A DNA stretch of 64,000 nucleotides from Robiginitomaculum sp. (GTDB lineage Bacteria; Pseudomonadota; Alphaproteobacteria; Caulobacterales; Maricaulaceae). The notes beneath the pieces are model-generated. The model searched no databases. It saw only the letters and a program-made list of their open reading frames with translations, and was not told the DNA's origin. The DNA is taken from assembly GCA_016765135.1 (NCBI GenBank), contig JAESQN010000020.1:1-64000 (forward strand), read 5' to 3'. This document shows positions 1 through 64,000 of this stretch, in pieces. Position 1 is the stretch's first letter. The number at the start of each line of letters is the position of its first letter. A program made the translations under genes and the position numbers.

Positions 1-72
1 CTCAGAAGCGCACAAGAGGTGCGCGCCCCCATCCCCCCTTCGGGGTACTTCCCCCGCGAAAAGCAGGGGAAG
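1..72. repeat. Partial copy of a palindromic repeat (same family as the insert in addA)
   Basis: The stretch downstream of lpd holds an 18-base string at 39-56 that is the exact reverse complement of 18403-18420 inside addA. It continues with an arm (47-72) resembling the right arm of the addA element. The left part is cut by the window edge. It may also serve as an lpd 3' hairpin, but no T-tract is visible. Confidence 0.55.
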
Positions 73-76
73 ACAA

Positions 77-1462
77 TTACATCTGCATGGCCCATTTTTC
101 TACATCCATTGCTGCCTGCCTGACCGCTTCGCTACATGTCGGGTGGGCGTGGCATGTGCGGGCTATGTCTTCGCTGGCGGCTTTAAACTCCATGGCCAGA
201 GCGACTTCGGCGATCATTTCGCTGACACCTTTGCCGATCATATGTGCGCCCAGGATTTCGTCTGTGTCTGCATGGGCCAGGATTTTTACGAAACCGTCGG
301 TCTCGTGATTTGCGCGGGCGCGGGAATTGGCCATGAACGGAAATTTGCCGCTCTTGTAGGGGATACCAGCTTCTTTTAATTCTTCCTCGGTCTGGCCAAC
401 ACAAGCGATTTCCGGGTTGGTATAAATCACGCCCGGTATGACATCATAATTGACATGCCCGGCTTTGCCCGCGATCAGCTCGGCTACGGCCACGGCTTCT
501 TCTTCAGCCTTGTGGGCCAGCATCGGGCCGGTGGTGCAATCACCAATGGCCCAGATGCCTTCGATATTGGTTTTGAAATGATCGGTTGCGACAAAACCGC
601 GCTTGTCCGTGGTCACGCCGAGTTTGTCCAATCCAAGTTTATCCGTAAACGGTCGCCGCCCAATAGCCACCAGCACCACGTCTGCCGCAATGTCTTTGGG
701 CTTACCGCCCGCAGCCGCTTCGGTGGTGACATTAAGACCGCTGCCCGTTTTGGTGACGCCCGTAACCTTGCGGCCCAGTTCAAATTTGACCTTTTGCTTC
801 TTGAACATGCGCGTGGCTTGCTTTTGGATTTCCCCGTCCATGCCCGGCAAAATGTGGGGCAGATACTCAACCACAGTCACTTCAGAGCCGAGCCTGCGCC
901 AGACCGAGCCAAGCTCCAGCCCTATGACGCCCGCGCCGATGACCAGTAATTTGCCCGGCACTTCGGACAAGGAAAGCGCACCCGTAGAAGAGACAATCCG
1001 CGTCTCATCAATATCAATGCCCGGCAAGGTCGCGACCTCGGAACCCGTAGCAATGACGATATTTTTTGCCGCGTAGACTTTGCCATCAACCTCCACCTTA
1101 CCAGGTGCGGTTATCTTGCCAAAACCTTGAATATACTCGACTTTATTTTTCTTGAATAAGAACTCTATACCCTTGGTCAACGCATCAACCGTCTTTTCCT
1201 TGGCTCCCATCATGGTCGGCAAATCCAGCTCAAGCTCGGCCTTAATGCCAAGTCCGGCAAAATCTTTGCCCGCCGTCTCGTACATTTCGGACGAATGCAG
1301 CAAGGCCTTTGACGGGATACAGCCGACGTTTAAACACGTACCACCGAGCGCCCCGCGCCCTTCGATACAGGCGACTTTAAGTCCCAACTGCCCGGCGCGA
1401 ATAGCACAATTATAACCACCCGGCCCGCCGCCAATTACCAAAATATCATAAATATCCGACAT
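77..1462 (-). CDS. lpd: Dihydrolipoyl dehydrogenase (E3)
   Basis: FAD-dependent E3 that reoxidises dihydrolipoamide of 2-oxoacid dehydrogenase complexes with NAD+, in the cytoplasm. At 461 residues it has normal length. The N-terminal FAD motif GGGPGGY is at residues 11-17 and the redox disulfide motif GTCLNVGC supplies Cys43 and Cys48. A second dinucleotide fold starts around residue 170 ([12 protein letters not shown]). The C-terminal HAHPTCSE carries the catalytic His440-Glu445 pair. It is transcribed leftward out of the window, so E1/E2 genes may lie on its upstream side only if they are elsewhere; the right neighbour aidB is divergent. The 2-oxoglutarate and pyruvate complexes share this enzyme type and the sequence does not say which is served. 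Confidence 0.97.
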
Positions 1463-1587
1463 GAAAAACCTCTCATCAACATCAAAAACAGAGCCGCAAA
1501 ATGACCTGCCGACCCCGCCCCGTCAAGCGCCTAATTGCCGCAAATTTCTCCGTTGCGATTCTATCGTGGCTCACATAAACTTGGGCC

Positions 1588-3243
1588 ATGAAAACACAAC
1601 ACCCGCGCTCCGAGCTTTCGACCCATGAGGTCATCAACCAACCGCCTTTGCCAGGCGACTTCAATCTGTCTGACGACCCTGCCTTTAAATCTGCAATAGG
1701 ATCTGGGTTGGCGAAATTGTCACTCTCTGGCGGGCCAAAAGACGGCTTGTCAGAACATGCAGAGCATCTGAGCCGCTTTGGGAAATTGGCTGGAAGCGCA
1801 GATATGCGCGAGCTTGGTCGTTTGGCCAATGAAAACAAGCCCGTCCTCAAAGCCTTTGATGCGCGGGGTCGGCGGCTTGATGAGGTCGAGTACCACCCCG
1901 CCTATCACCAGCTTATGAAAGCCGGGCTTGAAAACGGTGTGTCTTCAATCGCCTGGACGGCCAAAGCATCCGGCCATATGGCCCATGCGGCTTTGGCCTA
2001 TATGATGGGCTGGGCCGACACGGGGGTTGGCTGTCCTATGACCATGACCTATGCTGTTGCCCCGGTCTTGCAACACGAAGACTGGACGCACGAGACTTGG
2101 CTTGCGGGGGTTATATCCGCTAAATATGACGGGGTGTGCAAGCCTGCTAGCGGCAAATCCGGGCTAACTATGGGCATGGCCATGACCGAAAAGCAGGGCG
2201 GTTCGGATTTACGCGCCAACACGACTAAAGCTAAAGTCGGCGCAGACGGCGAAGCGGAACTCACTGGGCATAAATGGTTTTGCTCTGCGCCCATGAGCGA
2301 CGGGTTTTTGACTTTGGCTTATGAAGACACGGGATTGTCATGCTTTTTAGTACCAAAATGGCGCCCGGACGGAACGCGCAACGCTATAGAAATCCAACGC
2401 CTCAAGGACAAGATGGGCGACCATTCCAATGCTTCGTCCGAAATCGAATATAGGGGCGCATGGGCCAAAAGGGTCGGCGAACCCGGGCGCGGCATCCCGA
2501 CCATCATCAACATGGCCCACCACACCCGTTTCGATTGTATCACAGGTTCCGCGTCTGGTATGCGCAAGGCCGTGACCATGGCGGCGCATTTCGCCCGCCA
2601 CCGCACCGTGTTTCAAAAAAAGCTCATCGACCAGGTTTTGATGCAGAACACTTTGGCTGATCTGGCACTGGAGAGCGAAGCCGCATTGGCGCTCAGTTTC
2701 ACTGTCGCTGCCGGGTTTGATGCCCCGAAAGACAGCCATGCCCACACGCTTTCGCGCATATTAACCCCGGTTGCCAAATACTGGGTTTGTAAACGCCAAC
2801 CAAGCGTGGTCGCCGAAGCCCTCGAATGCCTGGGCGGGGTCGGATTTGTCGAGGAAAGCGGACTACCGCGCCTGTTTCGGACCTCGCCGCTCAATAGTGT
2901 CTGGGAGGGTTCGGGCAATATCATAGCGCTGGATATTATGCGCGCCTTGCAGAGCACGAAAACCAAAGATGTTTTTAGCGTGGAAATGGCCCGCATTGGC
3001 GGCGACATCCCCGAATTACAAAATTTGACGAACTGGCTACAAGACACCCCCAATGCCGACGCCCGCCTGTTCGCAGAACGCGCCGCTCTGGTCTTCGCCG
3101 CAGACGCCCTGCCCGCCGGGCCATTACGAGAAGCTTGGATCACTCTGCGCATACAAAACCCGACACATATATGGGGTGCCAATGCAGGCAAAATTGATGC
3201 AGCCCATATCGTCAGCAGGCTTGATGGTTGGCATCAGGTATGA
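1588..3243 (+). CDS. aidB: AidB-like acyl-CoA dehydrogenase family protein
   Basis: Flavoprotein of the acyl-CoA dehydrogenase superfamily, AidB branch (551 residues; E. coli AidB is of similar size). The N-terminal STHEVINQPP motif is typical of AidB. The FAD-binding middle region shows MAMTEKQGGSDLR near residue 205, and the helical C-terminal domain has GGVGFVEESGLPRLFR followed by VWEGSGNI. In E. coli AidB belongs to the adaptive response to alkylation and binds DNA; its substrate is unsettled. A solitary gene with a weak ribosome site, divergent from lpd. Its 3' end overlaps the convergent tetR-type gene by 10 bases. Confidence 0.9.
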   Translation: MKTQHPRSELSTHEVINQPPLPGDFNLSDDPAFKSAIGSGLAKLSLSGGPKDGLSEHAEHLSRFGKLAGSADMRELGRLANENKPVLKAFDARGRRLDEVEYHPAYHQLMKAGLENGVSSIAWTAKASGHMAHAALAYMMGWADTGVGCPMTMTYAVAPVLQHEDWTHETWLAGVISAKYDGVCKPASGKSGLTMGMAMTEKQGGSDLRANTTKAKVGADGEAELTGHKWFCSAPMSDGFLTLAYEDTGLSCFLVPKWRPDGTRNAIEIQRLKDKMGDHSNASSEIEYRGAWAKRVGEPGRGIPTIINMAHHTRFDCITGSASGMRKAVTMAAHFARHRTVFQKKLIDQVLMQNTLADLALESEAALALSFTVAAGFDAPKDSHAHTLSRILTPVAKYWVCKRQPSVVAEALECLGGVGFVEESGLPRLFRTSPLNSVWEGSGNIIALDIMRALQSTKTKDVFSVEMARIGGDIPELQNLTNWLQDTPNADARLFAERAALVFAADALPAGPLREAWITLRIQNPTHIWGANAGKIDAAHIVSRLDGWHQV

Positions 3244-3785
3244 TCCGGCAACGTGTCTAAAATATCCACAAAAATCCGCGCAATACGTTGACGGCGCTCG
3301 CGGGTTATTTCTGTGAACATGAGTTGGGTTCCGATTAGGCTTGTGTAATTCATCACCGCCAAATCTATCGCTTGGCTCGCCGGGATGTCTTTGGCTTGCA
3401 TGAGAAGACTGGCCACATAATCTATGCGGCGTTTGTCGACCTTGGCTATGGCGGCGGCCACCGCCTTGTCGGTTCCGGCCCAGCGGCGCAGGGCCGTTTC
3501 TACCCCCATGTCCAGACCGTCTGTGATCCGGTTTAGGGCTATGAGTTTTTCTACCGGGTCTTCTTGCCGCTCGGTTTTATCTATCACCGCTTCGGTGAGT
3601 TTTTGCGCCCAATGTTCCAGTAACCCAGCGGTGAAATCCTCGCGCCCAGAAAAATGGTGATAATAAGAACCTTTGGTGCGCCCGGCAGTTTCACATAGTG
3701 CATCAATACGCAAAGCCGCAGGCCCGTCTTTCGCCAAAGACTTAAGGCCCAAATCCAGCCAGTCCGTTTTGGCGAAGCGTTTCAT
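3234..3785 (-). CDS. TetR/AcrR-family transcriptional regulator
   Basis: A 183-residue one-component regulator. The N-terminal helix-turn-helix spans about residues 8-50, with TAGRTKGSYYHHFSGRE as the recognition part; the rest is a helical ligand-binding domain. I start it at the ATG at 3785, which forms an ATGA overlap with the stop of the upstream membrane-protein gene; an in-frame extension further upstream exists but would read through that gene. It is the last gene of a coupled three-gene operon (4608 to 3234), and a palindrome inside the predicted operon promoter (4648-4662) is a good candidate for its own operator. The ligand is unknown. Confidence 0.88.
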   Translation of the reverse strand: MKRFAKTDWLDLGLKSLAKDGPAALRIDALCETAGRTKGSYYHHFSGREDFTAGLLEHWAQKLTEAVIDKTERQEDPVEKLIALNRITDGLDMGVETALRRWAGTDKAVAAAIAKVDKRRIDYVASLLMQAKDIPASQAIDLAVMNYTSLIGTQLMFTEITRERRQRIARIFVDILDTLPDHT

Positions 3786-4162
3786 ACTAATAACCCAACA
3801 GCCCCAAGCACGGCAATCGGCAAGAACAACACCCATTGCGGCATATGATACCAACGGCGCAATTCCTGGCGTTTCCAAAAATACAAACCTATATTCCAAC
3901 CACAAAACAAAGCCGCCAAAACACTGGCCGCCCAGGCCAGCTCTTGGGCGCTCGGGATAAATGCGGCGACGGAAAACATAACCCCCAACGCCGCGATAAT
4001 GATCGTCACCATATGCCAGCAATAATAATTGGTATATTTCTCCACTGGTTTTAGATCAGAGCTGTCCAGCAAAGGCCGCGCAGCTTCCTTGCCGCCTAAA
4101 AACACGTGGACAAGACAAACACTGAACGACAAAACCGCCGCCGCCAGAAACCAAATGCTCAT
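3782..4162 (-). CDS. Small four-helix membrane protein, unknown function
   Basis: About 126 residues with four hydrophobic segments: one at the N-terminus (after MSIWFLAAAV), two in the middle around VTIIIAALGVMF and AWAASVLAALFCG, and one at the C-terminus (WVLFLPIAVLGAVGLLV). I choose the ATG at 4162 because it makes an ATGA overlap with the upstream stop; an in-frame ATG four codons earlier (4174) is the alternative. It is followed by tetR with another ATGA overlap. No family is recognised; a membrane role connected with the signal sensed by the TetR protein is inference from the operon. Confidence 0.72.
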   Translation of the reverse strand: MSIWFLAAAVLSFSVCLVHVFLGGKEAARPLLDSSDLKPVEKYTNYYCWHMVTIIIAALGVMFSVAAFIPSAQELAWAASVLAALFCGWNIGLYFWKRQELRRWYHMPQWVLFLPIAVLGAVGLLV

Positions 4163-4608
4163 AAATGCTTCCAAACTTGCGAAAGCCCAACGGCATGGAA
4201 AATACCGAGCGCCAGTACAATTAAACTACTCCATACCGCAAATGCGTTCACCTGTTCAGGCATAACGAAATACATGGGCGCCAGAGCCAAACCGCGCAGG
4301 AGATACACAGCCGTAATCGCCAGCACGATCCATTTGACGAAGGGCAATGGCAAAGGCAGAGGCAAAGCATGGGCACTCCCCGCCCCGCCTGTGGAGGCAG
4401 CAAGAGCATAAGCCCCCATCACCATCAACGCCACCGCAATAAACCCGGTGACCAGCCCCGGATACCAAGACCCGTTCTCAGCCATCACCGCCATACGCTC
4501 CCCGGCCCCAAAAAACCGAAGCCAATCAGGCCCGCCAACAATAACCCCAATATGCAAAGCACTAGCAACAAGGCTCAACGAGCCACCGATCAACAGGTAT
4601 ATATTCAT
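4159..4608 (-). CDS. Small membrane protein, unknown function (first gene of TetR operon)
   Basis: 149 residues with four predicted membrane segments: the N-terminal one (IYLLIGGSLSLVASALHIGV), LVTGFIAVALMVMGAYALAA, VKWIVLAITAVYLLRG and WSSLIVLALGIFHAVG. The loop HIGVIVGGPDWLRFFGAGE is the most distinctive part. The ATG at 4608 is preceded by AAAGAGG at a good distance; the longer in-frame extension (to 4728) lacks a site and would overlap the promoter. It is translationally coupled to the next membrane protein gene. The function is not recognised. Confidence 0.75.
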   Translation of the reverse strand: MNIYLLIGGSLSLVASALHIGVIVGGPDWLRFFGAGERMAVMAENGSWYPGLVTGFIAVALMVMGAYALAASTGGAGSAHALPLPLPLPFVKWIVLAITAVYLLRGLALAPMYFVMPEQVNAFAVWSSLIVLALGIFHAVGLSQVWKHL

Positions 4609-4642
4609 GTTTTGTGTCCTCTTTGGGTTTTGTGTTGAGGAT

Positions 4643-4670
4643 AACATACCATACTTTATGGTTTGGTCAA
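4643..4670 (-). promoter_or_regulatory. Predicted promoter with palindromic operator for the TetR operon
   Basis: Read on the minus strand there is TTGACC (4670-4665), a 16-base spacer, then TATGTT (4648-4643). The perfect inverted repeat ACCATA-CTT-TATGGT (4648-4662) fills the spacer. It lies about 35 bases upstream of the first start codon (4608) of an operon ending in a TetR gene, the classic arrangement for autorepression. Assignment to that TetR is inference. Confidence 0.6.
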
Positions 4671-4788
4671 GGTGGGAGTTTTTTTGGGTGTGGGGTGTGG
4701 GGAGGAAAACAGACAACGCTATAATCATCCCGCGCCCTAGCGGGGTTACTGCTGAATTGGAGGCAGAAGCGGGCGTTAGAAAATGGAA

Positions 4789-5964
4789 TTATAGTGCCGA
4801 AAAATAGCCAAGTTTTTTTTGCATCTCTGTGACCTTTGCGTCCAACTCGTCATCCCAATCAGGTAAGTGCATATATCCAATATCATGACTATATCCAACT
4901 TTAGACGATCCTGCTTTGTCTGTAGCAATACCAACGACAGTTTTGCACCCTGGTATCCTCCCACGAGCGACAAGGCTTCGGAGGTGAAGTTCCTGAATTC
5001 TCGCTTCTCTATCTTCACTGCTAGCAATTAATAAAACAAATGCCGTTTCACCTTCGCCCGTAAGTATGCTTGCACGTATTTCCTGATCTCGAGAATGCAA
5101 CTGCTTTAACTTTTCAGCGTATTGCACCCTTACCCACCGAGGCAAAAGAGCCATTTCGGTCAAGGCAAGGTCATTGTCTGTGATTTCACCATTTTCATGA
5201 TTAATCATTCCATCCGATAGCAAATCTTCCGTTAGATGATTGATCAACTTATCCCAGAAAAAAGAAATTGAAAATTCTCTCTGCATTTCCTTAAACTCAT
5301 CTGATTTACTGAAACCGCTCCAATGATCATTAGCGATCATGAGTAAGTCTGGGTTTTTCTCTGAATATCTTTCGAAAGTGCTACCTTCAGCTAGATATAA
5401 ACCTAATAGATCCTCAATACCGCCACCATCAAATATTACACGCATATCCCCTGAGAAAAATTCTTCTGAGGCGGTTAGAAAGTTAGTGAAGTCAGTGATT
5501 GTATCTAATATGCTGAATAAAATTCCTAAACTTTTCTCATCACAAACATGAACAAATCCAGATTTGAACTCTCCCCAAGAGATTGGAACACTATCCTTAC
5601 CCCCTAATGCAACGGCAATTCTATGATACTGTCGAATCTTGTGAGGTGGCAAATTCACTTTGCGGCCATCAGCACGGATAATTTCATCCACACTTTGAAG
5701 CCAACGTTCAGCACCCCAAATTTGGTCAGCAGACTCCTCAAGGGCTTTCTTCACCCATCTGTCATACCCTGTTCGATCACCTGTATCTTTATATTCGATT
5801 TCTTTGACCGAGATAATAATTACATGTGACCCACAAACAACAAGGCTATCACATAGTTCTTTTCCCTTCTTTCCAATAGGGTTCGGGTGTGACCAAAGCT
5901 TCAAGAAAGCTCTTTCACATAATTGTGCGACAAATTTTTCCGATGCTGTTAATCCAGAGGGCAT
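4789..5964 (-). CDS. AT-rich orphan gene; protein with a possible PD-(D/E)XK nuclease-like N-terminal core
   Basis: About 391 residues from the ATG at 5964. The open frame extends 56 codons further, but that stretch translates palindromic repeat DNA (the WIPAFAGM peptide typical of such repeats), so I reject it. Residues 34-60 read GKELCDSLVV then HVIIISVKEIE, a strand-turn-strand pattern with Asp39 and S52-V-K54-E55 that resembles a PD-(D/E)XK nuclease core. This is followed by RWVKKALEESADQIWGAERW. The middle and C-terminal parts (about 120-391) are acidic and not recognised. The gene is visibly richer in A+T than every neighbour, has no operon partner and abuts a repeat island, so recent horizontal acquisition is likely. 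A defence or DNA-processing role is only a possibility. Confidence 0.7.
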   Translation of the reverse strand: MPSGLTASEKFVAQLCERAFLKLWSHPNPIGKKGKELCDSLVVCGSHVIIISVKEIEYKDTGDRTGYDRWVKKALEESADQIWGAERWLQSVDEIIRADGRKVNLPPHKIRQYHRIAVALGGKDSVPISWGEFKSGFVHVCDEKSLGILFSILDTITDFTNFLTASEEFFSGDMRVIFDGGGIEDLLGLYLAEGSTFERYSEKNPDLLMIANDHWSGFSKSDEFKEMQREFSISFFWDKLINHLTEDLLSDGMINHENGEITDNDLALTEMALLPRWVRVQYAEKLKQLHSRDQEIRASILTGEGETAFVLLIASSEDREARIQELHLRSLVARGRIPGCKTVVGIATDKAGSSKVGYSHDIGYMHLPDWDDELDAKVTEMQKKLGYFSAL

Positions 5965-6006
5965 CCTAAGATGATAAAGTAAATGTTTTGGAAAGTCTAA
6001 CGTCTC

Positions 6007-6292
6007 CTTAGGAGGATTAACCAGACACCCCCACACCCCGCTCATTCCCGCAAAAGCGGGAATCCAGTTATAACATGAATGTGTGCGCTTCGCGCACCCT
6101 TTATTCGCTGGATACCCAATCAAGTTGGGCATGAGCGGCGGAACGGAAGACTGCCAAGGAGGATAAACCAGACCCTTTAATCCCGCTCACCCCGCCTACA
6201 AAACGGGGTCCATCTCTCGGCTAGACGCAATACTCACGATGGATACCGACTTTCGTCGGTATGAGCGGAGAGAGAGCGGGGCGTTTCGCCCC
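6007..6292. repeat. Island of palindromic repeats between the orphan gene and usp
   Basis: This gap holds no gene. Two related modules begin with GGAGGAT(T/A)AACCAGAC (about 6010 and 6160) and each run into CCCGCTCA. Several hairpins follow: ATTCCCGC/GCGGGAAT (6044-6062), GTGCGC/GCGCAC (6083-6098), CCCAA/TTGGG (6113-6129), CCCCG/CGGGG (6190-6207), ATACCGAC/GTCGGTAT (6243-6262) and GGGGCG/CGCCCC (6278-6292). The CCCAA and CCGAC hairpins both sit in the frame GGATAC...ATGAGCGG, with paired changes that preserve the stem. Related sequence occurs at 59192-59336. Confidence 0.7.
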
Positions 6293-6337
6293 ACTGCAGT
6301 AAGATCATGCGACCCTACCCCGGAGACCTACCCCCAC

Positions 6338-7300
6338 CTACCGAATAATCATCACCGAATTAAACGCGTGTTGCAGCACGTAATACGCCACACTGCTCTG
6401 GAAGAACCGCCTGAAGCCTTTTACTGAGCTGTCGGCCATTACGATTACTGAGAAGTCTTTGCCGCGTTCTATGATTATGTCTCTGGCATTTCCTATGTCT
6501 GTCCAGGTGTCTACGACTTCTACACCTGCGGCTTCTATGGCGGTTCGGGCTTTGGCTATGGCGTCTTTGGCCGCGTCCAGATCGTCCTCGGTTTCGGCTA
6601 CGGAGAGCAAATAAACCGGGCATTGGCACCGGGAAGCCAAGATGGCGTCTTGTCTGGCGGCTTCGATGGATTTTTCGTCATTGACGCAAATCAGATGACC
6701 GTGGTTTTCTTCGATATCGCGGGCCAATAAGACTGTGCCGTGATGCTCCGTTACCACCGTCCTTGTGGTGCCCCATTTAATCTCGCCGCGTACATTTTTG
6801 CCGCCTTTGCCGTGCATGGCTATTATGGTCAGGTCGTAATGGTTCAGTTCGCACTCATCGAGAATGCCGGATGCTATGGTCGGGGCCACCATAGATTTTA
6901 GGGCGATATGGGTGTCGTTTTTATCCGTATAGGTTTTCATAACGTCGCCAATGGGATCGCCGTAAACTCGCTTGCGGGTTTCTTCCTCGCTCCAGTCCCC
7001 GTCTAAAAACCCAAGCTCGAACAATTGGTCACGGGCGGCTTTCAGGGCGCGCATTCCGGGCAATTCAATCCCCCAATCCAGCATGTTTTGGCGGGCCAGA
7101 TCAACACCGTATTTCATACCTTTATCCACCGGGCGCACATGTAGCAGGGTTATATCCGCGTCATTGCCCTGGCCTATCTTGACCGCGTATTTCAGCCCCC
7201 GTTCGGATTCCTCCGACCCGTCAATGCAAACAAGTATGTTAAACCTTACCGGGCCGCTTTCGGTTTCTTCTGTCTCATCGGTAAATAATGCCTCGCGCAT
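6338..7300 (-). CDS. Universal stress protein (UspA family), tandem-domain type
   Basis: 320-residue cytoplasmic Usp-family protein. The first domain begins at about residue 18 with FNILVCIDGSEESERGLKYA and ends with the nucleotide-loop-like stretch IIAMHGKGGKNVRGEIKWGT and VLLARD. A second, shorter Usp-like half follows (about 205-320), ending in IVMADSSVKGFRRFFQSSVA and MIIR. Usp proteins bind ATP or other ligands and act in stress adaptation. The gene lies 23 bases downstream of a DASS transporter on the same strand, so the two are probably co-transcribed and the Usp may modulate that transporter (inference). Confidence 0.88.
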   Translation of the reverse strand: MREALFTDETEETESGPVRFNILVCIDGSEESERGLKYAVKIGQGNDADITLLHVRPVDKGMKYGVDLARQNMLDWGIELPGMRALKAARDQLFELGFLDGDWSEEETRKRVYGDPIGDVMKTYTDKNDTHIALKSMVAPTIASGILDECELNHYDLTIIAMHGKGGKNVRGEIKWGTTRTVVTEHHGTVLLARDIEENHGHLICVNDEKSIEAARQDAILASRCQCPVYLLSVAETEDDLDAAKDAIAKARTAIEAAGVEVVDTWTDIGNARDIIIERGKDFSVIVMADSSVKGFRRFFQSSVAYYVLQHAFNSVMIIR

Positions 7301-7323
7301 GGTAGTCTCCTATAATCCCCGGC

Positions 7324-8814
7324 TTACAAACCTATGGCCGGCCAGTAGAATGCTGCAAAAGCCAGCAAGACCAATGTGGACATAATCACCATTTTCCACC
7401 CGACTTTCAAGAAGTCTGTGGTTTTTAAATATCCCGACGCATAAACGATTGTGCAAGCGGGCGTCCCGATCACCGTAAGATAGGCGAATGCCGAGGATAT
7501 TGACGTAATAAAACCAAGCACCAGCGGGCTTTCTCCGGTCGTTGCCGCCATATTCAGGGATATAGGCCCAAGCACAGCCACAGCCGCACCGTTAGACATG
7601 GTGTTGGTCACAAGGGTGGTCAGGACGGATACGGAGGCCAAAAGCCCGATACCCTCGTCCATACCCGGCGGCAAAACGCCTAAAAAACTGTCCGCAACCC
7701 AAAGCGCCGCGCCCGTGTCTCTCATCTGTATCCCCAGAGAAATTGCGGCGGCGTAAAGCCAAACCACGCCCCAGTTAACCCCGGAGTTCAAGTCCTCCCA
7801 GCGCACCAGGCCAAGCAACATATAAGCGACCGCGCCCATCAAGGCGATAATGCCCAGACCAAGCTCGCTAGAGAAAAATATCCAACCCAGGAGCGTGGCA
7901 AAAAACACCATGATGGCAATCCAGTCGCTGGATTTCATCGGGCCTTCTTTCTCCACCATTGTGCGCAATTTAACCACGGATCGGGTCAAATGCTTGTATT
8001 CCGGTTTAAATGTTAAAAACAATATCCCGACCACGAACGGCAATTGTGCCAGAAAAACCGGATAGGCGACTTTGATCCACGCAAGATAATCCACCAGATA
8101 TTTCGCGGTACTTGCATCACCCTCCACATAGTAAAACTCTTTCCAATAACCAATCATGATGGCATTTCGCGCCCCGCCGGACGGAGTGCCAATCCCGGCG
8201 ATCGAACACCCGTAAGCAATGGAAAACAACAAGACCGCTGCCAGACCGCGCACTTTTTTGGGGTCGTCAGATGTCAGCGTGATCAGGATAATGGCTACGG
8301 GCAACATCATGGCTGCTACGGTATGCTCGCCGATCACCGAGGCCATAAGCCCTGAAACCAGGGCTATCCCCACTGATATATTCAGGGTTCTGGTGCCGGT
8401 CATACGCACGATTAGATAGGCCAGCCGCTTGTCCAGCTTTTGCTTGACGATGGCCACGGCCAACATCAGCGACCCCATAATAAACAAGACGGAATCGCTC
8501 ATGAGCGACTGGGCTACTTGTTTAGAATCCACCCCTTGCAAGAGAAACACCTGGGCAATGACGATCATAAACGCCACGGCAGGTAAAGGCACTGGCTCTG
8601 TGACAAACAAAATCACCGCGACAACCGAAATCACCAACACGGTTTTACTCGCATCGGTTAACCCGTCGGGTGTGGGGGCAATAAAGAGTAATAAGCCCAC
8701 AATAAATGCGATAATCAGCCAGCTTTTTTCTTTTAAGAAAAACCCAAGGCTACGCATATTGCGGGTACCACGAAGCCGCATACGGCGTGCTCTTCTTACA
8801 GTAAATAGTGCCAT
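7324..8814 (-). CDS. SLC13/DASS-family anion transporter
   Basis: 496-residue inner-membrane protein with about a dozen hydrophobic segments of the divalent anion:Na+ symporter family, which moves dicarboxylates, sulfate or related anions. Family features include the SxTxxxSN-like region LTTLVTNTMSNGAAVAVLGP in the second half, and a first-half counterpart around VIGEHTVAAMMLPVAI and GTPSGGARNAIMIG. Substrate cannot be assigned. The basic N-terminal 20 residues could be outside the true protein if a later ATG is used. It is co-oriented with a tightly spaced usp gene downstream; a terminator separates it from fadL upstream. Confidence 0.88.
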   Translation of the reverse strand: MALFTVRRARRMRLRGTRNMRSLGFFLKEKSWLIIAFIVGLLLFIAPTPDGLTDASKTVLVISVVAVILFVTEPVPLPAVAFMIVIAQVFLLQGVDSKQVAQSLMSDSVLFIMGSLMLAVAIVKQKLDKRLAYLIVRMTGTRTLNISVGIALVSGLMASVIGEHTVAAMMLPVAIILITLTSDDPKKVRGLAAVLLFSIAYGCSIAGIGTPSGGARNAIMIGYWKEFYYVEGDASTAKYLVDYLAWIKVAYPVFLAQLPFVVGILFLTFKPEYKHLTRSVVKLRTMVEKEGPMKSSDWIAIMVFFATLLGWIFFSSELGLGIIALMGAVAYMLLGLVRWEDLNSGVNWGVVWLYAAAISLGIQMRDTGAALWVADSFLGVLPPGMDEGIGLLASVSVLTTLVTNTMSNGAAVAVLGPISLNMAATTGESPLVLGFITSISSAFAYLTVIGTPACTIVYASGYLKTTDFLKVGWKMVIMSTLVLLAFAAFYWPAIGL

Positions 8815-8913
8815 GATGGTCTCGTAAGGATTTATGCCCCTTGGACGGCAAATTAGTGAGTATGCTCTTATCGCGTTAACGATTAAAATAAATCATGAGC
8901 GAATATAGTTAAT

Positions 8914-8943
8914 AAAAAGAACCCGCCGGAGGCTCCGGCGGGT
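8914..8943 (-). terminator. Rho-independent terminator after fadL
   Basis: On the minus strand ACCCGCCGGA-GCC-TCCGGCGGGT is followed by TCTTTTT. The stem is ten perfect GC-rich pairs and lies just beyond the fadL stop codon. Confidence 0.9.
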
Positions 8944-8966
8944 CATAACTAAACGAAAGCGAAATA

Positions 8967-10265
8967 TTACCTGCCGAATTTCATCTTCCAGCCAAATGTC
9001 GCTTCAAATTGTTTCATCTCAATGGTGATTGTGCGGCCAGGGTTTGGGCCGTTTGGCGTAATTTCAATGCCGCTAACCGAATCGGTTGGCGCGTACATAA
9101 CACCAAATTCAAATGAATGACGGTCATTCAGTGCATATGCGCCGCCCGCAGTAATGTGCTTGGTCGTAACCCCTGGTGCCAAAATATTGAGCGTCACATC
9201 CTCACCGCTGATAGGCTGGCTGTTGGCAGAAAACCCGGCGCGCAATGTCCATTGGTCATTGGCCCGCCATTCAGCCCCAAATTTGATAACATCAATATCG
9301 TCCCAACCAAAGCCGCCCGCACCCGGTGCGCCAAATGGCAACGGAATACGCGAGGAATTACTCACCGCAGGTACATCGGAATAATTGATGCGGCGGTAGT
9401 CCACAGATACGGTTAAAGTTGGTGAAACATCAGCAGAAATACCAATTTGGAAATTGGACGGGATATCAAAATCACCACCATCCGCAAACAATCCGGCATA
9501 TTTGTCAAACTTGCTCATGTCAATTTTACTTTGGTACATACCGGCAATACGGATGTTCTCGGTCAATGCATATTGCGCGCCGATTTTACCGCCAAAACCT
9601 GTCGCCGTATCCGTACCGTTATTAGACAAAGACCCTGGGCTTGAACTGACACCGCCAAAGGCGAACAGACCTGTGGCCTCAAACATTTGGAAGGCAAATA
9701 TAGGCGCAATACCAATACTAAAATTGCCAAACTTTTTGGCATAACCAACGGAGATTAGCGCCTGGCTTAGATTAACACCAGTGGTGCCGCCGCAAAATAC
9801 GCCATTACTGGCTGGCAAAGGCGGTGAGACACAGGCAGGGTTGGTCACGTCCCGATAACTTGTATTCATACCACCATTGGCCGCCATGGAAATACCCCAA
9901 GACGATGTATCGTCAATTGCCTTGACGAACGCGATGTTCGGAATAGCGAACAAGTTTTCCGAGCTCTTGAACTCACCGACGGGCGTAAAACCAGGCCCGC
10001 CTGTACCTGTAAATCGGCGATTCGGACTAAACAGTGATACGGAAACCGTTAAATCAGTGCCATTGCCAACCATACCAGCAGGATTGGTGATCAAAGCCGT
10101 AGCATCGCGACCATCAGCAACGCCTGCCCCGGCCATGGCTTTGTTACGAGCTCCTGAACCATTGGTGAAATAACCCTCTGTGGCAAATGCATCCACAGCC
10201 AATAGTGAAACCGAGCTGGCAAGCGCTAAGCCCAGTGTTATTTTTTTCATGTGTTTATTTAACAT
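8967..10265 (-). CDS. fadL: FadL/TodX-family outer-membrane transport protein
   Basis: 432-residue beta-barrel channel for long-chain fatty acids or other hydrophobic substrates. It has a signal peptide (KKITLGLALASSVSLLAVDAFA) followed by the family's N-terminal signature TEGYFTNGSGARNKAMAGAG and, near residue 55, the ATALITNPAGM motif. The C-terminus ends in alternating strands with a final FGR. Ribosome site AGAGGGG precedes the ATG at 10265; a second ATG five codons in is possible. It stands alone between two terminators. The exact substrate is not visible. Confidence 0.93.
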   Translation of the reverse strand: MLNKHMKKITLGLALASSVSLLAVDAFATEGYFTNGSGARNKAMAGAGVADGRDATALITNPAGMVGNGTDLTVSVSLFSPNRRFTGTGGPGFTPVGEFKSSENLFAIPNIAFVKAIDDTSSWGISMAANGGMNTSYRDVTNPACVSPPLPASNGVFCGGTTGVNLSQALISVGYAKKFGNFSIGIAPIFAFQMFEATGLFAFGGVSSSPGSLSNNGTDTATGFGGKIGAQYALTENIRIAGMYQSKIDMSKFDKYAGLFADGGDFDIPSNFQIGISADVSPTLTVSVDYRRINYSDVPAVSNSSRIPLPFGAPGAGGFGWDDIDVIKFGAEWRANDQWTLRAGFSANSQPISGEDVTLNILAPGVTTKHITAGGAYALNDRHSFEFGVMYAPTDSVSGIEITPNGPNPGRTITIEMKQFEATFGWKMKFGR

Positions 10266-10323
10266 TTTATTCCCCTCTAAGTTTGAAGCTTGTTTATGTT
10301 TTTTTTGTTTTGAATTGAAAAGT

Positions 10324-10358
10324 TATAAAAAAAGCGGCCCAATTCACGTAGCCGCTTT
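10324..10358 (-). terminator. Rho-independent terminator after tusA
   Basis: On the minus strand AAAGCGGC, a 12-base loop, then GCCGCTTTTTTT. It lies about 45 bases past the tusA stop and ends the dsrE-tusA unit. Confidence 0.88.
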
Positions 10359-10403
10359 TAAAGTCAAATGTTCTTACGGGTGTCTTGCAAAGAATTCATT
10401 TTC

Positions 10404-10646
10404 CTACACCACCCGTTCGATCAGGAACATATACACACCATCATCGATCCAACTTTTGAGCAATGTATTGCCAGTTGCCCGGCAAAAAGCTTCAAAATCT
10501 TTGACTGCGCCAGGGTCGCTTGAGGCTAGCTCAAGAACCTTACCATTCTCCATGCCTTTAAGTGCTTTTTTGGCCTTGAGTATAGGCAGTGGACAATTAA
10601 GCCCTTTGGTATCGAGTATTTCATCGGGTGTGATGCTATCAGACAT
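10404..10646 (-). CDS. tusA: TusA-family sulfurtransferase
   Basis: 80-residue cytoplasmic sulfur carrier of the TusA/SirA family. The TKGLNCPLPIL motif places the persulfide-carrying cysteine at Cys18 in the CPxP signature; the rest is the expected two-layer fold ending MFLIERVV. TusA proteins pass persulfide sulfur to tRNA thiolation or to sulfur-oxidation partners. It lies 28 bases after a DsrE-family gene on the same strand, a pairing typical of sulfur-trafficking loci. No rhodanese, Hdr or Dsr catalytic genes are nearby, so the downstream acceptor is unknown. Confidence 0.92.
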   Translation of the reverse strand: MSDSITPDEILDTKGLNCPLPILKAKKALKGMENGKVLELASSDPGAVKDFEAFCRATGNTLLKSWIDDGVYMFLIERVV

Positions 10647-10674
10647 ATTTGCTCCTGTTCAAGTGTTTGGGTTG

Positions 10675-11175
10675 TTACATATAAAGGTTGATGTCAGACT
10701 GTAATGCGCTTTCAAGCCAGGTGGCTGCGCCGCCAAGCTCTATGCCTTCAATCATGTCCTCGGTTTTCTTCTCGAACAGATCAATGGTCATTTGACACCC
10801 AATCATGCGTACATCCGATAAAACCGCAGCCTCGCGCAAATCTTCAATGGACGCGACACCTTTTTTCTTGATCAGGTTTTTCATCATGACGGATGTACCT
10901 GCGGTGACACCAGGCAACATTCCGATCATATTAGGCATAGCCATCTGCATGCCGCCCATCGGCATGCGCATGGACGAATTACCCAATGTGGTAACACTTA
11001 AATTCAATTTTTTATCCAGCAACCCAAGCCCGTAAAATGTGAAAAACATGGTCACTTCAACATCCATCGCAGCAGCAGTTGTCGCCAGTATGAACGGCGG
11101 ATAGGCCCAGTCGAGCGTCCCTTTTGTGCAAATTATTGTCATTTTCTTGGCGTTACCAAGGTCCACCTCAGCCAT
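10675..11175 (-). CDS. DsrE/DsrF/DrsH-like (DsrE2-type) sulfur-relay protein
   Basis: 166 residues from the ATG at 11175, preceded by GAGGGAG; a TTG five codons upstream is a weaker alternative. The start KKMTIICTKGTLDWAYPPF leads the DsrE-like fold. The central hydrophobic, Met-rich region (MPMGGMQMAMPNMIGM) and the conserved cysteine in VRMIGCQMTIDLF are characteristic of DsrE2-type proteins, often annotated as peroxiredoxin family. It likely hands persulfide sulfur to the TusA protein encoded next. The palindrome CCAAAT-N6-ATTTGG at 11284-11301 lies upstream and could be a regulatory site. Confidence 0.85.
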   Translation of the reverse strand: MAEVDLGNAKKMTIICTKGTLDWAYPPFILATTAAAMDVEVTMFFTFYGLGLLDKKLNLSVTTLGNSSMRMPMGGMQMAMPNMIGMLPGVTAGTSVMMKNLIKKKGVASIEDLREAAVLSDVRMIGCQMTIDLFEKKTEDMIEGIELGGAATWLESALQSDINLYM

Positions 11176-11333
11176 ATTGCTCTCCCTCAAAACAAGGCGT
11201 TACCCGACTTATCATCGGTCTTTATTAGCTATCGCTACATTAGTAACTGCGAATGTAACGTATTTGCACACGTTTGTCCATTGCCAAATATAACGATTTG
11301 GTGAGGTAGGAGTATGTATAAGCGATAGCCTGC

Positions 11334-11744
11334 CTACAAAACGCCGAAAAACTTCAACAACCAGAAACCTGCAATAAAGAACTGCACCAGGAAGAAGAAG
11401 AACCGAACCTGTACGGCCATGACGCTGGTTGAAACCAGATGGGTCAACACTTGCAAGACCCGTGCGCCCAGAAAAATCAAGGCCAGACTGTTTGTCACAG
11501 CCATTTGCCCCGTTGCTATAGCGTAGAGTAACACACCGCCGTAAACCGGAAAAAACTCATACATATTGGCATGGACCCGTACTAATTTCTGAGAAAACAC
11601 CCCGGCATCTTCTCCAGTTGGCGCAAAGCTATTGGCTTTTTTATCGCCCTTAAGCGTCAACATTGTCCGCAATCCCGCCAAAATCAGCAATATTAGTAGA
11701 AACAGCCCAATATAGCCAAGTAGTGCAATATGTGTGTTGGTCAT
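11334..11744 (-). CDS. MAPEG-family membrane protein
   Basis: 136 residues, four membrane segments: LLGYIGLFLLILLILAGL at the N-terminus, VYGGVLLYAIATGQMA, LALIFLGARVLQVLTHL and FFFFLVQFFIAGFWLL. The loop QKLVRVHANMYEFFPVYGG and ARVLQVLTH follow the MAPEG pattern (membrane proteins of eicosanoid and glutathione metabolism). The bacterial function is usually unknown; glutathione transferase activity is possible. Ribosome site AGGGGAG precedes the ATG. It is monocistronic as far as spacing shows. Confidence 0.8.
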   Translation of the reverse strand: MTNTHIALLGYIGLFLLILLILAGLRTMLTLKGDKKANSFAPTGEDAGVFSQKLVRVHANMYEFFPVYGGVLLYAIATGQMAVTNSLALIFLGARVLQVLTHLVSTSVMAVQVRFFFFLVQFFIAGFWLLKFFGVL

Positions 11745-11827
11745 GTGTAACTCCCCTATTTGTTATGGAGCGTACGCTAACACAATCTCCACATCAGGGA
11801 TAGGCACAAAATTGCATGCAGACTATA

Positions 11828-12145
11828 CTACTGGCTCTCGGGCGTCGTCACGACAATACCGTCCAACTCGTCCGTGACCAAAATCTGGCAGGACAGCCGC
11901 GAATGTTCGCGTACATCTTCGGCGAAATCGAGCATGCTGTCTTCCATGTCGTCTTTGGGCTTGAGCTTGCCGGCCCAGGCATCGTCCACATAGACATGGC
12001 AGGTGGCGCAGGCGCAGGCACCGCCACAGTCGGCATCAATACCGGGGATCATATTAGCCACGGCCACTTCCATGATCGATTGACCCGGTTTTGCCTCGAC
12101 TTCGCGTTTCGTGCCGTCCTGGTCAATATAGGTAATCTTTGCCAT
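11828..12145 (-). CDS. 2Fe-2S ferredoxin, adrenodoxin type
   Basis: 105-residue electron carrier. The cluster ligands are Cys40, Cys46 and Cys49 (C-x5-C-x2-C in [19 protein letters not shown]) with the fourth at Cys86 (RLSCQI), the adrenodoxin/ISC-type pattern; Cys44 is an extra cysteine between ligands. Typical partners are Fe-S assembly, cytochromes P450 or Rieske-type oxygenases. A Rieske oxygenase lies at 62.4 kb, but pairing is not indicated by position. It is divergent from tsaE and no isc genes adjoin. Confidence 0.93.
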
Positions 12146-12287
12146 TTATCTCTTGCCTTTGTTTTAGAAAATTATTTCAAACCGTATGTAATCGCCCAAA
12201 ACCAAATTGCAAGCCTATTGCGCCTATTACGCCTATTGTTGCTTGGTATCTATTGCATGTAGGCCGTGTAATACCGTATCAAAGGGC

Positions 12288-12749
12288 ATGAACAGAATCA
12301 TTAAAACTGTCCAGGCGGCAGACGCAGAAGAGATGGCAGCTCAGGGAGCCTGGCTGGCAGGGCATTTGCGCCCTGGAGATATCGTGTTACTCAAAGGCAA
12401 TCTGGGTGCTGGCAAGACCAGTTTTGCACGCGGACTGATCCAGGCTTTACTCGAAGATGCAGAAGTCCCCAGTCCAACCTTTACACTGGTGCAGACCTAT
12501 AGTGCCAAGGATTTTGAAATTTGGCATTTTGACCTTTACCGCCTCCAAAACGAGAGCGAAATCTGGGAGCTGGGCATCGAAGAAGCGCTGGAGAACGGTG
12601 TCTGTCTGATCGAATGGCCCCAAAGCATTGCCGGACTACTGAGCGGTGCAGAGCTGGAAATCGTCCTGAGGTTTAGCGGCAAAGGGCGCGTGGTCAAATT
12701 TAACGGCGATGAAAAGTGGGAAGCCAGGTTAAATGGGAAACCTGACTAA
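12288..12749 (+). CDS. tsaE: tRNA threonylcarbamoyladenosine biosynthesis ATPase TsaE
   Basis: 153 residues from the ATG at 12288; upstream in-frame codons are Cys/Tyr-rich and lack conservation. The Walker A motif GNLGAGKT is at residues 37-44, followed by SPTFTLVQTY, HFDLYRL and LIEWP, all TsaE signatures. With TsaB and TsaD it supports t6A37 formation on ANN-decoding tRNAs. Its stop codon abuts the next start (TAAATG), placing it at the head of the operon tsaE / amgK-murU / addB / addA, a common alphaproteobacterial order. Confidence 0.95.
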   Translation: MNRIIKTVQAADAEEMAAQGAWLAGHLRPGDIVLLKGNLGAGKTSFARGLIQALLEDAEVPSPTFTLVQTYSAKDFEIWHFDLYRLQNESEIWELGIEEALENGVCLIEWPQSIAGLLSGAELEIVLRFSGKGRVVKFNGDEKWEARLNGKPD

Positions 12750-14531
12750 ATGACCCGCGAAAATCTAACACGGGAGCAGCTTATAAGTGCTTTCCTAAAC
12801 GCCAATGGTTGGGGTGATGCCAAACGCGCACCCGTACAGGGCGATGCCTCGACGCGGTCTTATGAAAGATTGGTGCTCGGAAATAAATGCGCCGTCTTGA
12901 TGAACGCGCCATTTAGCCCTTCGGACGACCCCTATATGACCACCGCCAAACTTGCAGGTTCCAACCCTGAGGCTTTTATTTGCCTGGCCACAGAACTGAC
13001 ACGGCGCGGGTTTTCCGCCCCGCGTATATTGGCGGCTGATATGGACACTGGCCTGTTATTATTGGAGGACTTGGGCACAGTTTTATTCGCGCAAATATTG
13101 GCACGCGAACCGCAAAAAGAACGGCAACTTTATCAAGACGCTATATCCTGTCTCGCCGCTCTATACCGCTCAAGCTTCCCGGAAAACATGGCTGCTCGCG
13201 GGGCACAGTGGCATGTGAGCAATTATGATGCCCCCGCCCTGCAAACCGAAGCCGATTTATTTCTCGACTGGTATATACCGGAGTTTGATGCCCCCTTGAG
13301 CGACAAAGCCCGTCAAGAATGGCGTGATATTTGGGACAAGCTATTCCCGGTTTTGGACACCCAACCCGCCGGACTGGCGCTTAGGGATTTTCATGCAGAA
13401 AACATTTTTTGGCTAGCGGATCGGAACGGCACGGCCAATATCGGGTTGATAGATTTCCAGGACGCCCTGTTCGCCCACCCGGCCTATGATCTTGTATCCC
13501 TGTTGGAAGACGCAAGGCGGGACGTAGACCCAAATATTGTTAACGACCTTATCACGCAATTTTGCCAAGAGGCAGGCATAGAGAATGACGAAAATTTCCG
13601 CACCGCCTATGCCGTTATGGGCGCGCAGCGCAATGCTAAAATTCTCGGCATATTTGTCCGTCTTGCCAGGCGCGACGGTAAAGAACATTATATGGATATG
13701 ATCCCTCGTGTGGCGGCGCATTTCACCCGTGATATATCCCACCCAGCTTTGGCTGAACTCCGTACATGGATTAGCAAATATACGCAATCTCTCTCAAACT
13801 CAAAGCCTATAACAACTGCCCCCATTACCACAGCTATGGTCATGGCCGCAGGGCACGGCACACGTATGCACCCCCTGACCGACAACACCTGCAAGGCTCT
13901 GGTCGAGGTCGGCGGCAAAACACTCATTGACCACATGCTTGACCGCCTGCACGAAGCTGGCATCACCCGCGCCGTGGTCAATGTCCACGCCTTTGCCGAC
14001 AAGTTGGAAGCCCATTTGCAAGCCAGAACAACCGGGCCAGAGATTATCATTTCGGATGAGCGGGCGGAGCTGCTGGAAACTGGCGGCGGTGTCGTCAAAG
14101 CCTTACCACTGCTTGGCAATGGCCCGGTTTTAATCTGTAATATTGACGCGGTTTGGACAGAAGATACACCCGTATTGAAAGAGCTGATGCAGTTTTGGAA
14201 CGGGCAAGAAATGGACGAATTATTCCTGTTGGCTCCCGTGGAAAATACCATTGGGTATCACGGCAAGGGTGATTTCGAGGCCGGGTTGGATTTGCACTTG
14301 GTGCGCCGTTGGCAGGACACCGCACCCTATGTTTACGCTGGAGTTCAGGTTTTCAAGCCAAGTTTGGCACAAGGTTTCCCACTAGAAAAGTTTTCCCGAA
14401 ACGAAATATGGGACGCAACACTTGCGCGCAGTAAAATCTTTGGACATGTTATGGGCGGCCTGTGGATGCATGTGGGCGACCTGCAGGCTTTGGCCGAGGC
14501 TGAAACCATATTGGCTAAGGCTAAATCATGA
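12750..14531 (+). CDS. Fused AmgK-MurU: cell-wall sugar anomeric kinase plus nucleotidyltransferase
   Basis: 593 residues in two domains. Residues 1 to about 345 are an aminoglycoside-phosphotransferase-fold kinase like AmgK, with catalytic LRDFHAENIFWL and metal-binding GLIDFQDA. Residues about 362-593 are a MurU-like nucleotidyltransferase beginning MVMAAGHGTRMHPLTDNTCK, with GGVVKALP and CNIDAVW further on. In Pseudomonas and Caulobacter separate AmgK and MurU convert recycled MurNAc/GlcNAc to MurNAc-1-P and then UDP-MurNAc, bypassing MurA. Here both steps sit on one chain with no stop or frameshift at the junction (about 13780-13830). Its 3' end overlaps addB by an ATGA. Confidence 0.9.
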   Translation: MTRENLTREQLISAFLNANGWGDAKRAPVQGDASTRSYERLVLGNKCAVLMNAPFSPSDDPYMTTAKLAGSNPEAFICLATELTRRGFSAPRILAADMDTGLLLLEDLGTVLFAQILAREPQKERQLYQDAISCLAALYRSSFPENMAARGAQWHVSNYDAPALQTEADLFLDWYIPEFDAPLSDKARQEWRDIWDKLFPVLDTQPAGLALRDFHAENIFWLADRNGTANIGLIDFQDALFAHPAYDLVSLLEDARRDVDPNIVNDLITQFCQEAGIENDENFRTAYAVMGAQRNAKILGIFVRLARRDGKEHYMDMIPRVAAHFTRDISHPALAELRTWISKYTQSLSNSKPITTAPITTAMVMAAGHGTRMHPLTDNTCKALVEVGGKTLIDHMLDRLHEAGITRAVVNVHAFADKLEAHLQARTTGPEIIISDERAELLETGGGVVKALPLLGNGPVLICNIDAVWTEDTPVLKELMQFWNGQEMDELFLLAPVENTIGYHGKGDFEAGLDLHLVRRWQDTAPYVYAGVQVFKPSLAQGFPLEKFSRNEIWDATLARSKIFGHVMGGLWMHVGDLQALAEAETILAKAKS

Positions 14532-17500
14532 GTGTTTACAAAGACTTATTCGAGGAAACCTCACCTAGTGTTTACACCATGCCCTCCCATGCGCCTTTCT
14601 TGCAAAATCTGGCCAAAGGTCTGATGTCCGCTCTAGGCACGGAGCTACCCAAAGCCCTGATCCTGTTACCGACGCGCCGGGCAGTACGGGCATTGGCGGA
14701 CGAATTTGTCCGCGCCTCACCCGCCCGCGCCACACTTTTACCCATAATGCGCCCCCTTGCTGATATGGACGAAAACGAGCCACCGTTTACAACCGGGGCC
14801 ATAGATTTTGACATCGCACCAGCTATTGATCCGGTGCGCCACCGTTTCGAGCTGGCCAAATTGGTGGCGGCAAAAATGAAACATGAGGGTCCCACTTTTG
14901 ACACTCCCCCAGACGCTGCAAATGCCTTGGCAATGGCGGAACCCCTAGCCCGCTTGCTGGCCGATTTAGCTATGGAGGAGCTTGGCCCCGACGCCCTGCC
15001 CAAGCTGGATGATAAGCTGGAAGATCTGGCCGCGCATTTTCAATCCGCCCATACATTTGTCAAAATCGTCGCAGAACATTGGCCGCAGTTTCTAGCGGAC
15101 AATAATCTAAATGAACCCATGGCCCGGCGGGTGGCTTTACTGAACAAAGCTGCGGAGATTTGGACGGAGACCCCGCCCGATCATCCGGTGATTATCGCAG
15201 GCTCGACCGGAACATTGAAGGCCACCGCAGGCCTGATCAAAACCGTGACCGCCCTGCCCCAAGGTCTGGTGATATTGCCGGGCCTTGATACCCATATTGA
15301 CGACTTGGATGTCTGGGATAAAATCGACGATCAGCACCCCCAAGCTTCGCTAAAAAACCTGCTGAAAACACTTGAGCTGGAGCGGGCCGATATTCCGGCG
15401 TGGCCGGGCGTAAAGATTAACAACAAAGCCGCCGTGCGCTCGCGCATATTATCCCACGCTCTCATCCCCGCCAGTTCAACTCATGACTGGCCCGGACGCA
15501 TTGCCCGCATCGCCAAAAGCACCAGTAATGGCAGCGTGCAATCGGCGATCAAAGACGGATTATCGGGCTTGTCCCTGATCGAAGCCCGCACCAGCGAGGA
15601 AGAGGCTAGCGTCATAGCCTTGGTCATGCGCGAGACTTTAGAGCACACGGGGGAACACATGGGCAAAACCTGCGCTCTGGTCACCCCCGACCCGGCGTTG
15701 GCGAGGCGGGTCAGAGCCAAATTATCGCGCTGGAACATCGAAGTGGACAGCTCCGCCGGGGAACCTTTGGAAGAAACTGGTCACGGCGTGTTTTTAGCCC
15801 TGAGCCTGGAAGCTGCAAGCGATCCCTTTGACCCCATCGCCCTGTCCGCCTTGGTCAAGCATCCTTTATTTGCGTTGAGACCCAACATTCGAAGTGATTG
15901 GGACAAGCTGGAAGTTCGCGCCCTGCGCGGCACGCGGCCAAAATCCCTAGACGAAATTGCCCAGCGACTTACCAAGCGTCTTGCCAAGCGCTCTGATGGA
16001 CATTGCGCTGATGGTTTTGCGCTTTTGCAAAAAACCCATGCCGTCCTAACGCCCTTGCATGACATGCTCAAGGGGGCGAACGGCGCGGACATGCTGGCAA
16101 AAACCCATATTGAACTCTTGGAGACACTGGCAGGTGGTGCCGAGAATTTATGGCGCGGCGAGGCTGGAGAAAAATCAGCCGCCCTTATGGAAGAATTACT
16201 GGCTTACGGGAGCTTGCTCGCACCCGTGAGCGGCGATACCTATATGCGCCTGTTGTCTCAACTCATGCGCGGACGCGTTGCCCGACCTCGGTTTGGCACC
16301 GAGGAGCGTTTGCAAATTTTGGGGCCGCTGGAAGCCCGAATGCTGGAAGCGGACACTATAATCCTTGGCAGTCTCAATGAAGGCGTATGGCCGGCCCATC
16401 CCGCACCCCACCCGGTATTATCGCCCGGCATGCGCAAAACCATTGGCCTGTCCGCGCCTGAAAGACGTTTTGGTTTGGCCGCCCATGATTTCGAAGCTTT
16501 GGCGTCCAAAGCCAATGTGATCATGACCCGCGCAAGGCGCACTGAAGACGGCCCGGCGGTACAGTCCAGATGGTTATGGCGGTTGACCACATTGGCACGC
16601 GGGGCATTGCTTGATAAGGTGGGGGATAAGGTGGACGCCGTATTTCGTCCTGAACAGCCCTGGCTTGAATGGGCAAGATTGTTGGACGCAGCCCCCGAAA
16701 CACCTGCCCCCGCACCCCAGCCCGCCCCCTGCCCGCCTCTGGATAAACGCTGGCCAAAAAAGCGCGGACTTTCGGTCACACAGATCAAAACCTGGGTACG
16801 CGACCCCTATGCGATTTACGCCAGTCAAATCCTGCGCCTATATGCCCTCGACCCCCTCGACCAGCCGCTTGGAGGCCGCGAATATGGCCTGGCCATACAT
16901 AGAGCCTTTGAAGCGATCGACACATTAGATGCACCTGCATTTGCAAAATTATTGCAAGATGAACTGCTGGCCGCCGGGTACGAAGCCCACAGCTTTGCCC
17001 GCATGAATGTGCGCATTAACGAGATGGCAAATTGGGCGGTCGACTGGGCCAAAGACCGCCGCGACCAAGGTTGGGAACCCGCGGGAATAGAGAAAAAAGG
17101 GCGGCTCGATTTCCCAACAGACGGCCAACCTTTTATCCTGACCGGGATTGCTGACCGCATAGAGCGCAGGGGTAGCGATACGGTGATTATAGATTATAAA
17201 ACCGGAGCCATACCGGGCATAACCGAAATACAAGTGGGTTTTGATCCGCAAATGCCTTTGCTGGGTATCATGCTCGGCTATGGGGTTTTGGGCGAGCGGG
17301 CAGATGCCACGGATTATCTCTATATCAAACCCAATGACCCCGCGAAAAATAAAAGCCTGTGCAAGGCGAAAGACGCGGACGAATATGCCAGCGAAGCATT
17401 TGAGAATTTACAAAAATTGATCGCGCATTTTGACAGCCCGGACAGCCGTTATTACTCCCAACCCAGAGCCAAATATCAAAACCCTTATGGTGATTATGAC

Positions 17501-17548
17501 CATTTGGCGCGGCGGGCCGAATGGGCCAGCCTTGGGGAGGAAACATGA
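14528..17548 (+). CDS. addB: AddB subunit of the AddAB double-strand break repair helicase-nuclease
   Basis: 1006 residues. The N-terminal half resembles an inactivated UvrD-like helicase (LILLPTRRAVRALADEF near residue 40, later LGSLNEGVWPAHPAPHP). The C-terminal third is a PD-(D/E)XK nuclease with GLAIHRAFEAID and the catalytic core LTGIADRIERRGSDTVIIDYKTG. With AddA it resects double-strand ends to a Chi-type sequence for RecA loading, in place of RecBCD. The start forms an ATGA overlap with the fused amgK-murU gene; addA begins 13 bases after the stop. Confidence 0.95.
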   Translation: MSVYKDLFEETSPSVYTMPSHAPFLQNLAKGLMSALGTELPKALILLPTRRAVRALADEFVRASPARATLLPIMRPLADMDENEPPFTTGAIDFDIAPAIDPVRHRFELAKLVAAKMKHEGPTFDTPPDAANALAMAEPLARLLADLAMEELGPDALPKLDDKLEDLAAHFQSAHTFVKIVAEHWPQFLADNNLNEPMARRVALLNKAAEIWTETPPDHPVIIAGSTGTLKATAGLIKTVTALPQGLVILPGLDTHIDDLDVWDKIDDQHPQASLKNLLKTLELERADIPAWPGVKINNKAAVRSRILSHALIPASSTHDWPGRIARIAKSTSNGSVQSAIKDGLSGLSLIEARTSEEEASVIALVMRETLEHTGEHMGKTCALVTPDPALARRVRAKLSRWNIEVDSSAGEPLEETGHGVFLALSLEAASDPFDPIALSALVKHPLFALRPNIRSDWDKLEVRALRGTRPKSLDEIAQRLTKRLAKRSDGHCADGFALLQKTHAVLTPLHDMLKGANGADMLAKTHIELLETLAGGAENLWRGEAGEKSAALMEELLAYGSLLAPVSGDTYMRLLSQLMRGRVARPRFGTEERLQILGPLEARMLEADTIILGSLNEGVWPAHPAPHPVLSPGMRKTIGLSAPERRFGLAAHDFEALASKANVIMTRARRTEDGPAVQSRWLWRLTTLARGALLDKVGDKVDAVFRPEQPWLEWARLLDAAPETPAPAPQPAPCPPLDKRWPKKRGLSVTQIKTWVRDPYAIYASQILRLYALDPLDQPLGGREYGLAIHRAFEAIDTLDAPAFAKLLQDELLAAGYEAHSFARMNVRINEMANWAVDWAKDRRDQGWEPAGIEKKGRLDFPTDGQPFILTGIADRIERRGSDTVIIDYKTGAIPGITEIQVGFDPQMPLLGIMLGYGVLGERADATDYLYIKPNDPAKNKSLCKAKDADEYASEAFENLQKLIAHFDSPDSRYYSQPRAKYQNPYGDYDHLARRAEWASLGEET

Positions 17549-17561
17549 TGGGGGGAGAGAC

Positions 17562-20500
17562 ATGAGTACCGCTTACGATATGGCCGTTGATATGCAACGC
17601 CTGGCTGCTGGCCCGCACAAATCGGTATTTGTCTCCGCCAATGCCGGTTCCGGCAAGACGCGGGTGTTGGTCGAGCGGGTGTCGCGCATCTTGCTGACGG
17701 GCACCAATCCGGACAAAATCCTGTGCCTGACCTACACAAAAGCCGCCGCGGCCGAAATGCAAACCCGCCTATACCGCGACCTGGGTGAGTGGTCGATCAT
17801 GAGCGAGGACGAGCTTACCAATGAGCTGAACCGCTTAGAAGACAAAACCGGTGTGCGGAGCCGTGAAAACCTGAACCGGGCCAGATCATTGTTCGCCCGC
17901 GCTCTGGAAACTCCCGGCGGACTAAAAGTACAAACCATTCACGCATTTTGCGAACGTTTGCTGAAAAGATTTCCCCTGGAGGCCGGGATATTGCCGGGCA
18001 CCGACGCCGTAGATGAACGCGACGCCCAAGCCCTGCACCAACAGGTCTGGACGGAGATAGAAACCAAGGCTGTTGCCAACCCGACCAGTAAAATCGCCGA
18101 ACACATTACCTTGTTGGCCGCACAAAAAGGCGACGGGGCCATGGACGCGCTTTATAGTTGGGCCATGTATAATGCCTATAAGATTGACGCCTGGCAGGAA
18201 GCAGGCGGGCCGGACGCATTGGCGACTTTGTTTGGTGTGGATGTAGGTGCAAGTCCTGAAACGGTTCTTACAGGTTTTTGGCAAAATGCTGATTTGGACA
18301 AAATCCGAAATGCCGCAACGGAAATGATTGCAAGCAAAAGCTCAAATAACAACAAACGCGGACAATCTATTTTGGATGCTCTTTCTACCCTTCCTCCGTT
18401 TACGGGGGAAGTACCCCGAAACTTAAGCCTTGCACTAGACGAAAGATCGCCCCCCATCGACCGCCAAGAGGCGCCCACTTCCCCCGTAAAGAACGGAGGA
18501 AGGAGAGAAAGTGCACTCAACCTCTACACAAAAGCATTTTTCACAAAAGCCGGAGAGGGGGATTTTTTCAAAACATTTGTGTTTGGCAAGGATTGTCCTT
18601 TGGCCGTAAACTTTATTGAGCATGAAGCCCAGCGGGTCTTTACGGTGCGGGATAAATTACGGGCTTTAAAAGTCCTTGAACTGACCAGCGCCGTTTATGA
18701 TCTTGCCGTTTTAGCCGTGGCAAAATACCGGGCCTTGAAACGCCAGCGCCGGGTGATGGATTTTGACGACCAGATATATTTGGCGCGCAATTTATTGATG
18801 AACGCCGAAGCGCGGCAATGGGTAGGCTATAAACTGGACGGCGGGGTTGATCATATTTTGGTGGACGAGGCCCAGGATACTTCCCAGGCCCAATGGGACA
18901 TTGTGGATGCACTCGGCGACGAATTTTTACAAACTGGCGCTGGCACCAAACCTCGCACCATATTTGCTGTTGGCGACGAGAAGCAATCCATTTACGGGTT
19001 CCAAGGTGCGCAGCCGGAATTATTCCTGGGCAAAATTCAAAAGTTGACGAAAAAACAATCAGAAACTCCAGATGTGAAAATGTCTATGTCGTTTCGCTCA
19101 ACTAAACAAATTTTAACTTTGGTTGACCAAATATACTATGAAAACAAAGGCATATTGGAAACTTTTGTTGCAGAATTTTTCCCACCAGCTTCCGATAAAG
19201 GCCACCATGATGCCCACCGGAACGACGATGGCATTATCGAATTTTGGCCCGCCGCACCTAAACCTGAAGACACCGAGCCTGAGATTTCGTCTGATCCCGT
19301 ACCCGTAGACAAGCTGGATGTGCGCTCATCGCGGGAAAAATTAGCCACGGAAATTGCACGCCAAGTCAAGGACTGGATCGCGAACGGCGAGCCTGTTTTT
19401 GACCGAGAAACCAAAACCACCCGCCCTATGCGTCCGGCGGATATTTTAATTTTGGTGCAAAAACGTACGGCATTTTTTGATGCAGTTATTCGCAATCTGA
19501 AAGCTGCTGGCGTTCCTGTCGCAGGTGCCGACCGTTTGCAGTTGACCCAGTCTATTGCCGTGCAAGACATGTTGTCTTTGGCCAAATTTACTTTGTTGCC
19601 CGGTGACGATTTATCCCTGGCCGAGGTTTTAAAAAGCCCGCTCTTTGGCTGGAACGACGACCAATTATTCGACATTGCTTACGGGCGAAAAGGATCATTA
19701 TGGGCAGCAATGCCGGACGGTGCAGACAAACAAACCCTCAAGCACATAAAGTCTTTGGCCCGCAAATTTGCGCCCTACGAGTTTTTCGCCCGCACTTTAT
19801 CGCTCACACCCGAAGCGGGCGGGCCGAGCCTACTTCAGAAAATTTACGTCCGCATCGGGCTAGAAGCGGCGGATGTTCTAGACGTATTTTTGGCCCGCGC
19901 TCTGGCCCACCAACGTCGCGGTGCGCCGTCTTTGCAGCGGTTTATCATTGATATCGAAGCCAGTGAAAGCACCATAAAGCGCGAGATGGACGCCGCCCAG
20001 AACGAGGTGCGCGTCATGACCGTCCACGGGGCCAAGGGGCTAGAAGCTCCCGTGGTCATCTTGTCGGACACGACCCAGGAAGTCAAAATAACCAAAGAAA
20101 CTTTCTTCGAGGCAGGCGACGGGTTTGTCCTGCGGGCCAACGCCGGTAATGCCCCCGAAGCTCTGACAAAGTTGGCGGAGGCGGCTGAAGCCAAAGCCCG
20201 GCGCGAGGCCATGCGGCTTTTATATGTGGCCCTGACGCGGGCCGAGAGCCGCCTGTTGGTGTGCGGGTTTGAAAGCCACGGCAAAGTGGATGATAATTCC
20301 TGGCACAGGCGTATTCAAAATGCCCTACAAGGCATGGACGGCGTAGCACCGATAGAAACGCCGTTCGGTGAAGGACTAAGGTTTGGTGTGCAGGCGGCTA
20401 TGCCAGACGAAACACCGCAGCAAGCACCGGGGGGAAATGTGCAAGGCACCACCCTGCCCGCTTGGGCGAAAACTATTGCGAAACCATCAAAACCCGCCGT

Positions 20501-21113
20501 GCAATTCCTCTCCCCGTCAAACTTGGCCATCCCTGATGGTGCGGATGATTTGGCCCAACCCGTGCGCTCGCCGCTGTCCAGGGCAGACGATAAGCACCGG
20601 TTCAGGCGGGGCAATCTCATCCACAAATTGCTGGAGATCCTGCCGCAAATACCGCTGGCTAAACGACAAGACACAGCACTGTCCTATTTGCAGAAACAAG
20701 GGCTGGAGGCTGACGCGGCGCAGGCCCTAAGCACAGAAGTGTTTGCGGTGCTCGACAACCCACAATTCGCCCATATCTTTGGCCCGGATACGCAAGCCGA
20801 AGTATCACTCGCCGGCGGCGCTGCGGAATTGCCTGAAAATGTACGCTTGTCCGGGCAAATTGACCGGCTTTGCGTCACAGAGAGCTCTGTCTGGATTGTT
20901 GATTACAAGTCCAACCGCCCGCCGCCAAAAACCGAGGCCGATATCGCACCCCTTTATGTCCGCCAAATGGCCGCCTACCGTGCTTTGGCCCGCGAATTGT
21001 ATCCTGGCAAAGAAATTCATACCGCCCTCTTGTGGACGGATGGCCCTCATATGATGACGCTATCAGGCGCACTTCTCGATAAAGTGAACTGGCGCGATGT
21101 TTTGCCTGCTTGA
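17562..21113 (+). CDS. addA: AddA helicase-nuclease subunit (with in-frame palindromic repeat)
   Basis: 1183 residues from the ATG at 17562, preceded by GGGGGGAGAG; longer in-frame extensions would run inside addB. UvrD-type motifs follow in order: SANAGSGKT (26-33), LTYTKAAAAEM, VDEAQDTSQAQW (Walker B), VGDEKQSIYGFQGA, VRVMTVHGAKGLEAPVV and LLYVALTRAE. The C-terminal nuclease shows LSGQIDRL then WIVDYKS. It provides the 3'-5' helicase and one nuclease of AddAB. Residues about 277-314 are encoded by a palindromic repeat element (18389-18503) that keeps the frame; it lies outside the core motifs, so the protein may remain active. Confidence 0.95.
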   Translation: MSTAYDMAVDMQRLAAGPHKSVFVSANAGSGKTRVLVERVSRILLTGTNPDKILCLTYTKAAAAEMQTRLYRDLGEWSIMSEDELTNELNRLEDKTGVRSRENLNRARSLFARALETPGGLKVQTIHAFCERLLKRFPLEAGILPGTDAVDERDAQALHQQVWTEIETKAVANPTSKIAEHITLLAAQKGDGAMDALYSWAMYNAYKIDAWQEAGGPDALATLFGVDVGASPETVLTGFWQNADLDKIRNAATEMIASKSSNNNKRGQSILDALSTLPPFTGEVPRNLSLALDERSPPIDRQEAPTSPVKNGGRRESALNLYTKAFFTKAGEGDFFKTFVFGKDCPLAVNFIEHEAQRVFTVRDKLRALKVLELTSAVYDLAVLAVAKYRALKRQRRVMDFDDQIYLARNLLMNAEARQWVGYKLDGGVDHILVDEAQDTSQAQWDIVDALGDEFLQTGAGTKPRTIFAVGDEKQSIYGFQGAQPELFLGKIQKLTKKQSETPDVKMSMSFRSTKQILTLVDQIYYENKGILETFVAEFFPPASDKGHHDAHRNDDGIIEFWPAAPKPEDTEPEISSDPVPVDKLDVRSSREKLATEIARQVKDWIANGEPVFDRETKTTRPMRPADILILVQKRTAFFDAVIRNLKAAGVPVAGADRLQLTQSIAVQDMLSLAKFTLLPGDDLSLAEVLKSPLFGWNDDQLFDIAYGRKGSLWAAMPDGADKQTLKHIKSLARKFAPYEFFARTLSLTPEAGGPSLLQKIYVRIGLEAADVLDVFLARALAHQRRGAPSLQRFIIDIEASESTIKREMDAAQNEVRVMTVHGAKGLEAPVVILSDTTQEVKITKETFFEAGDGFVLRANAGNAPEALTKLAEAAEAKARREAMRLLYVALTRAESRLLVCGFESHGKVDDNSWHRRIQNALQGMDGVAPIETPFGEGLRFGVQAAMPDETPQQAPGGNVQGTTLPAWAKTIAKPSKPAVQFLSPSNLAIPDGADDLAQPVRSPLSRADDKHRFRRGNLIHKLLEILPQIPLAKRQDTALSYLQKQGLEADAAQALSTEVFAVLDNPQFAHIFGPDTQAEVSLAGGAAELPENVRLSGQIDRLCVTESSVWIVDYKSNRPPPKTEADIAPLYVRQMAAYRALARELYPGKEIHTALLWTDGPHMMTLSGALLDKVNWRDVLPA
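18389..18503. repeat. Palindromic repeat element inserted in-frame in addA
   Basis: Left arm 18389-18412 (CCTTCCTCCGTT then TACGGGGGAAGT) pairs with right arm 18477-18503, which carries three extra bases (CTT) in the middle of the match. The interior translates without a stop into a Pro/Arg/Glu-rich peptide (PPFTGEVPRN at its start, PTSPVKNGGRR at its end). An 18-base part (18403-18420) recurs inverted at 39-56. It resembles palindromic elements known to insert into Rickettsia genes. Confidence 0.75.
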
Positions 21114-21168
21114 CGAATCGGTGCAGGCCAAATACCAATAATCTTTACCAAAGAGGACAGGAGCCACC

Positions 21169-21489
21169 ATGCCGACTATAAATGTTACCGATGCCAGTTT
21201 CGAGGCCGATGTTTTGGCCAGCGACAAACCTGTTCTTGTGGATTTTTGGGCAGAATGGTGCGGCCCGTGCAAAGCCATGAGCCCGGCCCTTGAAGAACTT
21301 GCGGGCGATGTGGGCGCGGGGGCCGTCATAGCCAAGGTCAATATTGACGACGCTATGGACACGGCTATGGCTTATAACGTGCGCGGCGTGCCAACCTTGA
21401 TCATCTTCAAAGGCGGCGAAGCCGTCGCCACCCGCACAGGTGCCATGACCAAATCAAAACTGACTGAGTGGCTAGCTGAAAACTCCTAA
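21169..21489 (+). CDS. trxA: Thioredoxin
   Basis: 106-residue cytoplasmic disulfide reductant with the WCGPC active site at residues 30-34 (Cys31, Cys34), preceded by VLVDFWAE. The cis-proline region is VRGVPTLIIFKGGE, normal for TrxA. Ribosome site AGGAG lies before the ATG. It is 55 bases after addA on the same strand, the usual alphaproteobacterial position, and may be co-transcribed. Confidence 0.97.
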   Translation: MPTINVTDASFEADVLASDKPVLVDFWAEWCGPCKAMSPALEELAGDVGAGAVIAKVNIDDAMDTAMAYNVRGVPTLIIFKGGEAVATRTGAMTKSKLTEWLAENS

Positions 21490-21643
21490 GCTCCACGAGT
21501 TTTACCACTTCATCATTGGTGCGGGGTTTAGCTGGTATTTCTATTTGCAATTGTACGCCTCATCTTTCACAAACAATGTCCGTACCAATGTCGTGCATGT
21601 GGAATTGAACCATGCTTAATCTTACACGCAGAAGAGAGCTAAT

Positions 21644-22102
21644 ATGAAAACCAAAACCCTATTGACCACCATAATCATTGCCTCCCTTAGCCTTGGCGCT
21701 TGTTCTACCACGCCCGACCCGGTAGAAATTTGCTCCGCTGAATGGATAACACCGCGTTTGGATCGGGCTATGAATGATTTTGAGCGCGATACGAGCAAGA
21801 TATTCAAGAAATTTCGCAAAGCCGCAGACAGCCTGCAAAACGGCGGTAATATCGGCCCTTTGCAAATGTTTTCAATTATGAACGCACTCTCCTCACTTGC
21901 CGACAAGTTTGAAAACGGACGCGCCGTACGCGATATGCGTATCTTGGCGCAAACCTGTGATGATCCACAACTCATCAAAAATGCCATGACGGACTTCATG
22001 CGGAGTAAAGGCCTCCCGGATAGTTTCATTAACTTTATCAACGGAATAGATGAATACCAAAAGCTGCTTGATACCAGTATACGCCCGGATTCAAATATAT
22101 AG
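21644..22102 (+). CDS. Small lipoprotein, unknown function
   Basis: 152 residues. A lipoprotein signal peptide ends in the lipobox LGAC (Cys20). The mature part is mostly helical and charged (RLDRAMNDFERDTSKIFKKF, then MRILAQTCDDPQLIKNAM) and looks soluble in the periplasm, tethered to a membrane. Position +2 after the cysteine is Ser, which favours outer-membrane sorting. A gst gene follows after 5 bases, so they are probably one transcript. No family recognised with certainty. Confidence 0.78.
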   Translation: MKTKTLLTTIIIASLSLGACSTTPDPVEICSAEWITPRLDRAMNDFERDTSKIFKKFRKAADSLQNGGNIGPLQMFSIMNALSSLADKFENGRAVRDMRILAQTCDDPQLIKNAMTDFMRSKGLPDSFINFINGIDEYQKLLDTSIRPDSNI

Positions 22103-22107
22103 AAATT

Positions 22108-22749
22108 ATGACCAATTCTGCCCATATCCTGTATTCATTCCGGCGTTGCCCCTATGCCATGCGGGCGCGCCTGGGCCTCAAGATTGCAAAAATTGCGTAT
22201 GAACACCGGGAGGTTATCTTGCGGGATAAACCTGCTGAAATGCTGCACGCTTCTCCAAAAGGCTCGGTTCCTGTCTTGGTATTGCAAGACGGTACTGTCA
22301 TAGACGAGAGCCTGGATATTATGCTGTGGGCTTTGGGCAAGCACGACCCTGAAAATTGGTTGGTGCCGGATATGGACGAAATGCTGGGTTTGATCAAAAC
22401 CCTCCAAGGCTCATTTGTTGATCATCTAAACCGGTATAAATATGCCAGTCGCTACAGCACCGGGACTGCACGGGCCACAATTGATTTGGCCCACCGCGCA
22501 AAGGCTTGCGAAATTTTGCAGGACTTTGAGCGCAGCTTAAACAAGGCGCCATATCTAATGGGCAGCGCACCCAGCCTAGCTGATTATGCGATTTTTCCGT
22601 TTATCCGGCAATTTTCTGCGGTGGAGAAAAACTGGTGGGACGAGCCACAATTTCCCAACCTGCATGCATGGCTGTCATATTTTCTTGACGGTAAATTATT
22701 TACCGCAATCATGGAAAAACACCCGTTATTTGTATCAAATACCCATTAG
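22108..22749 (+). CDS. Glutathione S-transferase family protein
   Basis: 213 residues. The thioredoxin-fold N-terminal domain opens LYSFRRCPYAMRARLGL with the likely catalytic Cys14 (CPYA), and has the glutathione-binding SVPVLVLQDGTVIDESLDI (cis-Pro then E-S). The C-terminal helical domain includes SLADYAIFPFIRQF. The CPYA start resembles omega/beta-type or glutaredoxin-like GSTs, so deglutathionylation or dehalogenation-like chemistry is as possible as conjugation. It closely follows a lipoprotein gene. Confidence 0.88.
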   Translation: MTNSAHILYSFRRCPYAMRARLGLKIAKIAYEHREVILRDKPAEMLHASPKGSVPVLVLQDGTVIDESLDIMLWALGKHDPENWLVPDMDEMLGLIKTLQGSFVDHLNRYKYASRYSTGTARATIDLAHRAKACEILQDFERSLNKAPYLMGSAPSLADYAIFPFIRQFSAVEKNWWDEPQFPNLHAWLSYFLDGKLFTAIMEKHPLFVSNTH

Positions 22750-22844
22750 TTACGCCAAAAGAAAAGGGAAGTAAAACCTGCGTTCAGCTAAGCTACAGGG
22801 AGAATGTGTTAGTGCGGGTTTGTAAAATAGAGGAAAATACATTT

Positions 22845-24248
22845 ATGGGATTTAAGAACGTAAAACTTCAAACGCTTTTTGGCGCAATATTGAGTATGCT
22901 CATCTTCTGGGGGCCGTTCTCAAGCGCACCCGCTTACGCGCAACAAGACATAGGCGATATCCTTGAAGACATTTTCAAAACGGGAGAATTGCCAGCACCA
23001 AAAGAAAACGAAGCCGAACCTTACCAATTTGGCCGTATTGACAATATTCCCGTGGAAATCCGCTATGATGTTGGCGAGGACGGTCTGCCTGCGGACGCCA
23101 TGTTGATCCTAAGTGCCTATGCGCCCGCACCGTCCAATGTCAGGCGCAGCGCACCTCTATTGCTCGGTGAAACCCGCTTGCTTTTGACCGGCCTAACATC
23201 TCCGTTACAGGTGATTATCGCGACCCCGTCAGCCATAACGCAAGATCTAACCTATGCCCGGATAGAAGCAAGGGTGATAGATGCTCAAGAAAACATCATT
23301 TTATCTTTAAAATCACCTGGCAGCTATGACGGCAACGATGCCCCCATACTCGTTCTGACCTCATCAGAGCACAGCGCCGCCACCCTACCAGAAGCCCCTA
23401 AATTACCTCCCGAAGAATTTGAGGTTGAGACCCTGCGCGGCAGGGTGAGGTTAAATGGTAAAGCGCCTAAATTCAGAGGATCCAATCTGATTGTGCGGTT
23501 GACCGAAGACGGTTTGGCGGGCGGCAATTCCCAAACGGTACTAGGCGAGCTCCGGCAAATACTTGACGGTAAAGCCGCGCCTTTTTCCTTTGAATTTGAG
23601 CGCGCCATTGACCCGGTGCACACAGGCATGCCCTTGACCCTTGAAGTTTGGATAGAGGACTGGGCTGGCCGTAAAACCCATGTCACGCCTGCGCCGCTTA
23701 CCTATACTGGCCCCAGCACCAGATACCGCATTCGCCTGGATGCCATCGGCCCGCAAGTGCGTAACCGAATGCCTAAACTCCCGCCTCCCCCTAAAACTGT
23801 GAAACAACCAAAGCCCCAGACTAAGCCTAAGCCCGTCATTGCCGGACAACCAGCCAAACCACAAACCAAGCCTAAATTAAAAGCCAAGCCAAAAACCAAA
23901 CCAGGAATCAAGTCTCTCCCGGCGCGTCAATCTGTCAGTGGAAAAGCGAAGTTCAATGCCTTTAAAGGCCTGCCAAAAGGCTCGGTTCTAATTGCCTCTT
24001 TGGAGCGTAGTGGTAGTGCCCGCCCAAGTATCCTGGCGCAAACCAGAGTGCCACTTGATGGTCTGTCAGGCTATATAGATTTCAAGATAAATACCAAGAA
24101 ACTTGATCTATCACCCAATCTCAAAACCCCCGTTTTGCGTGTACGCATACAAAGCAAAGACGGAAAACTATTCTTCTCCAATCCCGGTGGCACACGGCTT
24201 AAGCAAGGTTTCAACACGGTCACCCTGAAAGCGTCTCCAAATTACTAG
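22845..24248 (+). CDS. Exported protein with three YbaY/YscW-like repeats
   Basis: 467 residues from the ATG at 22845 (AGAGGA upstream; a GTG 13 codons earlier lacks a site). The signal peptide ends APAYAQQ. Three segments share the look of the YbaY/YscW beta-sandwich, often labelled type III secretion chaperone-like: residues about 50-190 (PADAMLILSAYAP, RIEARVID), about 195-310 (RGSNLIVRLTEDGLAGG, FSFEFERAIDP) and about 365-467 (PKGSVLIASLERSG). A Pro/Lys-rich linker of repeated PKPQTKPKP-type units (about 325-360) separates the last two. Probably periplasmic, perhaps spanning toward the cell wall; function unknown. Confidence 0.72.
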   Translation: MGFKNVKLQTLFGAILSMLIFWGPFSSAPAYAQQDIGDILEDIFKTGELPAPKENEAEPYQFGRIDNIPVEIRYDVGEDGLPADAMLILSAYAPAPSNVRRSAPLLLGETRLLLTGLTSPLQVIIATPSAITQDLTYARIEARVIDAQENIILSLKSPGSYDGNDAPILVLTSSEHSAATLPEAPKLPPEEFEVETLRGRVRLNGKAPKFRGSNLIVRLTEDGLAGGNSQTVLGELRQILDGKAAPFSFEFERAIDPVHTGMPLTLEVWIEDWAGRKTHVTPAPLTYTGPSTRYRIRLDAIGPQVRNRMPKLPPPPKTVKQPKPQTKPKPVIAGQPAKPQTKPKLKAKPKTKPGIKSLPARQSVSGKAKFNAFKGLPKGSVLIASLERSGSARPSILAQTRVPLDGLSGYIDFKINTKKLDLSPNLKTPVLRVRIQSKDGKLFFSNPGGTRLKQGFNTVTLKASPNY

Positions 24249-24288
24249 ACAGGGTATTTTGGAAATTCCATATCTCCCTACAGTCCTT

Positions 24289-24355
24289 TACCCCTCACCT
24301 TGTTCCTCTCCCCCTTCTTACATGAAAAATGGGGAGGGGAACAAGGTGAGGGGTA
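24289..24355. repeat. Long GC-rich inverted repeat (25-bp arms)
   Basis: The left arm (24289-24313) begins TACCCCTCACCTTGTTCC and the right arm (24331-24355) is its reverse complement with a single T/C difference, around a loop of about 17 bases. No T-tract follows. It could stabilise or terminate the upstream 22845-24248 transcript or be a dispersed element. Confidence 0.75.
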
Positions 24356-24614
24356 GAGAGAATACTCGAACGCCGATTAAACGCCTCCGCTGACACCGCA
24401 AGGAATGCGGCTAAAACACTGAAAAACAGGGGCTTGATGAACATGGGTTTCATGAACATGAGATAAACAAACCCCCAATTGTGGCAAAAATAAGGCAAAC
24501 CCGTTCAGCCAGCGTTCAATCCCATATCCTATAAAGAAGTCAACGTGTGTCCCCGCTGTCTGTCCTCCCCCTCGAGAATTGGCCGCATGAAATGCAGCCC
24601 GGCAGTTCACGTAG

Positions 24615-24674
24615 CAGGGCGGATGAAGACCGTTTTCTCTCTCTCTCTCGCGGTCTTCGCCGCCCTGTCTTTTT
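24615..24674 (+). terminator. Strong hairpin with T-tract; probable terminator
   Basis: CAGGGCGG..GAAGACCG (24615-24632) pairs with CGGTCTTC.GCCGCCCTG (24651-24667) around a CT-rich loop, followed by TCTTTTTATTT. There is no obvious gene just upstream, so it could end a long 3' region of the 22845-24248 gene or an unannotated small RNA. The same DNA also reads as a short open frame (next entry). Confidence 0.45.
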
Positions 24675-24724
24675 ATTTGGGATTCAATGTTTTTATTAAA
24701 TCACAAAATCGTAGGGTGGATTAG
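24623..24724 (+). CDS. Possible 33-residue single-span membrane peptide
   Basis: An ATG preceded by AGGGCGG opens a frame that begins MKTVFSLSLAVFAALSFYLG and ends with a basic tail (KSQNRRVD). The stop codon and last residues come from the dispersed repeat copy at 24711. It has the shape of a small inner-membrane protein, but its start coincides with a terminator-like hairpin, so it may be a chance frame. Confidence 0.25.
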   Translation: MKTVFSLSLAVFAALSFYLGFNVFIKSQNRRVD

Positions 24725-24794
24725 CGCCCCTTGCGCGTAATCCACCTTTGGTGTGTGCCAATGGCGGATTACGCCAAGAGGCTAATCCACCCTT
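24711..24794. repeat. Dispersed 93-bp palindromic repeat, copy 1
   Basis: It begins GTAGGGTGGATTAGCGCC and carries the inverted counterpart GGCTAATCCACCCT at its right side, with GCGTAATCCACC and GGCGGATTACGC inside. It matches copies at 42051, 50837 and 59404. The expected final ACAGG is missing at the right edge, where the IS110 element begins. Confidence 0.85.
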
Positions 24795-24818
24795 GTGTAT
24801 CTCTTCTGTGCTAATAGT

Positions 24819-24854
24819 TGTCCCGTTGACGGCAATATTGCCGTCAACGGGACA
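24819..24854. repeat. Perfect 36-bp palindrome in the IS110 left end
   Basis: The 18-base half-site TGTCCCGTTGACGGCAAT is followed directly by its exact reverse complement, with no spacer. It lies 25 bases inside the presumed left boundary. It could be a hairpin in the IS noncoding RNA, a terminator against read-in, or a protein site. Confidence 0.85.
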
Positions 24855-24990
24855 GGCGCGCACCGTTGCACCCTTGTGGTGGTTTAAGGCCAGCCACGTT
24901 TTGTAGAGTGGTGGCACCTGTCTCTCCATCTTGGTCTCGTACAGTTGATTGAGCCGGCATTGCCGGGCTCGCACCACAAGAAAGAGAGAA
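24851..24990 (+). ncRNA. Candidate IS110 bridge RNA region
   Basis: IS110-group elements encode a bridge RNA in the noncoding stretch before the transposase. Here GACAGG (24851-24856) can pair with CCTGTC (24917-24922), enclosing an inner stem (GTGG-TGG with CCAGCCAC, loop TTTAAGG). A second stem-loop GAGCC-GGC/GCC-GGCTC lies at 24951-24970. The internal string CACCCTTGTG also occurs at the left insertion junction. Exact ends cannot be read from sequence alone. Confidence 0.4.
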
Positions 24991-24991
24991 A

Positions 24992-25954
24992 ATGATGATA
25001 CCACATAAAAACCCCGTTGTCGGCATAGATGTTGCTAAACTTGCATTTGTTATCGCTATCCATGAGAGCCCCAAAACTCTTGAGTTTCAAAACACCAAAC
25101 AAGGCATAAGCCAATTCATCCGCTGGCTTGACCAGATGAATGTAAAACGAAAGCATATACGCATTGCTCTCGACAGCACGGGTGGCTGTGAACATGCCCT
25201 GTGGGAAGCTTTGGAATTGGCCGGGTTTGACGTCCGCCAAGTACCTTCAAACCGGATATGGGCATTCACAAAATCGGAGGGTATATTGGCAAAGACCGAT
25301 GCGATTGATGCAAAAATCATAGCCCGTTTTGCCCATAGCAAGCCCGGTATCGGACGGCGCCTACCCTCCGAAACCACCCGTAAGCTTGGTGTTCTGATTG
25401 CCAAACGCAGGCAAGTTGTCAAAATCAGAACCATGCTGAAATGCCAAATCAAGCAACACCGTGATCCGCAGATCATCGCTTTGGACGAGGAGCATATCGC
25501 CTTGTTAAACAGGCAGATAAAAACTCTGGAGAGCCAAATCCTTGAGACCCAGGCTGGTGATGTTGAGCTGGCACAAAAGACAGAATTACTCCGCTCAATC
25601 CCGGGCATAGGCCCTGTACTGGCAGCAACCCTGCTCGGCGAGTTCCCCGAACTCGGACAGATACGCCGCACATCAGCCGCAGCATTGGCAGGCCTGGCAC
25701 CGCTCAATCACGATAGCGGTAAAAAACACGGCAAACGCTTCATCAAGGGCGGACGAAAACCCGTGCGCGACACCCTCTACCAGGCCGCACTCGTAGCCTC
25801 AATCCACAACCCTCAACTCCGCGTATTCGCTCAAAGGTTGAAAGCAAAAGGTAAGCCTCATAAGCAAGTCATGATTGCCGTAGCCAGGAAACTACTCCTA
25901 AGCGCAAATACAGTCCTGAAGAGAAATAAACCATGGGTAATTGAAATGAAATAA
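24992..25954 (+). CDS. IS110-family transposase
   Basis: 320-residue DEDD transposase, full length. The N-terminal RuvC-like domain has VGIDVAK (Asp13) and KTDAIDAK (Asp103, Asp106). The second acidic position, normally Glu in an E-x-TG context, reads ALDSTGG here (Asp61). The C-terminal Transposase_20 domain contains LLRSIPGIGPVLAATLLGE and GLAPLNHDSGK with Ser242 as the probable nucleophile. It inserts through a circular intermediate guided by a bridge RNA in characterised members. Its reading frame is intact, so it may be active. Confidence 0.95.
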   Translation: MMIPHKNPVVGIDVAKLAFVIAIHESPKTLEFQNTKQGISQFIRWLDQMNVKRKHIRIALDSTGGCEHALWEALELAGFDVRQVPSNRIWAFTKSEGILAKTDAIDAKIIARFAHSKPGIGRRLPSETTRKLGVLIAKRRQVVKIRTMLKCQIKQHRDPQIIALDEEHIALLNRQIKTLESQILETQAGDVELAQKTELLRSIPGIGPVLAATLLGEFPELGQIRRTSAAALAGLAPLNHDSGKKHGKRFIKGGRKPVRDTLYQAALVASIHNPQLRVFAQRLKAKGKPHKQVMIAVARKLLLSANTVLKRNKPWVIEMK

Positions 25955-25962
25955 TACAGTTG

Positions 25963-26844
25963 CTACTCCATCGCCGCCAAAGCTTTTTTGGCTGGTTTTA
26001 TGCCGGCTATGTCTACGGCTTTTTGGTAGTGGGTTTTTGCGGTGGCGGGGTCGTCCGTCTGGGCGAAAATATTGCCGAGACGGTAATGGGCATGGGCCAT
26101 ATAAGTTTTGTTCTCGTGGCCGGTTTTGATAAACTCATCAAAGGCGGCTTTGCCCTTTTCGTATTCGACCTTTCCGACTTGCGCGGTTTTCCCGATCAAG
26201 TAGCGACAATCCTGGTTGTCTGGTTCATGCTCCAGGCAAGTCTCGAAAACACCAATAGCCTCTGCGTATCTCTCGCGCTGACCCAGGCCGCTACCTTTGG
26301 CCAACAATGTTTTGGTGTTTGTTGGATCGATCGCAAGTGCCTTGTTGATATGCGTCTCCGCCTCAGAAAATTTCTCCTCACGGGCAGACAAAGTCGCCAT
26401 GATGACATGGCCGCGCACCGGTTTAAGCTCCATCATTCTTGCGATCAGCTTGCGGGCTTCGTCTTTGTCGCCGCCTGCTATGCCCGGTGCTTGTAGATGA
26501 AACTGGATCAAGCCTTCCAGCGCGCCAATGTTTTCAGGCGCCAGTTTGAGGGAATGCTCGGTAGAGGCTTTGATCTTCTTGGCCAAACCCAATTGCTTGA
26601 GCTTCCCGACTTGGTTGATCCGCGCCGCATAAGCATTGGTCAGAAGCAGGCTCATACCAATATTGTCTTCACCGTTTTTTTGGGCTTTTGTGATGATTTT
26701 TGCCGCTTGCTTGTAATTTTCGGCCTTCATCGAGGTTTGTGCCTCAATATAGGCGGCGCTTTTAATCTCGTTAGCTTGCGCTACTCCCGCTAAAAACAGC
26801 AGGCATAAAACGGCCAAAAAAGCATATGTGCGTGTGAAGTTCAT
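25963..26844 (-). CDS. Exported tetratricopeptide-repeat protein
   Basis: 293 residues with a signal peptide (YAFLAVLCLLFLAGVAQA) and about six TPR units, clearest at AETHINKALAIDPTNTKTLLAKG, EAIGVFETCLEHEPDNQDCRYLIG and AHYRLGNIFAQTDDPATAKTHYQKAVDIAG. A periplasmic scaffold or adaptor is the general expectation; the partner is unknown. Ribosome site AGGGGA precedes the ATG. The stop lies within about 10 bases of the IS110 right end, so the last residues could have been altered by the insertion. Confidence 0.85.
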   Translation of the reverse strand: MNFTRTYAFLAVLCLLFLAGVAQANEIKSAAYIEAQTSMKAENYKQAAKIITKAQKNGEDNIGMSLLLTNAYAARINQVGKLKQLGLAKKIKASTEHSLKLAPENIGALEGLIQFHLQAPGIAGGDKDEARKLIARMMELKPVRGHVIMATLSAREEKFSEAETHINKALAIDPTNTKTLLAKGSGLGQRERYAEAIGVFETCLEHEPDNQDCRYLIGKTAQVGKVEYEKGKAAFDEFIKTGHENKTYMAHAHYRLGNIFAQTDDPATAKTHYQKAVDIAGIKPAKKALAAME

Positions 26845-26953
26845 GAAAATCCCCTGCTCTGTGTTGTTATTTGCTATAATAATGATACAGATATGGCAAA
26901 TTACAAATGGGATAAAACCTTAACTCTATGTCACAAAAATGCAGAAGCACACT

Positions 26954-27895
26954 ATGACCAATATTAGCAACCCACAATTTCCGGACCTGCTGCTCTGGGC
27001 TATCCCGTTTTTCATTGTCTGTATCGGGTTCGAGATTTGGTGGCTTAAACATCATCCGATCAAAAACGCTTATACGTTCAAGGATGCGCGGACGTCTATA
27101 ATCATGGGCATAGGCTCTACCATTAGCGATATATTGCTGAAAGTGCTGTTGGTTGGCAGCTTGTTTTGGGTCTGGCAGTTTCGGTTTTTTGATTTGGGGG
27201 CTTCGATCTGGATCATCCTGCTTGCGTTAGTCGCGACGGATTTCGTCTATTACTGGATCCATTTCATCTATCATAAATCCCGCTGGTTCTGGGCCACCCA
27301 TGTGGTGCATCATTCCTCCGAGCATTTCAATCTAACCACGGCCCTGCGCCAACAATGGACAAACGGCATATCGGGCACGGTTTTATTCAAAGTCCCGCTG
27401 GTCTTGTTAGGCATCCACCCCGGCATTATCGTTTTCGTCATGGCGATAAACCTGATCTATCAGTTTTGGTTTCACACCGAGACCATCGCCAAAATGCCCC
27501 GGTGGTTTGAATTTATCTTCAACACACCATCGCACCACCGCGTCCACCACGGGCGCAATGCGCGGTATCTGGATTGTAATTACGCCGGCATCCTGATCAT
27601 TTGGGACAGGATGTTCGGCACATTTGTCCCGGAATTAGAGGGCGAAGACGTTGATTACGGTATCGTCAAACCGCTAAAATCCTACAACCCGTTTGTCGTG
27701 GCATTTCACGAGTTTTTCGCCATCGGTAAGGACATTTTCGGGCGCGGATTAACACTGGGTCAGAGGTTCAAATACCTGTTCGCCCCGCCGGGGTATTCCC
27801 ACGATAATTCCCGCCAAACCGTGGCTCAGATTAAAGCGGAATTTATCGCAAATAACCCCGAGCAGGAAGGAACGCCGGGCCTTCCCGAAAGATGA
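26954..27895 (+). CDS. Fatty acid hydroxylase / sterol desaturase superfamily protein
   Basis: About 313 residues, with an alternative ATG five codons earlier at 26939. An integral membrane di-iron enzyme: the histidine boxes are HFIYHKSRWFWATHVVHH, HHSSEHFN, and in the second half HTETIAKMP and PSHHRVHHG. Several membrane segments surround them. The family inserts hydroxyl groups or double bonds into lipids such as sterols, carotenoids or fatty acids; the C-terminal soluble part (LEGEDVDYGIVKPL) is common in bacterial members. The substrate is not determinable. Confidence 0.88.
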   Translation: MTNISNPQFPDLLLWAIPFFIVCIGFEIWWLKHHPIKNAYTFKDARTSIIMGIGSTISDILLKVLLVGSLFWVWQFRFFDLGASIWIILLALVATDFVYYWIHFIYHKSRWFWATHVVHHSSEHFNLTTALRQQWTNGISGTVLFKVPLVLLGIHPGIIVFVMAINLIYQFWFHTETIAKMPRWFEFIFNTPSHHRVHHGRNARYLDCNYAGILIIWDRMFGTFVPELEGEDVDYGIVKPLKSYNPFVVAFHEFFAIGKDIFGRGLTLGQRFKYLFAPPGYSHDNSRQTVAQIKAEFIANNPEQEGTPGLPER

Positions 27896-27971
27896 AAATT
27901 TATTAAGACAAAATTAGCCATATTTCCGCACAATAGCGTCCGAATATAGATTTTTATTTGCGGAGACTATC

Positions 27972-28565
27972 ATGCGTATTTTATCTGGTGCTTTAATGGC
28001 AACAACAATGTTGGTGATTGGCGGCTGTTCCACCACTGCCGTGAACCCGAATTACCAACAAACCACCAAATACAAGGGCAGTAGTCCTCATACCAATGAA
28101 GCCGTGGTAGAGCAGGCTCGGTATCAAACGGGCCAAGACCAAATTCAGGCGCCAGCACCCGTCACCTACGCGGCAACCTACGAAAACCAGGCGACACCTA
28201 CATCCGCCATTCAAGAAACCACGCAGAGCCTTGGCGATGCGGGAACGCCGGGATATTACGCGGTCAATGGCGGCACGCCTGCACCACAGACAACCGAGCC
28301 ACAATATGCACAAATCCAGCCAACAAGACCACAAGCCCCTCACCCGGCTCCGGTTTCAACCCAGACGGCCTATACCGCGCCAGCTCAAATACCCCCTTCA
28401 GGCACAATTCGCCACCGCGTCATTCCCGGCGACACTCTGTACTCTCTGGCTCGCTCCACGTGCAGCAGTGTAGCCGAAATTCAGAACCTAAACTCAATCA
28501 ACCAGGATTTCTACATCCGCGCCGACGATGATATTCTCGTGCCAAGCGGACGGTGCGCGGAATAA
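27972..28565 (+). CDS. LysM-domain lipoprotein
   Basis: 197 residues. Signal peptide with lipobox IGGC (Cys19) followed by STT. A long low-complexity Pro/Gln/Thr-rich linker (about 35-145) leads to one C-terminal LysM domain (RHRVIPGDTLYSLARSTCSS, then NLNSIN and DDILVPSG). It probably anchors to the outer membrane and touches peptidoglycan. A good candidate for a cell-wall tether or an amidase-regulator-like protein without the peptidase domain. The unusual cysteine inside LysM (Cys after STC) could pair with the near-terminal GRC. Confidence 0.85.
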   Translation: MRILSGALMATTMLVIGGCSTTAVNPNYQQTTKYKGSSPHTNEAVVEQARYQTGQDQIQAPAPVTYAATYENQATPTSAIQETTQSLGDAGTPGYYAVNGGTPAPQTTEPQYAQIQPTRPQAPHPAPVSTQTAYTAPAQIPPSGTIRHRVIPGDTLYSLARSTCSSVAEIQNLNSINQDFYIRADDDILVPSGRCAE

Positions 28566-28626
28566 CCGTAATAAAAAGTTCCAATTTCGTTCGGGGTGTT
28601 ATATGCCCGCTTAAAAGGAACATATC

Positions 28627-30039
28627 ATGCGTCAACGATTTGCCAAAATACTTGCGACTGTCGGCCCGGCCAGTGCGGCTCCGGATACCTTAAAACTGTT
28701 GCACGAGGTTGGGGTTGATGCGTTTCGGCTTAATTTTTCTCACGGCAGTCACGAAGACCACGCCCGGGCTATCAAACATATACGCGCCGTGGAGAAATCT
28801 TCTGGCAATTCCGTCGCCATTGTCGCAGATATGCAGGGGCCTAAAATCCGGGTCGGGACATTCGCGGGCGGGGAAATCACCTTGCGGTACGGCGAGACTG
28901 TGAAGCTGGAAGTTGGTGACAACTCGGACAAGGACGACCTCATTCGTTTGCCCCACCCTGAATTGATTACCGCTTTATCCCTAGGTGATGCGCTTAAATT
29001 TGATGATGGCAAGCTGATGGTGACCATCACCGAAAAATCAACAACAGGCCTAAAGGCCCGCGTTGATGTGCCGGGCGTGCTCAAAAACAAAAAGGGTGTC
29101 AATGTCATTGGCACCGTTTTACCCATGTCGGCTATGACCGAAAAGGACAAGCGCGATATGGACTTTGCCTTATCGCAAAAGGTGGACTTCATCGCGCTAT
29201 CATTTGTGCAAACGGTACAAGACGTGCTGGATGCCAGGGATATTATTGGCGACAAAGCCGGGCTGATTGTCAAGATTGAAAAACCGTCAGCGGTTGATGA
29301 TATTGAAGCTATTTTAAAACTGGCCGATGCCGCCATGGTCGCACGGGGTGATCTCGGGGTTGAACTGCCATTGGAGCAAGTCCCTGTCGTCCAACGCAAA
29401 ATCATTGGCGTAGCCCGCGCCCTTGGTAAGCCCGTTATTGTCGCCACCCATATGCTGGAAAGCATGATCGACGCTCCGACCCCGACCCGCGCCGAGGCAT
29501 CCGATGTGGCCACCGCCATTTACCAAGGCGCAGATGCGGTGATGCTCTCCGCTGAAACCGCCGTGGGGCGTCACCCCGCAACCGCCGTGGCCATAATGGA
29601 CCGAATTATCAAAGCCGCCGAGGGCGATCCCAGCTATCCAGACAATAATACCCGCGCAAATTTACGCCCCCAAGCCACCATCAATGATGCCATCAGCCAA
29701 TCCGTGCGCGGCATAGCCGAAGTGCTCAATTGTAAAGCCGTGCTGGGCTACACCAAGTCTGGCTCCACAATAAAACGCATTGCCCGCGAACGCCCTCCCT
29801 GCCCTATATTAGGCCTGACGCCGGACAAATATGTCGCATCACGAATGGCCCTGACATGGGGGGTGCGCCCGGTGGTCATGGACGACCCAAGCAGCTTCGA
29901 CGAAATGCTGTCCAGCACCCAGACGATTGCCAAGGAACAAGCCGGCGCCGTACAAGGTGACAAAATCATCATAGCCGCAGGCATCCCGTTCGGGCGGCCC
30001 GGCACAACAGATACACTGAAGATTGCGACGATTGATTAG
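28627..30039 (+). CDS. pyk: Pyruvate kinase
   Basis: 470 residues, normal length. It transfers phosphate from phosphoenolpyruvate to ADP, the last step of glycolysis. Conserved blocks: KILATVGPAS, FRLNFSHGSHEDH (PEP/K+ site), the catalytic IVKIEKPSAVDDIE with Lys, and MVARGDLGVELP, followed by the C-terminal allosteric-type domain. A ribosome site AAAGGA precedes the ATG. Divergent promoters are not seen; a small exported-protein gene follows after 38 bases. Confidence 0.97.
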   Translation: MRQRFAKILATVGPASAAPDTLKLLHEVGVDAFRLNFSHGSHEDHARAIKHIRAVEKSSGNSVAIVADMQGPKIRVGTFAGGEITLRYGETVKLEVGDNSDKDDLIRLPHPELITALSLGDALKFDDGKLMVTITEKSTTGLKARVDVPGVLKNKKGVNVIGTVLPMSAMTEKDKRDMDFALSQKVDFIALSFVQTVQDVLDARDIIGDKAGLIVKIEKPSAVDDIEAILKLADAAMVARGDLGVELPLEQVPVVQRKIIGVARALGKPVIVATHMLESMIDAPTPTRAEASDVATAIYQGADAVMLSAETAVGRHPATAVAIMDRIIKAAEGDPSYPDNNTRANLRPQATINDAISQSVRGIAEVLNCKAVLGYTKSGSTIKRIARERPPCPILGLTPDKYVASRMALTWGVRPVVMDDPSSFDEMLSSTQTIAKEQAGAVQGDKIIIAAGIPFGRPGTTDTLKIATID

Positions 30040-30077
30040 AGGTAGTTAAATATCGTATTTTGTGCTACCCTTACGAA

Positions 30078-30377
30078 ATGCAATATACTTTAAAAACAAA
30101 ACATCTTCGCGCAGCAACTATAATCGGGCTAACGCTCGGGCTGAATGCTTCCCCGGCTTTCGCCGCCAGTAATAAAACTGACAAAGAAATAACCCAACTC
30201 CTGATCCGCGAAAGCATCGCCAGCTATAGCGGCGCGTGTCCTTGCCCATATAGCACAATGCGCAATGGGCGGCGGTGCGGCAAGTTTTCCGCCTACTCAA
30301 AACCCGGCGGTGCCGAGCCGTTATGTTATGCTAAAGATGTAACGGCGAATATGATACAAGGATATCGTAACCGGTAA
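30078..30377 (+). CDS. Small exported cysteine-motif protein (CPCPYxT...GxxCG), unknown function
   Basis: 99 residues from the ATG at 30078 (a TTG six codons earlier is possible). A signal peptide ends SPAFAAS. The mature part of about 65 residues has the motif SYSGACPCPY, then GRRCGKFSAYSKPGGAEPLCY, with four cysteines that could form two disulfides or bind metal. I recall this motif from uncharacterised exported proteins but can give no function. It lies between pyk and a transporter gene on the same strand. Confidence 0.7.
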   Translation: MQYTLKTKHLRAATIIGLTLGLNASPAFAASNKTDKEITQLLIRESIASYSGACPCPYSTMRNGRRCGKFSAYSKPGGAEPLCYAKDVTANMIQGYRNR

Positions 30378-30397
30378 ATCTGGAATAGAGCTAAACA

Positions 30398-31597
30398 GTG
30401 TTTGAAAATATTTTCATACTAGCAGCCGTTTTGTTTGTCGCTTTTATTTTGATGCTGCCGCGTCTGGTCAAATCTAAGGGTTGGCGGGCGACCATTACGC
30501 CTTTGGCTTCGATTATTGGTAGCGGGTTTTTGGTTTTGGGGCCGATTTTAAATGCGTCTTACGGCAAATACGCCCCCTTAATCATGGCTGCATTGTGCGG
30601 GGTGGCATTTTTGTTCGGTTCGGCCATCCGCTATAATATTGCGGCCATTGATGCAAATCCCAAAACCAGACGCCCGCTGGAATTAAGACTTGAAACTCTC
30701 GCATCGTGGACACTGGCCTTTGCCTATATTATTTCTGTGGCCTATTATCTCAACCTGTTCGGAGCATTTGGCGTGAGCTTGACCCGTGTTAGTGATGCCC
30801 ACCATGCCAACCTTTTAACCACGGCTATGTTCTTGTTGATTCTAATGGTTGGCTGGACGCGGGGCTACGGCGCACTTGAACGTATGGAGCAGATTTTTGT
30901 CGGCATAAAACTGGCCGTGATTGCCGGACTGCTGGTTGGTTTGGCTATATTTTTCACCAAAAAAGCAAGCGGCGGCGAACTGGTGTTTAATGCCGCAACA
31001 CAAACCGGATGGGCAGGTATAACCCTAGCCTTTGGCCTGATTGTAACGGTGCAAGGATTTGAAACCTCGCGCTATTTGGGCGATGAATATGACGCTAAAA
31101 TCCGCATATCTTCCATGCTACGGGCACAATATATCTCAGCGGCAATTTACATGATTTATATCGTACTGCTTGCCTATATATTTCACCACAGCACCATTGC
31201 CCTGGACGAAACGGCCATCATCGACATGATGGCTATCATCGCACCAATCCTGCCCGTCCTGTTGGTCGTCGCAGCACTAAGCGCCCAGTTCAGCGCCGCC
31301 ATTGCCGACACCAGCGGCGCAGGAGGTTTGTTTGAGGAATTGACCAAAAACAGGCTAAAGCCTGCGCAAGCCTATGCCTTGCTCGTTGCCGCCGGAATTG
31401 CCTTGACCTGGAGTGCCAATGTGTTTGAAATCATCAGCTACGCCTCGCGGGCCTTCGCGCTGTATTACGGCTTACAATCTGTCATCGCAGCATTGTCGGC
31501 CTGGCGCAGTGCGCAATATTTTCGTGCAGGCTTATTTGCCACCATGACCTTGCTGGCTATAATGATGGTTATTTATGGTGTGCCAGTGGAGGGATAA
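30398..31597 (+). CDS. APC-superfamily-like membrane transporter
   Basis: 399 residues starting at a GTG. About eleven hydrophobic segments; the first reads LAAVLFVAFILMLP, then SIIGSGFLVLGPIL, which resembles the glycine-rich first helix of amino acid-polyamine-organocation carriers. QGFETSRYLGDEY recalls the mid-helix substrate region of that superfamily. The transported compound is unknown. It stands 20 bases after the small exported-protein gene. Confidence 0.7.
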   Translation: MFENIFILAAVLFVAFILMLPRLVKSKGWRATITPLASIIGSGFLVLGPILNASYGKYAPLIMAALCGVAFLFGSAIRYNIAAIDANPKTRRPLELRLETLASWTLAFAYIISVAYYLNLFGAFGVSLTRVSDAHHANLLTTAMFLLILMVGWTRGYGALERMEQIFVGIKLAVIAGLLVGLAIFFTKKASGGELVFNAATQTGWAGITLAFGLIVTVQGFETSRYLGDEYDAKIRISSMLRAQYISAAIYMIYIVLLAYIFHHSTIALDETAIIDMMAIIAPILPVLLVVAALSAQFSAAIADTSGAGGLFEELTKNRLKPAQAYALLVAAGIALTWSANVFEIISYASRAFALYYGLQSVIAALSAWRSAQYFRAGLFATMTLLAIMMVIYGVPVEG

Positions 31598-31706
31598 TTT
31601 CCGGTTCCAAATAGTAATGTGATTGCATAAAACCTGGCGACCGGGTATAATTCTGGCTAAACGAATTTGTTAACGGAAAAATTTAGGGGATAGTTAGGGG
31701 ATAGTC

Positions 31707-32069
31707 ATGAAACTTTTAGCATATATTTTCACTGCTTTTGTCGCCCTTAGCCATATTGGTTTTTTGGTGCTGGAGATGTTTTTTTGGAAAACACCTACGG
31801 GACAAAAAATATTTGATTTAACCCCGGAATTTGCGGAACAGTCCGCAGTTCTAGCCGCCAACCAAGGGCTTTATAACGGGTTTTTAGCCGCCGGGTTGAT
31901 ATGGGGATTGATGTCCAAACGCACAGATCTCAAAATTTTCTTTCTTGGTTGCGTCGTCGTGGCCGGGATATTTGGCGGACTTACGGCAAGCACCTCAATT
32001 CTGTATATTCAGGCTGCACCAGCAATCATAGCATTGACGTTGGTATGGTTTACACGGCAGAAAATCTAA
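31707..32069 (+). CDS. DUF1304 family membrane protein
   Basis: 120 residues with four membrane segments. The signatures HIGFLVLEMFFWKTPTG, NQGLYNGFLAAGL and a glycine-rich third segment are typical of DUF1304. No biochemical role is known for the family. A twice-repeated GGGGATAGT lies just before the ATG and may supply the ribosome site. It is convergent with the lipoprotein gene at 32099. Confidence 0.87.
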   Translation: MKLLAYIFTAFVALSHIGFLVLEMFFWKTPTGQKIFDLTPEFAEQSAVLAANQGLYNGFLAAGLIWGLMSKRTDLKIFFLGCVVVAGIFGGLTASTSILYIQAAPAIIALTLVWFTRQKI

Positions 32070-32098
32070 GGAAATTTCGGGTGTCTTCTTCACCCCCA

Positions 32099-32614
32099 TT
32101 ACCCCGTATAAACATCTGGCCTGATAGACTTGATGATGCTGTCGGCTTCGTAAACATTATCGGCTAAATTATCTGTGGCGTTCATCAGGATGATTTCCAT
32201 ACCGGCTGTGACCTTACTACCTTGCAAAGCCCGGGCAATATCATTGATATTGATACCAACGCCGATATTGGTGCGCGAACCGCCATAGCGTCTATACCCA
32301 CCACCACTGCCAATCCCGATGCCGACACTGGTTGAGATGGGTGAGCCGCCACGGTCATGGCTGTTGGTGCCACTGCCGATAACCCGAAAATGGCTAAACC
32401 CCTGGCCTTTGGTCAGCTCGGCGGCCCTGAGCAAGGCCAAACTGCGGGCTTCATCGGCGTTACGACCCGTAAAGCTGACCTGAAACCGGTCGCTTTCTAT
32501 CTGTTGGCTGTTAAACCCAAGCCCGGTATTTTGCGCCGGCCCGTAGGCGGTCGGCCCTGTGGCACAAGCCCCCAATAGCGTAATTGTAACGACGGATAAT
32601 AGTATATTTTTCAT
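32099..32614 (-). CDS. CC0125/CC1285-family lipoprotein
   Basis: 171 residues. Lipobox LGAC (Cys17) then ATGPTAYGPA. The mature domain has the pattern FQVSFTGRNADEARSLALLRAAELTKGQGFSHFRV followed by a Gly/Ser-rich loop (GIGIGSGGGYRRYGG). This layout is that of the lipoprotein family named for Caulobacter CC0125/CC1285, which supports an alphaproteobacterial origin. The function is unknown. The gene ends 29 bases from the convergent DUF1304 gene. Confidence 0.85.
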   Translation of the reverse strand: MKNILLSVVTITLLGACATGPTAYGPAQNTGLGFNSQQIESDRFQVSFTGRNADEARSLALLRAAELTKGQGFSHFRVIGSGTNSHDRGGSPISTSVGIGIGSGGGYRRYGGSRTNIGVGININDIARALQGSKVTAGMEIILMNATDNLADNVYEADSIIKSIRPDVYTG

Positions 32615-32841
32615 AGCTCAGCCCTTTTGTAGTGTTTGGTTCTTACGGGCTATACATTATTTCTAACAAATGTAAAAATCACATTACAGTGCAATCATAT
32701 GACAATATGCGGGTCGCGCACGTTATAATACTCTCTATTTTCACTGATTAAGCAAAGACTATAGCTTGATTTTACCTGGCAACCCAATTTATACTTGACT
32801 ATCCGCTATGCGGATTTGTGGATCAACTTTGAGCATTACCA

Positions 32842-33255
32842 ATGACAAACACATATAGCATAAATGACATTTTGAAACCGCTGGCTTTGACCGTGATCAT
32901 TGACAACAAAGTCCGTGACCCGGAATTGTCGGAATTTATAGTCCAGGCAGAAGGCATATTGGAGCTTTTGGGCCACGGCGACATTATGGAACCGCAGGAC
33001 GTATTGGCCTGGTTTCATGAACACGAAAAGACATTGGTAGGACGCATAAAAGATACCCGAAAGAACACATATATCCTCACCGCCTTAACCCGCTTTAAAG
33101 ACGATGATATGGCCATTGAGGCTATGTATGACGCTATGCTGGCTATTTCCATTTCGGATAAGGAGTATCATGTGGACGAGTCTGATCTGGTGAAATCCGC
33201 CGCCAGTCTGTGGGGATATGAACGCCCGCCGTTCAAAGTCATTGGGCGGGGATAA
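32842..33255 (+). CDS. TerB-like / tellurite-resistance TerB domain protein
   Basis: 137 residues, all-helical. The pattern VIIDNKVRDPELSEF near the start and LAISISDKEYHVDESDLVKSAASLWG at the end match the acidic, metal-binding-like helices of the TerB/DjlA domain family. These are stress-related or chaperone-associated modules. The gene ends 6 bases before a RhtB/LysE exporter gene on the same strand, suggesting one transcript. Confidence 0.72.
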   Translation: MTNTYSINDILKPLALTVIIDNKVRDPELSEFIVQAEGILELLGHGDIMEPQDVLAWFHEHEKTLVGRIKDTRKNTYILTALTRFKDDDMAIEAMYDAMLAISISDKEYHVDESDLVKSAASLWGYERPPFKVIGRG

Positions 33256-33261
33256 AGGGCT

Positions 33262-33903
33262 ATGATTGAGTGGACGATGTTTGGCTCGCTGATCGGGCTT
33301 GTGTTTGTCGCCAGCATAACACCGGGGCCAAATAATTTCATGCTGATGTCTTCGGGTGCTTTGTTCGGGTTCAAACGCTCCTTGCCTCATATATTAGGTG
33401 TCACCCTTGGGTTTCCTGCTTTGCTCATCGCCACGGTTTACGGTCTGGGAGCTATAATCGAGCGCCTGCCCTGGTTGGTGACGATCGTCAAAACGATCGG
33501 TGCGGCCTGGTTGGCCTGGATGGCAATAAAGTTTTTCATTGAGGCGAAGCGTATAGCGCTAGCAAAGAATAATACTGGAATAAGCGCCAAGCCCACCAGC
33601 CGCGCCCGCCCGTTTCGTTTTTATGAGGCCGCTTTGTTTCAGTGGGCCAACCCCAAAGCGGTTATCATGGCCCTGACAACATCAGGCGCTTTTGTACCCC
33701 TGTCCCCCAATATCCATATGCGCGCTCTGCTCATAACCTCCGTGTTTATAGTCTTCGCTCTTTTAGCGACAAGTGTGTGGACGCTAGCGGGTAGCACCCT
33801 AAACCGCGCCATGTCCCAAGGCCGCTCTGCGGTGGTGCTAAATATTGTGATGGGCGTTTTGTTACTTGGCACCGCCGCCGTGATTTTCATGACCCCCACA
33901 TAG
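33262..33903 (+). CDS. LysE/RhtB-family amino acid exporter
   Basis: 213 residues with six membrane segments. The family start GLVFVASITPGPNNFMLMSSG and GFPALLIATVYGLG are clear; the middle loop has FRFYEAALFQWANPKAVIMA. RhtB-type proteins export homoserine, threonine, lysine or related metabolites. The compound is not determinable from sequence. It is coupled to the TerB-like gene upstream by spacing. Confidence 0.93.
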   Translation: MIEWTMFGSLIGLVFVASITPGPNNFMLMSSGALFGFKRSLPHILGVTLGFPALLIATVYGLGAIIERLPWLVTIVKTIGAAWLAWMAIKFFIEAKRIALAKNNTGISAKPTSRARPFRFYEAALFQWANPKAVIMALTTSGAFVPLSPNIHMRALLITSVFIVFALLATSVWTLAGSTLNRAMSQGRSAVVLNIVMGVLLLGTAAVIFMTPT

Positions 33904-34000
33904 GGCGTTCATCCCAGCTCAGGAACACCCCTGGCATTATTCGTAAATTAACCCTCATATCATATAAATTCCCTCGTATTTATGTTCAGGGTGGTCGGAT

Positions 34001-34690
34001 ATGTCGATATATGGATTGATTAAAAAATTGAATGAAATAGGTGGATTTAACCTGCTTGTTTCAGCTAAAACACGCCTAATTTTGGCCTTGGTCGTATTAC
34101 TTGTCCCTGGTGCCTTATTACTAGCCGTCCTGGCCCAACCCTGGGTTGAGCCGAAGTGGATGTTTTGGGATATCCTAACGGCGGCAGAGTTTTCCGATGA
34201 TTGCTGCCATGTGTATTACGGCTTTATGTCCAATCTGGGGATATTCCTCTGGGTGGCGACGGCAGCCATTAGCCTGTTTTCGGCATTGGTGTTTTTCAAA
34301 TGGAAAAGCGACAAAGCCCTCTTGCGGTTCGCGCTCACATCCGGCTTGTTGTCTGGCTGGCTAGCCTTGGACGATGCGTTTCTTTTGCACGAAGTCGTCC
34401 TGCCAAAACTCGGCATTGGGCAAAACATTGTCTTGGCAATCTATGTCGTCCTGACGCTTAGTTATATCCTGTCGTCGTGGCGGGTGATCTTGTCGTCTGA
34501 ATACTGGATACTGGCATTGGCCGTATTTGGTGTGACCCTGAGCCTGGGTGTGGATGTGATACTGCACAGCATCGACCAGGTCGTGATCATTATAGAAGAC
34601 AGTGCCAAATTTTTCGGGCTGTTTCTTTGGTTCGCTTTTCATGCCACCACGCTTGTGGTTGCCATGCAAAGCCACGAGACCTTAGAATGA
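34001..34690 (+). CDS. Polytopic membrane protein, unknown function
   Basis: 229 residues with six hydrophobic segments, e.g. LILALVVLLVPGALLLAVLA and LGIFLWVATAAISLFSALVFF. A short non-membrane stretch with ILTAAEFSDDCCHVYYGF contains a Cys-Cys pair and acidic residues facing one side. LALDDAFLLHEVVLPKLG is another distinctive acidic/histidine stretch. No family recognised. The stop overlaps the flippase start by ATGA, so it probably works with the polymer-export gene. Confidence 0.75.
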   Translation: MSIYGLIKKLNEIGGFNLLVSAKTRLILALVVLLVPGALLLAVLAQPWVEPKWMFWDILTAAEFSDDCCHVYYGFMSNLGIFLWVATAAISLFSALVFFKWKSDKALLRFALTSGLLSGWLALDDAFLLHEVVLPKLGIGQNIVLAIYVVLTLSYILSSWRVILSSEYWILALAVFGVTLSLGVDVILHSIDQVVIIIEDSAKFFGLFLWFAFHATTLVVAMQSHETLE

Positions 34691-36123
34691 AACTAGCGCG
34701 GCATTTGTTAGGCTATGCACCGGTCAAGCTTGTCGCCGCCCTGTGTGCCTTTGGCGGCATATATGTATTCACAAGACTGTTGGACGCCGACCAATATGGC
34801 CGCTACGCCTTGATGTTTTCGGTTATGGCGCTGATGCACACCCTAAGCTTAACATGGGTTGAGGCGGCCGCTTACCGATTTACAGCAAAGGCCCATAGAG
34901 AAAACAAGCTTGCGGACCATTTCCGAACATCACTTATATTGCTGTTCCGGGCTTTGGGTGTTGGTTTGTTTCTGGTCATTATTTTGCTAATTGTGACATG
35001 GGACATGCCAAATTACCGGGCTTTCGTGCCTTATATTGCCCTGTTATTGCCTTTTAACACCATGATTAGAATCGCACAGGAAGCCCACAAAGCTAGCCAA
35101 CAAGTTAAGCATTATGCACTGGTCGCCATGTCAAAAATGCTTTTGGGGTTTATTGTCGGCGCATTGCTGGCCTGGCAAACCGGCTTGGGTGCGGTGGCAC
35201 CTTTCGCAGGTCTGTTATTTGCCTCCTTATGTTTGGTCTTGATTGAGGGGCGGTGGCTCCTCAAGCAAGCAGTCGGCGGGCGGTCTGATAAGGCGACACG
35301 CCGGGCCTGGTTATCTTACGGTGTGCCTACGGCCATTGCTTTAATGCTGGACATATTACTCTCCTCCGGGGACAGGTTTTTCATCGCCTATTTCATCGAC
35401 GAGGCGGCGGTCGGCGGCTATGCGGCGGGCTATGGGGTTGCCGATAAAACCGTGCTTGTCTTGTGTGCCTGGGTGGCTATGGCAAGCTCGCCCTTGATGA
35501 TGGCGGCCTACGAAAAAGGTGGACGGGCGGCAGCCCAAGAACAATCCAAAAATTTCGTCACACTGCTTTTACTGGTCGGACTGCCCGCCGCCACAGGGCT
35601 GGCTTTGGTGGCGGATCCATTAGCCGAAGCTATGATCGGCGAAAATGTGCGCGAACAAGCCAGACAAATCATCCCGTGGATTGCCTTTGCCGGCCTGTTC
35701 AACGGCTTGCTAATTCATTATTTCACCGAAAGCTTTAACCTCGCCCACAAGACCCGCACCCGGGCGCTGTTGATGTGTGTACCGTTGGTGATGAACATTG
35801 TCCTCAACATAATCCTGATCCCCATATACGGGGTTATGGGCGCGGTCATCTCCACACTGGCGTGCTATATTACGGCGGTAATATTGCTGGGCCTGGTCGG
35901 GCGAAAATATGTCAGCCTGGGTATTCCCGTAAAAGACACAGCGCTGATCATAATCGCCTGCGCAGCCATGTGGCCTGTGATTTATATGCTCCCGGCTTAC
36001 GGAACCTGGGCGGAGCTATTCATAAAAGCGGCGGCTGGAGGCAGTGTTTATATGCTGGCAATCTACGCACTCAATGTCGCAAATATACGCCAATTACTAA
36101 AACAAACCATCGCGAAACTATAA
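34687..36123 (+). CDS. Polysaccharide/lipid-linked oligosaccharide flippase (Wzx-like, MOP superfamily)
   Basis: 478 residues, about twelve to fourteen membrane segments. FGGIYVFTRLLDADQYGRYALM is the usual N-terminal signature; GDRFFIAYFIDEAAVGGYAAGY and PLVMNIVLNIILIPIYGVMGA match the polysaccharide-biosynthesis pattern. It would flip an undecaprenyl-linked glycan or similar lipid across the inner membrane. The start at 34687 makes an ATGA overlap; an in-frame extension to 34627 is inside the upstream gene. No glycosyltransferases are adjacent. Confidence 0.88.
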   Translation: MKLARHLLGYAPVKLVAALCAFGGIYVFTRLLDADQYGRYALMFSVMALMHTLSLTWVEAAAYRFTAKAHRENKLADHFRTSLILLFRALGVGLFLVIILLIVTWDMPNYRAFVPYIALLLPFNTMIRIAQEAHKASQQVKHYALVAMSKMLLGFIVGALLAWQTGLGAVAPFAGLLFASLCLVLIEGRWLLKQAVGGRSDKATRRAWLSYGVPTAIALMLDILLSSGDRFFIAYFIDEAAVGGYAAGYGVADKTVLVLCAWVAMASSPLMMAAYEKGGRAAAQEQSKNFVTLLLLVGLPAATGLALVADPLAEAMIGENVREQARQIIPWIAFAGLFNGLLIHYFTESFNLAHKTRTRALLMCVPLVMNIVLNIILIPIYGVMGAVISTLACYITAVILLGLVGRKYVSLGIPVKDTALIIIACAAMWPVIYMLPAYGTWAELFIKAAAGGSVYMLAIYALNVANIRQLLKQTIAKL

Positions 36124-36170
36124 ACCACTAAACTAATTTATTATTAAATTAGTTTAGTGGTTTATAGTTT
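36115..36170. terminator. 26-bp perfect inverted repeat between convergent genes, probable bidirectional terminator
   Basis: Arms 36115-36140 and 36145-36170 are exact reverse complements around TTAT. It begins inside the last codons of the flippase gene and lies before the convergent ATP-grasp gene end. The right arm contains AAATTAGTTTAGT, also present in the hairpin at 55831. AT-rich, with T-rich flanks on both strands. Confidence 0.65.
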
Positions 36171-36273
36171 ATAGAGTTTTGAAGCATGTGCAATTTTTGC
36201 TTGGTGATGCCTGCTTGGCCATTCTTAAAACTTACAAATCCTGGCTATGCTTACACGCTGCCTATGCTTATAT

Positions 36274-37503
36274 TTATTTTACTGGCGTGCCTTCCAGATA
36301 CATACTTGTTTTTTTCTTACGGCGGTTTTCGCGGATGGGCGCAATGATTTTATTGCCGTAGACGCCTAGTGTTGGCAGCGGGTCGAACGGGTCGAAAATA
36401 GCGTGATGGCAACGGCAAGCGTCCCAGACGGCGCGGGCAAGGCGGGCCGCGAATTCCCCGGCATTGATTTTGCGGGCCTTCAGCAGGCTGGCCAACATGG
36501 TCAACTCGCCTTTCGTCCAGGTATATTCAACCCCTATTTTTAAATCCCACGGATCTGCGAGAGCCGTAACAGGCTCGTCGTGGGCAATTTGCAACCCCCA
36601 AACACTGTGGGTTAGACCAGCACATTCGGCGATGCGGGCCAAGCTGACGCGAGGGTTTAATTCCATGAATGTCACTGCGCCAGTTCCCGGCTCGACAATA
36701 TATTGCAAACAGCCCGTGAACGAGTAGTTCATTTCTTTGACGAAAGCCTCCACCGAAGCTTTGATGACCCGGTTTGGCTCGACCGTGATACCGTAGGTCG
36801 TATAGCCCGTACCGTCGTTTTCGTGGGTGCGGGCAGCGCATATCTCCACGGCCCCCAATAGCTTGCCGTCTTTGGCCGAATAAACCACACTATGTCGTAG
36901 CCCGGACAGGTATTTTTGCAACACCAGTTCAGGATGTTCTTTCGGCCAATGAGGAAATTGGGCTTCAAATGCCGCCTGATCCTGTAAGATGAGCGCTTTG
37001 CGGTCAAATATATAGGCGTCCACAATGGATGGTTTGATGATAAATGGATAGCCGATTTCTTCGATAGCAGCATGGATGTCTTCCATGCTGGTGATTTTTT
37101 TATAAGGCGCGATGGGGCCGTTGATGCGACTACACAGATCAAACATATGGGTTTTATCCGTAGCCGCCGCAATGATTTCGCGACTTGGCAGGATCAATTT
37201 TGCCTGGGTTTCAAGAAAACCCCGGTGGCGGGTGACAAAGCGGATACCAGCCTCATTGACCGGCTGGATGCTATCTATTTCGGGGTGGCCCAACAACCAG
37301 TTACGAATAGGCCCGTAAGGTTCGTCCGTGCCTGGCTCCAATGGTTCATGCCAAAAAGACGCGTCAATATAGCGCGACCATTCCAGATAATTGCTGTATA
37401 TAGACACGCCGGCGTGAACGCTATGCCCTGCCCTTGACAAGGCCCGGGCCACCGGAAACGCCATTCTGGCATCACCAATCAGCAATATGGTGTGCTGGGT
37501 CAT
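36274..37503 (-). CDS. ATP-grasp family ligase
   Basis: 409 residues. A Rossmann-like N-terminal part (ILLIGDARMAFPVARALSRAGH) precedes an ATP-grasp fold: YPFIIKPSIVDAYIF (nucleotide-binding lysine), VLQKYLSG, and the metal-binding FMELNPRVS near residue 285. The family joins a carboxylate to an amine or thiol using ATP. It resembles the carbamoyl-phosphate-synthase-like and PylC-like group. A C-terminal basic tail (RENRRKKKTSMYL) is unusual. It is downstream of and coupled by ATGA to a GNAT/FemAB-type gene; the acceptor is unknown. Confidence 0.85.
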   Translation of the reverse strand: MTQHTILLIGDARMAFPVARALSRAGHSVHAGVSIYSNYLEWSRYIDASFWHEPLEPGTDEPYGPIRNWLLGHPEIDSIQPVNEAGIRFVTRHRGFLETQAKLILPSREIIAAATDKTHMFDLCSRINGPIAPYKKITSMEDIHAAIEEIGYPFIIKPSIVDAYIFDRKALILQDQAAFEAQFPHWPKEHPELVLQKYLSGLRHSVVYSAKDGKLLGAVEICAARTHENDGTGYTTYGITVEPNRVIKASVEAFVKEMNYSFTGCLQYIVEPGTGAVTFMELNPRVSLARIAECAGLTHSVWGLQIAHDEPVTALADPWDLKIGVEYTWTKGELTMLASLLKARKINAGEFAARLARAVWDACRCHHAIFDPFDPLPTLGVYGNKIIAPIRENRRKKKTSMYLEGTPVK

Positions 37504-38663
37504 GATGCTTTGGACATGAAAGGAAAGGCGGCTTTGGAAAACCCCAAAACCCGCTGTTTCGTCGAGATTTCTGTCCCCAATATTTGATCGGTGCGTCTAC
37601 GCACGCGTTCTAGGTTTTTTGACATGTTATACGGTGTATTATCTTCCATATATGACCAAGTTTCGCCCAAAATACCGACAAGATTTATAACTTTTTCCTG
37701 GGCGTAGATCGGCCCTTGCGCGATAGGGGTTTGTGTATTGGTGAAATATTTTTTGTAATGTGCCTGACCGGTGCCAGCATCATAATATCTAAGCCCGTGT
37801 CCCGGCATGGCTTGCATAATTTTATGGGTCAGTAACATACCTGGCGAATATTTGCCAAACTCCGGATCGAATGCGACGAGCCATCCATGTAAGAGATTGC
37901 CGCTTTGTATGTTAAGTTCCGCCGCAACCAGTTTACCGTCTATGCATAAGGTTGAAAGTATAGTTTGAAGGTCGGGGCAAGCACCGCTGCGCAATTGCTC
38001 AAGCATTTGCTTGACCCATGATGGCCTTAGCACATCATGGTATTTGCTGCGGGCATATTGTTCCCTTTTCATTGTGATCAAACGTTTGAACATTTCGGGG
38101 CATTTGTCATCAAATGTAAAAACTATCTCACTATGTTCTTTCTCTAATTTCCGGCTCAACCGACCAAGTTTCTTGAAAAACTTTTTGTGGGTCTGCGTTT
38201 GTTGTGCCGCAAAACTCTCCCAGTCGTGTCGTAGATCAGAAATATTTGCATAAACGGTTTCAATTGGATTTACCTCAATCCGATCACTTAAAACCAGTCC
38301 AGAGGTTCTAAAGCCTGAAATATTGTGGTCGTGTAAATACTGGGCAATATCAACAGTTTCGCCAGCGCGTACTACGGGGCCATTGCGATCAGAAAACGGA
38401 ACACCTATGGCTCTCGCCCAGCCCCCCATGCCAATATGCAAGGGCCAATAGGCCAGCAACCCGTCTTGATCTTCTTCGACAGTAATGGATACATCACCCC
38501 GGACTTTGCCGATCAAGCGTGCGAAGTCGGGATCAAAAAAGGGACTGTCATAGGGCATTTGCTCATGACTATTGGGCATTTGCCCGAGGCGAAGCTCTCG
38601 GAATGACGCCCACATGTCGTCAGGCAAATCTGCCGAATTATAAACTTTGCGCGAAAACGGCAT
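37500..38663 (-). CDS. GNAT acetyltransferase of the BioF2/CelD-like (FemAB-related) type
   Basis: 387 residues. The core region (about 165-330) reads KKFFKKLGRLSRKLEKEH, AAELNIQSGNLLHGWLVAFDPEFGKYSPGMLLTHKIM and YYDAGTGQAHYKKYF, matching the Acetyltransf_6 group associated with cellulose and exopolysaccharide loci and peptidoglycan peptide transfer. It would transfer an acyl or aminoacyl group to a polymer or lipid. The downstream ATP-grasp gene overlaps by ATGA. Together with the convergent flippase unit the region looks like an envelope-modification cluster (inference). Confidence 0.83.
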   Translation of the reverse strand: MPFSRKVYNSADLPDDMWASFRELRLGQMPNSHEQMPYDSPFFDPDFARLIGKVRGDVSITVEEDQDGLLAYWPLHIGMGGWARAIGVPFSDRNGPVVRAGETVDIAQYLHDHNISGFRTSGLVLSDRIEVNPIETVYANISDLRHDWESFAAQQTQTHKKFFKKLGRLSRKLEKEHSEIVFTFDDKCPEMFKRLITMKREQYARSKYHDVLRPSWVKQMLEQLRSGACPDLQTILSTLCIDGKLVAAELNIQSGNLLHGWLVAFDPEFGKYSPGMLLTHKIMQAMPGHGLRYYDAGTGQAHYKKYFTNTQTPIAQGPIYAQEKVINLVGILGETWSYMEDNTPYNMSKNLERVRRRTDQILGTEISTKQRVLGFSKAAFPFMSKAS

Positions 38664-38790
38664 TTAGTATTTCCCATCCACTAGCATAGTATATTAGGGG
38701 GCAGGATTTAAAAATTCGCTAAAGTATTGAAAGTATTATAGTTTACAAAACCTTACCGTCTTTGCTCCAATGTAAGTACCCAAGAGGAAA

Positions 38791-40377
38791 TTATGCCAAA
38801 TATGTTTGCGGGCAAAGCTTTTGATCTTTGAAGATACAGGCTTCTGATAGGGTTGCATCACAAAATGCACACAGAGCTTTCGGGTCGGGTTTGGTGATCT
38901 TGTCGTTTTGGATGCGAAAGCCTTTGTTTTTAAACCGCTTCAACGTGCGCGAAAACGTCTCCGGTGTCATATCCAGATATGACGCTATGGTGGATTTATC
39001 ATATGGCAAGGTGACCGCATTTCCCTTGCCACCACTTTGCTCCATACCCAGCTTGAGCAAAAACCAGCCGACCCGTTCTGTAGCCGTTTTCAACCTTGAA
39101 TGCTCGATTTGCTGTATCAAACCCTGTGACCGCATTGACAAACCACCGATCATACCCAAAGCTAAATTCCGGTTATCTGCAAGGCTTTGCCGGATAACCG
39201 GAGCGGGCATTGACAGCAATTGGGCATCTTGTACCACTTGGGCACTGACCAATGAGGGCGTGTTTAAAAACACGGACGCTTCCATGAGGCTGTCCCCGGC
39301 TGACAACATTTGCAAAACCGCCTCATCTCCGGCTTCCGTGCTTTTATAGAGCTTCACCCAGCCTCCCAAAACAAGATAATAGCGCGACAACATCTCGCCT
39401 TGCATAAACAGCAATTTGCCTTTTTCATAATCGAGAATATTGGCATGCTTCAACAACTCTGCCAAATCCTTGTCGTCAAGTTTCGAGAAAATGGGCAGGG
39501 TTTGGATCACCGCCATATGCTGGTCTAGCCTAGTTGGCGCTTTGACGATGACCGCCCCGGATGCAAGTCTGGAAACATGCGCGGGTTCTTTCATAACCAG
39601 ACCTTTAACAAGATCCGTTTCCGCGCTGCGCATGCGGTCAATTTTTCCCGTTAGAAGCTCGAACCAGGTGATAGGTGACAGAGCTTCCAGATCTTGCGTC
39701 CGTTTACTGTCCCTAAGCAAAGCATGGAGAGACTCCAGAACCTCCATAACATAGCCGTCAAGAACGGCTTCAACCTTGCGCTTTTGTCGCTTTGTTGCCA
39801 GGGACATAAATGCGCGCTTGTAGGCGGATTGTTCTTCTATGAGCGACAGCATACGCTCGGTAAATTCGCGATTTTTGAACACCTTGGAGCAAAACCCGTG
39901 CGCACCCCAGGCCCGTTCGCGCCCGACACGTTCTTTCCATTGCAGGAAATTGGAATAGGCGGTGACTTTCATTGGGTTGACATTTTCGACCCCAAAAGCA
40001 ATTTCGATATTCATCTCAATCGTCGGGTATATGAATATATAAGTGTAAGCATTAACGGCCTTGGAAAACTCGGTTGTGCCCTCTTGGATGTTTTCGCGTA
40101 ATTTGGTGAGGGCATTTTTGTTTTTGCGCACCGCATCCAGCTTCTTGCCCCATTCACTCGGCTGCTCCCCCGGCAGTTTTTCCAAAATACTTTCAAGTGC
40201 CGTGATGCTGTCATTCGTCGTACAATAGTGTGCGCGCAATTCATCTGCAAAAATTTCGCCGGAACTATCGACATATAATGCCGTCAGCCCGCGTTCAATT
40301 TGAAGCTGGTGTGTCAAGCCGCCTAATGCACGAAGTAGCAATATGGTTGCCGTTTCTTGCGGTACATCAATTTTCAT
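38791..40377 (-). CDS. NIT-domain / Crp-FNR hybrid transcription regulator with C-terminal four-cysteine tail
   Basis: 528 residues. Residues about 10-260 look like a nitrate- and nitrite-sensing NIT domain, with two helical halves each carrying its signature (QIERGLTALY at 26-35; KERVGRERAWGAHGF at 148-162). Residues about 295-405 are a cyclic-nucleotide-binding-type beta roll. Residues about 430-495 are a Crp-type HTH whose recognition helix TPETFSRTLKRF (471-482) has E473-xx-S476-R477, as FNR uses to read TTGAT. A C-terminal C-x2-C-x7-C-x7-C (Cys503, 506, 514, 522) could hold an Fe-S cluster or zinc. Divergent from narK1 with an FNR-type box between; it likely activates the nar genes. Confidence 0.88.
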   Translation of the reverse strand: MKIDVPQETATILLLRALGGLTHQLQIERGLTALYVDSSGEIFADELRAHYCTTNDSITALESILEKLPGEQPSEWGKKLDAVRKNKNALTKLRENIQEGTTEFSKAVNAYTYIFIYPTIEMNIEIAFGVENVNPMKVTAYSNFLQWKERVGRERAWGAHGFCSKVFKNREFTERMLSLIEEQSAYKRAFMSLATKRQKRKVEAVLDGYVMEVLESLHALLRDSKRTQDLEALSPITWFELLTGKIDRMRSAETDLVKGLVMKEPAHVSRLASGAVIVKAPTRLDQHMAVIQTLPIFSKLDDKDLAELLKHANILDYEKGKLLFMQGEMLSRYYLVLGGWVKLYKSTEAGDEAVLQMLSAGDSLMEASVFLNTPSLVSAQVVQDAQLLSMPAPVIRQSLADNRNLALGMIGGLSMRSQGLIQQIEHSRLKTATERVGWFLLKLGMEQSGGKGNAVTLPYDKSTIASYLDMTPETFSRTLKRFKNKGFRIQNDKITKPDPKALCAFCDATLSEACIFKDQKLCPQTYLA

Positions 40378-40445
40378 AGGCTATGTTTACTGGTTTATGG
40401 GCTAAAAGGCTATAGTTTTTCAAAAAAAAGTAAATTTGGTTTAAT

Positions 40446-40459
40446 TTGATATAGGTCAA
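40446..40459 (+). promoter_or_regulatory. FNR-type operator upstream of narK1
   Basis: TTGATATAGGTCAA, a near-perfect match to the TTGAT-N4-ATCAA FNR consensus. Its centre is 32 bp before the -10-like CATAAA at 40482-40487, the geometry of a class II activator site at about -41.5. It lies in the shared region with the divergent regulator gene. Confidence 0.85.
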
Positions 40460-40532
40460 ACTTATTTCTCATCAGCTTTGGCATAAAGTGCGTGGCTCGC
40501 TGGGAGTCGATATTAAACCGGAGGGTGTTGAC

Positions 40533-42008
40533 ATGGAGCTTCAAAACAAAGCCACGAGACTTTGGGGGGACTTTTTACGCGTAGACAAAGTTCAAATCAG
40601 AACTTTCCACGTCACTTGGTTTACATTCTTTTTGTGTTTCTTTGCTTGGTTTGGTATTGCCCCTTTAATGGTGGTTGTGCGCGAAGAACTTAGCCTGACC
40701 AAAGAACAAATCGGTTGGACAATTATTGGCGCGGTTTCCGCCACGGTATTTGCCCGGGTATTGATCGGCTATTTTTGTGATCGGTACGGGCCGAGATTAA
40801 CGTATACTTGGTTGCTGCTTTTTGCCGCTTTTCCAGTTATGGGTATCGGGTTTGCCCACGATTTTACCACTTTTTTGATTTTTAGAATTTTAATCGGTGT
40901 TATCGGGGCCTCGTTCGTAATCACTCAATACCATACAATCAATATGTTCGCGCCAAATGTGGTCGGTCAAGCCCAAGCGACCAGTGCAGGCTGGGGTAAC
41001 CTTGGGGGTGGTGTCACGCAATTTATCATGCCTATGATTTTCTCGGTCTTTGTGGTCGGCTTTGGTGTCAATGAAGCCTTTGGTTGGCGCGCCTCTATGG
41101 TGGTGGCGGGCATGGCGATTTTTGTCATGGGTTTTGTCTATTATTTCTTCACACAGGATTCGCCGGACGGTTCGTACAAGGAATTGCGCGCCCAAGGCAA
41201 AATGCCGCCCGCAGGTCAAGCCAAAGGTAATTTTGCTGACGCCCTCAAAGATTACCGGGTTTGGCTGTTGTTTTTCATCTATGCGGCGTGTTTTGGTATT
41301 GAACTAACTATTCTGGGCACGTTGGCGATGTATATGTTTGATTATTTTGGCCTAAACTTGGTAACGGCAGGCCTTGTGGCTGCAAGTTTTGGTTTGATGA
41401 ACTTGTTTGCCAGAACCTTGGGCGGAATTTTCGGCGATAACTGCGCCTCGCTGTGGGGGCTTAAAGGCCGCGCCACATGGCTGTTTGTCGTCTTGTTCAT
41501 CGAAGGGCTGGCATTGATGCTGTTCTCGCAAATGAATGTGCTATTTCTCGCCATTCCGACCTTGTTACTGTTTTCTTTATTCGTGCAAATGTCAGAAGGC
41601 GCAACATTCTCAGTGGTTCCGTTTATTTCCAAAAAATCTTTGGGTGCGGTCGCAGGTGTCGTGGGCGCCGGCGGAAATGTCGGGGCGGTCACATTCGGAT
41701 TTTTGTTCAAGGGTGATATCAGTTGGGACACCGCCTATTTCATCTTGGGCGCATTTGTCACAATCGCGTCTTTCTCTGCCCTGTTCATTCGCTTTAGCAA
41801 GCAAGACGAAATTGAGGCCGAAGAGCGTTTTGACAAAGGTTATACCCAGCATAGAAAAGAAGCCGCCCGCAAGCATCTTGAGGTTTTAGGGATGAGCGAT
41901 GAGGATATCGACGATGTTAAAATCTTTGGCAGCCGCCAAGCCTATGCCTATAAACGCCTCGAAACACTGGGGGTTGATATGACAAACCTGAAATTGAAAA
42001 AAGACTAG
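40533..42008 (+). CDS. narK1: Nitrate/nitrite transporter NarK1-type (major facilitator)
   Basis: 491 residues from the ATG at 40533, preceded by GGAGGG. Twelve-helix MFS protein. Family motifs: FDR-type loop GYFCDRYGPRLTYTW after helix 2-3, and the nitrate signature region QAQATSAGWGNLGGGVTQFIMP. It probably imports nitrate with protons, as NarK1 homologues do, while NarK2 exchanges nitrate for nitrite. It begins the nitrate locus, 155 bases from the divergent regulator. A predicted terminator and a repeat copy follow it. Confidence 0.92.
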   Translation: MELQNKATRLWGDFLRVDKVQIRTFHVTWFTFFLCFFAWFGIAPLMVVVREELSLTKEQIGWTIIGAVSATVFARVLIGYFCDRYGPRLTYTWLLLFAAFPVMGIGFAHDFTTFLIFRILIGVIGASFVITQYHTINMFAPNVVGQAQATSAGWGNLGGGVTQFIMPMIFSVFVVGFGVNEAFGWRASMVVAGMAIFVMGFVYYFFTQDSPDGSYKELRAQGKMPPAGQAKGNFADALKDYRVWLLFFIYAACFGIELTILGTLAMYMFDYFGLNLVTAGLVAASFGLMNLFARTLGGIFGDNCASLWGLKGRATWLFVVLFIEGLALMLFSQMNVLFLAIPTLLLFSLFVQMSEGATFSVVPFISKKSLGAVAGVVGAGGNVGAVTFGFLFKGDISWDTAYFILGAFVTIASFSALFIRFSKQDEIEAEERFDKGYTQHRKEAARKHLEVLGMSDEDIDDVKIFGSRQAYAYKRLETLGVDMTNLKLKKD

Positions 42009-42050
42009 TAGTGCGTATCTCTCAAATTGATATGTTGAACAACTTGTAGC

Positions 42051-42144
42051 CCTGTAGGGTGGATTAGGCTTCTTGGCCGTAATCCACCATCGGCAACCAC
42101 CAAAAGGTGGATTACGCGCAAGAAACGCTAATCCACCCTACAGG
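42051..42144. repeat. Dispersed 93-bp palindromic repeat, copy 2
   Basis: Begins CCTGTAGGGTGGATTAGGCT and ends with AGCCTAATC-like mirror GCTAATCCACCCTACAGG; the core has GTAATCCACC and GGTGGATTACGCG. It sits 42 bases past narK1. Confidence 0.88.
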
Positions 42145-42210
42145 TTTCGGTGGTTTTTCTACCCAGCATTTAAAGTGGTTCACTCTACTAGGTTTTTCTG
42201 AACCATGCTG

Positions 42211-42238
42211 AAAACGGGGGTTTTGCCCCCGTTTTTTT
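42211..42238 (+). terminator. Rho-independent terminator between narK1 and narK2
   Basis: ACGGGGG-TTTTG-CCCCCGT followed by a run of T. It separates narK1 from the narK2 promoter, so the two carriers are independently transcribed although they share the same operator sequence. Confidence 0.9.
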
Positions 42239-42266
42239 ATGTTTGCTCCAAAAATAATGATGGGTT

Positions 42267-42280
42267 TTGATATAGGTCAA
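42267..42280 (+). promoter_or_regulatory. FNR-type operator upstream of narK2-narGHJI
   Basis: TTGATATAGGTCAA, identical over all 14 bases to the narK1 site. A CATAAA hexamer lies at 42303-42308, again 32 bp from centre to centre. The rest of the 42009-42366 gap holds the repeat and terminator listed separately. Confidence 0.87.
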
Positions 42281-42366
42281 ACATGGCTTCCCCAACTGCT
42301 GGCATAAAGGTGACGGCTTAATAGGCCGAAGCACGCGCCTATCATTTTGAAAAGGGAGAGCTGGAA

Positions 42367-43977
42367 ATGGCAAAAGACTTATATGACTGGGACCCAGAAG
42401 ACGAGGCCCAATGGAACGCAACCGGCAAGAAGATTGCCACGCGTAATTTATGGATTTCAATTCCGGCACTTTTGTGCGGCTTTGCAGTCTGGCTGTATTG
42501 GGGCATTATCACGGTACAGATGATCAATCTGGGTTATCCGTTTGAAAAATCCCAATTGTTCACTTTAGCGGCGATCGCCGGGCTGACAGGTGCAACCCTT
42601 CGCATTCCCTCGACCTTTTTTATTCGACTCGCGGGTGGCCGAAACACAATTTTCCTGACCACGGCTTTGTTAATCATTCCGGCGCTCGGCACCGGGTTTT
42701 TATTACAAAATCCTGATACGCCTCTCTGGCAGTTTCAGTTAATGGCGCTTTTATCCGGTATTGGCGGCGGTAACTTCTCGGCCTCTATGTCCAATATCAG
42801 TTTCTTTTATCCCAAAAAAGTTCAAGGATATTCTTTGGGTATGAATGCGGGTTTAGGTAATTTTGGTGTCACCACCATGCAAATCCTCATCCCGCTTGTG
42901 ATGACTGTTGGCATGTTCGGCGGCACGGCTCTGACCTTGAAAGCCACATCCGGTACTTTGATCGGTAAAATCCCGGCGGGCACAGATACTTATCTGCACA
43001 ATGCCGGGTTTATCTGGGCCGCGATTTTAATCCCCATCGTGATAGCGGTCTGGATTGGTATGAATAATATCAAGGCGGCCCATGTTTCGCCCAATATCAA
43101 ATCGCCCTTTGGTGCCTTTGCCAAAATTCTGGGCATGTTGGCCATTGGTTTTGTCACCGCAACATTTGGTCTGTGGTTGATGTTACCATCGGATGTGGGC
43201 GGCTCTGGTATCATGCTGTCCAAATGGATTGTCCTGCCCATAGTTGTCATTTTGACAGTTTTTGCGCTACGGATGATCCCCGGCACCATCGGCCAAAGCC
43301 TGAAGCACCAGTACAAGATTTTCAATAACAAGCACACATGGGCCATGACCATTATCTATACCATGACCTTTGGTTCTTTCATTGGTTATGCGGTGGCTTT
43401 CGGACTGGCGATCAAAGTGATTTTCGGTTTCCAGCATATCATGGGCGCTGACGGTATTATTGATCACAGTCTGGCAAACCCGGACGGGCCATCGGCTCTG
43501 ATGTGGGCATGGACGGGGCCGTTTATTGGCGCGCTGATCCGGCCGCTTGGCGGTATGGTTGCCGATAAAATTGGCGGTGCCAAAGTTACGCAAATCATAT
43601 CCTTTATCATGGTGGCTTCTGCTCTTGGCGTAGCTTATTTCATGAAGCAGGCTTATGTCTCACCGACACCCCAGGACTATTTTCTACCGTTCCTGATCTT
43701 GTTCTGGATACTGTTTGCCGCTACCGGCATTGGTAATGGCTCGACCTTTAAGACCATCGCGGTGGTGTTTGACAAAGAGCAAGCCGGGCCTGTGCTTGGC
43801 TGGACTGCGGCGATTGGTGCTTACGGCGCTTTCATCATCCCCAAGGTGTTCGGCGAGCAGATCAAAGCCACAACACCGGAATACGCACTGTACGGGTTCG
43901 CGGCATTTTATGTGTTGTGCATCATTATTAACTGGTGGTTTTATTTGCGGCCAAACGCATATGTGAAAAACCCTTAA
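42367..43977 (+). CDS. narK2: Nitrate/nitrite antiporter NarK2-type (major facilitator)
   Basis: 536 residues. Long NarK2-type MFS carrier; helices begin IPALLCGFAVWLYWGIITVQM. GIGGGNFSASMSNISFFYP and MNAGLGNFGVTTMQ are the two nitrate-signature motifs of the family. It exchanges external nitrate for internal nitrite. Ribosome site GGGAGAG. It leads the narGHJI operon; 68 bases separate it from narG, with a hairpin (43994-44013). In several proteobacteria narK1 and narK2 are fused, but here each has its own promoter. Confidence 0.93.
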   Translation: MAKDLYDWDPEDEAQWNATGKKIATRNLWISIPALLCGFAVWLYWGIITVQMINLGYPFEKSQLFTLAAIAGLTGATLRIPSTFFIRLAGGRNTIFLTTALLIIPALGTGFLLQNPDTPLWQFQLMALLSGIGGGNFSASMSNISFFYPKKVQGYSLGMNAGLGNFGVTTMQILIPLVMTVGMFGGTALTLKATSGTLIGKIPAGTDTYLHNAGFIWAAILIPIVIAVWIGMNNIKAAHVSPNIKSPFGAFAKILGMLAIGFVTATFGLWLMLPSDVGGSGIMLSKWIVLPIVVILTVFALRMIPGTIGQSLKHQYKIFNNKHTWAMTIIYTMTFGSFIGYAVAFGLAIKVIFGFQHIMGADGIIDHSLANPDGPSALMWAWTGPFIGALIRPLGGMVADKIGGAKVTQIISFIMVASALGVAYFMKQAYVSPTPQDYFLPFLILFWILFAATGIGNGSTFKTIAVVFDKEQAGPVLGWTAAIGAYGAFIIPKVFGEQIKATTPEYALYGFAAFYVLCIIINWWFYLRPNAYVKNP

Positions 43978-43993
43978 ACCGTAAACCAAGCCC

Positions 43994-44013
43994 ACCCCTG
44001 TTTTGGCAGGGGT
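43994..44013 (+). promoter_or_regulatory. Hairpin in the narK2-narG gap
   Basis: ACCCCTG-TTTTGG-CAGGGGT without a T-tract. More likely an mRNA-stability or processing element within the operon than a terminator, since no promoter is seen before narG. Confidence 0.5.
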
Positions 44014-44045
44014 AGGCAGACACTAATTATTTTCAGGAGACCAAG

Positions 44046-47000
44046 ATGGGTCATTTTATCGACAGACTGACATATTTTTCCAAGATCGACGGCAAATTTG
44101 CGGGTGGTCACGGGATCACGACACGCGAACACCGTGGCTGGGAGCGAGCTTATCGGGACCGTTGGGCCCATGATAAAATTGTGCGTTCGACCCACGGGGT
44201 TAACTGCACCGGTTCATGTTCATGGAAAATTTATGTCAAAAACGGACTTGTCACCTGGGAAACCCAGCAGACGGATTACCCGCGCACCCGCCCCGACATG
44301 CCAAATCATGAACCGCGTGGTTGCTCTCGCGGGGCAAGTTATTCGTGGTATTTATACTCCGCCGCCCGGCTGAAATTCCCGCTGGTGCGCTCACGGCTTT
44401 TGAAAACTTACCGGGCTGCCAAGCAGACACATCCCGACCCTGTCGATGCCTGGGCCAGTATTATGGACGACCCCATAAAGGTCAATGATTACAAGAAAAT
44501 GCGCGGGCTTGGCGGGTTTGTGCGCGGTGAATGGGACGAAATGAACGAGATCATTGCGGCGGCCAATATTTATACGGTCAAAACCTACGGCCCCGACCGG
44601 GTTGTTGGTTTCTCGCCAATCCCCGCTATGTCTATGGTGTCCTATGCGGCGGGCACACGGTATCTATCCTTGATGGGCGGAACATCTCTTAGCTTCTACG
44701 ATTGGTATTGCGACCTCCCCCCCGCTTCTCCCCAGGTTTGGGGGGAGCAGACGGACGTGCCGGAGTCTGCGGATTGGTTTAACTCGGGCTATATTATAGC
44801 CTGGGGTTCAAACGTGCCGCAGACTCGCACGCCCGATGCGCATTTTTTCACCGAAGTTCGCTATAAAGGCACCAAAACCGTAAGCGTCACACCGGATTAT
44901 TCCGAGGTCGCCAAGCTGACCGACATCTGGCTCAACCCGCGCCAAGGCACCGACGCGGCTATGGCTATGGCCATGGGCCATGTGGTGTTCAAGGAATTCC
45001 ATCTGGAGAAAAAATCCGAATATTTCGAAGATTATATCCGCAGCTATTCCGATATGCCCATGTTGGTGATGATGGAAAAAGAAGACGGATATTACAAGCC
45101 GGGCCGCACTTTGCGCGCTTCCGATTTTACCGGGAATTTGAAAATTAAAACGAGCGACAATCCCGACTGGTGTCCAACCGTTTACGACGAAACCTCCAAA
45201 TCCGTAGTTTCGCCCAACGGCACGGTCGGTTCGCGCTGGGGCAATAAAGGTAACTGGAATTTGGAAGCCAAAGACCGGGCCACTGGCAAAGACATCTGGG
45301 CGCAACTTTCCTGCATTGATGAGCGCGACGAAGTTCTGGGCGTGGCTTTCCCCTATTTTGCCAACCAGCCCCATGACCAAAAACTGTTCAACCATACTGA
45401 CCACGAAGACATTCAGGTGCGTAATGTACCTGTGCGCAAGGTTACACTGAAGGGCAAAAAGACCGCCTATGTGGCCACCGTCTATGATTTGATGGCAGCC
45501 AATTACGCCATTGATAGAGGCCTCGGCGGCGATAATGTTGCCAGCTCATACGATAATAATGTGCCTTACACCCCCGCCTGGCAAGAAGCCATTACCGGGG
45601 TTGATCGGGCCAAAGTCATTCAGGTGGCGAGAGAGTTCGCCGAAAACGCTGACAAAACTCGTGGCCGCTCCATGGTGATTTTGGGCGCGGCGATTAACCA
45701 CTGGTATCATATGGATATGATCTACCGAGGTATTATCAATTTACTGATGATGTGCGGCTGTATCGGGAAATCCGGCGGTGGTTGGGCCCATTATGTCGGG
45801 CAAGAAAAACTTAGACCGCAGACAGGCTGGATACCGCTGGCCTTTGCAACCGATTGGGCGCGCCCACCGCGCCAGATGAATTCCACCTCGTATTTTTACA
45901 ATCACTCAAGCCAATGGCGTTATGAAAAACTCGGTGTTGATGAAATCCTCTCCCCCCTCGCCGATAAAGAAAAATGGGCGGATTATTCGTTAATTGATTG
46001 CAATGTCCGCTCCGAACGTATGGGCTGGCTCCCCTCCTCGCCCCAGTTCAAAGACAACCCGCTCGGTTTTAAGGCCAAAGCTGGCGACAAGGATATCAAG
46101 CAATATGTGGTTGACCGGATTAAGTCCGGCGACTTGGAATTTGCTTGCGAAGATCCGGACCACGCAAATAACTATCCGCGCAATATGTTTGTCTGGCGCT
46201 CCAATATTTTGGGCAGTTCTGGCAAGGGCCATGAATATATCCTCAAACATTTACTCGGCGCATCCAACTCCCTCATGAGCGAAGATATTGGCGAAACTGG
46301 TGGGGCTAAACCATCCGAAGTCAAATGGCACGACGAAGCAGTTGAAGGCAAATTAGATCTGGTCATCACTCTTGATTTTCGCATGTCAACCACGGCGGTT
46401 TATTCGGACATCGTCCTGCCCGCCGCCACATGGTACGAGAAAAACGACCTCAACACCTCCGACATGCACCCGTTCATTCATCCGCTTTCAAGAGCCGTTG
46501 ACCCGGCTTGGGAGAGCCGTTCGGATTGGGATATTTTCAAAGGGCTTTCCAAGAAATTCTCAGAACTTTGCGACGGGCATTTGGGCGTTGAAGACGATTT
46601 GGTCAGCGTCCCGATCTTGCACGATACGCCCGGCGAAATTGGTCAGGCGTTCGGCGTCAAGGACTGGAAAAAAGGCGAGTGCGAACCCATACCCGGCAAG
46701 ACCATGCCAAACCTTGTGCCCGTGAAACGCGATTATCCAAACCTGCACAAAATGTTCACCTCTGTCGGGCCACTGCTTGAAAAACTCGGCAATGGCGGCA
46801 AGGGTATTGGCTGGAAAACCGGCGACGAAATTGATCTGCTGCGCGGGCTTAACAAAGTGGTGCGCGAAGAAGGTATCTCCAAGGGCCAGCCGAAACTGGA
46901 AACCGCCATTGATGCGTGCGAGGTCATTCTCAGCCTTGCCCCCGAGACCAATGGTCAAGTCGCGGTCAAGGCCTGGAAGGCTTTGGGCGAGTTTACCGGG

Positions 47001-47825
47001 CGCGAACATACCCATTTGGCTCTGCCCAAACAGGACGAGAAGATTCGCTTCCGGGACGTGCAGGCACAACCGCGTAAAATTATCTCCTCACCAACATGGT
47101 CAGGGCTTGAGGACGAACATGTCAGCTATAATGCCGGCTATACCAATGTCCATGAGCTAATCCCGTGGCGCACCTTGACGGGCCGCCAGCAATTTTATCA
47201 AGACCATGAATGGATGCGCGATTTTGGTGAGACATTATGCGTTTACAAACCGCCGATCTCGACCCGCACCATCAATGACGCGATTAAGACACGCGGTGAC
47301 AGCACCAAGCAAATTGCGCTGAACTGGATCACCCCGCACCAAAAATGGGGCATTCATTCGACCTATTCCGATAACCTCTTGATGTTGACCATGAACAGGG
47401 GCGGGCCAATCATTTGGATATCAGAAATCGACGCCGCCAAAATCGACGTGGTCGATAATGACTGGATCGAGGTCTATAATGTCAACGGCGCTATCTCGGC
47501 CCGCGCCGTGGTGTCCCAGCGTGTGCCAGAAGGCATGAGCATGATGTATCACGCCCAGGAAAAAACCATGAATACACCGGGCAATGAAGTCACTGGCAAG
47601 CGCGGCGGCATTCATAATTCCGTCACCAAAGCCGTGGTCAAGCCGACCCATATGATCGGCGGCTATGCGCAATTATCATGGGGCTTTAACTATTACGGCA
47701 CGGTTGGTTCCAACCGCGACGAATTTGTCATTGTCCGCAAGGTGAAGAAACTCGACTGGATGGAAGAGCCTTACGAAGAAGGCCAACCTATCAATATTGA
47801 TCTTAAGCAAGGAGGTGCAGAATGA
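44046..47825 (+). CDS. narG: Respiratory nitrate reductase, catalytic alpha subunit NarG
   Basis: 1259 residues, normal for NarG. It reduces nitrate to nitrite at a Mo-bis-MGD centre on the cytoplasmic side. The FS0 cluster ligands are His50, Cys54, Cys58 and Cys93 (STHGVNCTGSCSW; HEPRGCSRG). The Mo ligand Asp219 lies in SFYDWYCDLPPASPQ. No twin-arginine signal, as expected for the membrane-bound cytoplasm-facing enzyme. Ribosome site AGGAGA. The gene ends with an ATGA overlap with narH. Confidence 0.98.
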   Translation: MGHFIDRLTYFSKIDGKFAGGHGITTREHRGWERAYRDRWAHDKIVRSTHGVNCTGSCSWKIYVKNGLVTWETQQTDYPRTRPDMPNHEPRGCSRGASYSWYLYSAARLKFPLVRSRLLKTYRAAKQTHPDPVDAWASIMDDPIKVNDYKKMRGLGGFVRGEWDEMNEIIAAANIYTVKTYGPDRVVGFSPIPAMSMVSYAAGTRYLSLMGGTSLSFYDWYCDLPPASPQVWGEQTDVPESADWFNSGYIIAWGSNVPQTRTPDAHFFTEVRYKGTKTVSVTPDYSEVAKLTDIWLNPRQGTDAAMAMAMGHVVFKEFHLEKKSEYFEDYIRSYSDMPMLVMMEKEDGYYKPGRTLRASDFTGNLKIKTSDNPDWCPTVYDETSKSVVSPNGTVGSRWGNKGNWNLEAKDRATGKDIWAQLSCIDERDEVLGVAFPYFANQPHDQKLFNHTDHEDIQVRNVPVRKVTLKGKKTAYVATVYDLMAANYAIDRGLGGDNVASSYDNNVPYTPAWQEAITGVDRAKVIQVAREFAENADKTRGRSMVILGAAINHWYHMDMIYRGIINLLMMCGCIGKSGGGWAHYVGQEKLRPQTGWIPLAFATDWARPPRQMNSTSYFYNHSSQWRYEKLGVDEILSPLADKEKWADYSLIDCNVRSERMGWLPSSPQFKDNPLGFKAKAGDKDIKQYVVDRIKSGDLEFACEDPDHANNYPRNMFVWRSNILGSSGKGHEYILKHLLGASNSLMSEDIGETGGAKPSEVKWHDEAVEGKLDLVITLDFRMSTTAVYSDIVLPAATWYEKNDLNTSDMHPFIHPLSRAVDPAWESRSDWDIFKGLSKKFSELCDGHLGVEDDLVSVPILHDTPGEIGQAFGVKDWKKGECEPIPGKTMPNLVPVKRDYPNLHKMFTSVGPLLEKLGNGGKGIGWKTGDEIDLLRGLNKVVREEGISKGQPKLETAIDACEVILSLAPETNGQVAVKAWKALGEFTGREHTHLALPKQDEKIRFRDVQAQPRKIISSPTWSGLEDEHVSYNAGYTNVHELIPWRTLTGRQQFYQDHEWMRDFGETLCVYKPPISTRTINDAIKTRGDSTKQIALNWITPHQKWGIHSTYSDNLLMLTMNRGGPIIWISEIDAAKIDVVDNDWIEVYNVNGAISARAVVSQRVPEGMSMMYHAQEKTMNTPGNEVTGKRGGIHNSVTKAVVKPTHMIGGYAQLSWGFNYYGTVGSNRDEFVIVRKVKKLDWMEEPYEEGQPINIDLKQGGAE

Positions 47826-49450
47826 CTATACGTGCGCAAATAGGTATGGTGCTGAACCTGGATAAATGTATCGGGTGCCACACATGTTCAATCACTTGCA
47901 AAAACGTATGGACGTCCAGAGGCGGCGTGGAATATGCATGGTTTAACAATGTCGAGACCAAGCCGGGCCTTGGTTATCCGCGCAATTGGGAAGACCAGGA
48001 AGAATGGAAAGGCGGCTGGGAGCGGACGAAATCCGGCAAGCTAAAACCCAAGGCTGGCGGCAAAGTCGGGCTGTTGACGCAAATTTTTGCCAATCCTAAC
48101 CTACCGGAAATTGACGATTATTACGACCCATATACTTACGAATATGACCGCCTGAAATCCGCACCCGAAAGCAAAACCGTACCCACGGCCCGGATGAAAT
48201 CCGTCATTACCGGCAAGACTATGGATAAGCCCGATTGGGGTGTTAACTGGGAAGAACTGCTGGGCGGCGAATTTGAAAAGCGTCGCAGTGATTATAATTT
48301 CAAAGGCATTCAGGAGAAAATGTACGGCGAATTTGAAAATACATTTATGATGTATCTGCCGCGCCTGTGCGAGCATTGCCTCAACCCGTCTTGCGTGGCC
48401 TCCTGCCCGTCCGGCGCGATTTACAAACGCGAAGAAGACGGGATTGTCCTGATCGACCAAGACAAATGCCGGGGCTGGCGCATGTGTGTTTCGGGTTGCC
48501 CCTACAAGAAAATTTATTTCAACTGGCAGTCCGGAAAATCGGAAAAATGTACGTTCTGTTATCCGCGCATCGAGGCGGGCGAACCGACCGTTTGTTCCGA
48601 AACCTGTGTCGGACGCATCCGTTATCTGGGCGTGCTGCTCTATGATAGCGAACAGATTAAAGAAGCTGCATCTGTGCCGGACGAGAAAGATCTTTACCAA
48701 GCCCAGTGCGATTTATTTCTTGACCCCAACGACCCGGACGTCATCGCTCGCGCCAAGGCTGACGGTATTCCTGAAAGCTGGCTAAAGGCGGCGAAAGCAT
48801 CCCCCGTCTATAAAATGGCTATGGATTGGAAGATCGCATTTCCTTTGCATCCCGAGTACAGAACCCTGCCAATGGTCTGGTATGTACCGCCCCTGTCACC
48901 AATTCAATCTGTCCATGAAAACGGCCTGATGGAAAGCAAAGAAGGTACAAATGGTATGATCCCTGACGTGGAGAGCTTACGCATCCCCGTTAAATATCTG
49001 GCCAATCTACTCACCGCCGGGGACGAAGCGCCCGTGACCAATGCCCTTGAACGCATGCTGACCATGCGGGCCTATATGCGCAGCAAAACGGTGGACGGTG
49101 TGACCAATCTTGATATACTTGAAAAAGTCGGCATGACCGAATTTGAGATGGACGACATGTACCAAATGATGGCCATTGCCAATTATGAAGACCGGTTCGT
49201 CATCCCGACCAGTCATAAGGAATATGCCGGAGACGGGCCGTTCGACCAAGAAATCGCTTTCGCAACCCGATCCGAATGCGGCTTTAGTTTCGGCAATGGC
49301 TGTCACGGAGGGGAAGAACCTAAACGCTCTAATCTGTTCGGCACCCAGAGCCACGCCAACACTATGGACGGTGCATTTCGCGGCGGCAAAACACCGGGCG
49401 ACGGCGGCGTAAAAACCCTAAGTAAAGAAAATATGGGAGATAAACCATGA
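47822..49450 (+). CDS. narH: Nitrate reductase iron-sulfur beta subunit NarH
   Basis: 542 residues. It carries four Fe-S clusters that relay electrons from NarI haems to NarG. Cysteine groups: CIGCHTCSITCKNVW near the N-terminus, CEHCLNPSCVASCPSGA, then CRGWRMCVSGCPYKK, where Trp replaces a Cys as expected for the [3Fe-4S] cluster, and KCTFCYPRIEAGEPTVCSETC. Slightly longer than E. coli NarH at the C-terminus. It is coupled by ATGA overlaps on both sides. Confidence 0.98.
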   Translation: MTIRAQIGMVLNLDKCIGCHTCSITCKNVWTSRGGVEYAWFNNVETKPGLGYPRNWEDQEEWKGGWERTKSGKLKPKAGGKVGLLTQIFANPNLPEIDDYYDPYTYEYDRLKSAPESKTVPTARMKSVITGKTMDKPDWGVNWEELLGGEFEKRRSDYNFKGIQEKMYGEFENTFMMYLPRLCEHCLNPSCVASCPSGAIYKREEDGIVLIDQDKCRGWRMCVSGCPYKKIYFNWQSGKSEKCTFCYPRIEAGEPTVCSETCVGRIRYLGVLLYDSEQIKEAASVPDEKDLYQAQCDLFLDPNDPDVIARAKADGIPESWLKAAKASPVYKMAMDWKIAFPLHPEYRTLPMVWYVPPLSPIQSVHENGLMESKEGTNGMIPDVESLRIPVKYLANLLTAGDEAPVTNALERMLTMRAYMRSKTVDGVTNLDILEKVGMTEFEMDDMYQMMAIANYEDRFVIPTSHKEYAGDGPFDQEIAFATRSECGFSFGNGCHGGEEPKRSNLFGTQSHANTMDGAFRGGKTPGDGGVKTLSKENMGDKP

Positions 49451-50136
49451 GAAGCTTACGCGTATTATCAAGGCTGTTGGTTTATCCGAGCGCCGAAGTT
49501 CTCGGACAAATGGATGCGTTGAAAGACGTGTTGCGCGAGGATGGATTTTTGAAGGCTGGCACCTTGAAAAAGCTCACCGCTTTTATGGACGAATATGCAG
49601 GCACAGACCTCATGGACGCCCAGGAGACCTATGTAGAATTGTTCGATAGGGGCCGGGCGCATTGCTTGCATTTGTTCGAACATGTGCACGGCGAATCGCG
49701 GTTTCGCGGCCAGGCCATGATCGACCTTTCCGACCGCTACGCCGAAAAAGGTCTGGTGATCGGGGTCGGTGAATTGCCGGATTATCTGCCGGTGTTTCTG
49801 GAATTTATTTCCATTTGCGAGCCGGATGAGGGGCTTGAAACATTGGCCCAGGCCGCCCCCGTTATCGCTACCATTGGCGAAAAACTTAAACGGCAAAAAA
49901 GCGGTTACGCTAACGTGTTTAAGGCGATCACCGAATTGTCCGGCGCGAAATTAAAGGAGGCCGACATCAAGAAAGCCGCCGATGCAGCCCTGCCCAATAT
50001 CAAAACATTGGACGAGCTGGACGAAGAGTGGAAAGAGCCGGAAGCGTTTGGCGACGATTGCAATACCGCATGCAGTCCATCAAGCGCCATGCCGCTTGAG
50101 CCTGCAAGTCAGCATGCCAATCAAGGAGTAAACTGA
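49447..50136 (+). CDS. narJ: Nitrate reductase assembly chaperone NarJ
   Basis: 229 residues, all-helical TorD/NarJ family. The N-terminal RVLSRLLVYPSAEVL and the signature YVELFDRGRAHCLHLFEHVHGESRFRGQAM are diagnostic. It helps insert the molybdenum cofactor and the FS0 cluster into NarG. It starts by ATGA overlap within narH and ends on the first base of narI (TGATG). Confidence 0.97.
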   Translation: MRSLRVLSRLLVYPSAEVLGQMDALKDVLREDGFLKAGTLKKLTAFMDEYAGTDLMDAQETYVELFDRGRAHCLHLFEHVHGESRFRGQAMIDLSDRYAEKGLVIGVGELPDYLPVFLEFISICEPDEGLETLAQAAPVIATIGEKLKRQKSGYANVFKAITELSGAKLKEADIKKAADAALPNIKTLDELDEEWKEPEAFGDDCNTACSPSSAMPLEPASQHANQGVN

Positions 50137-50816
50137 TGAACGAGTTTCTTAACACATTTTTCTTTGGCATATTCCCCTACCTTGCCATTGGCACTATGAT
50201 TATCGGCAGCATCTTGCGTTATGACCGCGACCCCTATTCATGGAAGGCCGATTCGAGCCAACTCATGAGCCGCAAAGGTCTCAGGCTGGGTAGCAATCTG
50301 TTTCATGTGGGGATTATCTTTCTGTTCTTTGGCCATCTGGTGGGTCTTTTAACGCCCCACTGGGCTTACGCACCATTTATGACATCCGGGCAAAAACAGC
50401 TTCTGGCCATGGTCGCGGGCGGAATTTTCGGCAGCATAATGCTCGTCGGCTTGCTTATATTGATTGTGCGCCGTTTCGGCAATGCGCGGGTTAGTGCCAC
50501 GTCCAGCTTTTGGGACAAGGCGATTTTGATCCTGTTGTTAGCGCAGCTTATTTTGGGGCTTCTCACCATACCCCAATCAGCCAAACATATGGACGGTTCA
50601 TCCATGATCGAACTGGCCGCATGGGCGCAAAAAATCGTCACCTTTAGAGGCGGCGCGGCAGAGCATATCATAGGCCAAAACATCATTTTCAAACTGCACA
50701 TAGTTCTGGGCCTGACACTTTTCCTGATCCTGCCCTTCACAAGGCTGGTGCATATATTCAGCGCCCCGATTAAATATTTGTTCCGCACAGGTTATCAGAT
50801 TGTACGTAAGCGGTAG
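50136..50816 (+). CDS. narI: Nitrate reductase cytochrome b gamma subunit NarI
   Basis: 226 residues with five membrane helices. It oxidises quinol on the periplasmic side. The haem-ligating histidines are His57 and His67 (SNLFHVGIIFLFFGHLVG) and His188 and His206 (KLHIVLGL; RLVHIFSAP), in the same arrangement as E. coli. The operon ends here; a repeat copy and an FNR-type box follow before the porin gene. Confidence 0.97.
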   Translation: MNEFLNTFFFGIFPYLAIGTMIIGSILRYDRDPYSWKADSSQLMSRKGLRLGSNLFHVGIIFLFFGHLVGLLTPHWAYAPFMTSGQKQLLAMVAGGIFGSIMLVGLLILIVRRFGNARVSATSSFWDKAILILLLAQLILGLLTIPQSAKHMDGSSMIELAAWAQKIVTFRGGAAEHIIGQNIIFKLHIVLGLTLFLILPFTRLVHIFSAPIKYLFRTGYQIVRKR

Positions 50817-50836
50817 AGTATCGGACTTTTAGTATT

Positions 50837-50929
50837 CCTGTAGGGTGGATTAGCGCCTCTTGCGCGTAATCCACCTTGCGGTGTGTGCCAACGGTGGATT
50901 ACGCCAAGAGGGCTAATCCACCCTACAGG
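50837..50929. repeat. Dispersed 93-bp palindromic repeat, copy 3 (most complete)
   Basis: CCTGTAGGGTGGATTAGCGC at the left and GGCTAATCCACCCTACAGG at the right form terminal arms; inside, GCGTAATCCACC and GGTGGATTACGC form a second nested pair. It lies 21 bases after narI and may help end that transcript, although it lacks a T-tract. Confidence 0.9.
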
Positions 50930-50982
50930 TTTTCAGATTTTTTCAAGGTGCGACACTCTGTCCAGCCAAAAGCATAACCCCT

Positions 50983-50996
50983 TTGACATGGGTCAA
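50983..50996 (+). promoter_or_regulatory. FNR-type operator upstream of the porin
   Basis: TTGACATGGGTCAA, perfectly symmetric half-sites TTGAC/GTCAA. A TATATT hexamer at 51018-51023 lies about 31 bp from the site centre, again the class II spacing. It places the porin in the nitrate regulon. Confidence 0.82.
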
Positions 50997-51059
50997 ATTT
51001 TCTCTCCTGCATAAGTGTATATTGGATACATCAAACATATATGCACAAAGGAAAAAACC

Positions 51060-52292
51060 ATGCGCACCTTACTCCTGACTTCTGTAGCAGCTTTTAGTCT
51101 TCTTGGCGCCAGTCAAGCATTTGCAGCCGACGAGGCGGAAACACTTGTCGATGCCATCACCAATGGCAAAACCAATATCAACTTTCGCCTTCGCAACGAA
51201 AATGTAAGCCAGGACGGCTTTGCTGAAAATGCCAACGCCCTGACTTTGCGCACTAGGCTTAAATATTCAACCGGTGTGTTCAAAGGTTTTGCCGCCGTTA
51301 TTGAGGTCGATAATGTATTGGCGCTGGATAATAATTATAACAGCACCATTAACGGACGTACTAACAGGCCCGTAGTTGCCGACCCTAAAATAACTGAAAT
51401 CAATCAGGCCTATCTGTCTTATACGGGTATTGCTAAAACAACCCTCAAAGCAGGCCGAGTGGCTTTAAATCTGGACAATCAACGCTTTATCGGCACGGTA
51501 GGTTGGCGGCAAAACGACCAGACCTATGATATGTTGGCGGGGATCGTTAAACCAAATGATGATTTGACGTTGACGGGCGGTTATGTGTGGAATGTCAACA
51601 GAATATTTGGTGATGATAATCCATTGGGCAATTTGGACACAAATACATTTATCTTAAACGGTAAATATACCGGATTTGATTTAGGTAATTTGACCGCTTA
51701 CGGCCTGTTTATTGATCTCAATGATACTGCCGTACTTGGTCTATCCAGCCAAACTCTAGGCATTCGTTTTGACGGCAAACAGAAACTTGGAAACGGTAAT
51801 GTTACGGCGCTCTATGAGTTGGAATTTGCCACGCAAAGCGATTATAAAGACAGTCCCCTTAATTATAACGCCCAATACTACCACATTATGGGCGGGTTGA
51901 GCGCAGGCGGATTTACGGGCAAAATTGGTTATGAGGTATTAGGTTCGGATAATGGTCTGGCCAGCTTCCAAACCCCGCTCGCCACCTTGCACAAATTCAA
52001 TGGCTGGGCCGATACATTTCTCAACACTCCTGCGGGTGGTCTTGAAGATTTCTACGGTTCATTATTTTATAAAGTCGGTGGCGACAGCAAACTTAAAGGT
52101 TTGACATTTGGTGCTATTTATCACGATTTTTCCGCAGATGTCGGTGGTAGTTACGGCAATGAAATAAATCTATTGATCAAGAAAAATTTCGGGAAAAACT
52201 TTTACGGGGCGTTGAAATATGCAAATTATAACGCCGATGGTTTTAGCGTCGATACAAAGAAAATGTGGGTGACCATCGGCGCGAATTATTGA
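51060..52292 (+). CDS. Outer-membrane porin, alginate-export-like family
   Basis: 410 residues from the ATG at 51060, preceded by AAGGAA; earlier in-frame codons lie in the promoter. Signal peptide LLTSVAAFSLLGASQAFAAD. The mature chain is rich in alternating beta-strands with NFRLRNENVSQDGFAENANALTLRTRL at its start and YGNEINLLIKKNFGKNFYGALKYANYNAD near the end, matching the Alginate_exp-type barrel used for several anions. It is placed right after narI with the same operator class, so nitrate or nitrite passage across the outer membrane is a reasonable inference. Confidence 0.83.
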   Translation: MRTLLLTSVAAFSLLGASQAFAADEAETLVDAITNGKTNINFRLRNENVSQDGFAENANALTLRTRLKYSTGVFKGFAAVIEVDNVLALDNNYNSTINGRTNRPVVADPKITEINQAYLSYTGIAKTTLKAGRVALNLDNQRFIGTVGWRQNDQTYDMLAGIVKPNDDLTLTGGYVWNVNRIFGDDNPLGNLDTNTFILNGKYTGFDLGNLTAYGLFIDLNDTAVLGLSSQTLGIRFDGKQKLGNGNVTALYELEFATQSDYKDSPLNYNAQYYHIMGGLSAGGFTGKIGYEVLGSDNGLASFQTPLATLHKFNGWADTFLNTPAGGLEDFYGSLFYKVGGDSKLKGLTFGAIYHDFSADVGGSYGNEINLLIKKNFGKNFYGALKYANYNADGFSVDTKKMWVTIGANY

Positions 52293-52298
52293 TGTAAT

Positions 52299-52658
52299 TT
52301 AGCTACCACGCGGCAAAGGCGTACCGTAAAGTTTGTGGAAATACACACCGATACCGCGTGCATTTGGCAGGGTGTTATACCCGTTCGCTGGTGTTATCCG
52401 CACACCGTCTGGAATAGCCGCACCCTTGGGCAACACAAGGGTCGGACAATTGTGATTGCCGGGGCCAAGCAGATCCACCAGGCCTTGGCGCGGATGGGTT
52501 ATGGTCTCATAGCGGATTTTTACGGCCTCTTTAATAGCCGGGAAATACGAAAGCACACCCCAAATTTCGGCACATTCCGGGCAATATTCCCGGCGATTGC
52601 CTAAATCTGTACTGGCCTCAAATCCGGGCGCGAGAAGAAATAAAATTGGCTTGTCCAT
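52299..52658 (-). CDS. DUF3088 family protein
   Basis: 119 residues with a thioredoxin-like CxxC (GNRREYCPECAEIWGVL) about residue 24 and TLVLPKGAAIPDGV further on, typical of DUF3088. The fold suggests a redox or metal role, but no activity is known. It converges on the porin gene with only 6 bases between stops, and is divergent from mtaB by 60 bases. Confidence 0.8.
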   Translation of the reverse strand: MDKPILFLLAPGFEASTDLGNRREYCPECAEIWGVLSYFPAIKEAVKIRYETITHPRQGLVDLLGPGNHNCPTLVLPKGAAIPDGVRITPANGYNTLPNARGIGVYFHKLYGTPLPRGS

Positions 52659-52718
52659 ACTGATATCCTTGACGGTGATTGCTTGACGTATCCATCATTA
52701 AAGCCCATCTAGCCCCTC

Positions 52719-53963
52719 ATGGCAACTGATGTAAAATCAATCACACTGGGCTGTCGCCTGAACCTGCGCGAAAGCGAGGTTATGGCCGCCCATGCGCGGG
52801 CGCAGAAACTGGGCGAAGCAGTGATCATCAACACCTGCGCCGTCACCAATGAAGCCGCCCGCCAAAGCCGACAAGCCGTGCGCCGGGCCGTGCGCGAGCA
52901 TAAGGGCGCCAAAATCATCGTCACAGGCTGCGCCGCGCAGATTGAGCCGGAGGTTTTCAAAGCTCTGGACGGTGTGGAGCGGGTGCTGGGCAATAGTGAA
53001 AAAATGCGCCAAGCCAGCTTTGCATCAAATGCAAAGTCCAAAGTCAGCGACATTATGCAAAGCCGGGATATTTCCCTTGGCCCGGTCGGGACAGCCAGCG
53101 AGCGCAGTCGCGCTATTGTACAAGTCCAGACCGGATGTGATCACCGCTGCACATTTTGTATCATACCCTACGGGCGCGGCAATTCGCGTTCCGTCCCGGC
53201 ATCCGAAGTGGCCGCACAAGTCAGGGAATTGAGCGAGAACGGTTTTAATGAAGTCGTGTTGTCAGGCGTGGATATTTCGTCCTGGGGTGATGACCTGCCT
53301 GGCACACCAAAACTGGGCCAATTGGTCAGCGATATTCTGGAGGCCGCACCCGCCCTGCCCCGTTTGCGCCTGTCGTCTATTGACCCGGCGGAAGTTGACG
53401 AAAAGCTGTTTGAACTTATGGCCACCGAGCCGCGCCTGACACCCTATTTGCACCTCTCCCTCCAACACGGCGACAACATGATCCTCAAGCGCATGAAGCG
53501 CCGCCACACCCGCGAGCAAGCGATTAAATTATGCGCCGACTTGCGCCGGGTACGGCCCGACATCAGTTTCGGCGCAGACATAATTGCTGGCTTCCCGACC
53601 GAGACCGAGGAGATGTTCGAAAATTCTCGCAAGGTAATAGACGAGTGCGGGCTGGCCTGGTTGCATGTATTTCCGTTTTCGGCCCGCTCCGGCACGCCGG
53701 CGGCGCGTATGCCTTTGGTGGACGGCAAGGTGATTAAAGCCCGTGCTAAAATATTACGCGAAGCCGGTGCACAAGCCCAGGAACGGTTTTTAGCCTCAAG
53801 AGATTTTGGCCATGACCTGGCCTTGATCGAAAAAGGCGGGCTTGGGCGTTTGGCTGATTTCTCGCCCGTAAAACTCCCCGCTCATAATGCCCCTTCAGGG
53901 CAGTTGCGTACAGTGAAGATAACGGGCTATAGTGACGGCAAATTACTGGGGGAACTCGTGTGA
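52719..53963 (+). CDS. mtaB: tRNA t6A37 methylthiotransferase MtaB
   Basis: 414 residues. Radical SAM enzyme that adds a methylthio group to t6A37, giving ms2t6A. The N-terminal MTTase domain has Cys12 (GCRLNLRESE), Cys40 (INTCAVTNEA) and Cys71 (VTGCAAQ) for one cluster; the radical SAM motif CDHRCTFC supplies Cys140, Cys144 and Cys147. A C-terminal TRAM-like part ends at GELV. It ends by overlapping the ftsY GTG start, the usual alphaproteobacterial pairing, and functionally follows tsaE at 12.3 kb. Confidence 0.95.
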   Translation: MATDVKSITLGCRLNLRESEVMAAHARAQKLGEAVIINTCAVTNEAARQSRQAVRRAVREHKGAKIIVTGCAAQIEPEVFKALDGVERVLGNSEKMRQASFASNAKSKVSDIMQSRDISLGPVGTASERSRAIVQVQTGCDHRCTFCIIPYGRGNSRSVPASEVAAQVRELSENGFNEVVLSGVDISSWGDDLPGTPKLGQLVSDILEAAPALPRLRLSSIDPAEVDEKLFELMATEPRLTPYLHLSLQHGDNMILKRMKRRHTREQAIKLCADLRRVRPDISFGADIIAGFPTETEEMFENSRKVIDECGLAWLHVFPFSARSGTPAARMPLVDGKVIKARAKILREAGAQAQERFLASRDFGHDLALIEKGGLGRLADFSPVKLPAHNAPSGQLRTVKITGYSDGKLLGELV

Positions 53964-55750
53964 GCACGGACGACAAGAAAAAGAAAAAGGGTGGGTTTTT
54001 CAAACGCGCCTTTGGCTTTAAATCCAAAGAAGAAAAGCTTGCCGAAGCCGCAGCCCTAAAAGCCGAACAGCAAGCCCAGGTCGATGCCCAGATGGCCGAA
54101 CGTATGGCGCTCATTAACGCTGCCGCCCTCAAAGCCGCCCGCGAACAAGACGAAGCTCATCTTAGCGAAGCGGAAAAAACCAGACTTGAAGCGGAAGAAC
54201 GCAAGCAGGCTGAAGCACAAGCAGTCAAAGACGCCGAAACCGCCAAAAAACTGGTCGAAGAAAAACGCAAGCGCAAGGAAGAAGCAAAGCGCAAAGCCGA
54301 GGAAGAAGCAGAACGCCTACAAGCAGAAGCCATAGAGTCCGAACGCCGGGCCACCGAAAAACTTGCACGGGAAAAAGCTGAAGCCGAGCAAATTGCCAAA
54401 CTCAAACAGGCCGAAGAACAAGCTAAACAAGAAGCTGAACGACAAGCCAAGTTAGCAAAAGAAAAACTGGCTAAAGCTGAAACCGAAGAGGCAGAACGCC
54501 TGCACGCCGAAGCAAAAGCCGCGCAAAAAGTGCGCGAACAAGAAGCCGCAAGCCTCAAGGCTGCACGAGAACAAGCCGAAGCCGAGATTGCCGCACGGGC
54601 GGAAGCAGAGCGTCTGGAGGCCGGGGAAATTGAGGCCCAGCGTCTGGAAACTGAACGTCTGCGCGGCGAAGCCGAAGCAGAGCAAGCCGCCAAACGCAAA
54701 GAACTGGAAGCAAGGCTAATCCAGGAACAGGCCGAGCGGGTCGAAAAAGCCCGGCTTGAACGCGAGGTCTGGGACGCCGAGCAGGCGGCAAAGCGGGCGG
54801 AGCAGAACAAACAGGGTGAACAAGGTTTTCTAGGCCGCATTTCCCAAGGCCTCAGCAAATCCACCTCGGCCATGTCGGACAATATCTCCGCCATTTTCAC
54901 CAAGCGCAAGCTGGACGCGGAAGCTCTGGAAGATTTGGAAGATTTATTGATCGCGGCTGATTTCGGCGTAGGCCCAGCCACCCGCACGGCGGAACTTTTG
55001 GCCAAAGACCGGTTTGACAAACAAGTCACCGATACCGAAATAAAAATCGCGCTGGCCGATGTCATATCCGAAGTTTTGACGCCTTTGGAAAAACCGTTGG
55101 CCCTCACGGGTGCCAAGCCGGAAATCATGCTGTTCGTCGGGGTCAATGGCTCGGGTAAAACCACGACCCTTGGCAAGATCGCCAAACGCTATACGGACGA
55201 GGGCAAAAAAGTCCTGTTAGCCGCCGGGGACACATTTCGCGCTGCCGCCGTCGAGCAGCTTAAAGTCTGGGGCGAACGTTCCGGCGCCCCCGTAGTTTCC
55301 GCCGACCTTGGTGCTGATGCATCAGGTCTGGTTTATGACGCTATCACCCGCGCCAAAGCCGAAAACTATGATATATTGATGATCGACACGGCGGGGCGCT
55401 TGCAAAACCGCACCGAGCTTATGGACGAGTTGGCTAAAATCGTCCGTGTCATTAAGAAACAAGACGACACCGCCCCCCATCATTCAATCTTAGTGCTGGA
55501 CGCTACGGTCGGTCAAAACGCGCTGTTGCAAACCGAAGCCTTCCAAAAAACCGCAGGCATTACGGGCCTCATAATGACCAAGCTCGACGGCACCGCCAAA
55601 GGCGGTGTATTGGTCGCCCTCGCCGACAAGTTCAAACTGCCCATCCACGCCATCGGCATAGGTGAGCGCATACAAGATTTGGAAAATTTCAGCGCACCAG
55701 TATTCGCGGCGGCATTGTCAGGGATAGCAGATGCGGTGGTGGACGATTAG
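53960..55750 (+). CDS. ftsY: Signal recognition particle receptor FtsY with long acidic/basic coiled-coil N-terminus
   Basis: 596 residues from a GTG (GTGA overlap with mtaB). Residues about 1-275 form an unusually long charged coiled coil of Ala/Glu/Lys/Arg repeats that would contact the membrane. The NG domain follows: GVNGSGKTTTLGKIA near residue 394 (G1), DTFRAAAVEQLKVW, DTAGRLQNR and TKLDGTAKGG. With Ffh it docks nascent membrane proteins at the translocon. The extended N-terminus replaces the shorter acidic A domain of E. coli. Confidence 0.95.
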   Translation: MSTDDKKKKKGGFFKRAFGFKSKEEKLAEAAALKAEQQAQVDAQMAERMALINAAALKAAREQDEAHLSEAEKTRLEAEERKQAEAQAVKDAETAKKLVEEKRKRKEEAKRKAEEEAERLQAEAIESERRATEKLAREKAEAEQIAKLKQAEEQAKQEAERQAKLAKEKLAKAETEEAERLHAEAKAAQKVREQEAASLKAAREQAEAEIAARAEAERLEAGEIEAQRLETERLRGEAEAEQAAKRKELEARLIQEQAERVEKARLEREVWDAEQAAKRAEQNKQGEQGFLGRISQGLSKSTSAMSDNISAIFTKRKLDAEALEDLEDLLIAADFGVGPATRTAELLAKDRFDKQVTDTEIKIALADVISEVLTPLEKPLALTGAKPEIMLFVGVNGSGKTTTLGKIAKRYTDEGKKVLLAAGDTFRAAAVEQLKVWGERSGAPVVSADLGADASGLVYDAITRAKAENYDILMIDTAGRLQNRTELMDELAKIVRVIKKQDDTAPHHSILVLDATVGQNALLQTEAFQKTAGITGLIMTKLDGTAKGGVLVALADKFKLPIHAIGIGERIQDLENFSAPVFAAALSGIADAVVDD

Positions 55751-55830
55751 GGTGATTGGGACGCCCTGTGACAACTATCTTTCATCATTTTACTCTTGCA
55801 AGGTATAGCCAATCCACTTGGGAATGATGC

Positions 55831-55872
55831 GTTTAACATAATAACTAAATTAGTTTAGTCATTATGTTAAAC
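55831..55872. terminator. 19-bp near-perfect inverted repeat between convergent ftsY and aminotransferase genes
   Basis: Arms GTTTAACATAATAACTAAA (55831-55849) and 55854-55872 pair with a single A/G difference around TTAG. It shares AAATTAGTTTAGT with the hairpin at 36115. Its position between convergent genes suggests a bidirectional terminator. The rest of the 250-base gap shows nothing else. Confidence 0.6.
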
Positions 55873-56000
55873 AATAAAGATTAGGGGAAAACTAGGGTCT
55901 GCTGACCATTAGGACAAGGCTTGTGACGCAACATCATTCCAGATGAATTAACTATACTTGCCGCGCATTCCCTCTCGCATTATTGTTTGCCTTCTACGCT

Positions 56001-57206
56001 TTAAAGCACCGCCAAAATACAATCCGCCAGCCTGTCTATGGTCTCAAACTTTGCGCCAGCTATGTTGATGCGGCCTGAGTTTAGGAGATAGACGGAATGT
56101 TCACTGCGTAGTTTTTCTGCCTGTTCGGGGGTGACGGGCAGGAGCGAGAACATACCTTTTTGAGCTGCGATAGCCGCCGCCATTTGGCCGTTATTATGTG
56201 TGCCGCTTTGCGCCACGAGCGCATCTGCTAATGCGGTGCGCAAACCGTTCATGCGCACTCGCATATCTTCCAGTTCTTTGCGCCAGTCCGCATTCAGTTG
56301 TGGGTCAGCCAAAATCTTAGCCACCAGAGCCGCGCCGTGGTCTGGCGGCATGGAGATCATCCGGCGCATGGTCAACCCGATTTGCCCCTCGGCCAGTTTT
56401 GCCGCCTCGGGGGTTGTCGTCAATGCGGCCACAAGACCAACGCGTTCTTTATACAAGCCAAAGTTTTTGGAGCATGATGCCGCCAACACCAATTCCGGAA
56501 AGCTGTCCGCCAACAAACGCAGACCGTAACTGTCTTCATCCAGACCGTCGCCAAGACCAGCGTAAGCGATATCAACAAAAGGCAACAGGTCTTTTTCCAA
56601 CATTAAATCGGCAATGGCCTGCCACTGCTCATGGGTCAAATCTGCCCCGGTCGGATTGTGACAACAACCATGTAACAGCACCGCGTCCCCTGCCACCGCA
56701 TGAGTGCGCAGCTCGGCGCACATTTCGTCAAAATCTATGGTTTGTGTCTGTTTGTTGTAATAGGGGTAAGGCTTGATCGGCAATCCGGTCGAACCGATTA
56801 GCGGTTGGTGGTTGGCCCATGTGGGTGTGCTGACCCAGACGGTTGCGGACGGGTTGGCAAGTTTGATCAACTCGGCTCCCAGGCGGAGTGCTCCACTGCC
56901 GCCCGCCGCTTGCGCCACCGCTAAACGCCCAGATGTGATAGCTTCACTATCCGCGCCAAACATTAACTCGCTAAACAAACGGTTGAAACTTGGGTTGCCC
57001 AAAATACCAATATATTTTTTTGTCGTCTCCTCGGCTAACAGCAAAGTCTCCGCCCGTTTGACCGCACCCATCACGGGTGTCGCACCAGACTTGTCTTGGT
57101 AAATACCAACACCCAGATCTATTTTATCCGGACTATGGTCTGCCGCCGCCAATTTGATCATGCCGACAATGGCGTCCGGCGGGGTCGGTTTTAAGTTTTC
57201 AAACAT
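56001..57206 (-). CDS. Aromatic/aspartate aminotransferase (class I, PLP)
   Basis: 401 residues, class I fold type I aminotransferase of the AspC/TyrB type. The PLP lysine is Lys247 in LAASCSKNFGLYKERVG; HGCCHNPTGADL and DIAYAGLGDGLDED are the surrounding cofactor motifs. It transfers amino groups between aspartate or aromatic amino acids and 2-oxoglutarate. TyrB-type is favoured by the LPFVDIAYAGLG context, but the specificity is not certain. phhB lies 4 kb away; direct linkage is not shown. Confidence 0.93.
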   Translation of the reverse strand: MFENLKPTPPDAIVGMIKLAAADHSPDKIDLGVGIYQDKSGATPVMGAVKRAETLLLAEETTKKYIGILGNPSFNRLFSELMFGADSEAITSGRLAVAQAAGGSGALRLGAELIKLANPSATVWVSTPTWANHQPLIGSTGLPIKPYPYYNKQTQTIDFDEMCAELRTHAVAGDAVLLHGCCHNPTGADLTHEQWQAIADLMLEKDLLPFVDIAYAGLGDGLDEDSYGLRLLADSFPELVLAASCSKNFGLYKERVGLVAALTTTPEAAKLAEGQIGLTMRRMISMPPDHGAALVAKILADPQLNADWRKELEDMRVRMNGLRTALADALVAQSGTHNNGQMAAAIAAQKGMFSLLPVTPEQAEKLRSEHSVYLLNSGRINIAGAKFETIDRLADCILAVL

Positions 57207-57351
57207 GTGGGCCTCTTATGTGTGTACGCCACCTCGCTAACCGAAATTCCCCGCCATGAAAAGAGGCAAATGCGCACATAGACAAGATTACCAAATTTCC
57301 CTTTGAATTCCCGACATAACCCCCTATGGTCGCGCAAAATTTATAATCAAT

Positions 57352-59121
57352 ATGGGGAATGTTTCTGTGGAAAAATTTAATGAAATCGTTGCAACATTGG
57401 CGGACGACTATTTCTGGGGTTCAATAAATTCTATATTTAAAACAAATATTCCTTTCCTTGGGGAAATGCCAATCTTGGCTGTTCTTCTGCTCGGCACAGG
57501 TTTCTATTTAACCATCATCTTGCGGTTCATGCCCATCTTACGCATTCCTGCGGGCTTTGCGCTTTTGTGGAAAGGCCGCAAAGCAGGCAAAGGTGAAGAA
57601 GGGCAAATCACCCCATTTGCGGCGCTGATGACAGCGCTTTCTTCCACGGTCGGCACAGGTAATTTGGCAGGCGTTGCCACGGCAATAACCCTGGGCGGGC
57701 CAGGCGCGATTTTCTGGATGTGGATGACGGCTTTGGTTGGTATGGCGACAAAATACGCCGAAAGCATGCTCGCCGTGCGTTACCGTGAAGTGGACGCGGA
57801 CGGGAATTACAAAGGCGGCCCCATGTATTACATCAAAAACGGCCTCGGCCCGAAGTGGAAATGGCTCGCCATTATCTTCTCGGTCGGGACGCTGGCAGGC
57901 GCAGTCGCCGCCGGAAATATGGTGCAGTCCAACGGCATAGCCGACGTGGTCAATGAAAGCTTTGGCACACCGCGTGTCGCTACCGGACTGATTTTAGCGG
58001 GCCTCGCCTTTGTTGTGATTATTGGCGGTATTAAAAGCATTGGCAAATTTGCCTCCAAGCTGGTTCCTATCATGGCATTCAGTTATGTGACCGCCGCCAT
58101 CATTGTCCTTATCATGAATGCTTCAGGTATTCCCGGCGCATTTAAATTAATTTTTGATGGAGCTTTTAGCGGGAACGCCGCCACGGGTGGCTTCTCTGGT
58201 GCTGTGGTTGCACTGGCCATTCGCGCCGGTATTGCCAGGGGTCTGTTTTCCAACGAAGCCGGGCAAGGCTCCGCCCCCATCGCCCACGCCGCCGCCAAAA
58301 CCAAAGACCCGGTACAACAAGGCACCATCGCCATGCTCGGCACATTTATTGACACCATTGTTATCTGTACCATGACTGCCTTGGTGATTTTGACGGTGAG
58401 CGGTGATTTCAAACACAACCCCGCTGTATCTCAACTCAAAGCGTGTGCAATAAATTCTGCGGCATTGGGTAGTGAACAAAAAATCCGTGTCGATAGTGGT
58501 TTATTCACTGTTGCCAATGGCGATCATATGGTGGAAGTCGATGGCAAAATTATCAACAAAACTGATTTCTCGAAAGCTGACGTGGTTGCCAAGCTCGATC
58601 AATGTAAAGCTTTGGCGGCAACGGGTAATACAGGCATTGTAATTGATGATAATGCCTATGCAGGTGTCATGGAGGATTTGCGCCTGCCCGTAGACAATGC
58701 CTGGCAATCCGACCTTGAAGGTGCGCGTATAACGTCTGCCGCTTTTGCCGCAGGGATTCCTGGCGGTGGCTACATCATTACATTCGCCTTGATGGTCTTT
58801 GCCTTTACCACGATTTTGGGCTGGTCATATTACGGTGAGCGGGCAATCTCGTTTTTGTTCGGCGAAAAAGCCGTGTTGCCCTTTCGGGTTATCTGGTGCG
58901 TCTTTACGTTCCTTGGGGCCTTGCTCGCAGTAAAATCGGTTTGGAAATTGGGCGACATTGGCAATGCCGCCATGGCGGCACCCAATTTGATCGCCGTATT
59001 ACTCTTGTCCGGCGTTGTCGTCTCCATGACACGCGGCGGCAAGGACACACGCCCCATCCAACCCCACGACGAAAGCGCCCACGCCAAGGGATTGCACAAT
59101 GTTGACGGGAAGCCTGATTGA
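57352..59121 (+). CDS. AGCS-family alanine/glycine:cation symporter with a large extracytoplasmic insert
   Basis: 589 residues, longer than usual AlsT/DagA proteins. Clear family blocks: LSSTVGTGNLAGVATAITLGGPGAIFWMW, YAESMLAVRYREVDADGNYKGGPMYYI, FSNEAGQGSAPIAHAAA and FTTILGWSYYGERAISFLFG. Na+-driven uptake of alanine, glycine or glutamine. Residues about 351-448 form an extra hydrophilic domain with two cysteines (KACAIN, DQCKAL) between conserved membrane segments. It probably faces the periplasm. The gene is solitary. Confidence 0.93.
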   Translation: MGNVSVEKFNEIVATLADDYFWGSINSIFKTNIPFLGEMPILAVLLLGTGFYLTIILRFMPILRIPAGFALLWKGRKAGKGEEGQITPFAALMTALSSTVGTGNLAGVATAITLGGPGAIFWMWMTALVGMATKYAESMLAVRYREVDADGNYKGGPMYYIKNGLGPKWKWLAIIFSVGTLAGAVAAGNMVQSNGIADVVNESFGTPRVATGLILAGLAFVVIIGGIKSIGKFASKLVPIMAFSYVTAAIIVLIMNASGIPGAFKLIFDGAFSGNAATGGFSGAVVALAIRAGIARGLFSNEAGQGSAPIAHAAAKTKDPVQQGTIAMLGTFIDTIVICTMTALVILTVSGDFKHNPAVSQLKACAINSAALGSEQKIRVDSGLFTVANGDHMVEVDGKIINKTDFSKADVVAKLDQCKALAATGNTGIVIDDNAYAGVMEDLRLPVDNAWQSDLEGARITSAAFAAGIPGGGYIITFALMVFAFTTILGWSYYGERAISFLFGEKAVLPFRVIWCVFTFLGALLAVKSVWKLGDIGNAAMAAPNLIAVLLLSGVVVSMTRGGKDTRPIQPHDESAHAKGLHNVDGKPD

Positions 59122-59191
59122 TTTAGCAGTAAGGTGGAATAGTATTGATCTCACTATACCTTCCTGTTTCTCGGTTTTGGGTATTAAAACC

Positions 59192-59336
59192 AACCCCCGC
59201 ACCCCGCTCATGCCTGTCTCCGTTCACCCCGGCGTAGGCCGGGGATGCAGGTATCCATAACCGCACTTTGCGGGGTATCCCCGATGGCACGGCAATAGAC
59301 CCCTGTATGCACAGGAGTCAGCGAGGTGTGGGGGTA
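59192..59336. repeat. MITE-like palindromic element
   Basis: The outer arms AACCCCCGCACCCCGCTCA (59192-59210) and about 59318-59336 pair with a few mismatches. Within are CCCCGGC/GCCGGGG (59227-59244), CCGCA/TGCGG (about 59261) and CCTGT/ACAGG (59302-59315). The outer arm is also in the 6007-6292 island. No coding potential is seen in 59122-59437. Confidence 0.68.
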
Positions 59337-59403
59337 GACATTATTTTTTAGATTTTGGGTCCGAACAACAAATGCAAAATTTAAACCGGACAACGTACAC
59401 CTC

Positions 59404-59443
59404 ACGGTGGATTACGCGTAAAAGGCGCTAATCCACCCTACGG
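59404..59443. repeat. Dispersed 93-bp palindromic repeat, copy 4 (half copy)
   Basis: Only one half is present, from CGGTGGATTACGCG to GCGCTAATCCACCCTACGGG. It supplies the stop codon and last bases of the minus-strand gene that ends at 59438. Confidence 0.78.
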
Positions 59444-60574
59444 GACTTTATGCGGCTTCACGGGCTTATTTGTGCCGTAATAATAGGAGCGGCCGGATTG
59501 GGTGGTGCCGGATTGGCCCGTATGTGTGCGGGACTGGCTATGCTGGTTATGGGATGTTGTGCCTCTATAGGTCGTTGCTGTGCGGGTTGAATACCTGCCA
59601 GAATTTGAATGTGAAGCTGCACTGTGGGCTTTTCTTGATCCATAAGTGCCGTACTTTGTGGACGCCCCGGACGAGCGCAGGGTTCCGGGTGCGCACACGA
59701 CTTGTCGCCATTCATAGCGCGCAGGCGCAATGAGTGTTTTCTTGTCAATCATGCCGTAAACTGGCGGTATATTGACCATGTGTTCTCGACCTGGCTCGAC
59801 GACGGTTGCGACCGTAATATTACGGTATTTTGCCGGTACAGGGATCTCCCAGACCCCGCCCGGGTCGGCCACAATTTGCTTGCTGACGGAAGTGTATTTC
59901 GCCGGAACATTGATGCGGCGCACCGTACCGGAGGATGTCATGACCCGGCGGTTAAAGCTGACGCTTTCGCCCGGCTCTTCAACCAAGCACCAGATTTCGC
60001 AGGTTTCGCCGCAACTTGTGGCAGAACCTTGAAAAGAACCTTGAAAAGAACCTTGATATCCGCCACTATGACCACGGCTACGGATACGCCCATCCGCGAC
60101 ACTGTGTACCTTGTATCCTTGCGCCTCCAAACGGATCGGGTTGCCAAGTTTCCACACCAACCTTGGGGCTGATGTCTGGATGGTCTCTGTGACCATATTA
60201 AATTGTGGTGGGGTGACGGACAATTTTTCGTATGACGGCCTAACCAATACTTGTTCCCTCACGGTCTCAAACCGGGGTTGGCGCACTTCAAACCGCACAC
60301 TGGCTTCTTTGACTAAAACCTGTTCCTGACGAGATGCCAAACGGGGCTGGGACACTTCGACTTTGGAATAAGCTTCGGAAACCAGAACCCTATTCTCTGT
60401 CGTGGAATATTGCGCCGGGATTTGCACCCGTCCATAACATTGTCCGACCTGCGGGTTGGACGGCAGTAAATCCGGCTCCCACGCCGCCACTTGCCCGCTC
60501 GCAGACAGCCCCAATGATCCAGCGCCCAGCATCAATATGCTGGCAAAGCTAAGCCGTTTTAATATTGTACCCAT
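59438..60574 (-). CDS. Exported repetitive protein, unknown function
   Basis: 378 residues from the ATG at 60574 (AGAGGTG upstream; a TTG eight codons earlier is weaker). Signal peptide RLSFASILMLGAGSLGLSASGQVAA. Residues about 40-150 contain three imperfect units of roughly 23 residues with the rhythm RVLVSEAYSKVEVSQPRL, EQVLVKEASVRFEVRQPRF, EQVLVRPSYEKLSVTPPQF. A cysteine-rich spot (SCGETCEIWCLVEEPGE) follows three tandem GSFQ units; beta-rich segments with IPVPAKYRNI and IPPVYGMID come next; a low-complexity Ser/Thr/Gly/His tail ends the protein. Likely cell-surface or periplasmic. The stop codon comes from repeat copy 4. Confidence 0.75.
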   Translation of the reverse strand: MGTILKRLSFASILMLGAGSLGLSASGQVAAWEPDLLPSNPQVGQCYGRVQIPAQYSTTENRVLVSEAYSKVEVSQPRLASRQEQVLVKEASVRFEVRQPRFETVREQVLVRPSYEKLSVTPPQFNMVTETIQTSAPRLVWKLGNPIRLEAQGYKVHSVADGRIRSRGHSGGYQGSFQGSFQGSATSCGETCEIWCLVEEPGESVSFNRRVMTSSGTVRRINVPAKYTSVSKQIVADPGGVWEIPVPAKYRNITVATVVEPGREHMVNIPPVYGMIDKKTLIAPARYEWRQVVCAPGTLRSSGASTKYGTYGSRKAHSAASHSNSGRYSTRTATTYRGTTSHNQHSQSRTHTGQSGTTQSGRSYYYGTNKPVKPHKVP

Positions 60575-60704
60575 GTTTGCACCTCTATCAACCAACACCT
60601 AAACCTCCGTTAACCATAGATAGGTTAACCGTCTCGTCAAATTAAATGTTCAGGCAAGCCAGCTAAACTGTTACAATAATGGACATAATTCCCCGTGGAG
60701 GCGA

Positions 60705-61103
60705 TTATTGGTGTTTGTTTTCTCGTATTTCGCTATATTTTACCACATACCGAGTGAATATAATCCATATGATTACCGCCAGTACCGCGCCCAAAGCGTT
60801 GGCAACACCGTCATATATATCGGCGGATCTGCCCGTATTGATTATGCCTTGCAATATCTCTATACCCGCCCCAAATCCGGCCACACCAAGGCACACTAAT
60901 ACTGGACGAATATGGGGCAGTGCAGGCAGTGTGACCACTCCCAACACCAAATACGCAATAACATGGATATATTTATCCACATTGTTGATGCTCAAGCTTG
61001 GCAGAGCCGGGGTCAGGGATTTCACCAAAATAATCGTTGCAAAAGCGATTGCCAACCCGGTAAATGATCGCTGCAAGTCTTGCCCAAATTTCGTATATAG
61101 CAT
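60705..61103 (-). CDS. VanZ-like family membrane protein
   Basis: 132 residues from the ATG at 61103, preceded by GTGAGAG; a GTG 12 codons upstream is the alternative. Four membrane segments. The signature INNVDKYIHVIAYLVLGV and ADIYDGVANALGAVLAVIIW is characteristic of VanZ-like proteins. Apart from the teicoplanin-resistance prototype, most members have no known role. The gene is divergent from phhB. Confidence 0.8.
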   Translation of the reverse strand: MLYTKFGQDLQRSFTGLAIAFATIILVKSLTPALPSLSINNVDKYIHVIAYLVLGVVTLPALPHIRPVLVCLGVAGFGAGIEILQGIINTGRSADIYDGVANALGAVLAVIIWIIFTRYVVKYSEIRENKHQ

Positions 61104-61214
61104 CAAACTCTCACCGACAAAAGCGTCCTTCAACAACACCCGTTAATAACAATAGTATATTCAACGTAACTATGGCACATTTATGGCTAAATCATTTAAA
61201 GCAAAGATAAAATT

Positions 61215-61508
61215 ATGCACATTCTTGACCCCAAACAAATTGCAGACGAATTACCGGGCTGGAGCGGGGGTGATGATTTTATCACCAAGGTTTTCCAGTT
61301 TAAAGATTTCGCGAGCGCCTTCGGGTTTATGTCCGAAATCGCAATTGTCGCCGAGGCAATGAACCACCACCCCAGTTGGTATAATGTTTACAACCGGGTT
61401 GATGTGACCTTGACGACCCACGACGCGGGCGGAGTGACGGAAAAAGACGTGACCTTGGCCAGACGCATGCAGCAAGCTGCCGGGCGCATGGAGCCGGCGG
61501 CGGGCTAA
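61215..61508 (+). CDS. phhB: Pterin-4a-carbinolamine dehydratase
   Basis: 97 residues, full length. It dehydrates 4a-hydroxytetrahydropterin to regenerate the cofactor of aromatic amino acid hydroxylases, and can be a bifunctional coactivator elsewhere. The active-site histidines appear in [19 protein letters not shown] (His51, His52) and TTHDAGGVT (His69). No phhA gene is in the window. It is 3 bases before gluQ. Confidence 0.95.
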
Positions 61509-61511
61509 GTT

Positions 61512-62348
61512 TTGGAAACTGTTATCACCAGATTTGCCCCCTCCCCCACTGGCTATTTGCACCTCGGTCATGCTGCCAGTGCAGCCCAGGCGTTTGCATT
61601 TCCCGCAAAACACGGCGGCACATGCTTGTTGCGTATCGAAGATATAGACACGACCAGATGCAAGCCGGAATATGAGCAAGCCATTTATGAGGATTTATCC
61701 TGGCTCGGGTTTAGCTGGCCTACGCCCGTGCGCCGCCAAAGCGATCATTTCGCGGATTATGACAAAGTGCTGCAAAATTTACGCACGCAAGACCTGGTGT
61801 ACCGCTGCTTCAAAACCCGCAAGGAAGTTTTGGACGACATTGCCCGCGCCCCCCACGAACACGGTGTTGCCTTCATCGGTGCGTCTTTACCAAAAGCGCA
61901 AGAAACGGATCTGCTTGGCCAGGAAAAACCATACGCTTGGCGGCTGTCGCTCGAAATGTGCCGGGAGATACTGGGTAAGAAATTTCAAAACCTGTATTTT
62001 TCCAATAACGGCAAGAAAACCAAAGCCAGGCCAGACATGCTCGGCGATGTGATATTGGCCCGCAAGGATGTCGGCACGAGCTATCATATTGCCTGTTGCC
62101 ATGATGATGCTGTGCAGGGCGTTACCGATATTATACGCGGGGTGGATTTGCTGGAGACCACCACTATCCACCGCTTGCTCCAGGAAATCATGGGCTGGCC
62201 CGTCCCCCATTACCAACACCACGAATTACTAGTGGACGCAAACGGCAAACGTTTCGCCAAACGCGATCAAGCAAAGACTTTGCGCGCAATGCGGCAATCA
62301 GGCGCAGAGCCTGAGAATATTCTGGCGCTTTGCGGGCCGTTGGGATAA
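61512..62348 (+). CDS. gluQ: Glutamyl-queuosine tRNA(Asp) synthetase GluQRS
   Basis: 278 residues starting with TTG. It glutamylates the queuosine at position 34 of tRNA(Asp). The class I signature RFAPSPTGYLHLGHAASA is intact; the second motif appears as KRFAKRDQAKTL in place of KMSKS, as in the family. The zinc site found in E. coli (a C-x-C pair) is reduced here to one cysteine (VYRCFKTRKE), so zinc binding may be lost. The anticodon-binding domain is naturally absent. Its end overlaps no neighbour; the Rieske gene begins 8 bases later. Confidence 0.94.
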   Translation: METVITRFAPSPTGYLHLGHAASAAQAFAFPAKHGGTCLLRIEDIDTTRCKPEYEQAIYEDLSWLGFSWPTPVRRQSDHFADYDKVLQNLRTQDLVYRCFKTRKEVLDDIARAPHEHGVAFIGASLPKAQETDLLGQEKPYAWRLSLEMCREILGKKFQNLYFSNNGKKTKARPDMLGDVILARKDVGTSYHIACCHDDAVQGVTDIIRGVDLLETTTIHRLLQEIMGWPVPHYQHHELLVDANGKRFAKRDQAKTLRAMRQSGAEPENILALCGPLG

Positions 62349-62356
62349 GAGCGGTT

Positions 62357-63406
62357 ATGGCTCAAGCACTGACATTCGTGGAAGACATCTGGTATTTCGC
62401 CGGGCTTGCGTCTGAATTAAAGCGTGGGCAAATGGCTCACAAAACTATAGCCGGACATCCCATAGTCGTGGGGCGCAGTCAGAGCGGCAAAATTTTTGCC
62501 CTGCGCGATATTTGCCCCCACCGCGCCGCGCCGTTTTCTGCGGGCAAAGTCATGGACGACGATACGGTCGAATGCCCCTATCATGGTTGGCGTTTTGGTT
62601 TGGACGACGGCCAGTGCACCCATATCCCGGCCATATGCAAAGGCCAAAAAGACCCGTCCGGCGGCATCAAAGTCCGTAACTACCCTGTGCGCGAAAACGG
62701 GCAATTGATCTGGGCTTATATTGCGGCTGATCCCAAATTTAAAGGGGATCCAGAAATAGCCCCGCCGCAATTTGCCCGCACAGACCGCAAGGCGGTGTTT
62801 GTCGAGCGGCTCAAGCTTAACTGCCATGTTGACCATGCGGTTATCGGTCTGATGGACCCGGCTCATGTTTCGTTCCTGCACCGGCAATGGTGGTGGCGCA
62901 GCGGCGCCAGCATGCACGAAAAAGAAAAACGGTTCGAGCCGCGAGAACGCGGCTTTGCTATGGCTGCCCACACGCCGTCGTCCAATTCCTTTGGTTATAA
63001 AATCTTGGGCGGCAAACCGATCACAGAAATCGCATTTCGCCTGCCCGGTGTGCGCACAGAGGAGATTACGGTTGGTGATAAAGGCATTTTATCGTTCACC
63101 GCCGTTGTCCCTATCGACGAAAACAACACGGAAATTATCTCGGTGTTTTTCTCGGATATGGCGATAGTTAAACTCCTGAAACCAATCTTGAAAAAAGGCG
63201 CAAGCATTTTCCTAAACCAGGACGGCGACATCATAAAACTACAAGCCGAATGCCTAAAACACGACCCGCGCTTAATGCTCATCGACGACGCAGATAGACA
63301 AGCGAAATGGTATTACGCGATCAAAAAAGAATGGGCCAAATCGCGAGCGGAGGGCCGGGCGTTCGTTAATCCGGTGAAGCCGACGACGCTTAGGTGGCGG
63401 TCTTAG
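62357..63406 (+). CDS. Rieske non-haem iron oxygenase, ring-hydroxylating type
   Basis: 349 residues from the ATG at 62357. The Rieske centre is Cys53, His55, Cys73 and His76 (CPHRAAPFS and CPYHGWRF). The mononuclear iron site reads GLMDPAHVSFLH, giving His170 and His175 with Asp167 as the bridge. The overall layout resembles vanillate O-demethylase-type or aromatic-ring oxygenase alpha subunits. The substrate is unknown; no reductase adjoins, so it must borrow electrons, perhaps from a ferredoxin such as the one at 11.8 kb. Confidence 0.9.
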   Translation: MAQALTFVEDIWYFAGLASELKRGQMAHKTIAGHPIVVGRSQSGKIFALRDICPHRAAPFSAGKVMDDDTVECPYHGWRFGLDDGQCTHIPAICKGQKDPSGGIKVRNYPVRENGQLIWAYIAADPKFKGDPEIAPPQFARTDRKAVFVERLKLNCHVDHAVIGLMDPAHVSFLHRQWWWRSGASMHEKEKRFEPRERGFAMAAHTPSSNSFGYKILGGKPITEIAFRLPGVRTEEITVGDKGILSFTAVVPIDENNTEIISVFFSDMAIVKLLKPILKKGASIFLNQDGDIIKLQAECLKHDPRLMLIDDADRQAKWYYAIKKEWAKSRAEGRAFVNPVKPTTLRWRS

Positions 63407-63421
63407 GAGGGGCAGTTAATA

Positions 63422-63604
63422 ATGATAACGGCACTGAATAATTATCAATTGTAAGAGTTTCGACTTGATCTGATACTTAAAGTACCCGAAGATTTCCGTT
63501 CGCTCGCCGTAATTGACGTAGCACCAAGAACGGAAATGAAAATTTGGGAAATTACTGCAATTTTTTGGGACAAGCATGGAACTCGGATTTCCAACTTAAC
63601 CTAG
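63422..63604 (+). pseudogene. Possible broken short coding remnant
   Basis: An ATG frame of 60 codons is interrupted once by a TAA at 63452. The second part (LILKVPEDFRSLAVIDVAPR, then IWEITAIFWDKHGTRISNLT) reads like a protein fragment. Nothing else explains the 241-base gap. No homologue is recognised, and it may be chance. Confidence 0.3.
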
Positions 63605-63647
63605 AAATATATCCGCACGAAATACCTTTGTACCTATTCACTATTCT

Positions 63648-64000
63648 CTACTGGTTCAAAAAGCTCCTAAGCTTCCGTGACCGACTAGGATGCTTCAACT
63701 TCCGCAATGCCTTCGCTTCAATCTGTCTAATCCGCTCGCGTGTCACACTGAACTGCTGCCCGACTTCTTCGAGCGTATGGTCGGTGTTCATACCTATACC
63801 GAAACGCATTCTTAGGACGCGTTCTTCTCGGGGTGTTAGGCTTGCTAGTACCCTTGTTGTGGTTTCGCGCAGGTTTGCTTGAATGGCGGCGTCGATGGGG
63901 AGGATGGCGCTGCTGTCTTCGATAAAATCACCAAGCTGGCTGTCTTCCTCGTCGCCGATTGGCGTTTCCAAAGATATAGGCTCTTTGGCGATTTTCATGA
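63648..64000 (-). CDS. rpoD: Sigma-70 factor RpoD, 3' end only (partial)
   Basis: The C-terminal about 116 residues of the housekeeping sigma factor; the gene runs off the right edge. Region 3.2 reads [21 protein letters not shown], and region 4 contains [45 protein letters not shown], the -35-recognising helix-turn-helix. The ATG near 63998 is an internal methionine of that protein, not its start. Confidence 0.97.

Follow-up and report, generated by a model that had tools for sequence, protein, structure and literature searches.

The window analysed here, a stretch of 64,000 nucleotides from a contig of Robiginitomaculum sp., contains a gene for a large regulator that lies divergent from narK1-narK2-narGHJI (Table 1). 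The gene is read from the minus strand, and the plus strand of 38791-40377 is full of stops. Its product joins an N-terminal NIT domain to a Crp/FNR-type half and ends in a tail of four cysteines. This fusion, first described in a first-pass annotation of the same DNA, is confirmed by profile searches: the NIT model matches residues 21-260 at 126.4 bits against a curated Pfam cut-off of 24.9, and cNMP_binding (56.8 bits) and HTH_Crp_2 (49.2 bits) both exceed their Pfam cut-offs, which places the protein in the Crp/FNR superfamily. The stretches QIERGLTALY and RVGRERAWG that had been taken as NIT-like, the recognition residues E473-xx-S476-R477 and the cysteines Cys503/506/514/522 in C-x2-C-x7-C-x7-C all lie where that annotation had placed them.

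Two minus-strand genes lie downstream of the regulator gene (36274-38663), one with weak matches of the carbamoyl-phosphate synthase/biotin carboxylase type and the other without a confident model, and neither has an evident link to nitrate. At the other end, narI is followed by a porin-like gene (51015-52292; Alginate_exp = 30.5 bits; an Opr porin model, under its cut-off, = 30.1 bits).

Table 1. Coordinates of the regulator gene, its domains, the candidate promoter elements and the nar genes in the window
Feature	Coordinates	Strand	Basis
NIT-Crp/FNR-Cys4 regulator gene, 528 aa	38791..40377	-	ORF from ATG, Pfam, homologues
NIT domain, residues 21-260, all-helical	39598..40317	-	PF08376 126.4 bits; NasR 4akk fold match
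Low-confidence linker, ~residues 264-281	39535..39588	-	pLDDT <50 at 264-279; variable in alignment
cNMP-type beta-roll, residues 316-401	39175..39432	-	PF00027 56.8 bits
Crp-type HTH, residues 434-504, with E473-xx-SR	38866..39078	-	PF13545 49.2 bits
Cys4 tail, residues 503-522, C-x2-C-x7-C-x7-C	38812..38871	-	Conservation in alignments
FNR-type site TTGATATAGGTCAA between narK1 and the divergent regulator gene, upstream of both	40446..40459	.	Sequence search
Candidate -10 CATAAA of the narK1 promoter (site at -41.5)	40482..40487	+	
narK1	40533..42008	+	TIGR00886 290.7 bits, under cut-off 311.7
Second, identical TTGATATAGGTCAA site, upstream of narK2	42267..42280	.	
Candidate -10 CATAAA of the narK2 promoter, equal spacing (-41.5)	42303..42308	+	
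narK2	42367..43977	+	NF011608 291.8 bits, TIGR00886 259.5 bits, both under cut-off
narG	44046..47825	+	TIGR01580 2182 bits
narH	47822..49450	+	PF13247, PF14711
narJ	49447..50136	+	PF02613
narI	50136..50816	+	PF02665

Family assignment, fold and conserved residues

None of the NCBIfam models reached its own cut-off on the regulator. The top model for the Crp half was FtrB (NF006901 and NF050815), but its scores of 129.4 and 115.4 bits fall below cut-offs of 211 and 300, so the protein is not a member of that family. The FNR model NF008365 scored 39.7 bits against a cut-off of 228, and the N-terminal C-x2-C-x5+-C motif of FNR is absent from the sequence. A Pfam search returned no ANTAR match at E 0.01; the C-terminal half consists of the cNMP and HTH_Crp_2 domains.

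Structure prediction gave a NasR-like NIT fold on an FNR-like half. The closest fold to the full-length model (23-row alignment; pLDDT = 77.9, pTM = 0.60) was NasR 4akk (Z = 28.5, rmsd = 3.1, 259 aligned residues), followed by holo-FNR (Z = 22.1, 224 residues); a plain Foldseek search with the same model ranked Crp-type chains first. Because the pTM is 0.60 and the linker at residues 264-279 has a pLDDT below 50, the placement of the NIT domain on the Crp half is uncertain. The Crp half together with the tail, modelled from a 27-row alignment, reached a pLDDT of 89.3. In a fold comparison with this model, holo-FNR rows came top at Z = 24.6-25.0, nearly tied with CRP 3mzh (Z = 23.9). The cysteine tail of this model, built with no ligand, has pLDDT blocks of 84 and 76 and drops to 52 at its end. 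Sequence searches of solved structures returned a single entry for the NIT half, again NasR 4akk (E = 4e-10), and DNR, two Ruegeria proteins and others for the Crp half.

The fused proteins were compared in an alignment of 23 rows that includes the window's protein and leaves out two partial sequences (L020 and L123). All four tail cysteines, whose conservation had been in question, are invariant in the 23 rows, and E473, S476 and R477 are invariant both there and in the 27 rows of the Crp-half alignment. In that second alignment, one row (L050) has tyrosine for the second tail cysteine; the proteins L079 and L080 differ in the spacing of the fourth. Within the NIT domain, R155 is present in 23/23 fused rows, E154 in 22/23 and R29 in all 22 rows that reach that position. 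E154 and R155 align with E175 and R176 of NasR, which are described as predicted nitrate-pocket residues in a study in which the E175A change abolished RNA binding (PMC7496416). The H/R pocket partner of NasR, at residue 218, was not used because it is not invariant among the fused rows. We also considered Cys163 of the NIT domain as a metal ligand and rejected it, as it is invariant in the nine nearest rows but present in only 17 of the 23 fused rows.

Distribution and the tail-defined clade

Our search for the fusion in four overlapping genome samples found fused genes in 15 of 61 relatives and 2 of 385 genomes sampled from the class; the order sample had 15 among 299 genomes, including one partial gene, and the phylum sample 3 among 398. 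These genes cover seven genus codes and six family codes, every one within the class of the window, and Robiginitomaculum and Parvularculaceae MAGs are named examples of hosts. Outside the class, the phylum sample yielded three matches at E 1e-30 (in G764, G869 and G933), each to the Crp part without the NIT body. Among 667 matching plasmid records, none reached 80% coverage of the protein. The plasmid records (H71, H75-H78) did include matches to a NIT-domain protein, one on a Salmonella plasmid of 30.6 kb and others on small plasmids (~3.8 kb) of Salmonella and Escherichia fergusonii.

Crp proteins of ~250 residues with the identical type of cysteine tail, but no NIT domain, are present in other alphaproteobacteria, and we examined 12 such unfused loci. 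Four (L069, L071, L074 and L076) are divergent from narK-narGHJI, as is a fifth, broken one (L081). Another (L075) adjoins ubiV and has narK and narG within the same 20 kb, L073 adjoins ccoN, L079 lies near ccoN/fixP/fixG-type genes, and L080 lies near ORFs of corresponding size. For the remaining three (L070, L072 and L082, in genomes G271, G277 and G165), the nearby genes that were profiled included no respiratory gene of these kinds. The proteins at L079 (4380-5147) and L080 (9733-10479) are paralogues that are 57% identical to the Crp half of the regulator, carry the tail and adjoin cbb3 oxidase-type genes in two same-genus genomes. At L081 (17610-18113 and upstream, genome G178), the regulator beside narK-narGHJI appears split over two frames and is likely a broken gene or an assembly error. 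At L076, where the nar regulator is of the unfused tail type, a gene for a NIT-HAMP-MCP chemoreceptor (17608-19476) directly follows narI.

In a tree of 87 rows built without the tail columns, one branch separates the tail proteins, both fused and unfused, from all other rows with a support of 78/96, which rises to 99/99 after removal of six long-branch rows (81 rows). The tail is not a peculiarity of the fusion; since unfused members carry it too, we can reject the idea that it arose as a consequence of NIT fusion. Rather, in the alignments and tree, the tail marks an unnamed alphaproteobacterial Crp/FNR clade that holds both fused and unfused regulators. The L079 and L080 paralogues nest among the fused proteins, so their lineage has probably lost the NIT domain and kept the tail. 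A single origin of the fusion without loss was rejected when the fused rows were constrained to one clade (p-AU = 0.0045), a value that is only indicative because the group was named after the first tree had been seen. Outside the four-cysteine clade, six other unfused Crp/FNR proteins of the class (L060, L061, L128, L132, L134 and L141) end in a three-cysteine tail, C-x2-C-x4 to x6-C, which is nearer to the pattern of Bacillus Fnr.

Target sites and other regulators

The two 14-bp sites noticed at first pass are real and identical, and begin at 40446 and 42267. Each is centred at -41.5 relative to the start predicted from its candidate -10 element, which matches 4 of 6 bases. The likely start codon of narK1 is the ATG at 40533, preceded by GGAGGG, while the ORF tool begins at a GTG at 40488. 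A short 5'-terminal hairpin (GGCTC-loop-GAGTC; 40494-40508) begins at the predicted +1 of narK1, in agreement with the start site expected from the -41.5 spacing. Of 11 orthologous leaders, 7 are predicted to fold with a stem at their first bases, and the hairpin is possibly an mRNA-stabilising element.

In the 2.87-Mb genome of the window's own strain (completeness 99.56%), TTGAYNTARRTCAA occurs twice, both times at narK1/narK2, and its reversed control not at all. The looser pattern TTGATNNNNRTCAA was found at 15 distinct places (21 raw forward and reverse hits against 4 in the reversed control). Thirteen of these lie beyond the window; 12 fall within mechanically called ORFs or at their margins, and one (L111) falls between ORFs. 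None of the 13 made a second convincing target, so we prefer a local to a global regulon.

At related loci, the 450 bases upstream of each regulator gene were searched for the palindrome TTGAY-N4-RTCAA, which was present for 20 of 22 fused genes (shuffles predict 0.07) and for 7 of 10 unfused tail genes (0.03 expected). No perfect copy was found over that distance at the fused loci L021 and L083 or the unfused loci L072, L073 and L075; L021 has a site with one mismatch, and at L083 sites stand in front of the second and the third transporter gene. When 27 loci were taken together, the match to a -10 element was best with the site centred at -41.5 (3.44 of 6, against 0.93-2.63 of 6 at 24 other spacings). 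A genome-wide search of 15 fused genomes with TTGAYNTAGGTCAA gave 21 distinct places (24 raw hits against 7 in the reversed control), of which 17 fall no further than ~3.3 kb from the fused gene; one lies at the cbb3 paralogue, another next to an FNR gene (G617), and the last two at other places. The pattern was absent from three of these 15 genomes and occurred once in each of two among 10 genomes that lack the fusion. Wherever the visible stretch passes the 5' side of the regulator, the fused gene adjoins a narK homologue; that side is out of view in L003/L011, L123 and L040/L086. The pairing of regulator and target is thus well supported, and the protein is very probably a dedicated regulator of narK and the nar genes.

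The fused regulator is also the sole NIT protein found in its own genome, where a NIT scan returned the same bases as the Pfam call in the window. Our search of this genome found no PilJ/NarX-type sensor domain and no match to the FNR model up to its cut-off. Two regulators exceed the HTH_Crp_2 cut-off, and the second, of 221 residues, has three scattered cysteines and no cluster motif. These results agree, for this genome, with the earlier suggestion that the fusion replaces both NarXL and FNR. Replacement of FNR is however not general, because 5 of 19 fused genomes (G003, G006, G012, G617 and G979) encode an FNR with an N-terminal C-x2-C-x7-C; in the other 14, the top matches to the FNR model lay below 48 bits, as against 93-133 for the true FNRs.

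A putative two-input regulator, its alternatives and its precedents

We propose that the protein acts in the cytoplasm as a one-component activator at the narK1 and narK2-narGHJI promoters. Through its Crp/FNR half it would bind the TTGAY-N4-RTCAA palindromes at -41.5 and activate in the manner of FNR at a class II promoter, and since the narK1 site also lies upstream of the divergent regulator gene, the regulator may control its own expression. The NIT domain would, like that of NasR, bind cytoplasmic nitrate or nitrite and so free the DNA-binding half from an inhibition. The four cysteines of the tail would bind a metal centre, and by analogy with Bacillus Fnr this would most likely be an oxygen-labile Fe-S cluster. 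Given a nitrate input through NIT and an oxygen-labile cluster, full activation would need nitrate plus low oxygen. We lean slightly towards this whole mechanism, in which nitrate is read through NIT and low oxygen through an Fe-S centre in the tail.

Nitrate sensing is suggested by the NIT family, the NasR fold and the conserved pocket, while the NIT domain of Pseudomonas aeruginosa PA4520, reported to have bound neither nitrate nor nitrite (PMC6381276), would count against it. Sensing of oxygen or redox state is suggested by the conservation of the tail, the neighbours of the unfused members and the Bacillus precedent. As unfused tail regulators stand at narK-narGHJI, ccoN and ubiV and the NIT-less paralogue at cbb3 genes, NIT would go with nitrate and the tail with low oxygen. 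A broader reading holds that one polypeptide of an undescribed, tail-defined clade works as an AND gate for cytoplasmic nitrate/nitrite (NIT) and oxygen (Cys4 Fe-S) that governs DNA binding at narK/nar, doing by itself the job of NarXL plus FNR of E. coli, and that nature has already separated the inputs, with the tail only at nar/cco/ubi loci and the tail plus NIT at narK. We regard the chances of this joint reading as evenly balanced.

The three cysteines of Bacillus Fnr, C-x2-C-x4-C plus an aspartate ligand, differ in spacing from those of the regulator, which leaves room for a structural zinc site. The tail would then be a zinc knuckle after the winged helix with no part in sensing, and NIT would sense nitrate/nitrite and drive the activator. 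Four near-regular cysteines within a short segment, a tail modelled with fair confidence without ligand and the presence of the tail in regulators without NIT would all suit such a site. However, the unfused tail regulators mostly neighbour genes of anaerobic or microaerobic respiration, and a rigid Zn(Cys)4 site would poorly tolerate the variable spacing of the fourth cysteine (L079, L080) or the tyrosine in place of the second (L050); we therefore consider zinc a possible but unlikely answer. Less likely still is a tail whose Fe-S cluster responds to nitric oxide or redox state instead of oxygen, as a feedback from nitrate reduction. ArnR, which regulates narKGHJI in Corynebacterium, is described as binding a [4Fe-4S] cluster and responding to NO, not directly to O2 (PMC12343034), but the paralogues at cbb3 oxidase genes suit oxygen better. 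Finally, a NIT domain unable to bind nitrate, whether through loss or from the outset, might act in dimerisation or in contacts with other proteins, leaving an oxygen-only regulator or a repressor. This would fit the loss of NIT from the tail paralogues, but it is improbable in view of the conserved R155, E154 and R29, the retention of NIT by every fused gene at narK and a -41.5 spacing typical of an activator.

The favoured mechanism, nitrate through NIT and low oxygen through the tail, has a precedent for each of its pieces: one-component control through NIT in NasR, a nitrate-responsive Crp/FNR protein at narK in NarR and a C-terminal cluster in Bacillus Fnr. NasR of Klebsiella oxytoca, a NIT-ANTAR antiterminator, is likewise a cytoplasmic one-component protein with an N-terminal NIT domain of equal fold (Z = 28.5) and a pocket pair, E175/R176, that corresponds to E154/R155. 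Its output, however, is an RNA-binding ANTAR domain with no cysteine tail, where the regulator has a DNA-binding Crp/FNR half with one. NasR governs nitrate assimilation rather than respiration. NarR of Paracoccus and other Alphaproteobacteria is, like the regulator, of the Crp/FNR type and divergent from narK-narGHJI, but five proteins in the NarR position (from Paracoccus, Tistrella, Methylovirgula and Thioclava plasmids) have 232-236 residues and neither NIT nor the cysteine tail. In our tree the NarR rows form a separate 11-row clade (support 100/100) and the fused rows fall in the cysteine-tail clade, so the regulator is not a canonical NarR with an extra domain. NarR is described as responsive to nitrate/nitrite and as standing in for NarXL in Alphaproteobacteria (PMC8139620, PMC3541799).

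The first-pass annotation had placed the cluster cysteines of FNR at the N-terminus, which is incomplete: in Bacillus Fnr they are reported to be C-terminal and to be ligands of an O2-labile [4Fe-4S] cluster (PMC3520743). The Fnr of Bacillus subtilis and B. cereus resembles the regulator as a Crp/FNR protein with C-terminal cysteines for a cluster, putative in our case, but it has no NIT domain. FNR of E. coli and Aliivibrio fischeri shares with the regulator the fold of the Crp half (Z = 25.0), the E-xx-SR residues and TTGAT half-sites, and differs in its N-terminal cysteine motif, which is missing here, NIT being found at that end. Thus, of the earlier interpretation, the NIT domain with its NasR fold, the Cys4 tail, the nar adjacency and the FNR-type sites in activator geometry stand, whereas the exclusivity of the tail, a C-terminal cluster without precedent and a general replacement of FNR do not. 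Neither a NIT-Crp protein nor the tail-defined clade was found in the open-licence literature searched.

If the proposal is correct, control of nitrate respiration by nitrate and oxygen, which E. coli divides between a two-component system and FNR, would be united in a single protein. For the nar operons of Alphaproteobacteria, the role of nitrate sensor has long been assigned to NarR; here its position is filled by an unrelated Crp/FNR clade. Since the regulator carries a recognisable nitrate-sensing module, domain swaps and point variants could directly test how a Crp/FNR protein reads nitrate, with the unfused relatives and the paralogue at the cbb3 genes as ready-made controls. The protein might also find use as a compact nitrate sensor that is genetically encoded and acts on DNA. 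Fused regulators of this kind can escape notice through length filters; a published CRP/FNR network, for instance, is described as having retained only proteins of 190-280 residues (PMC9603854).
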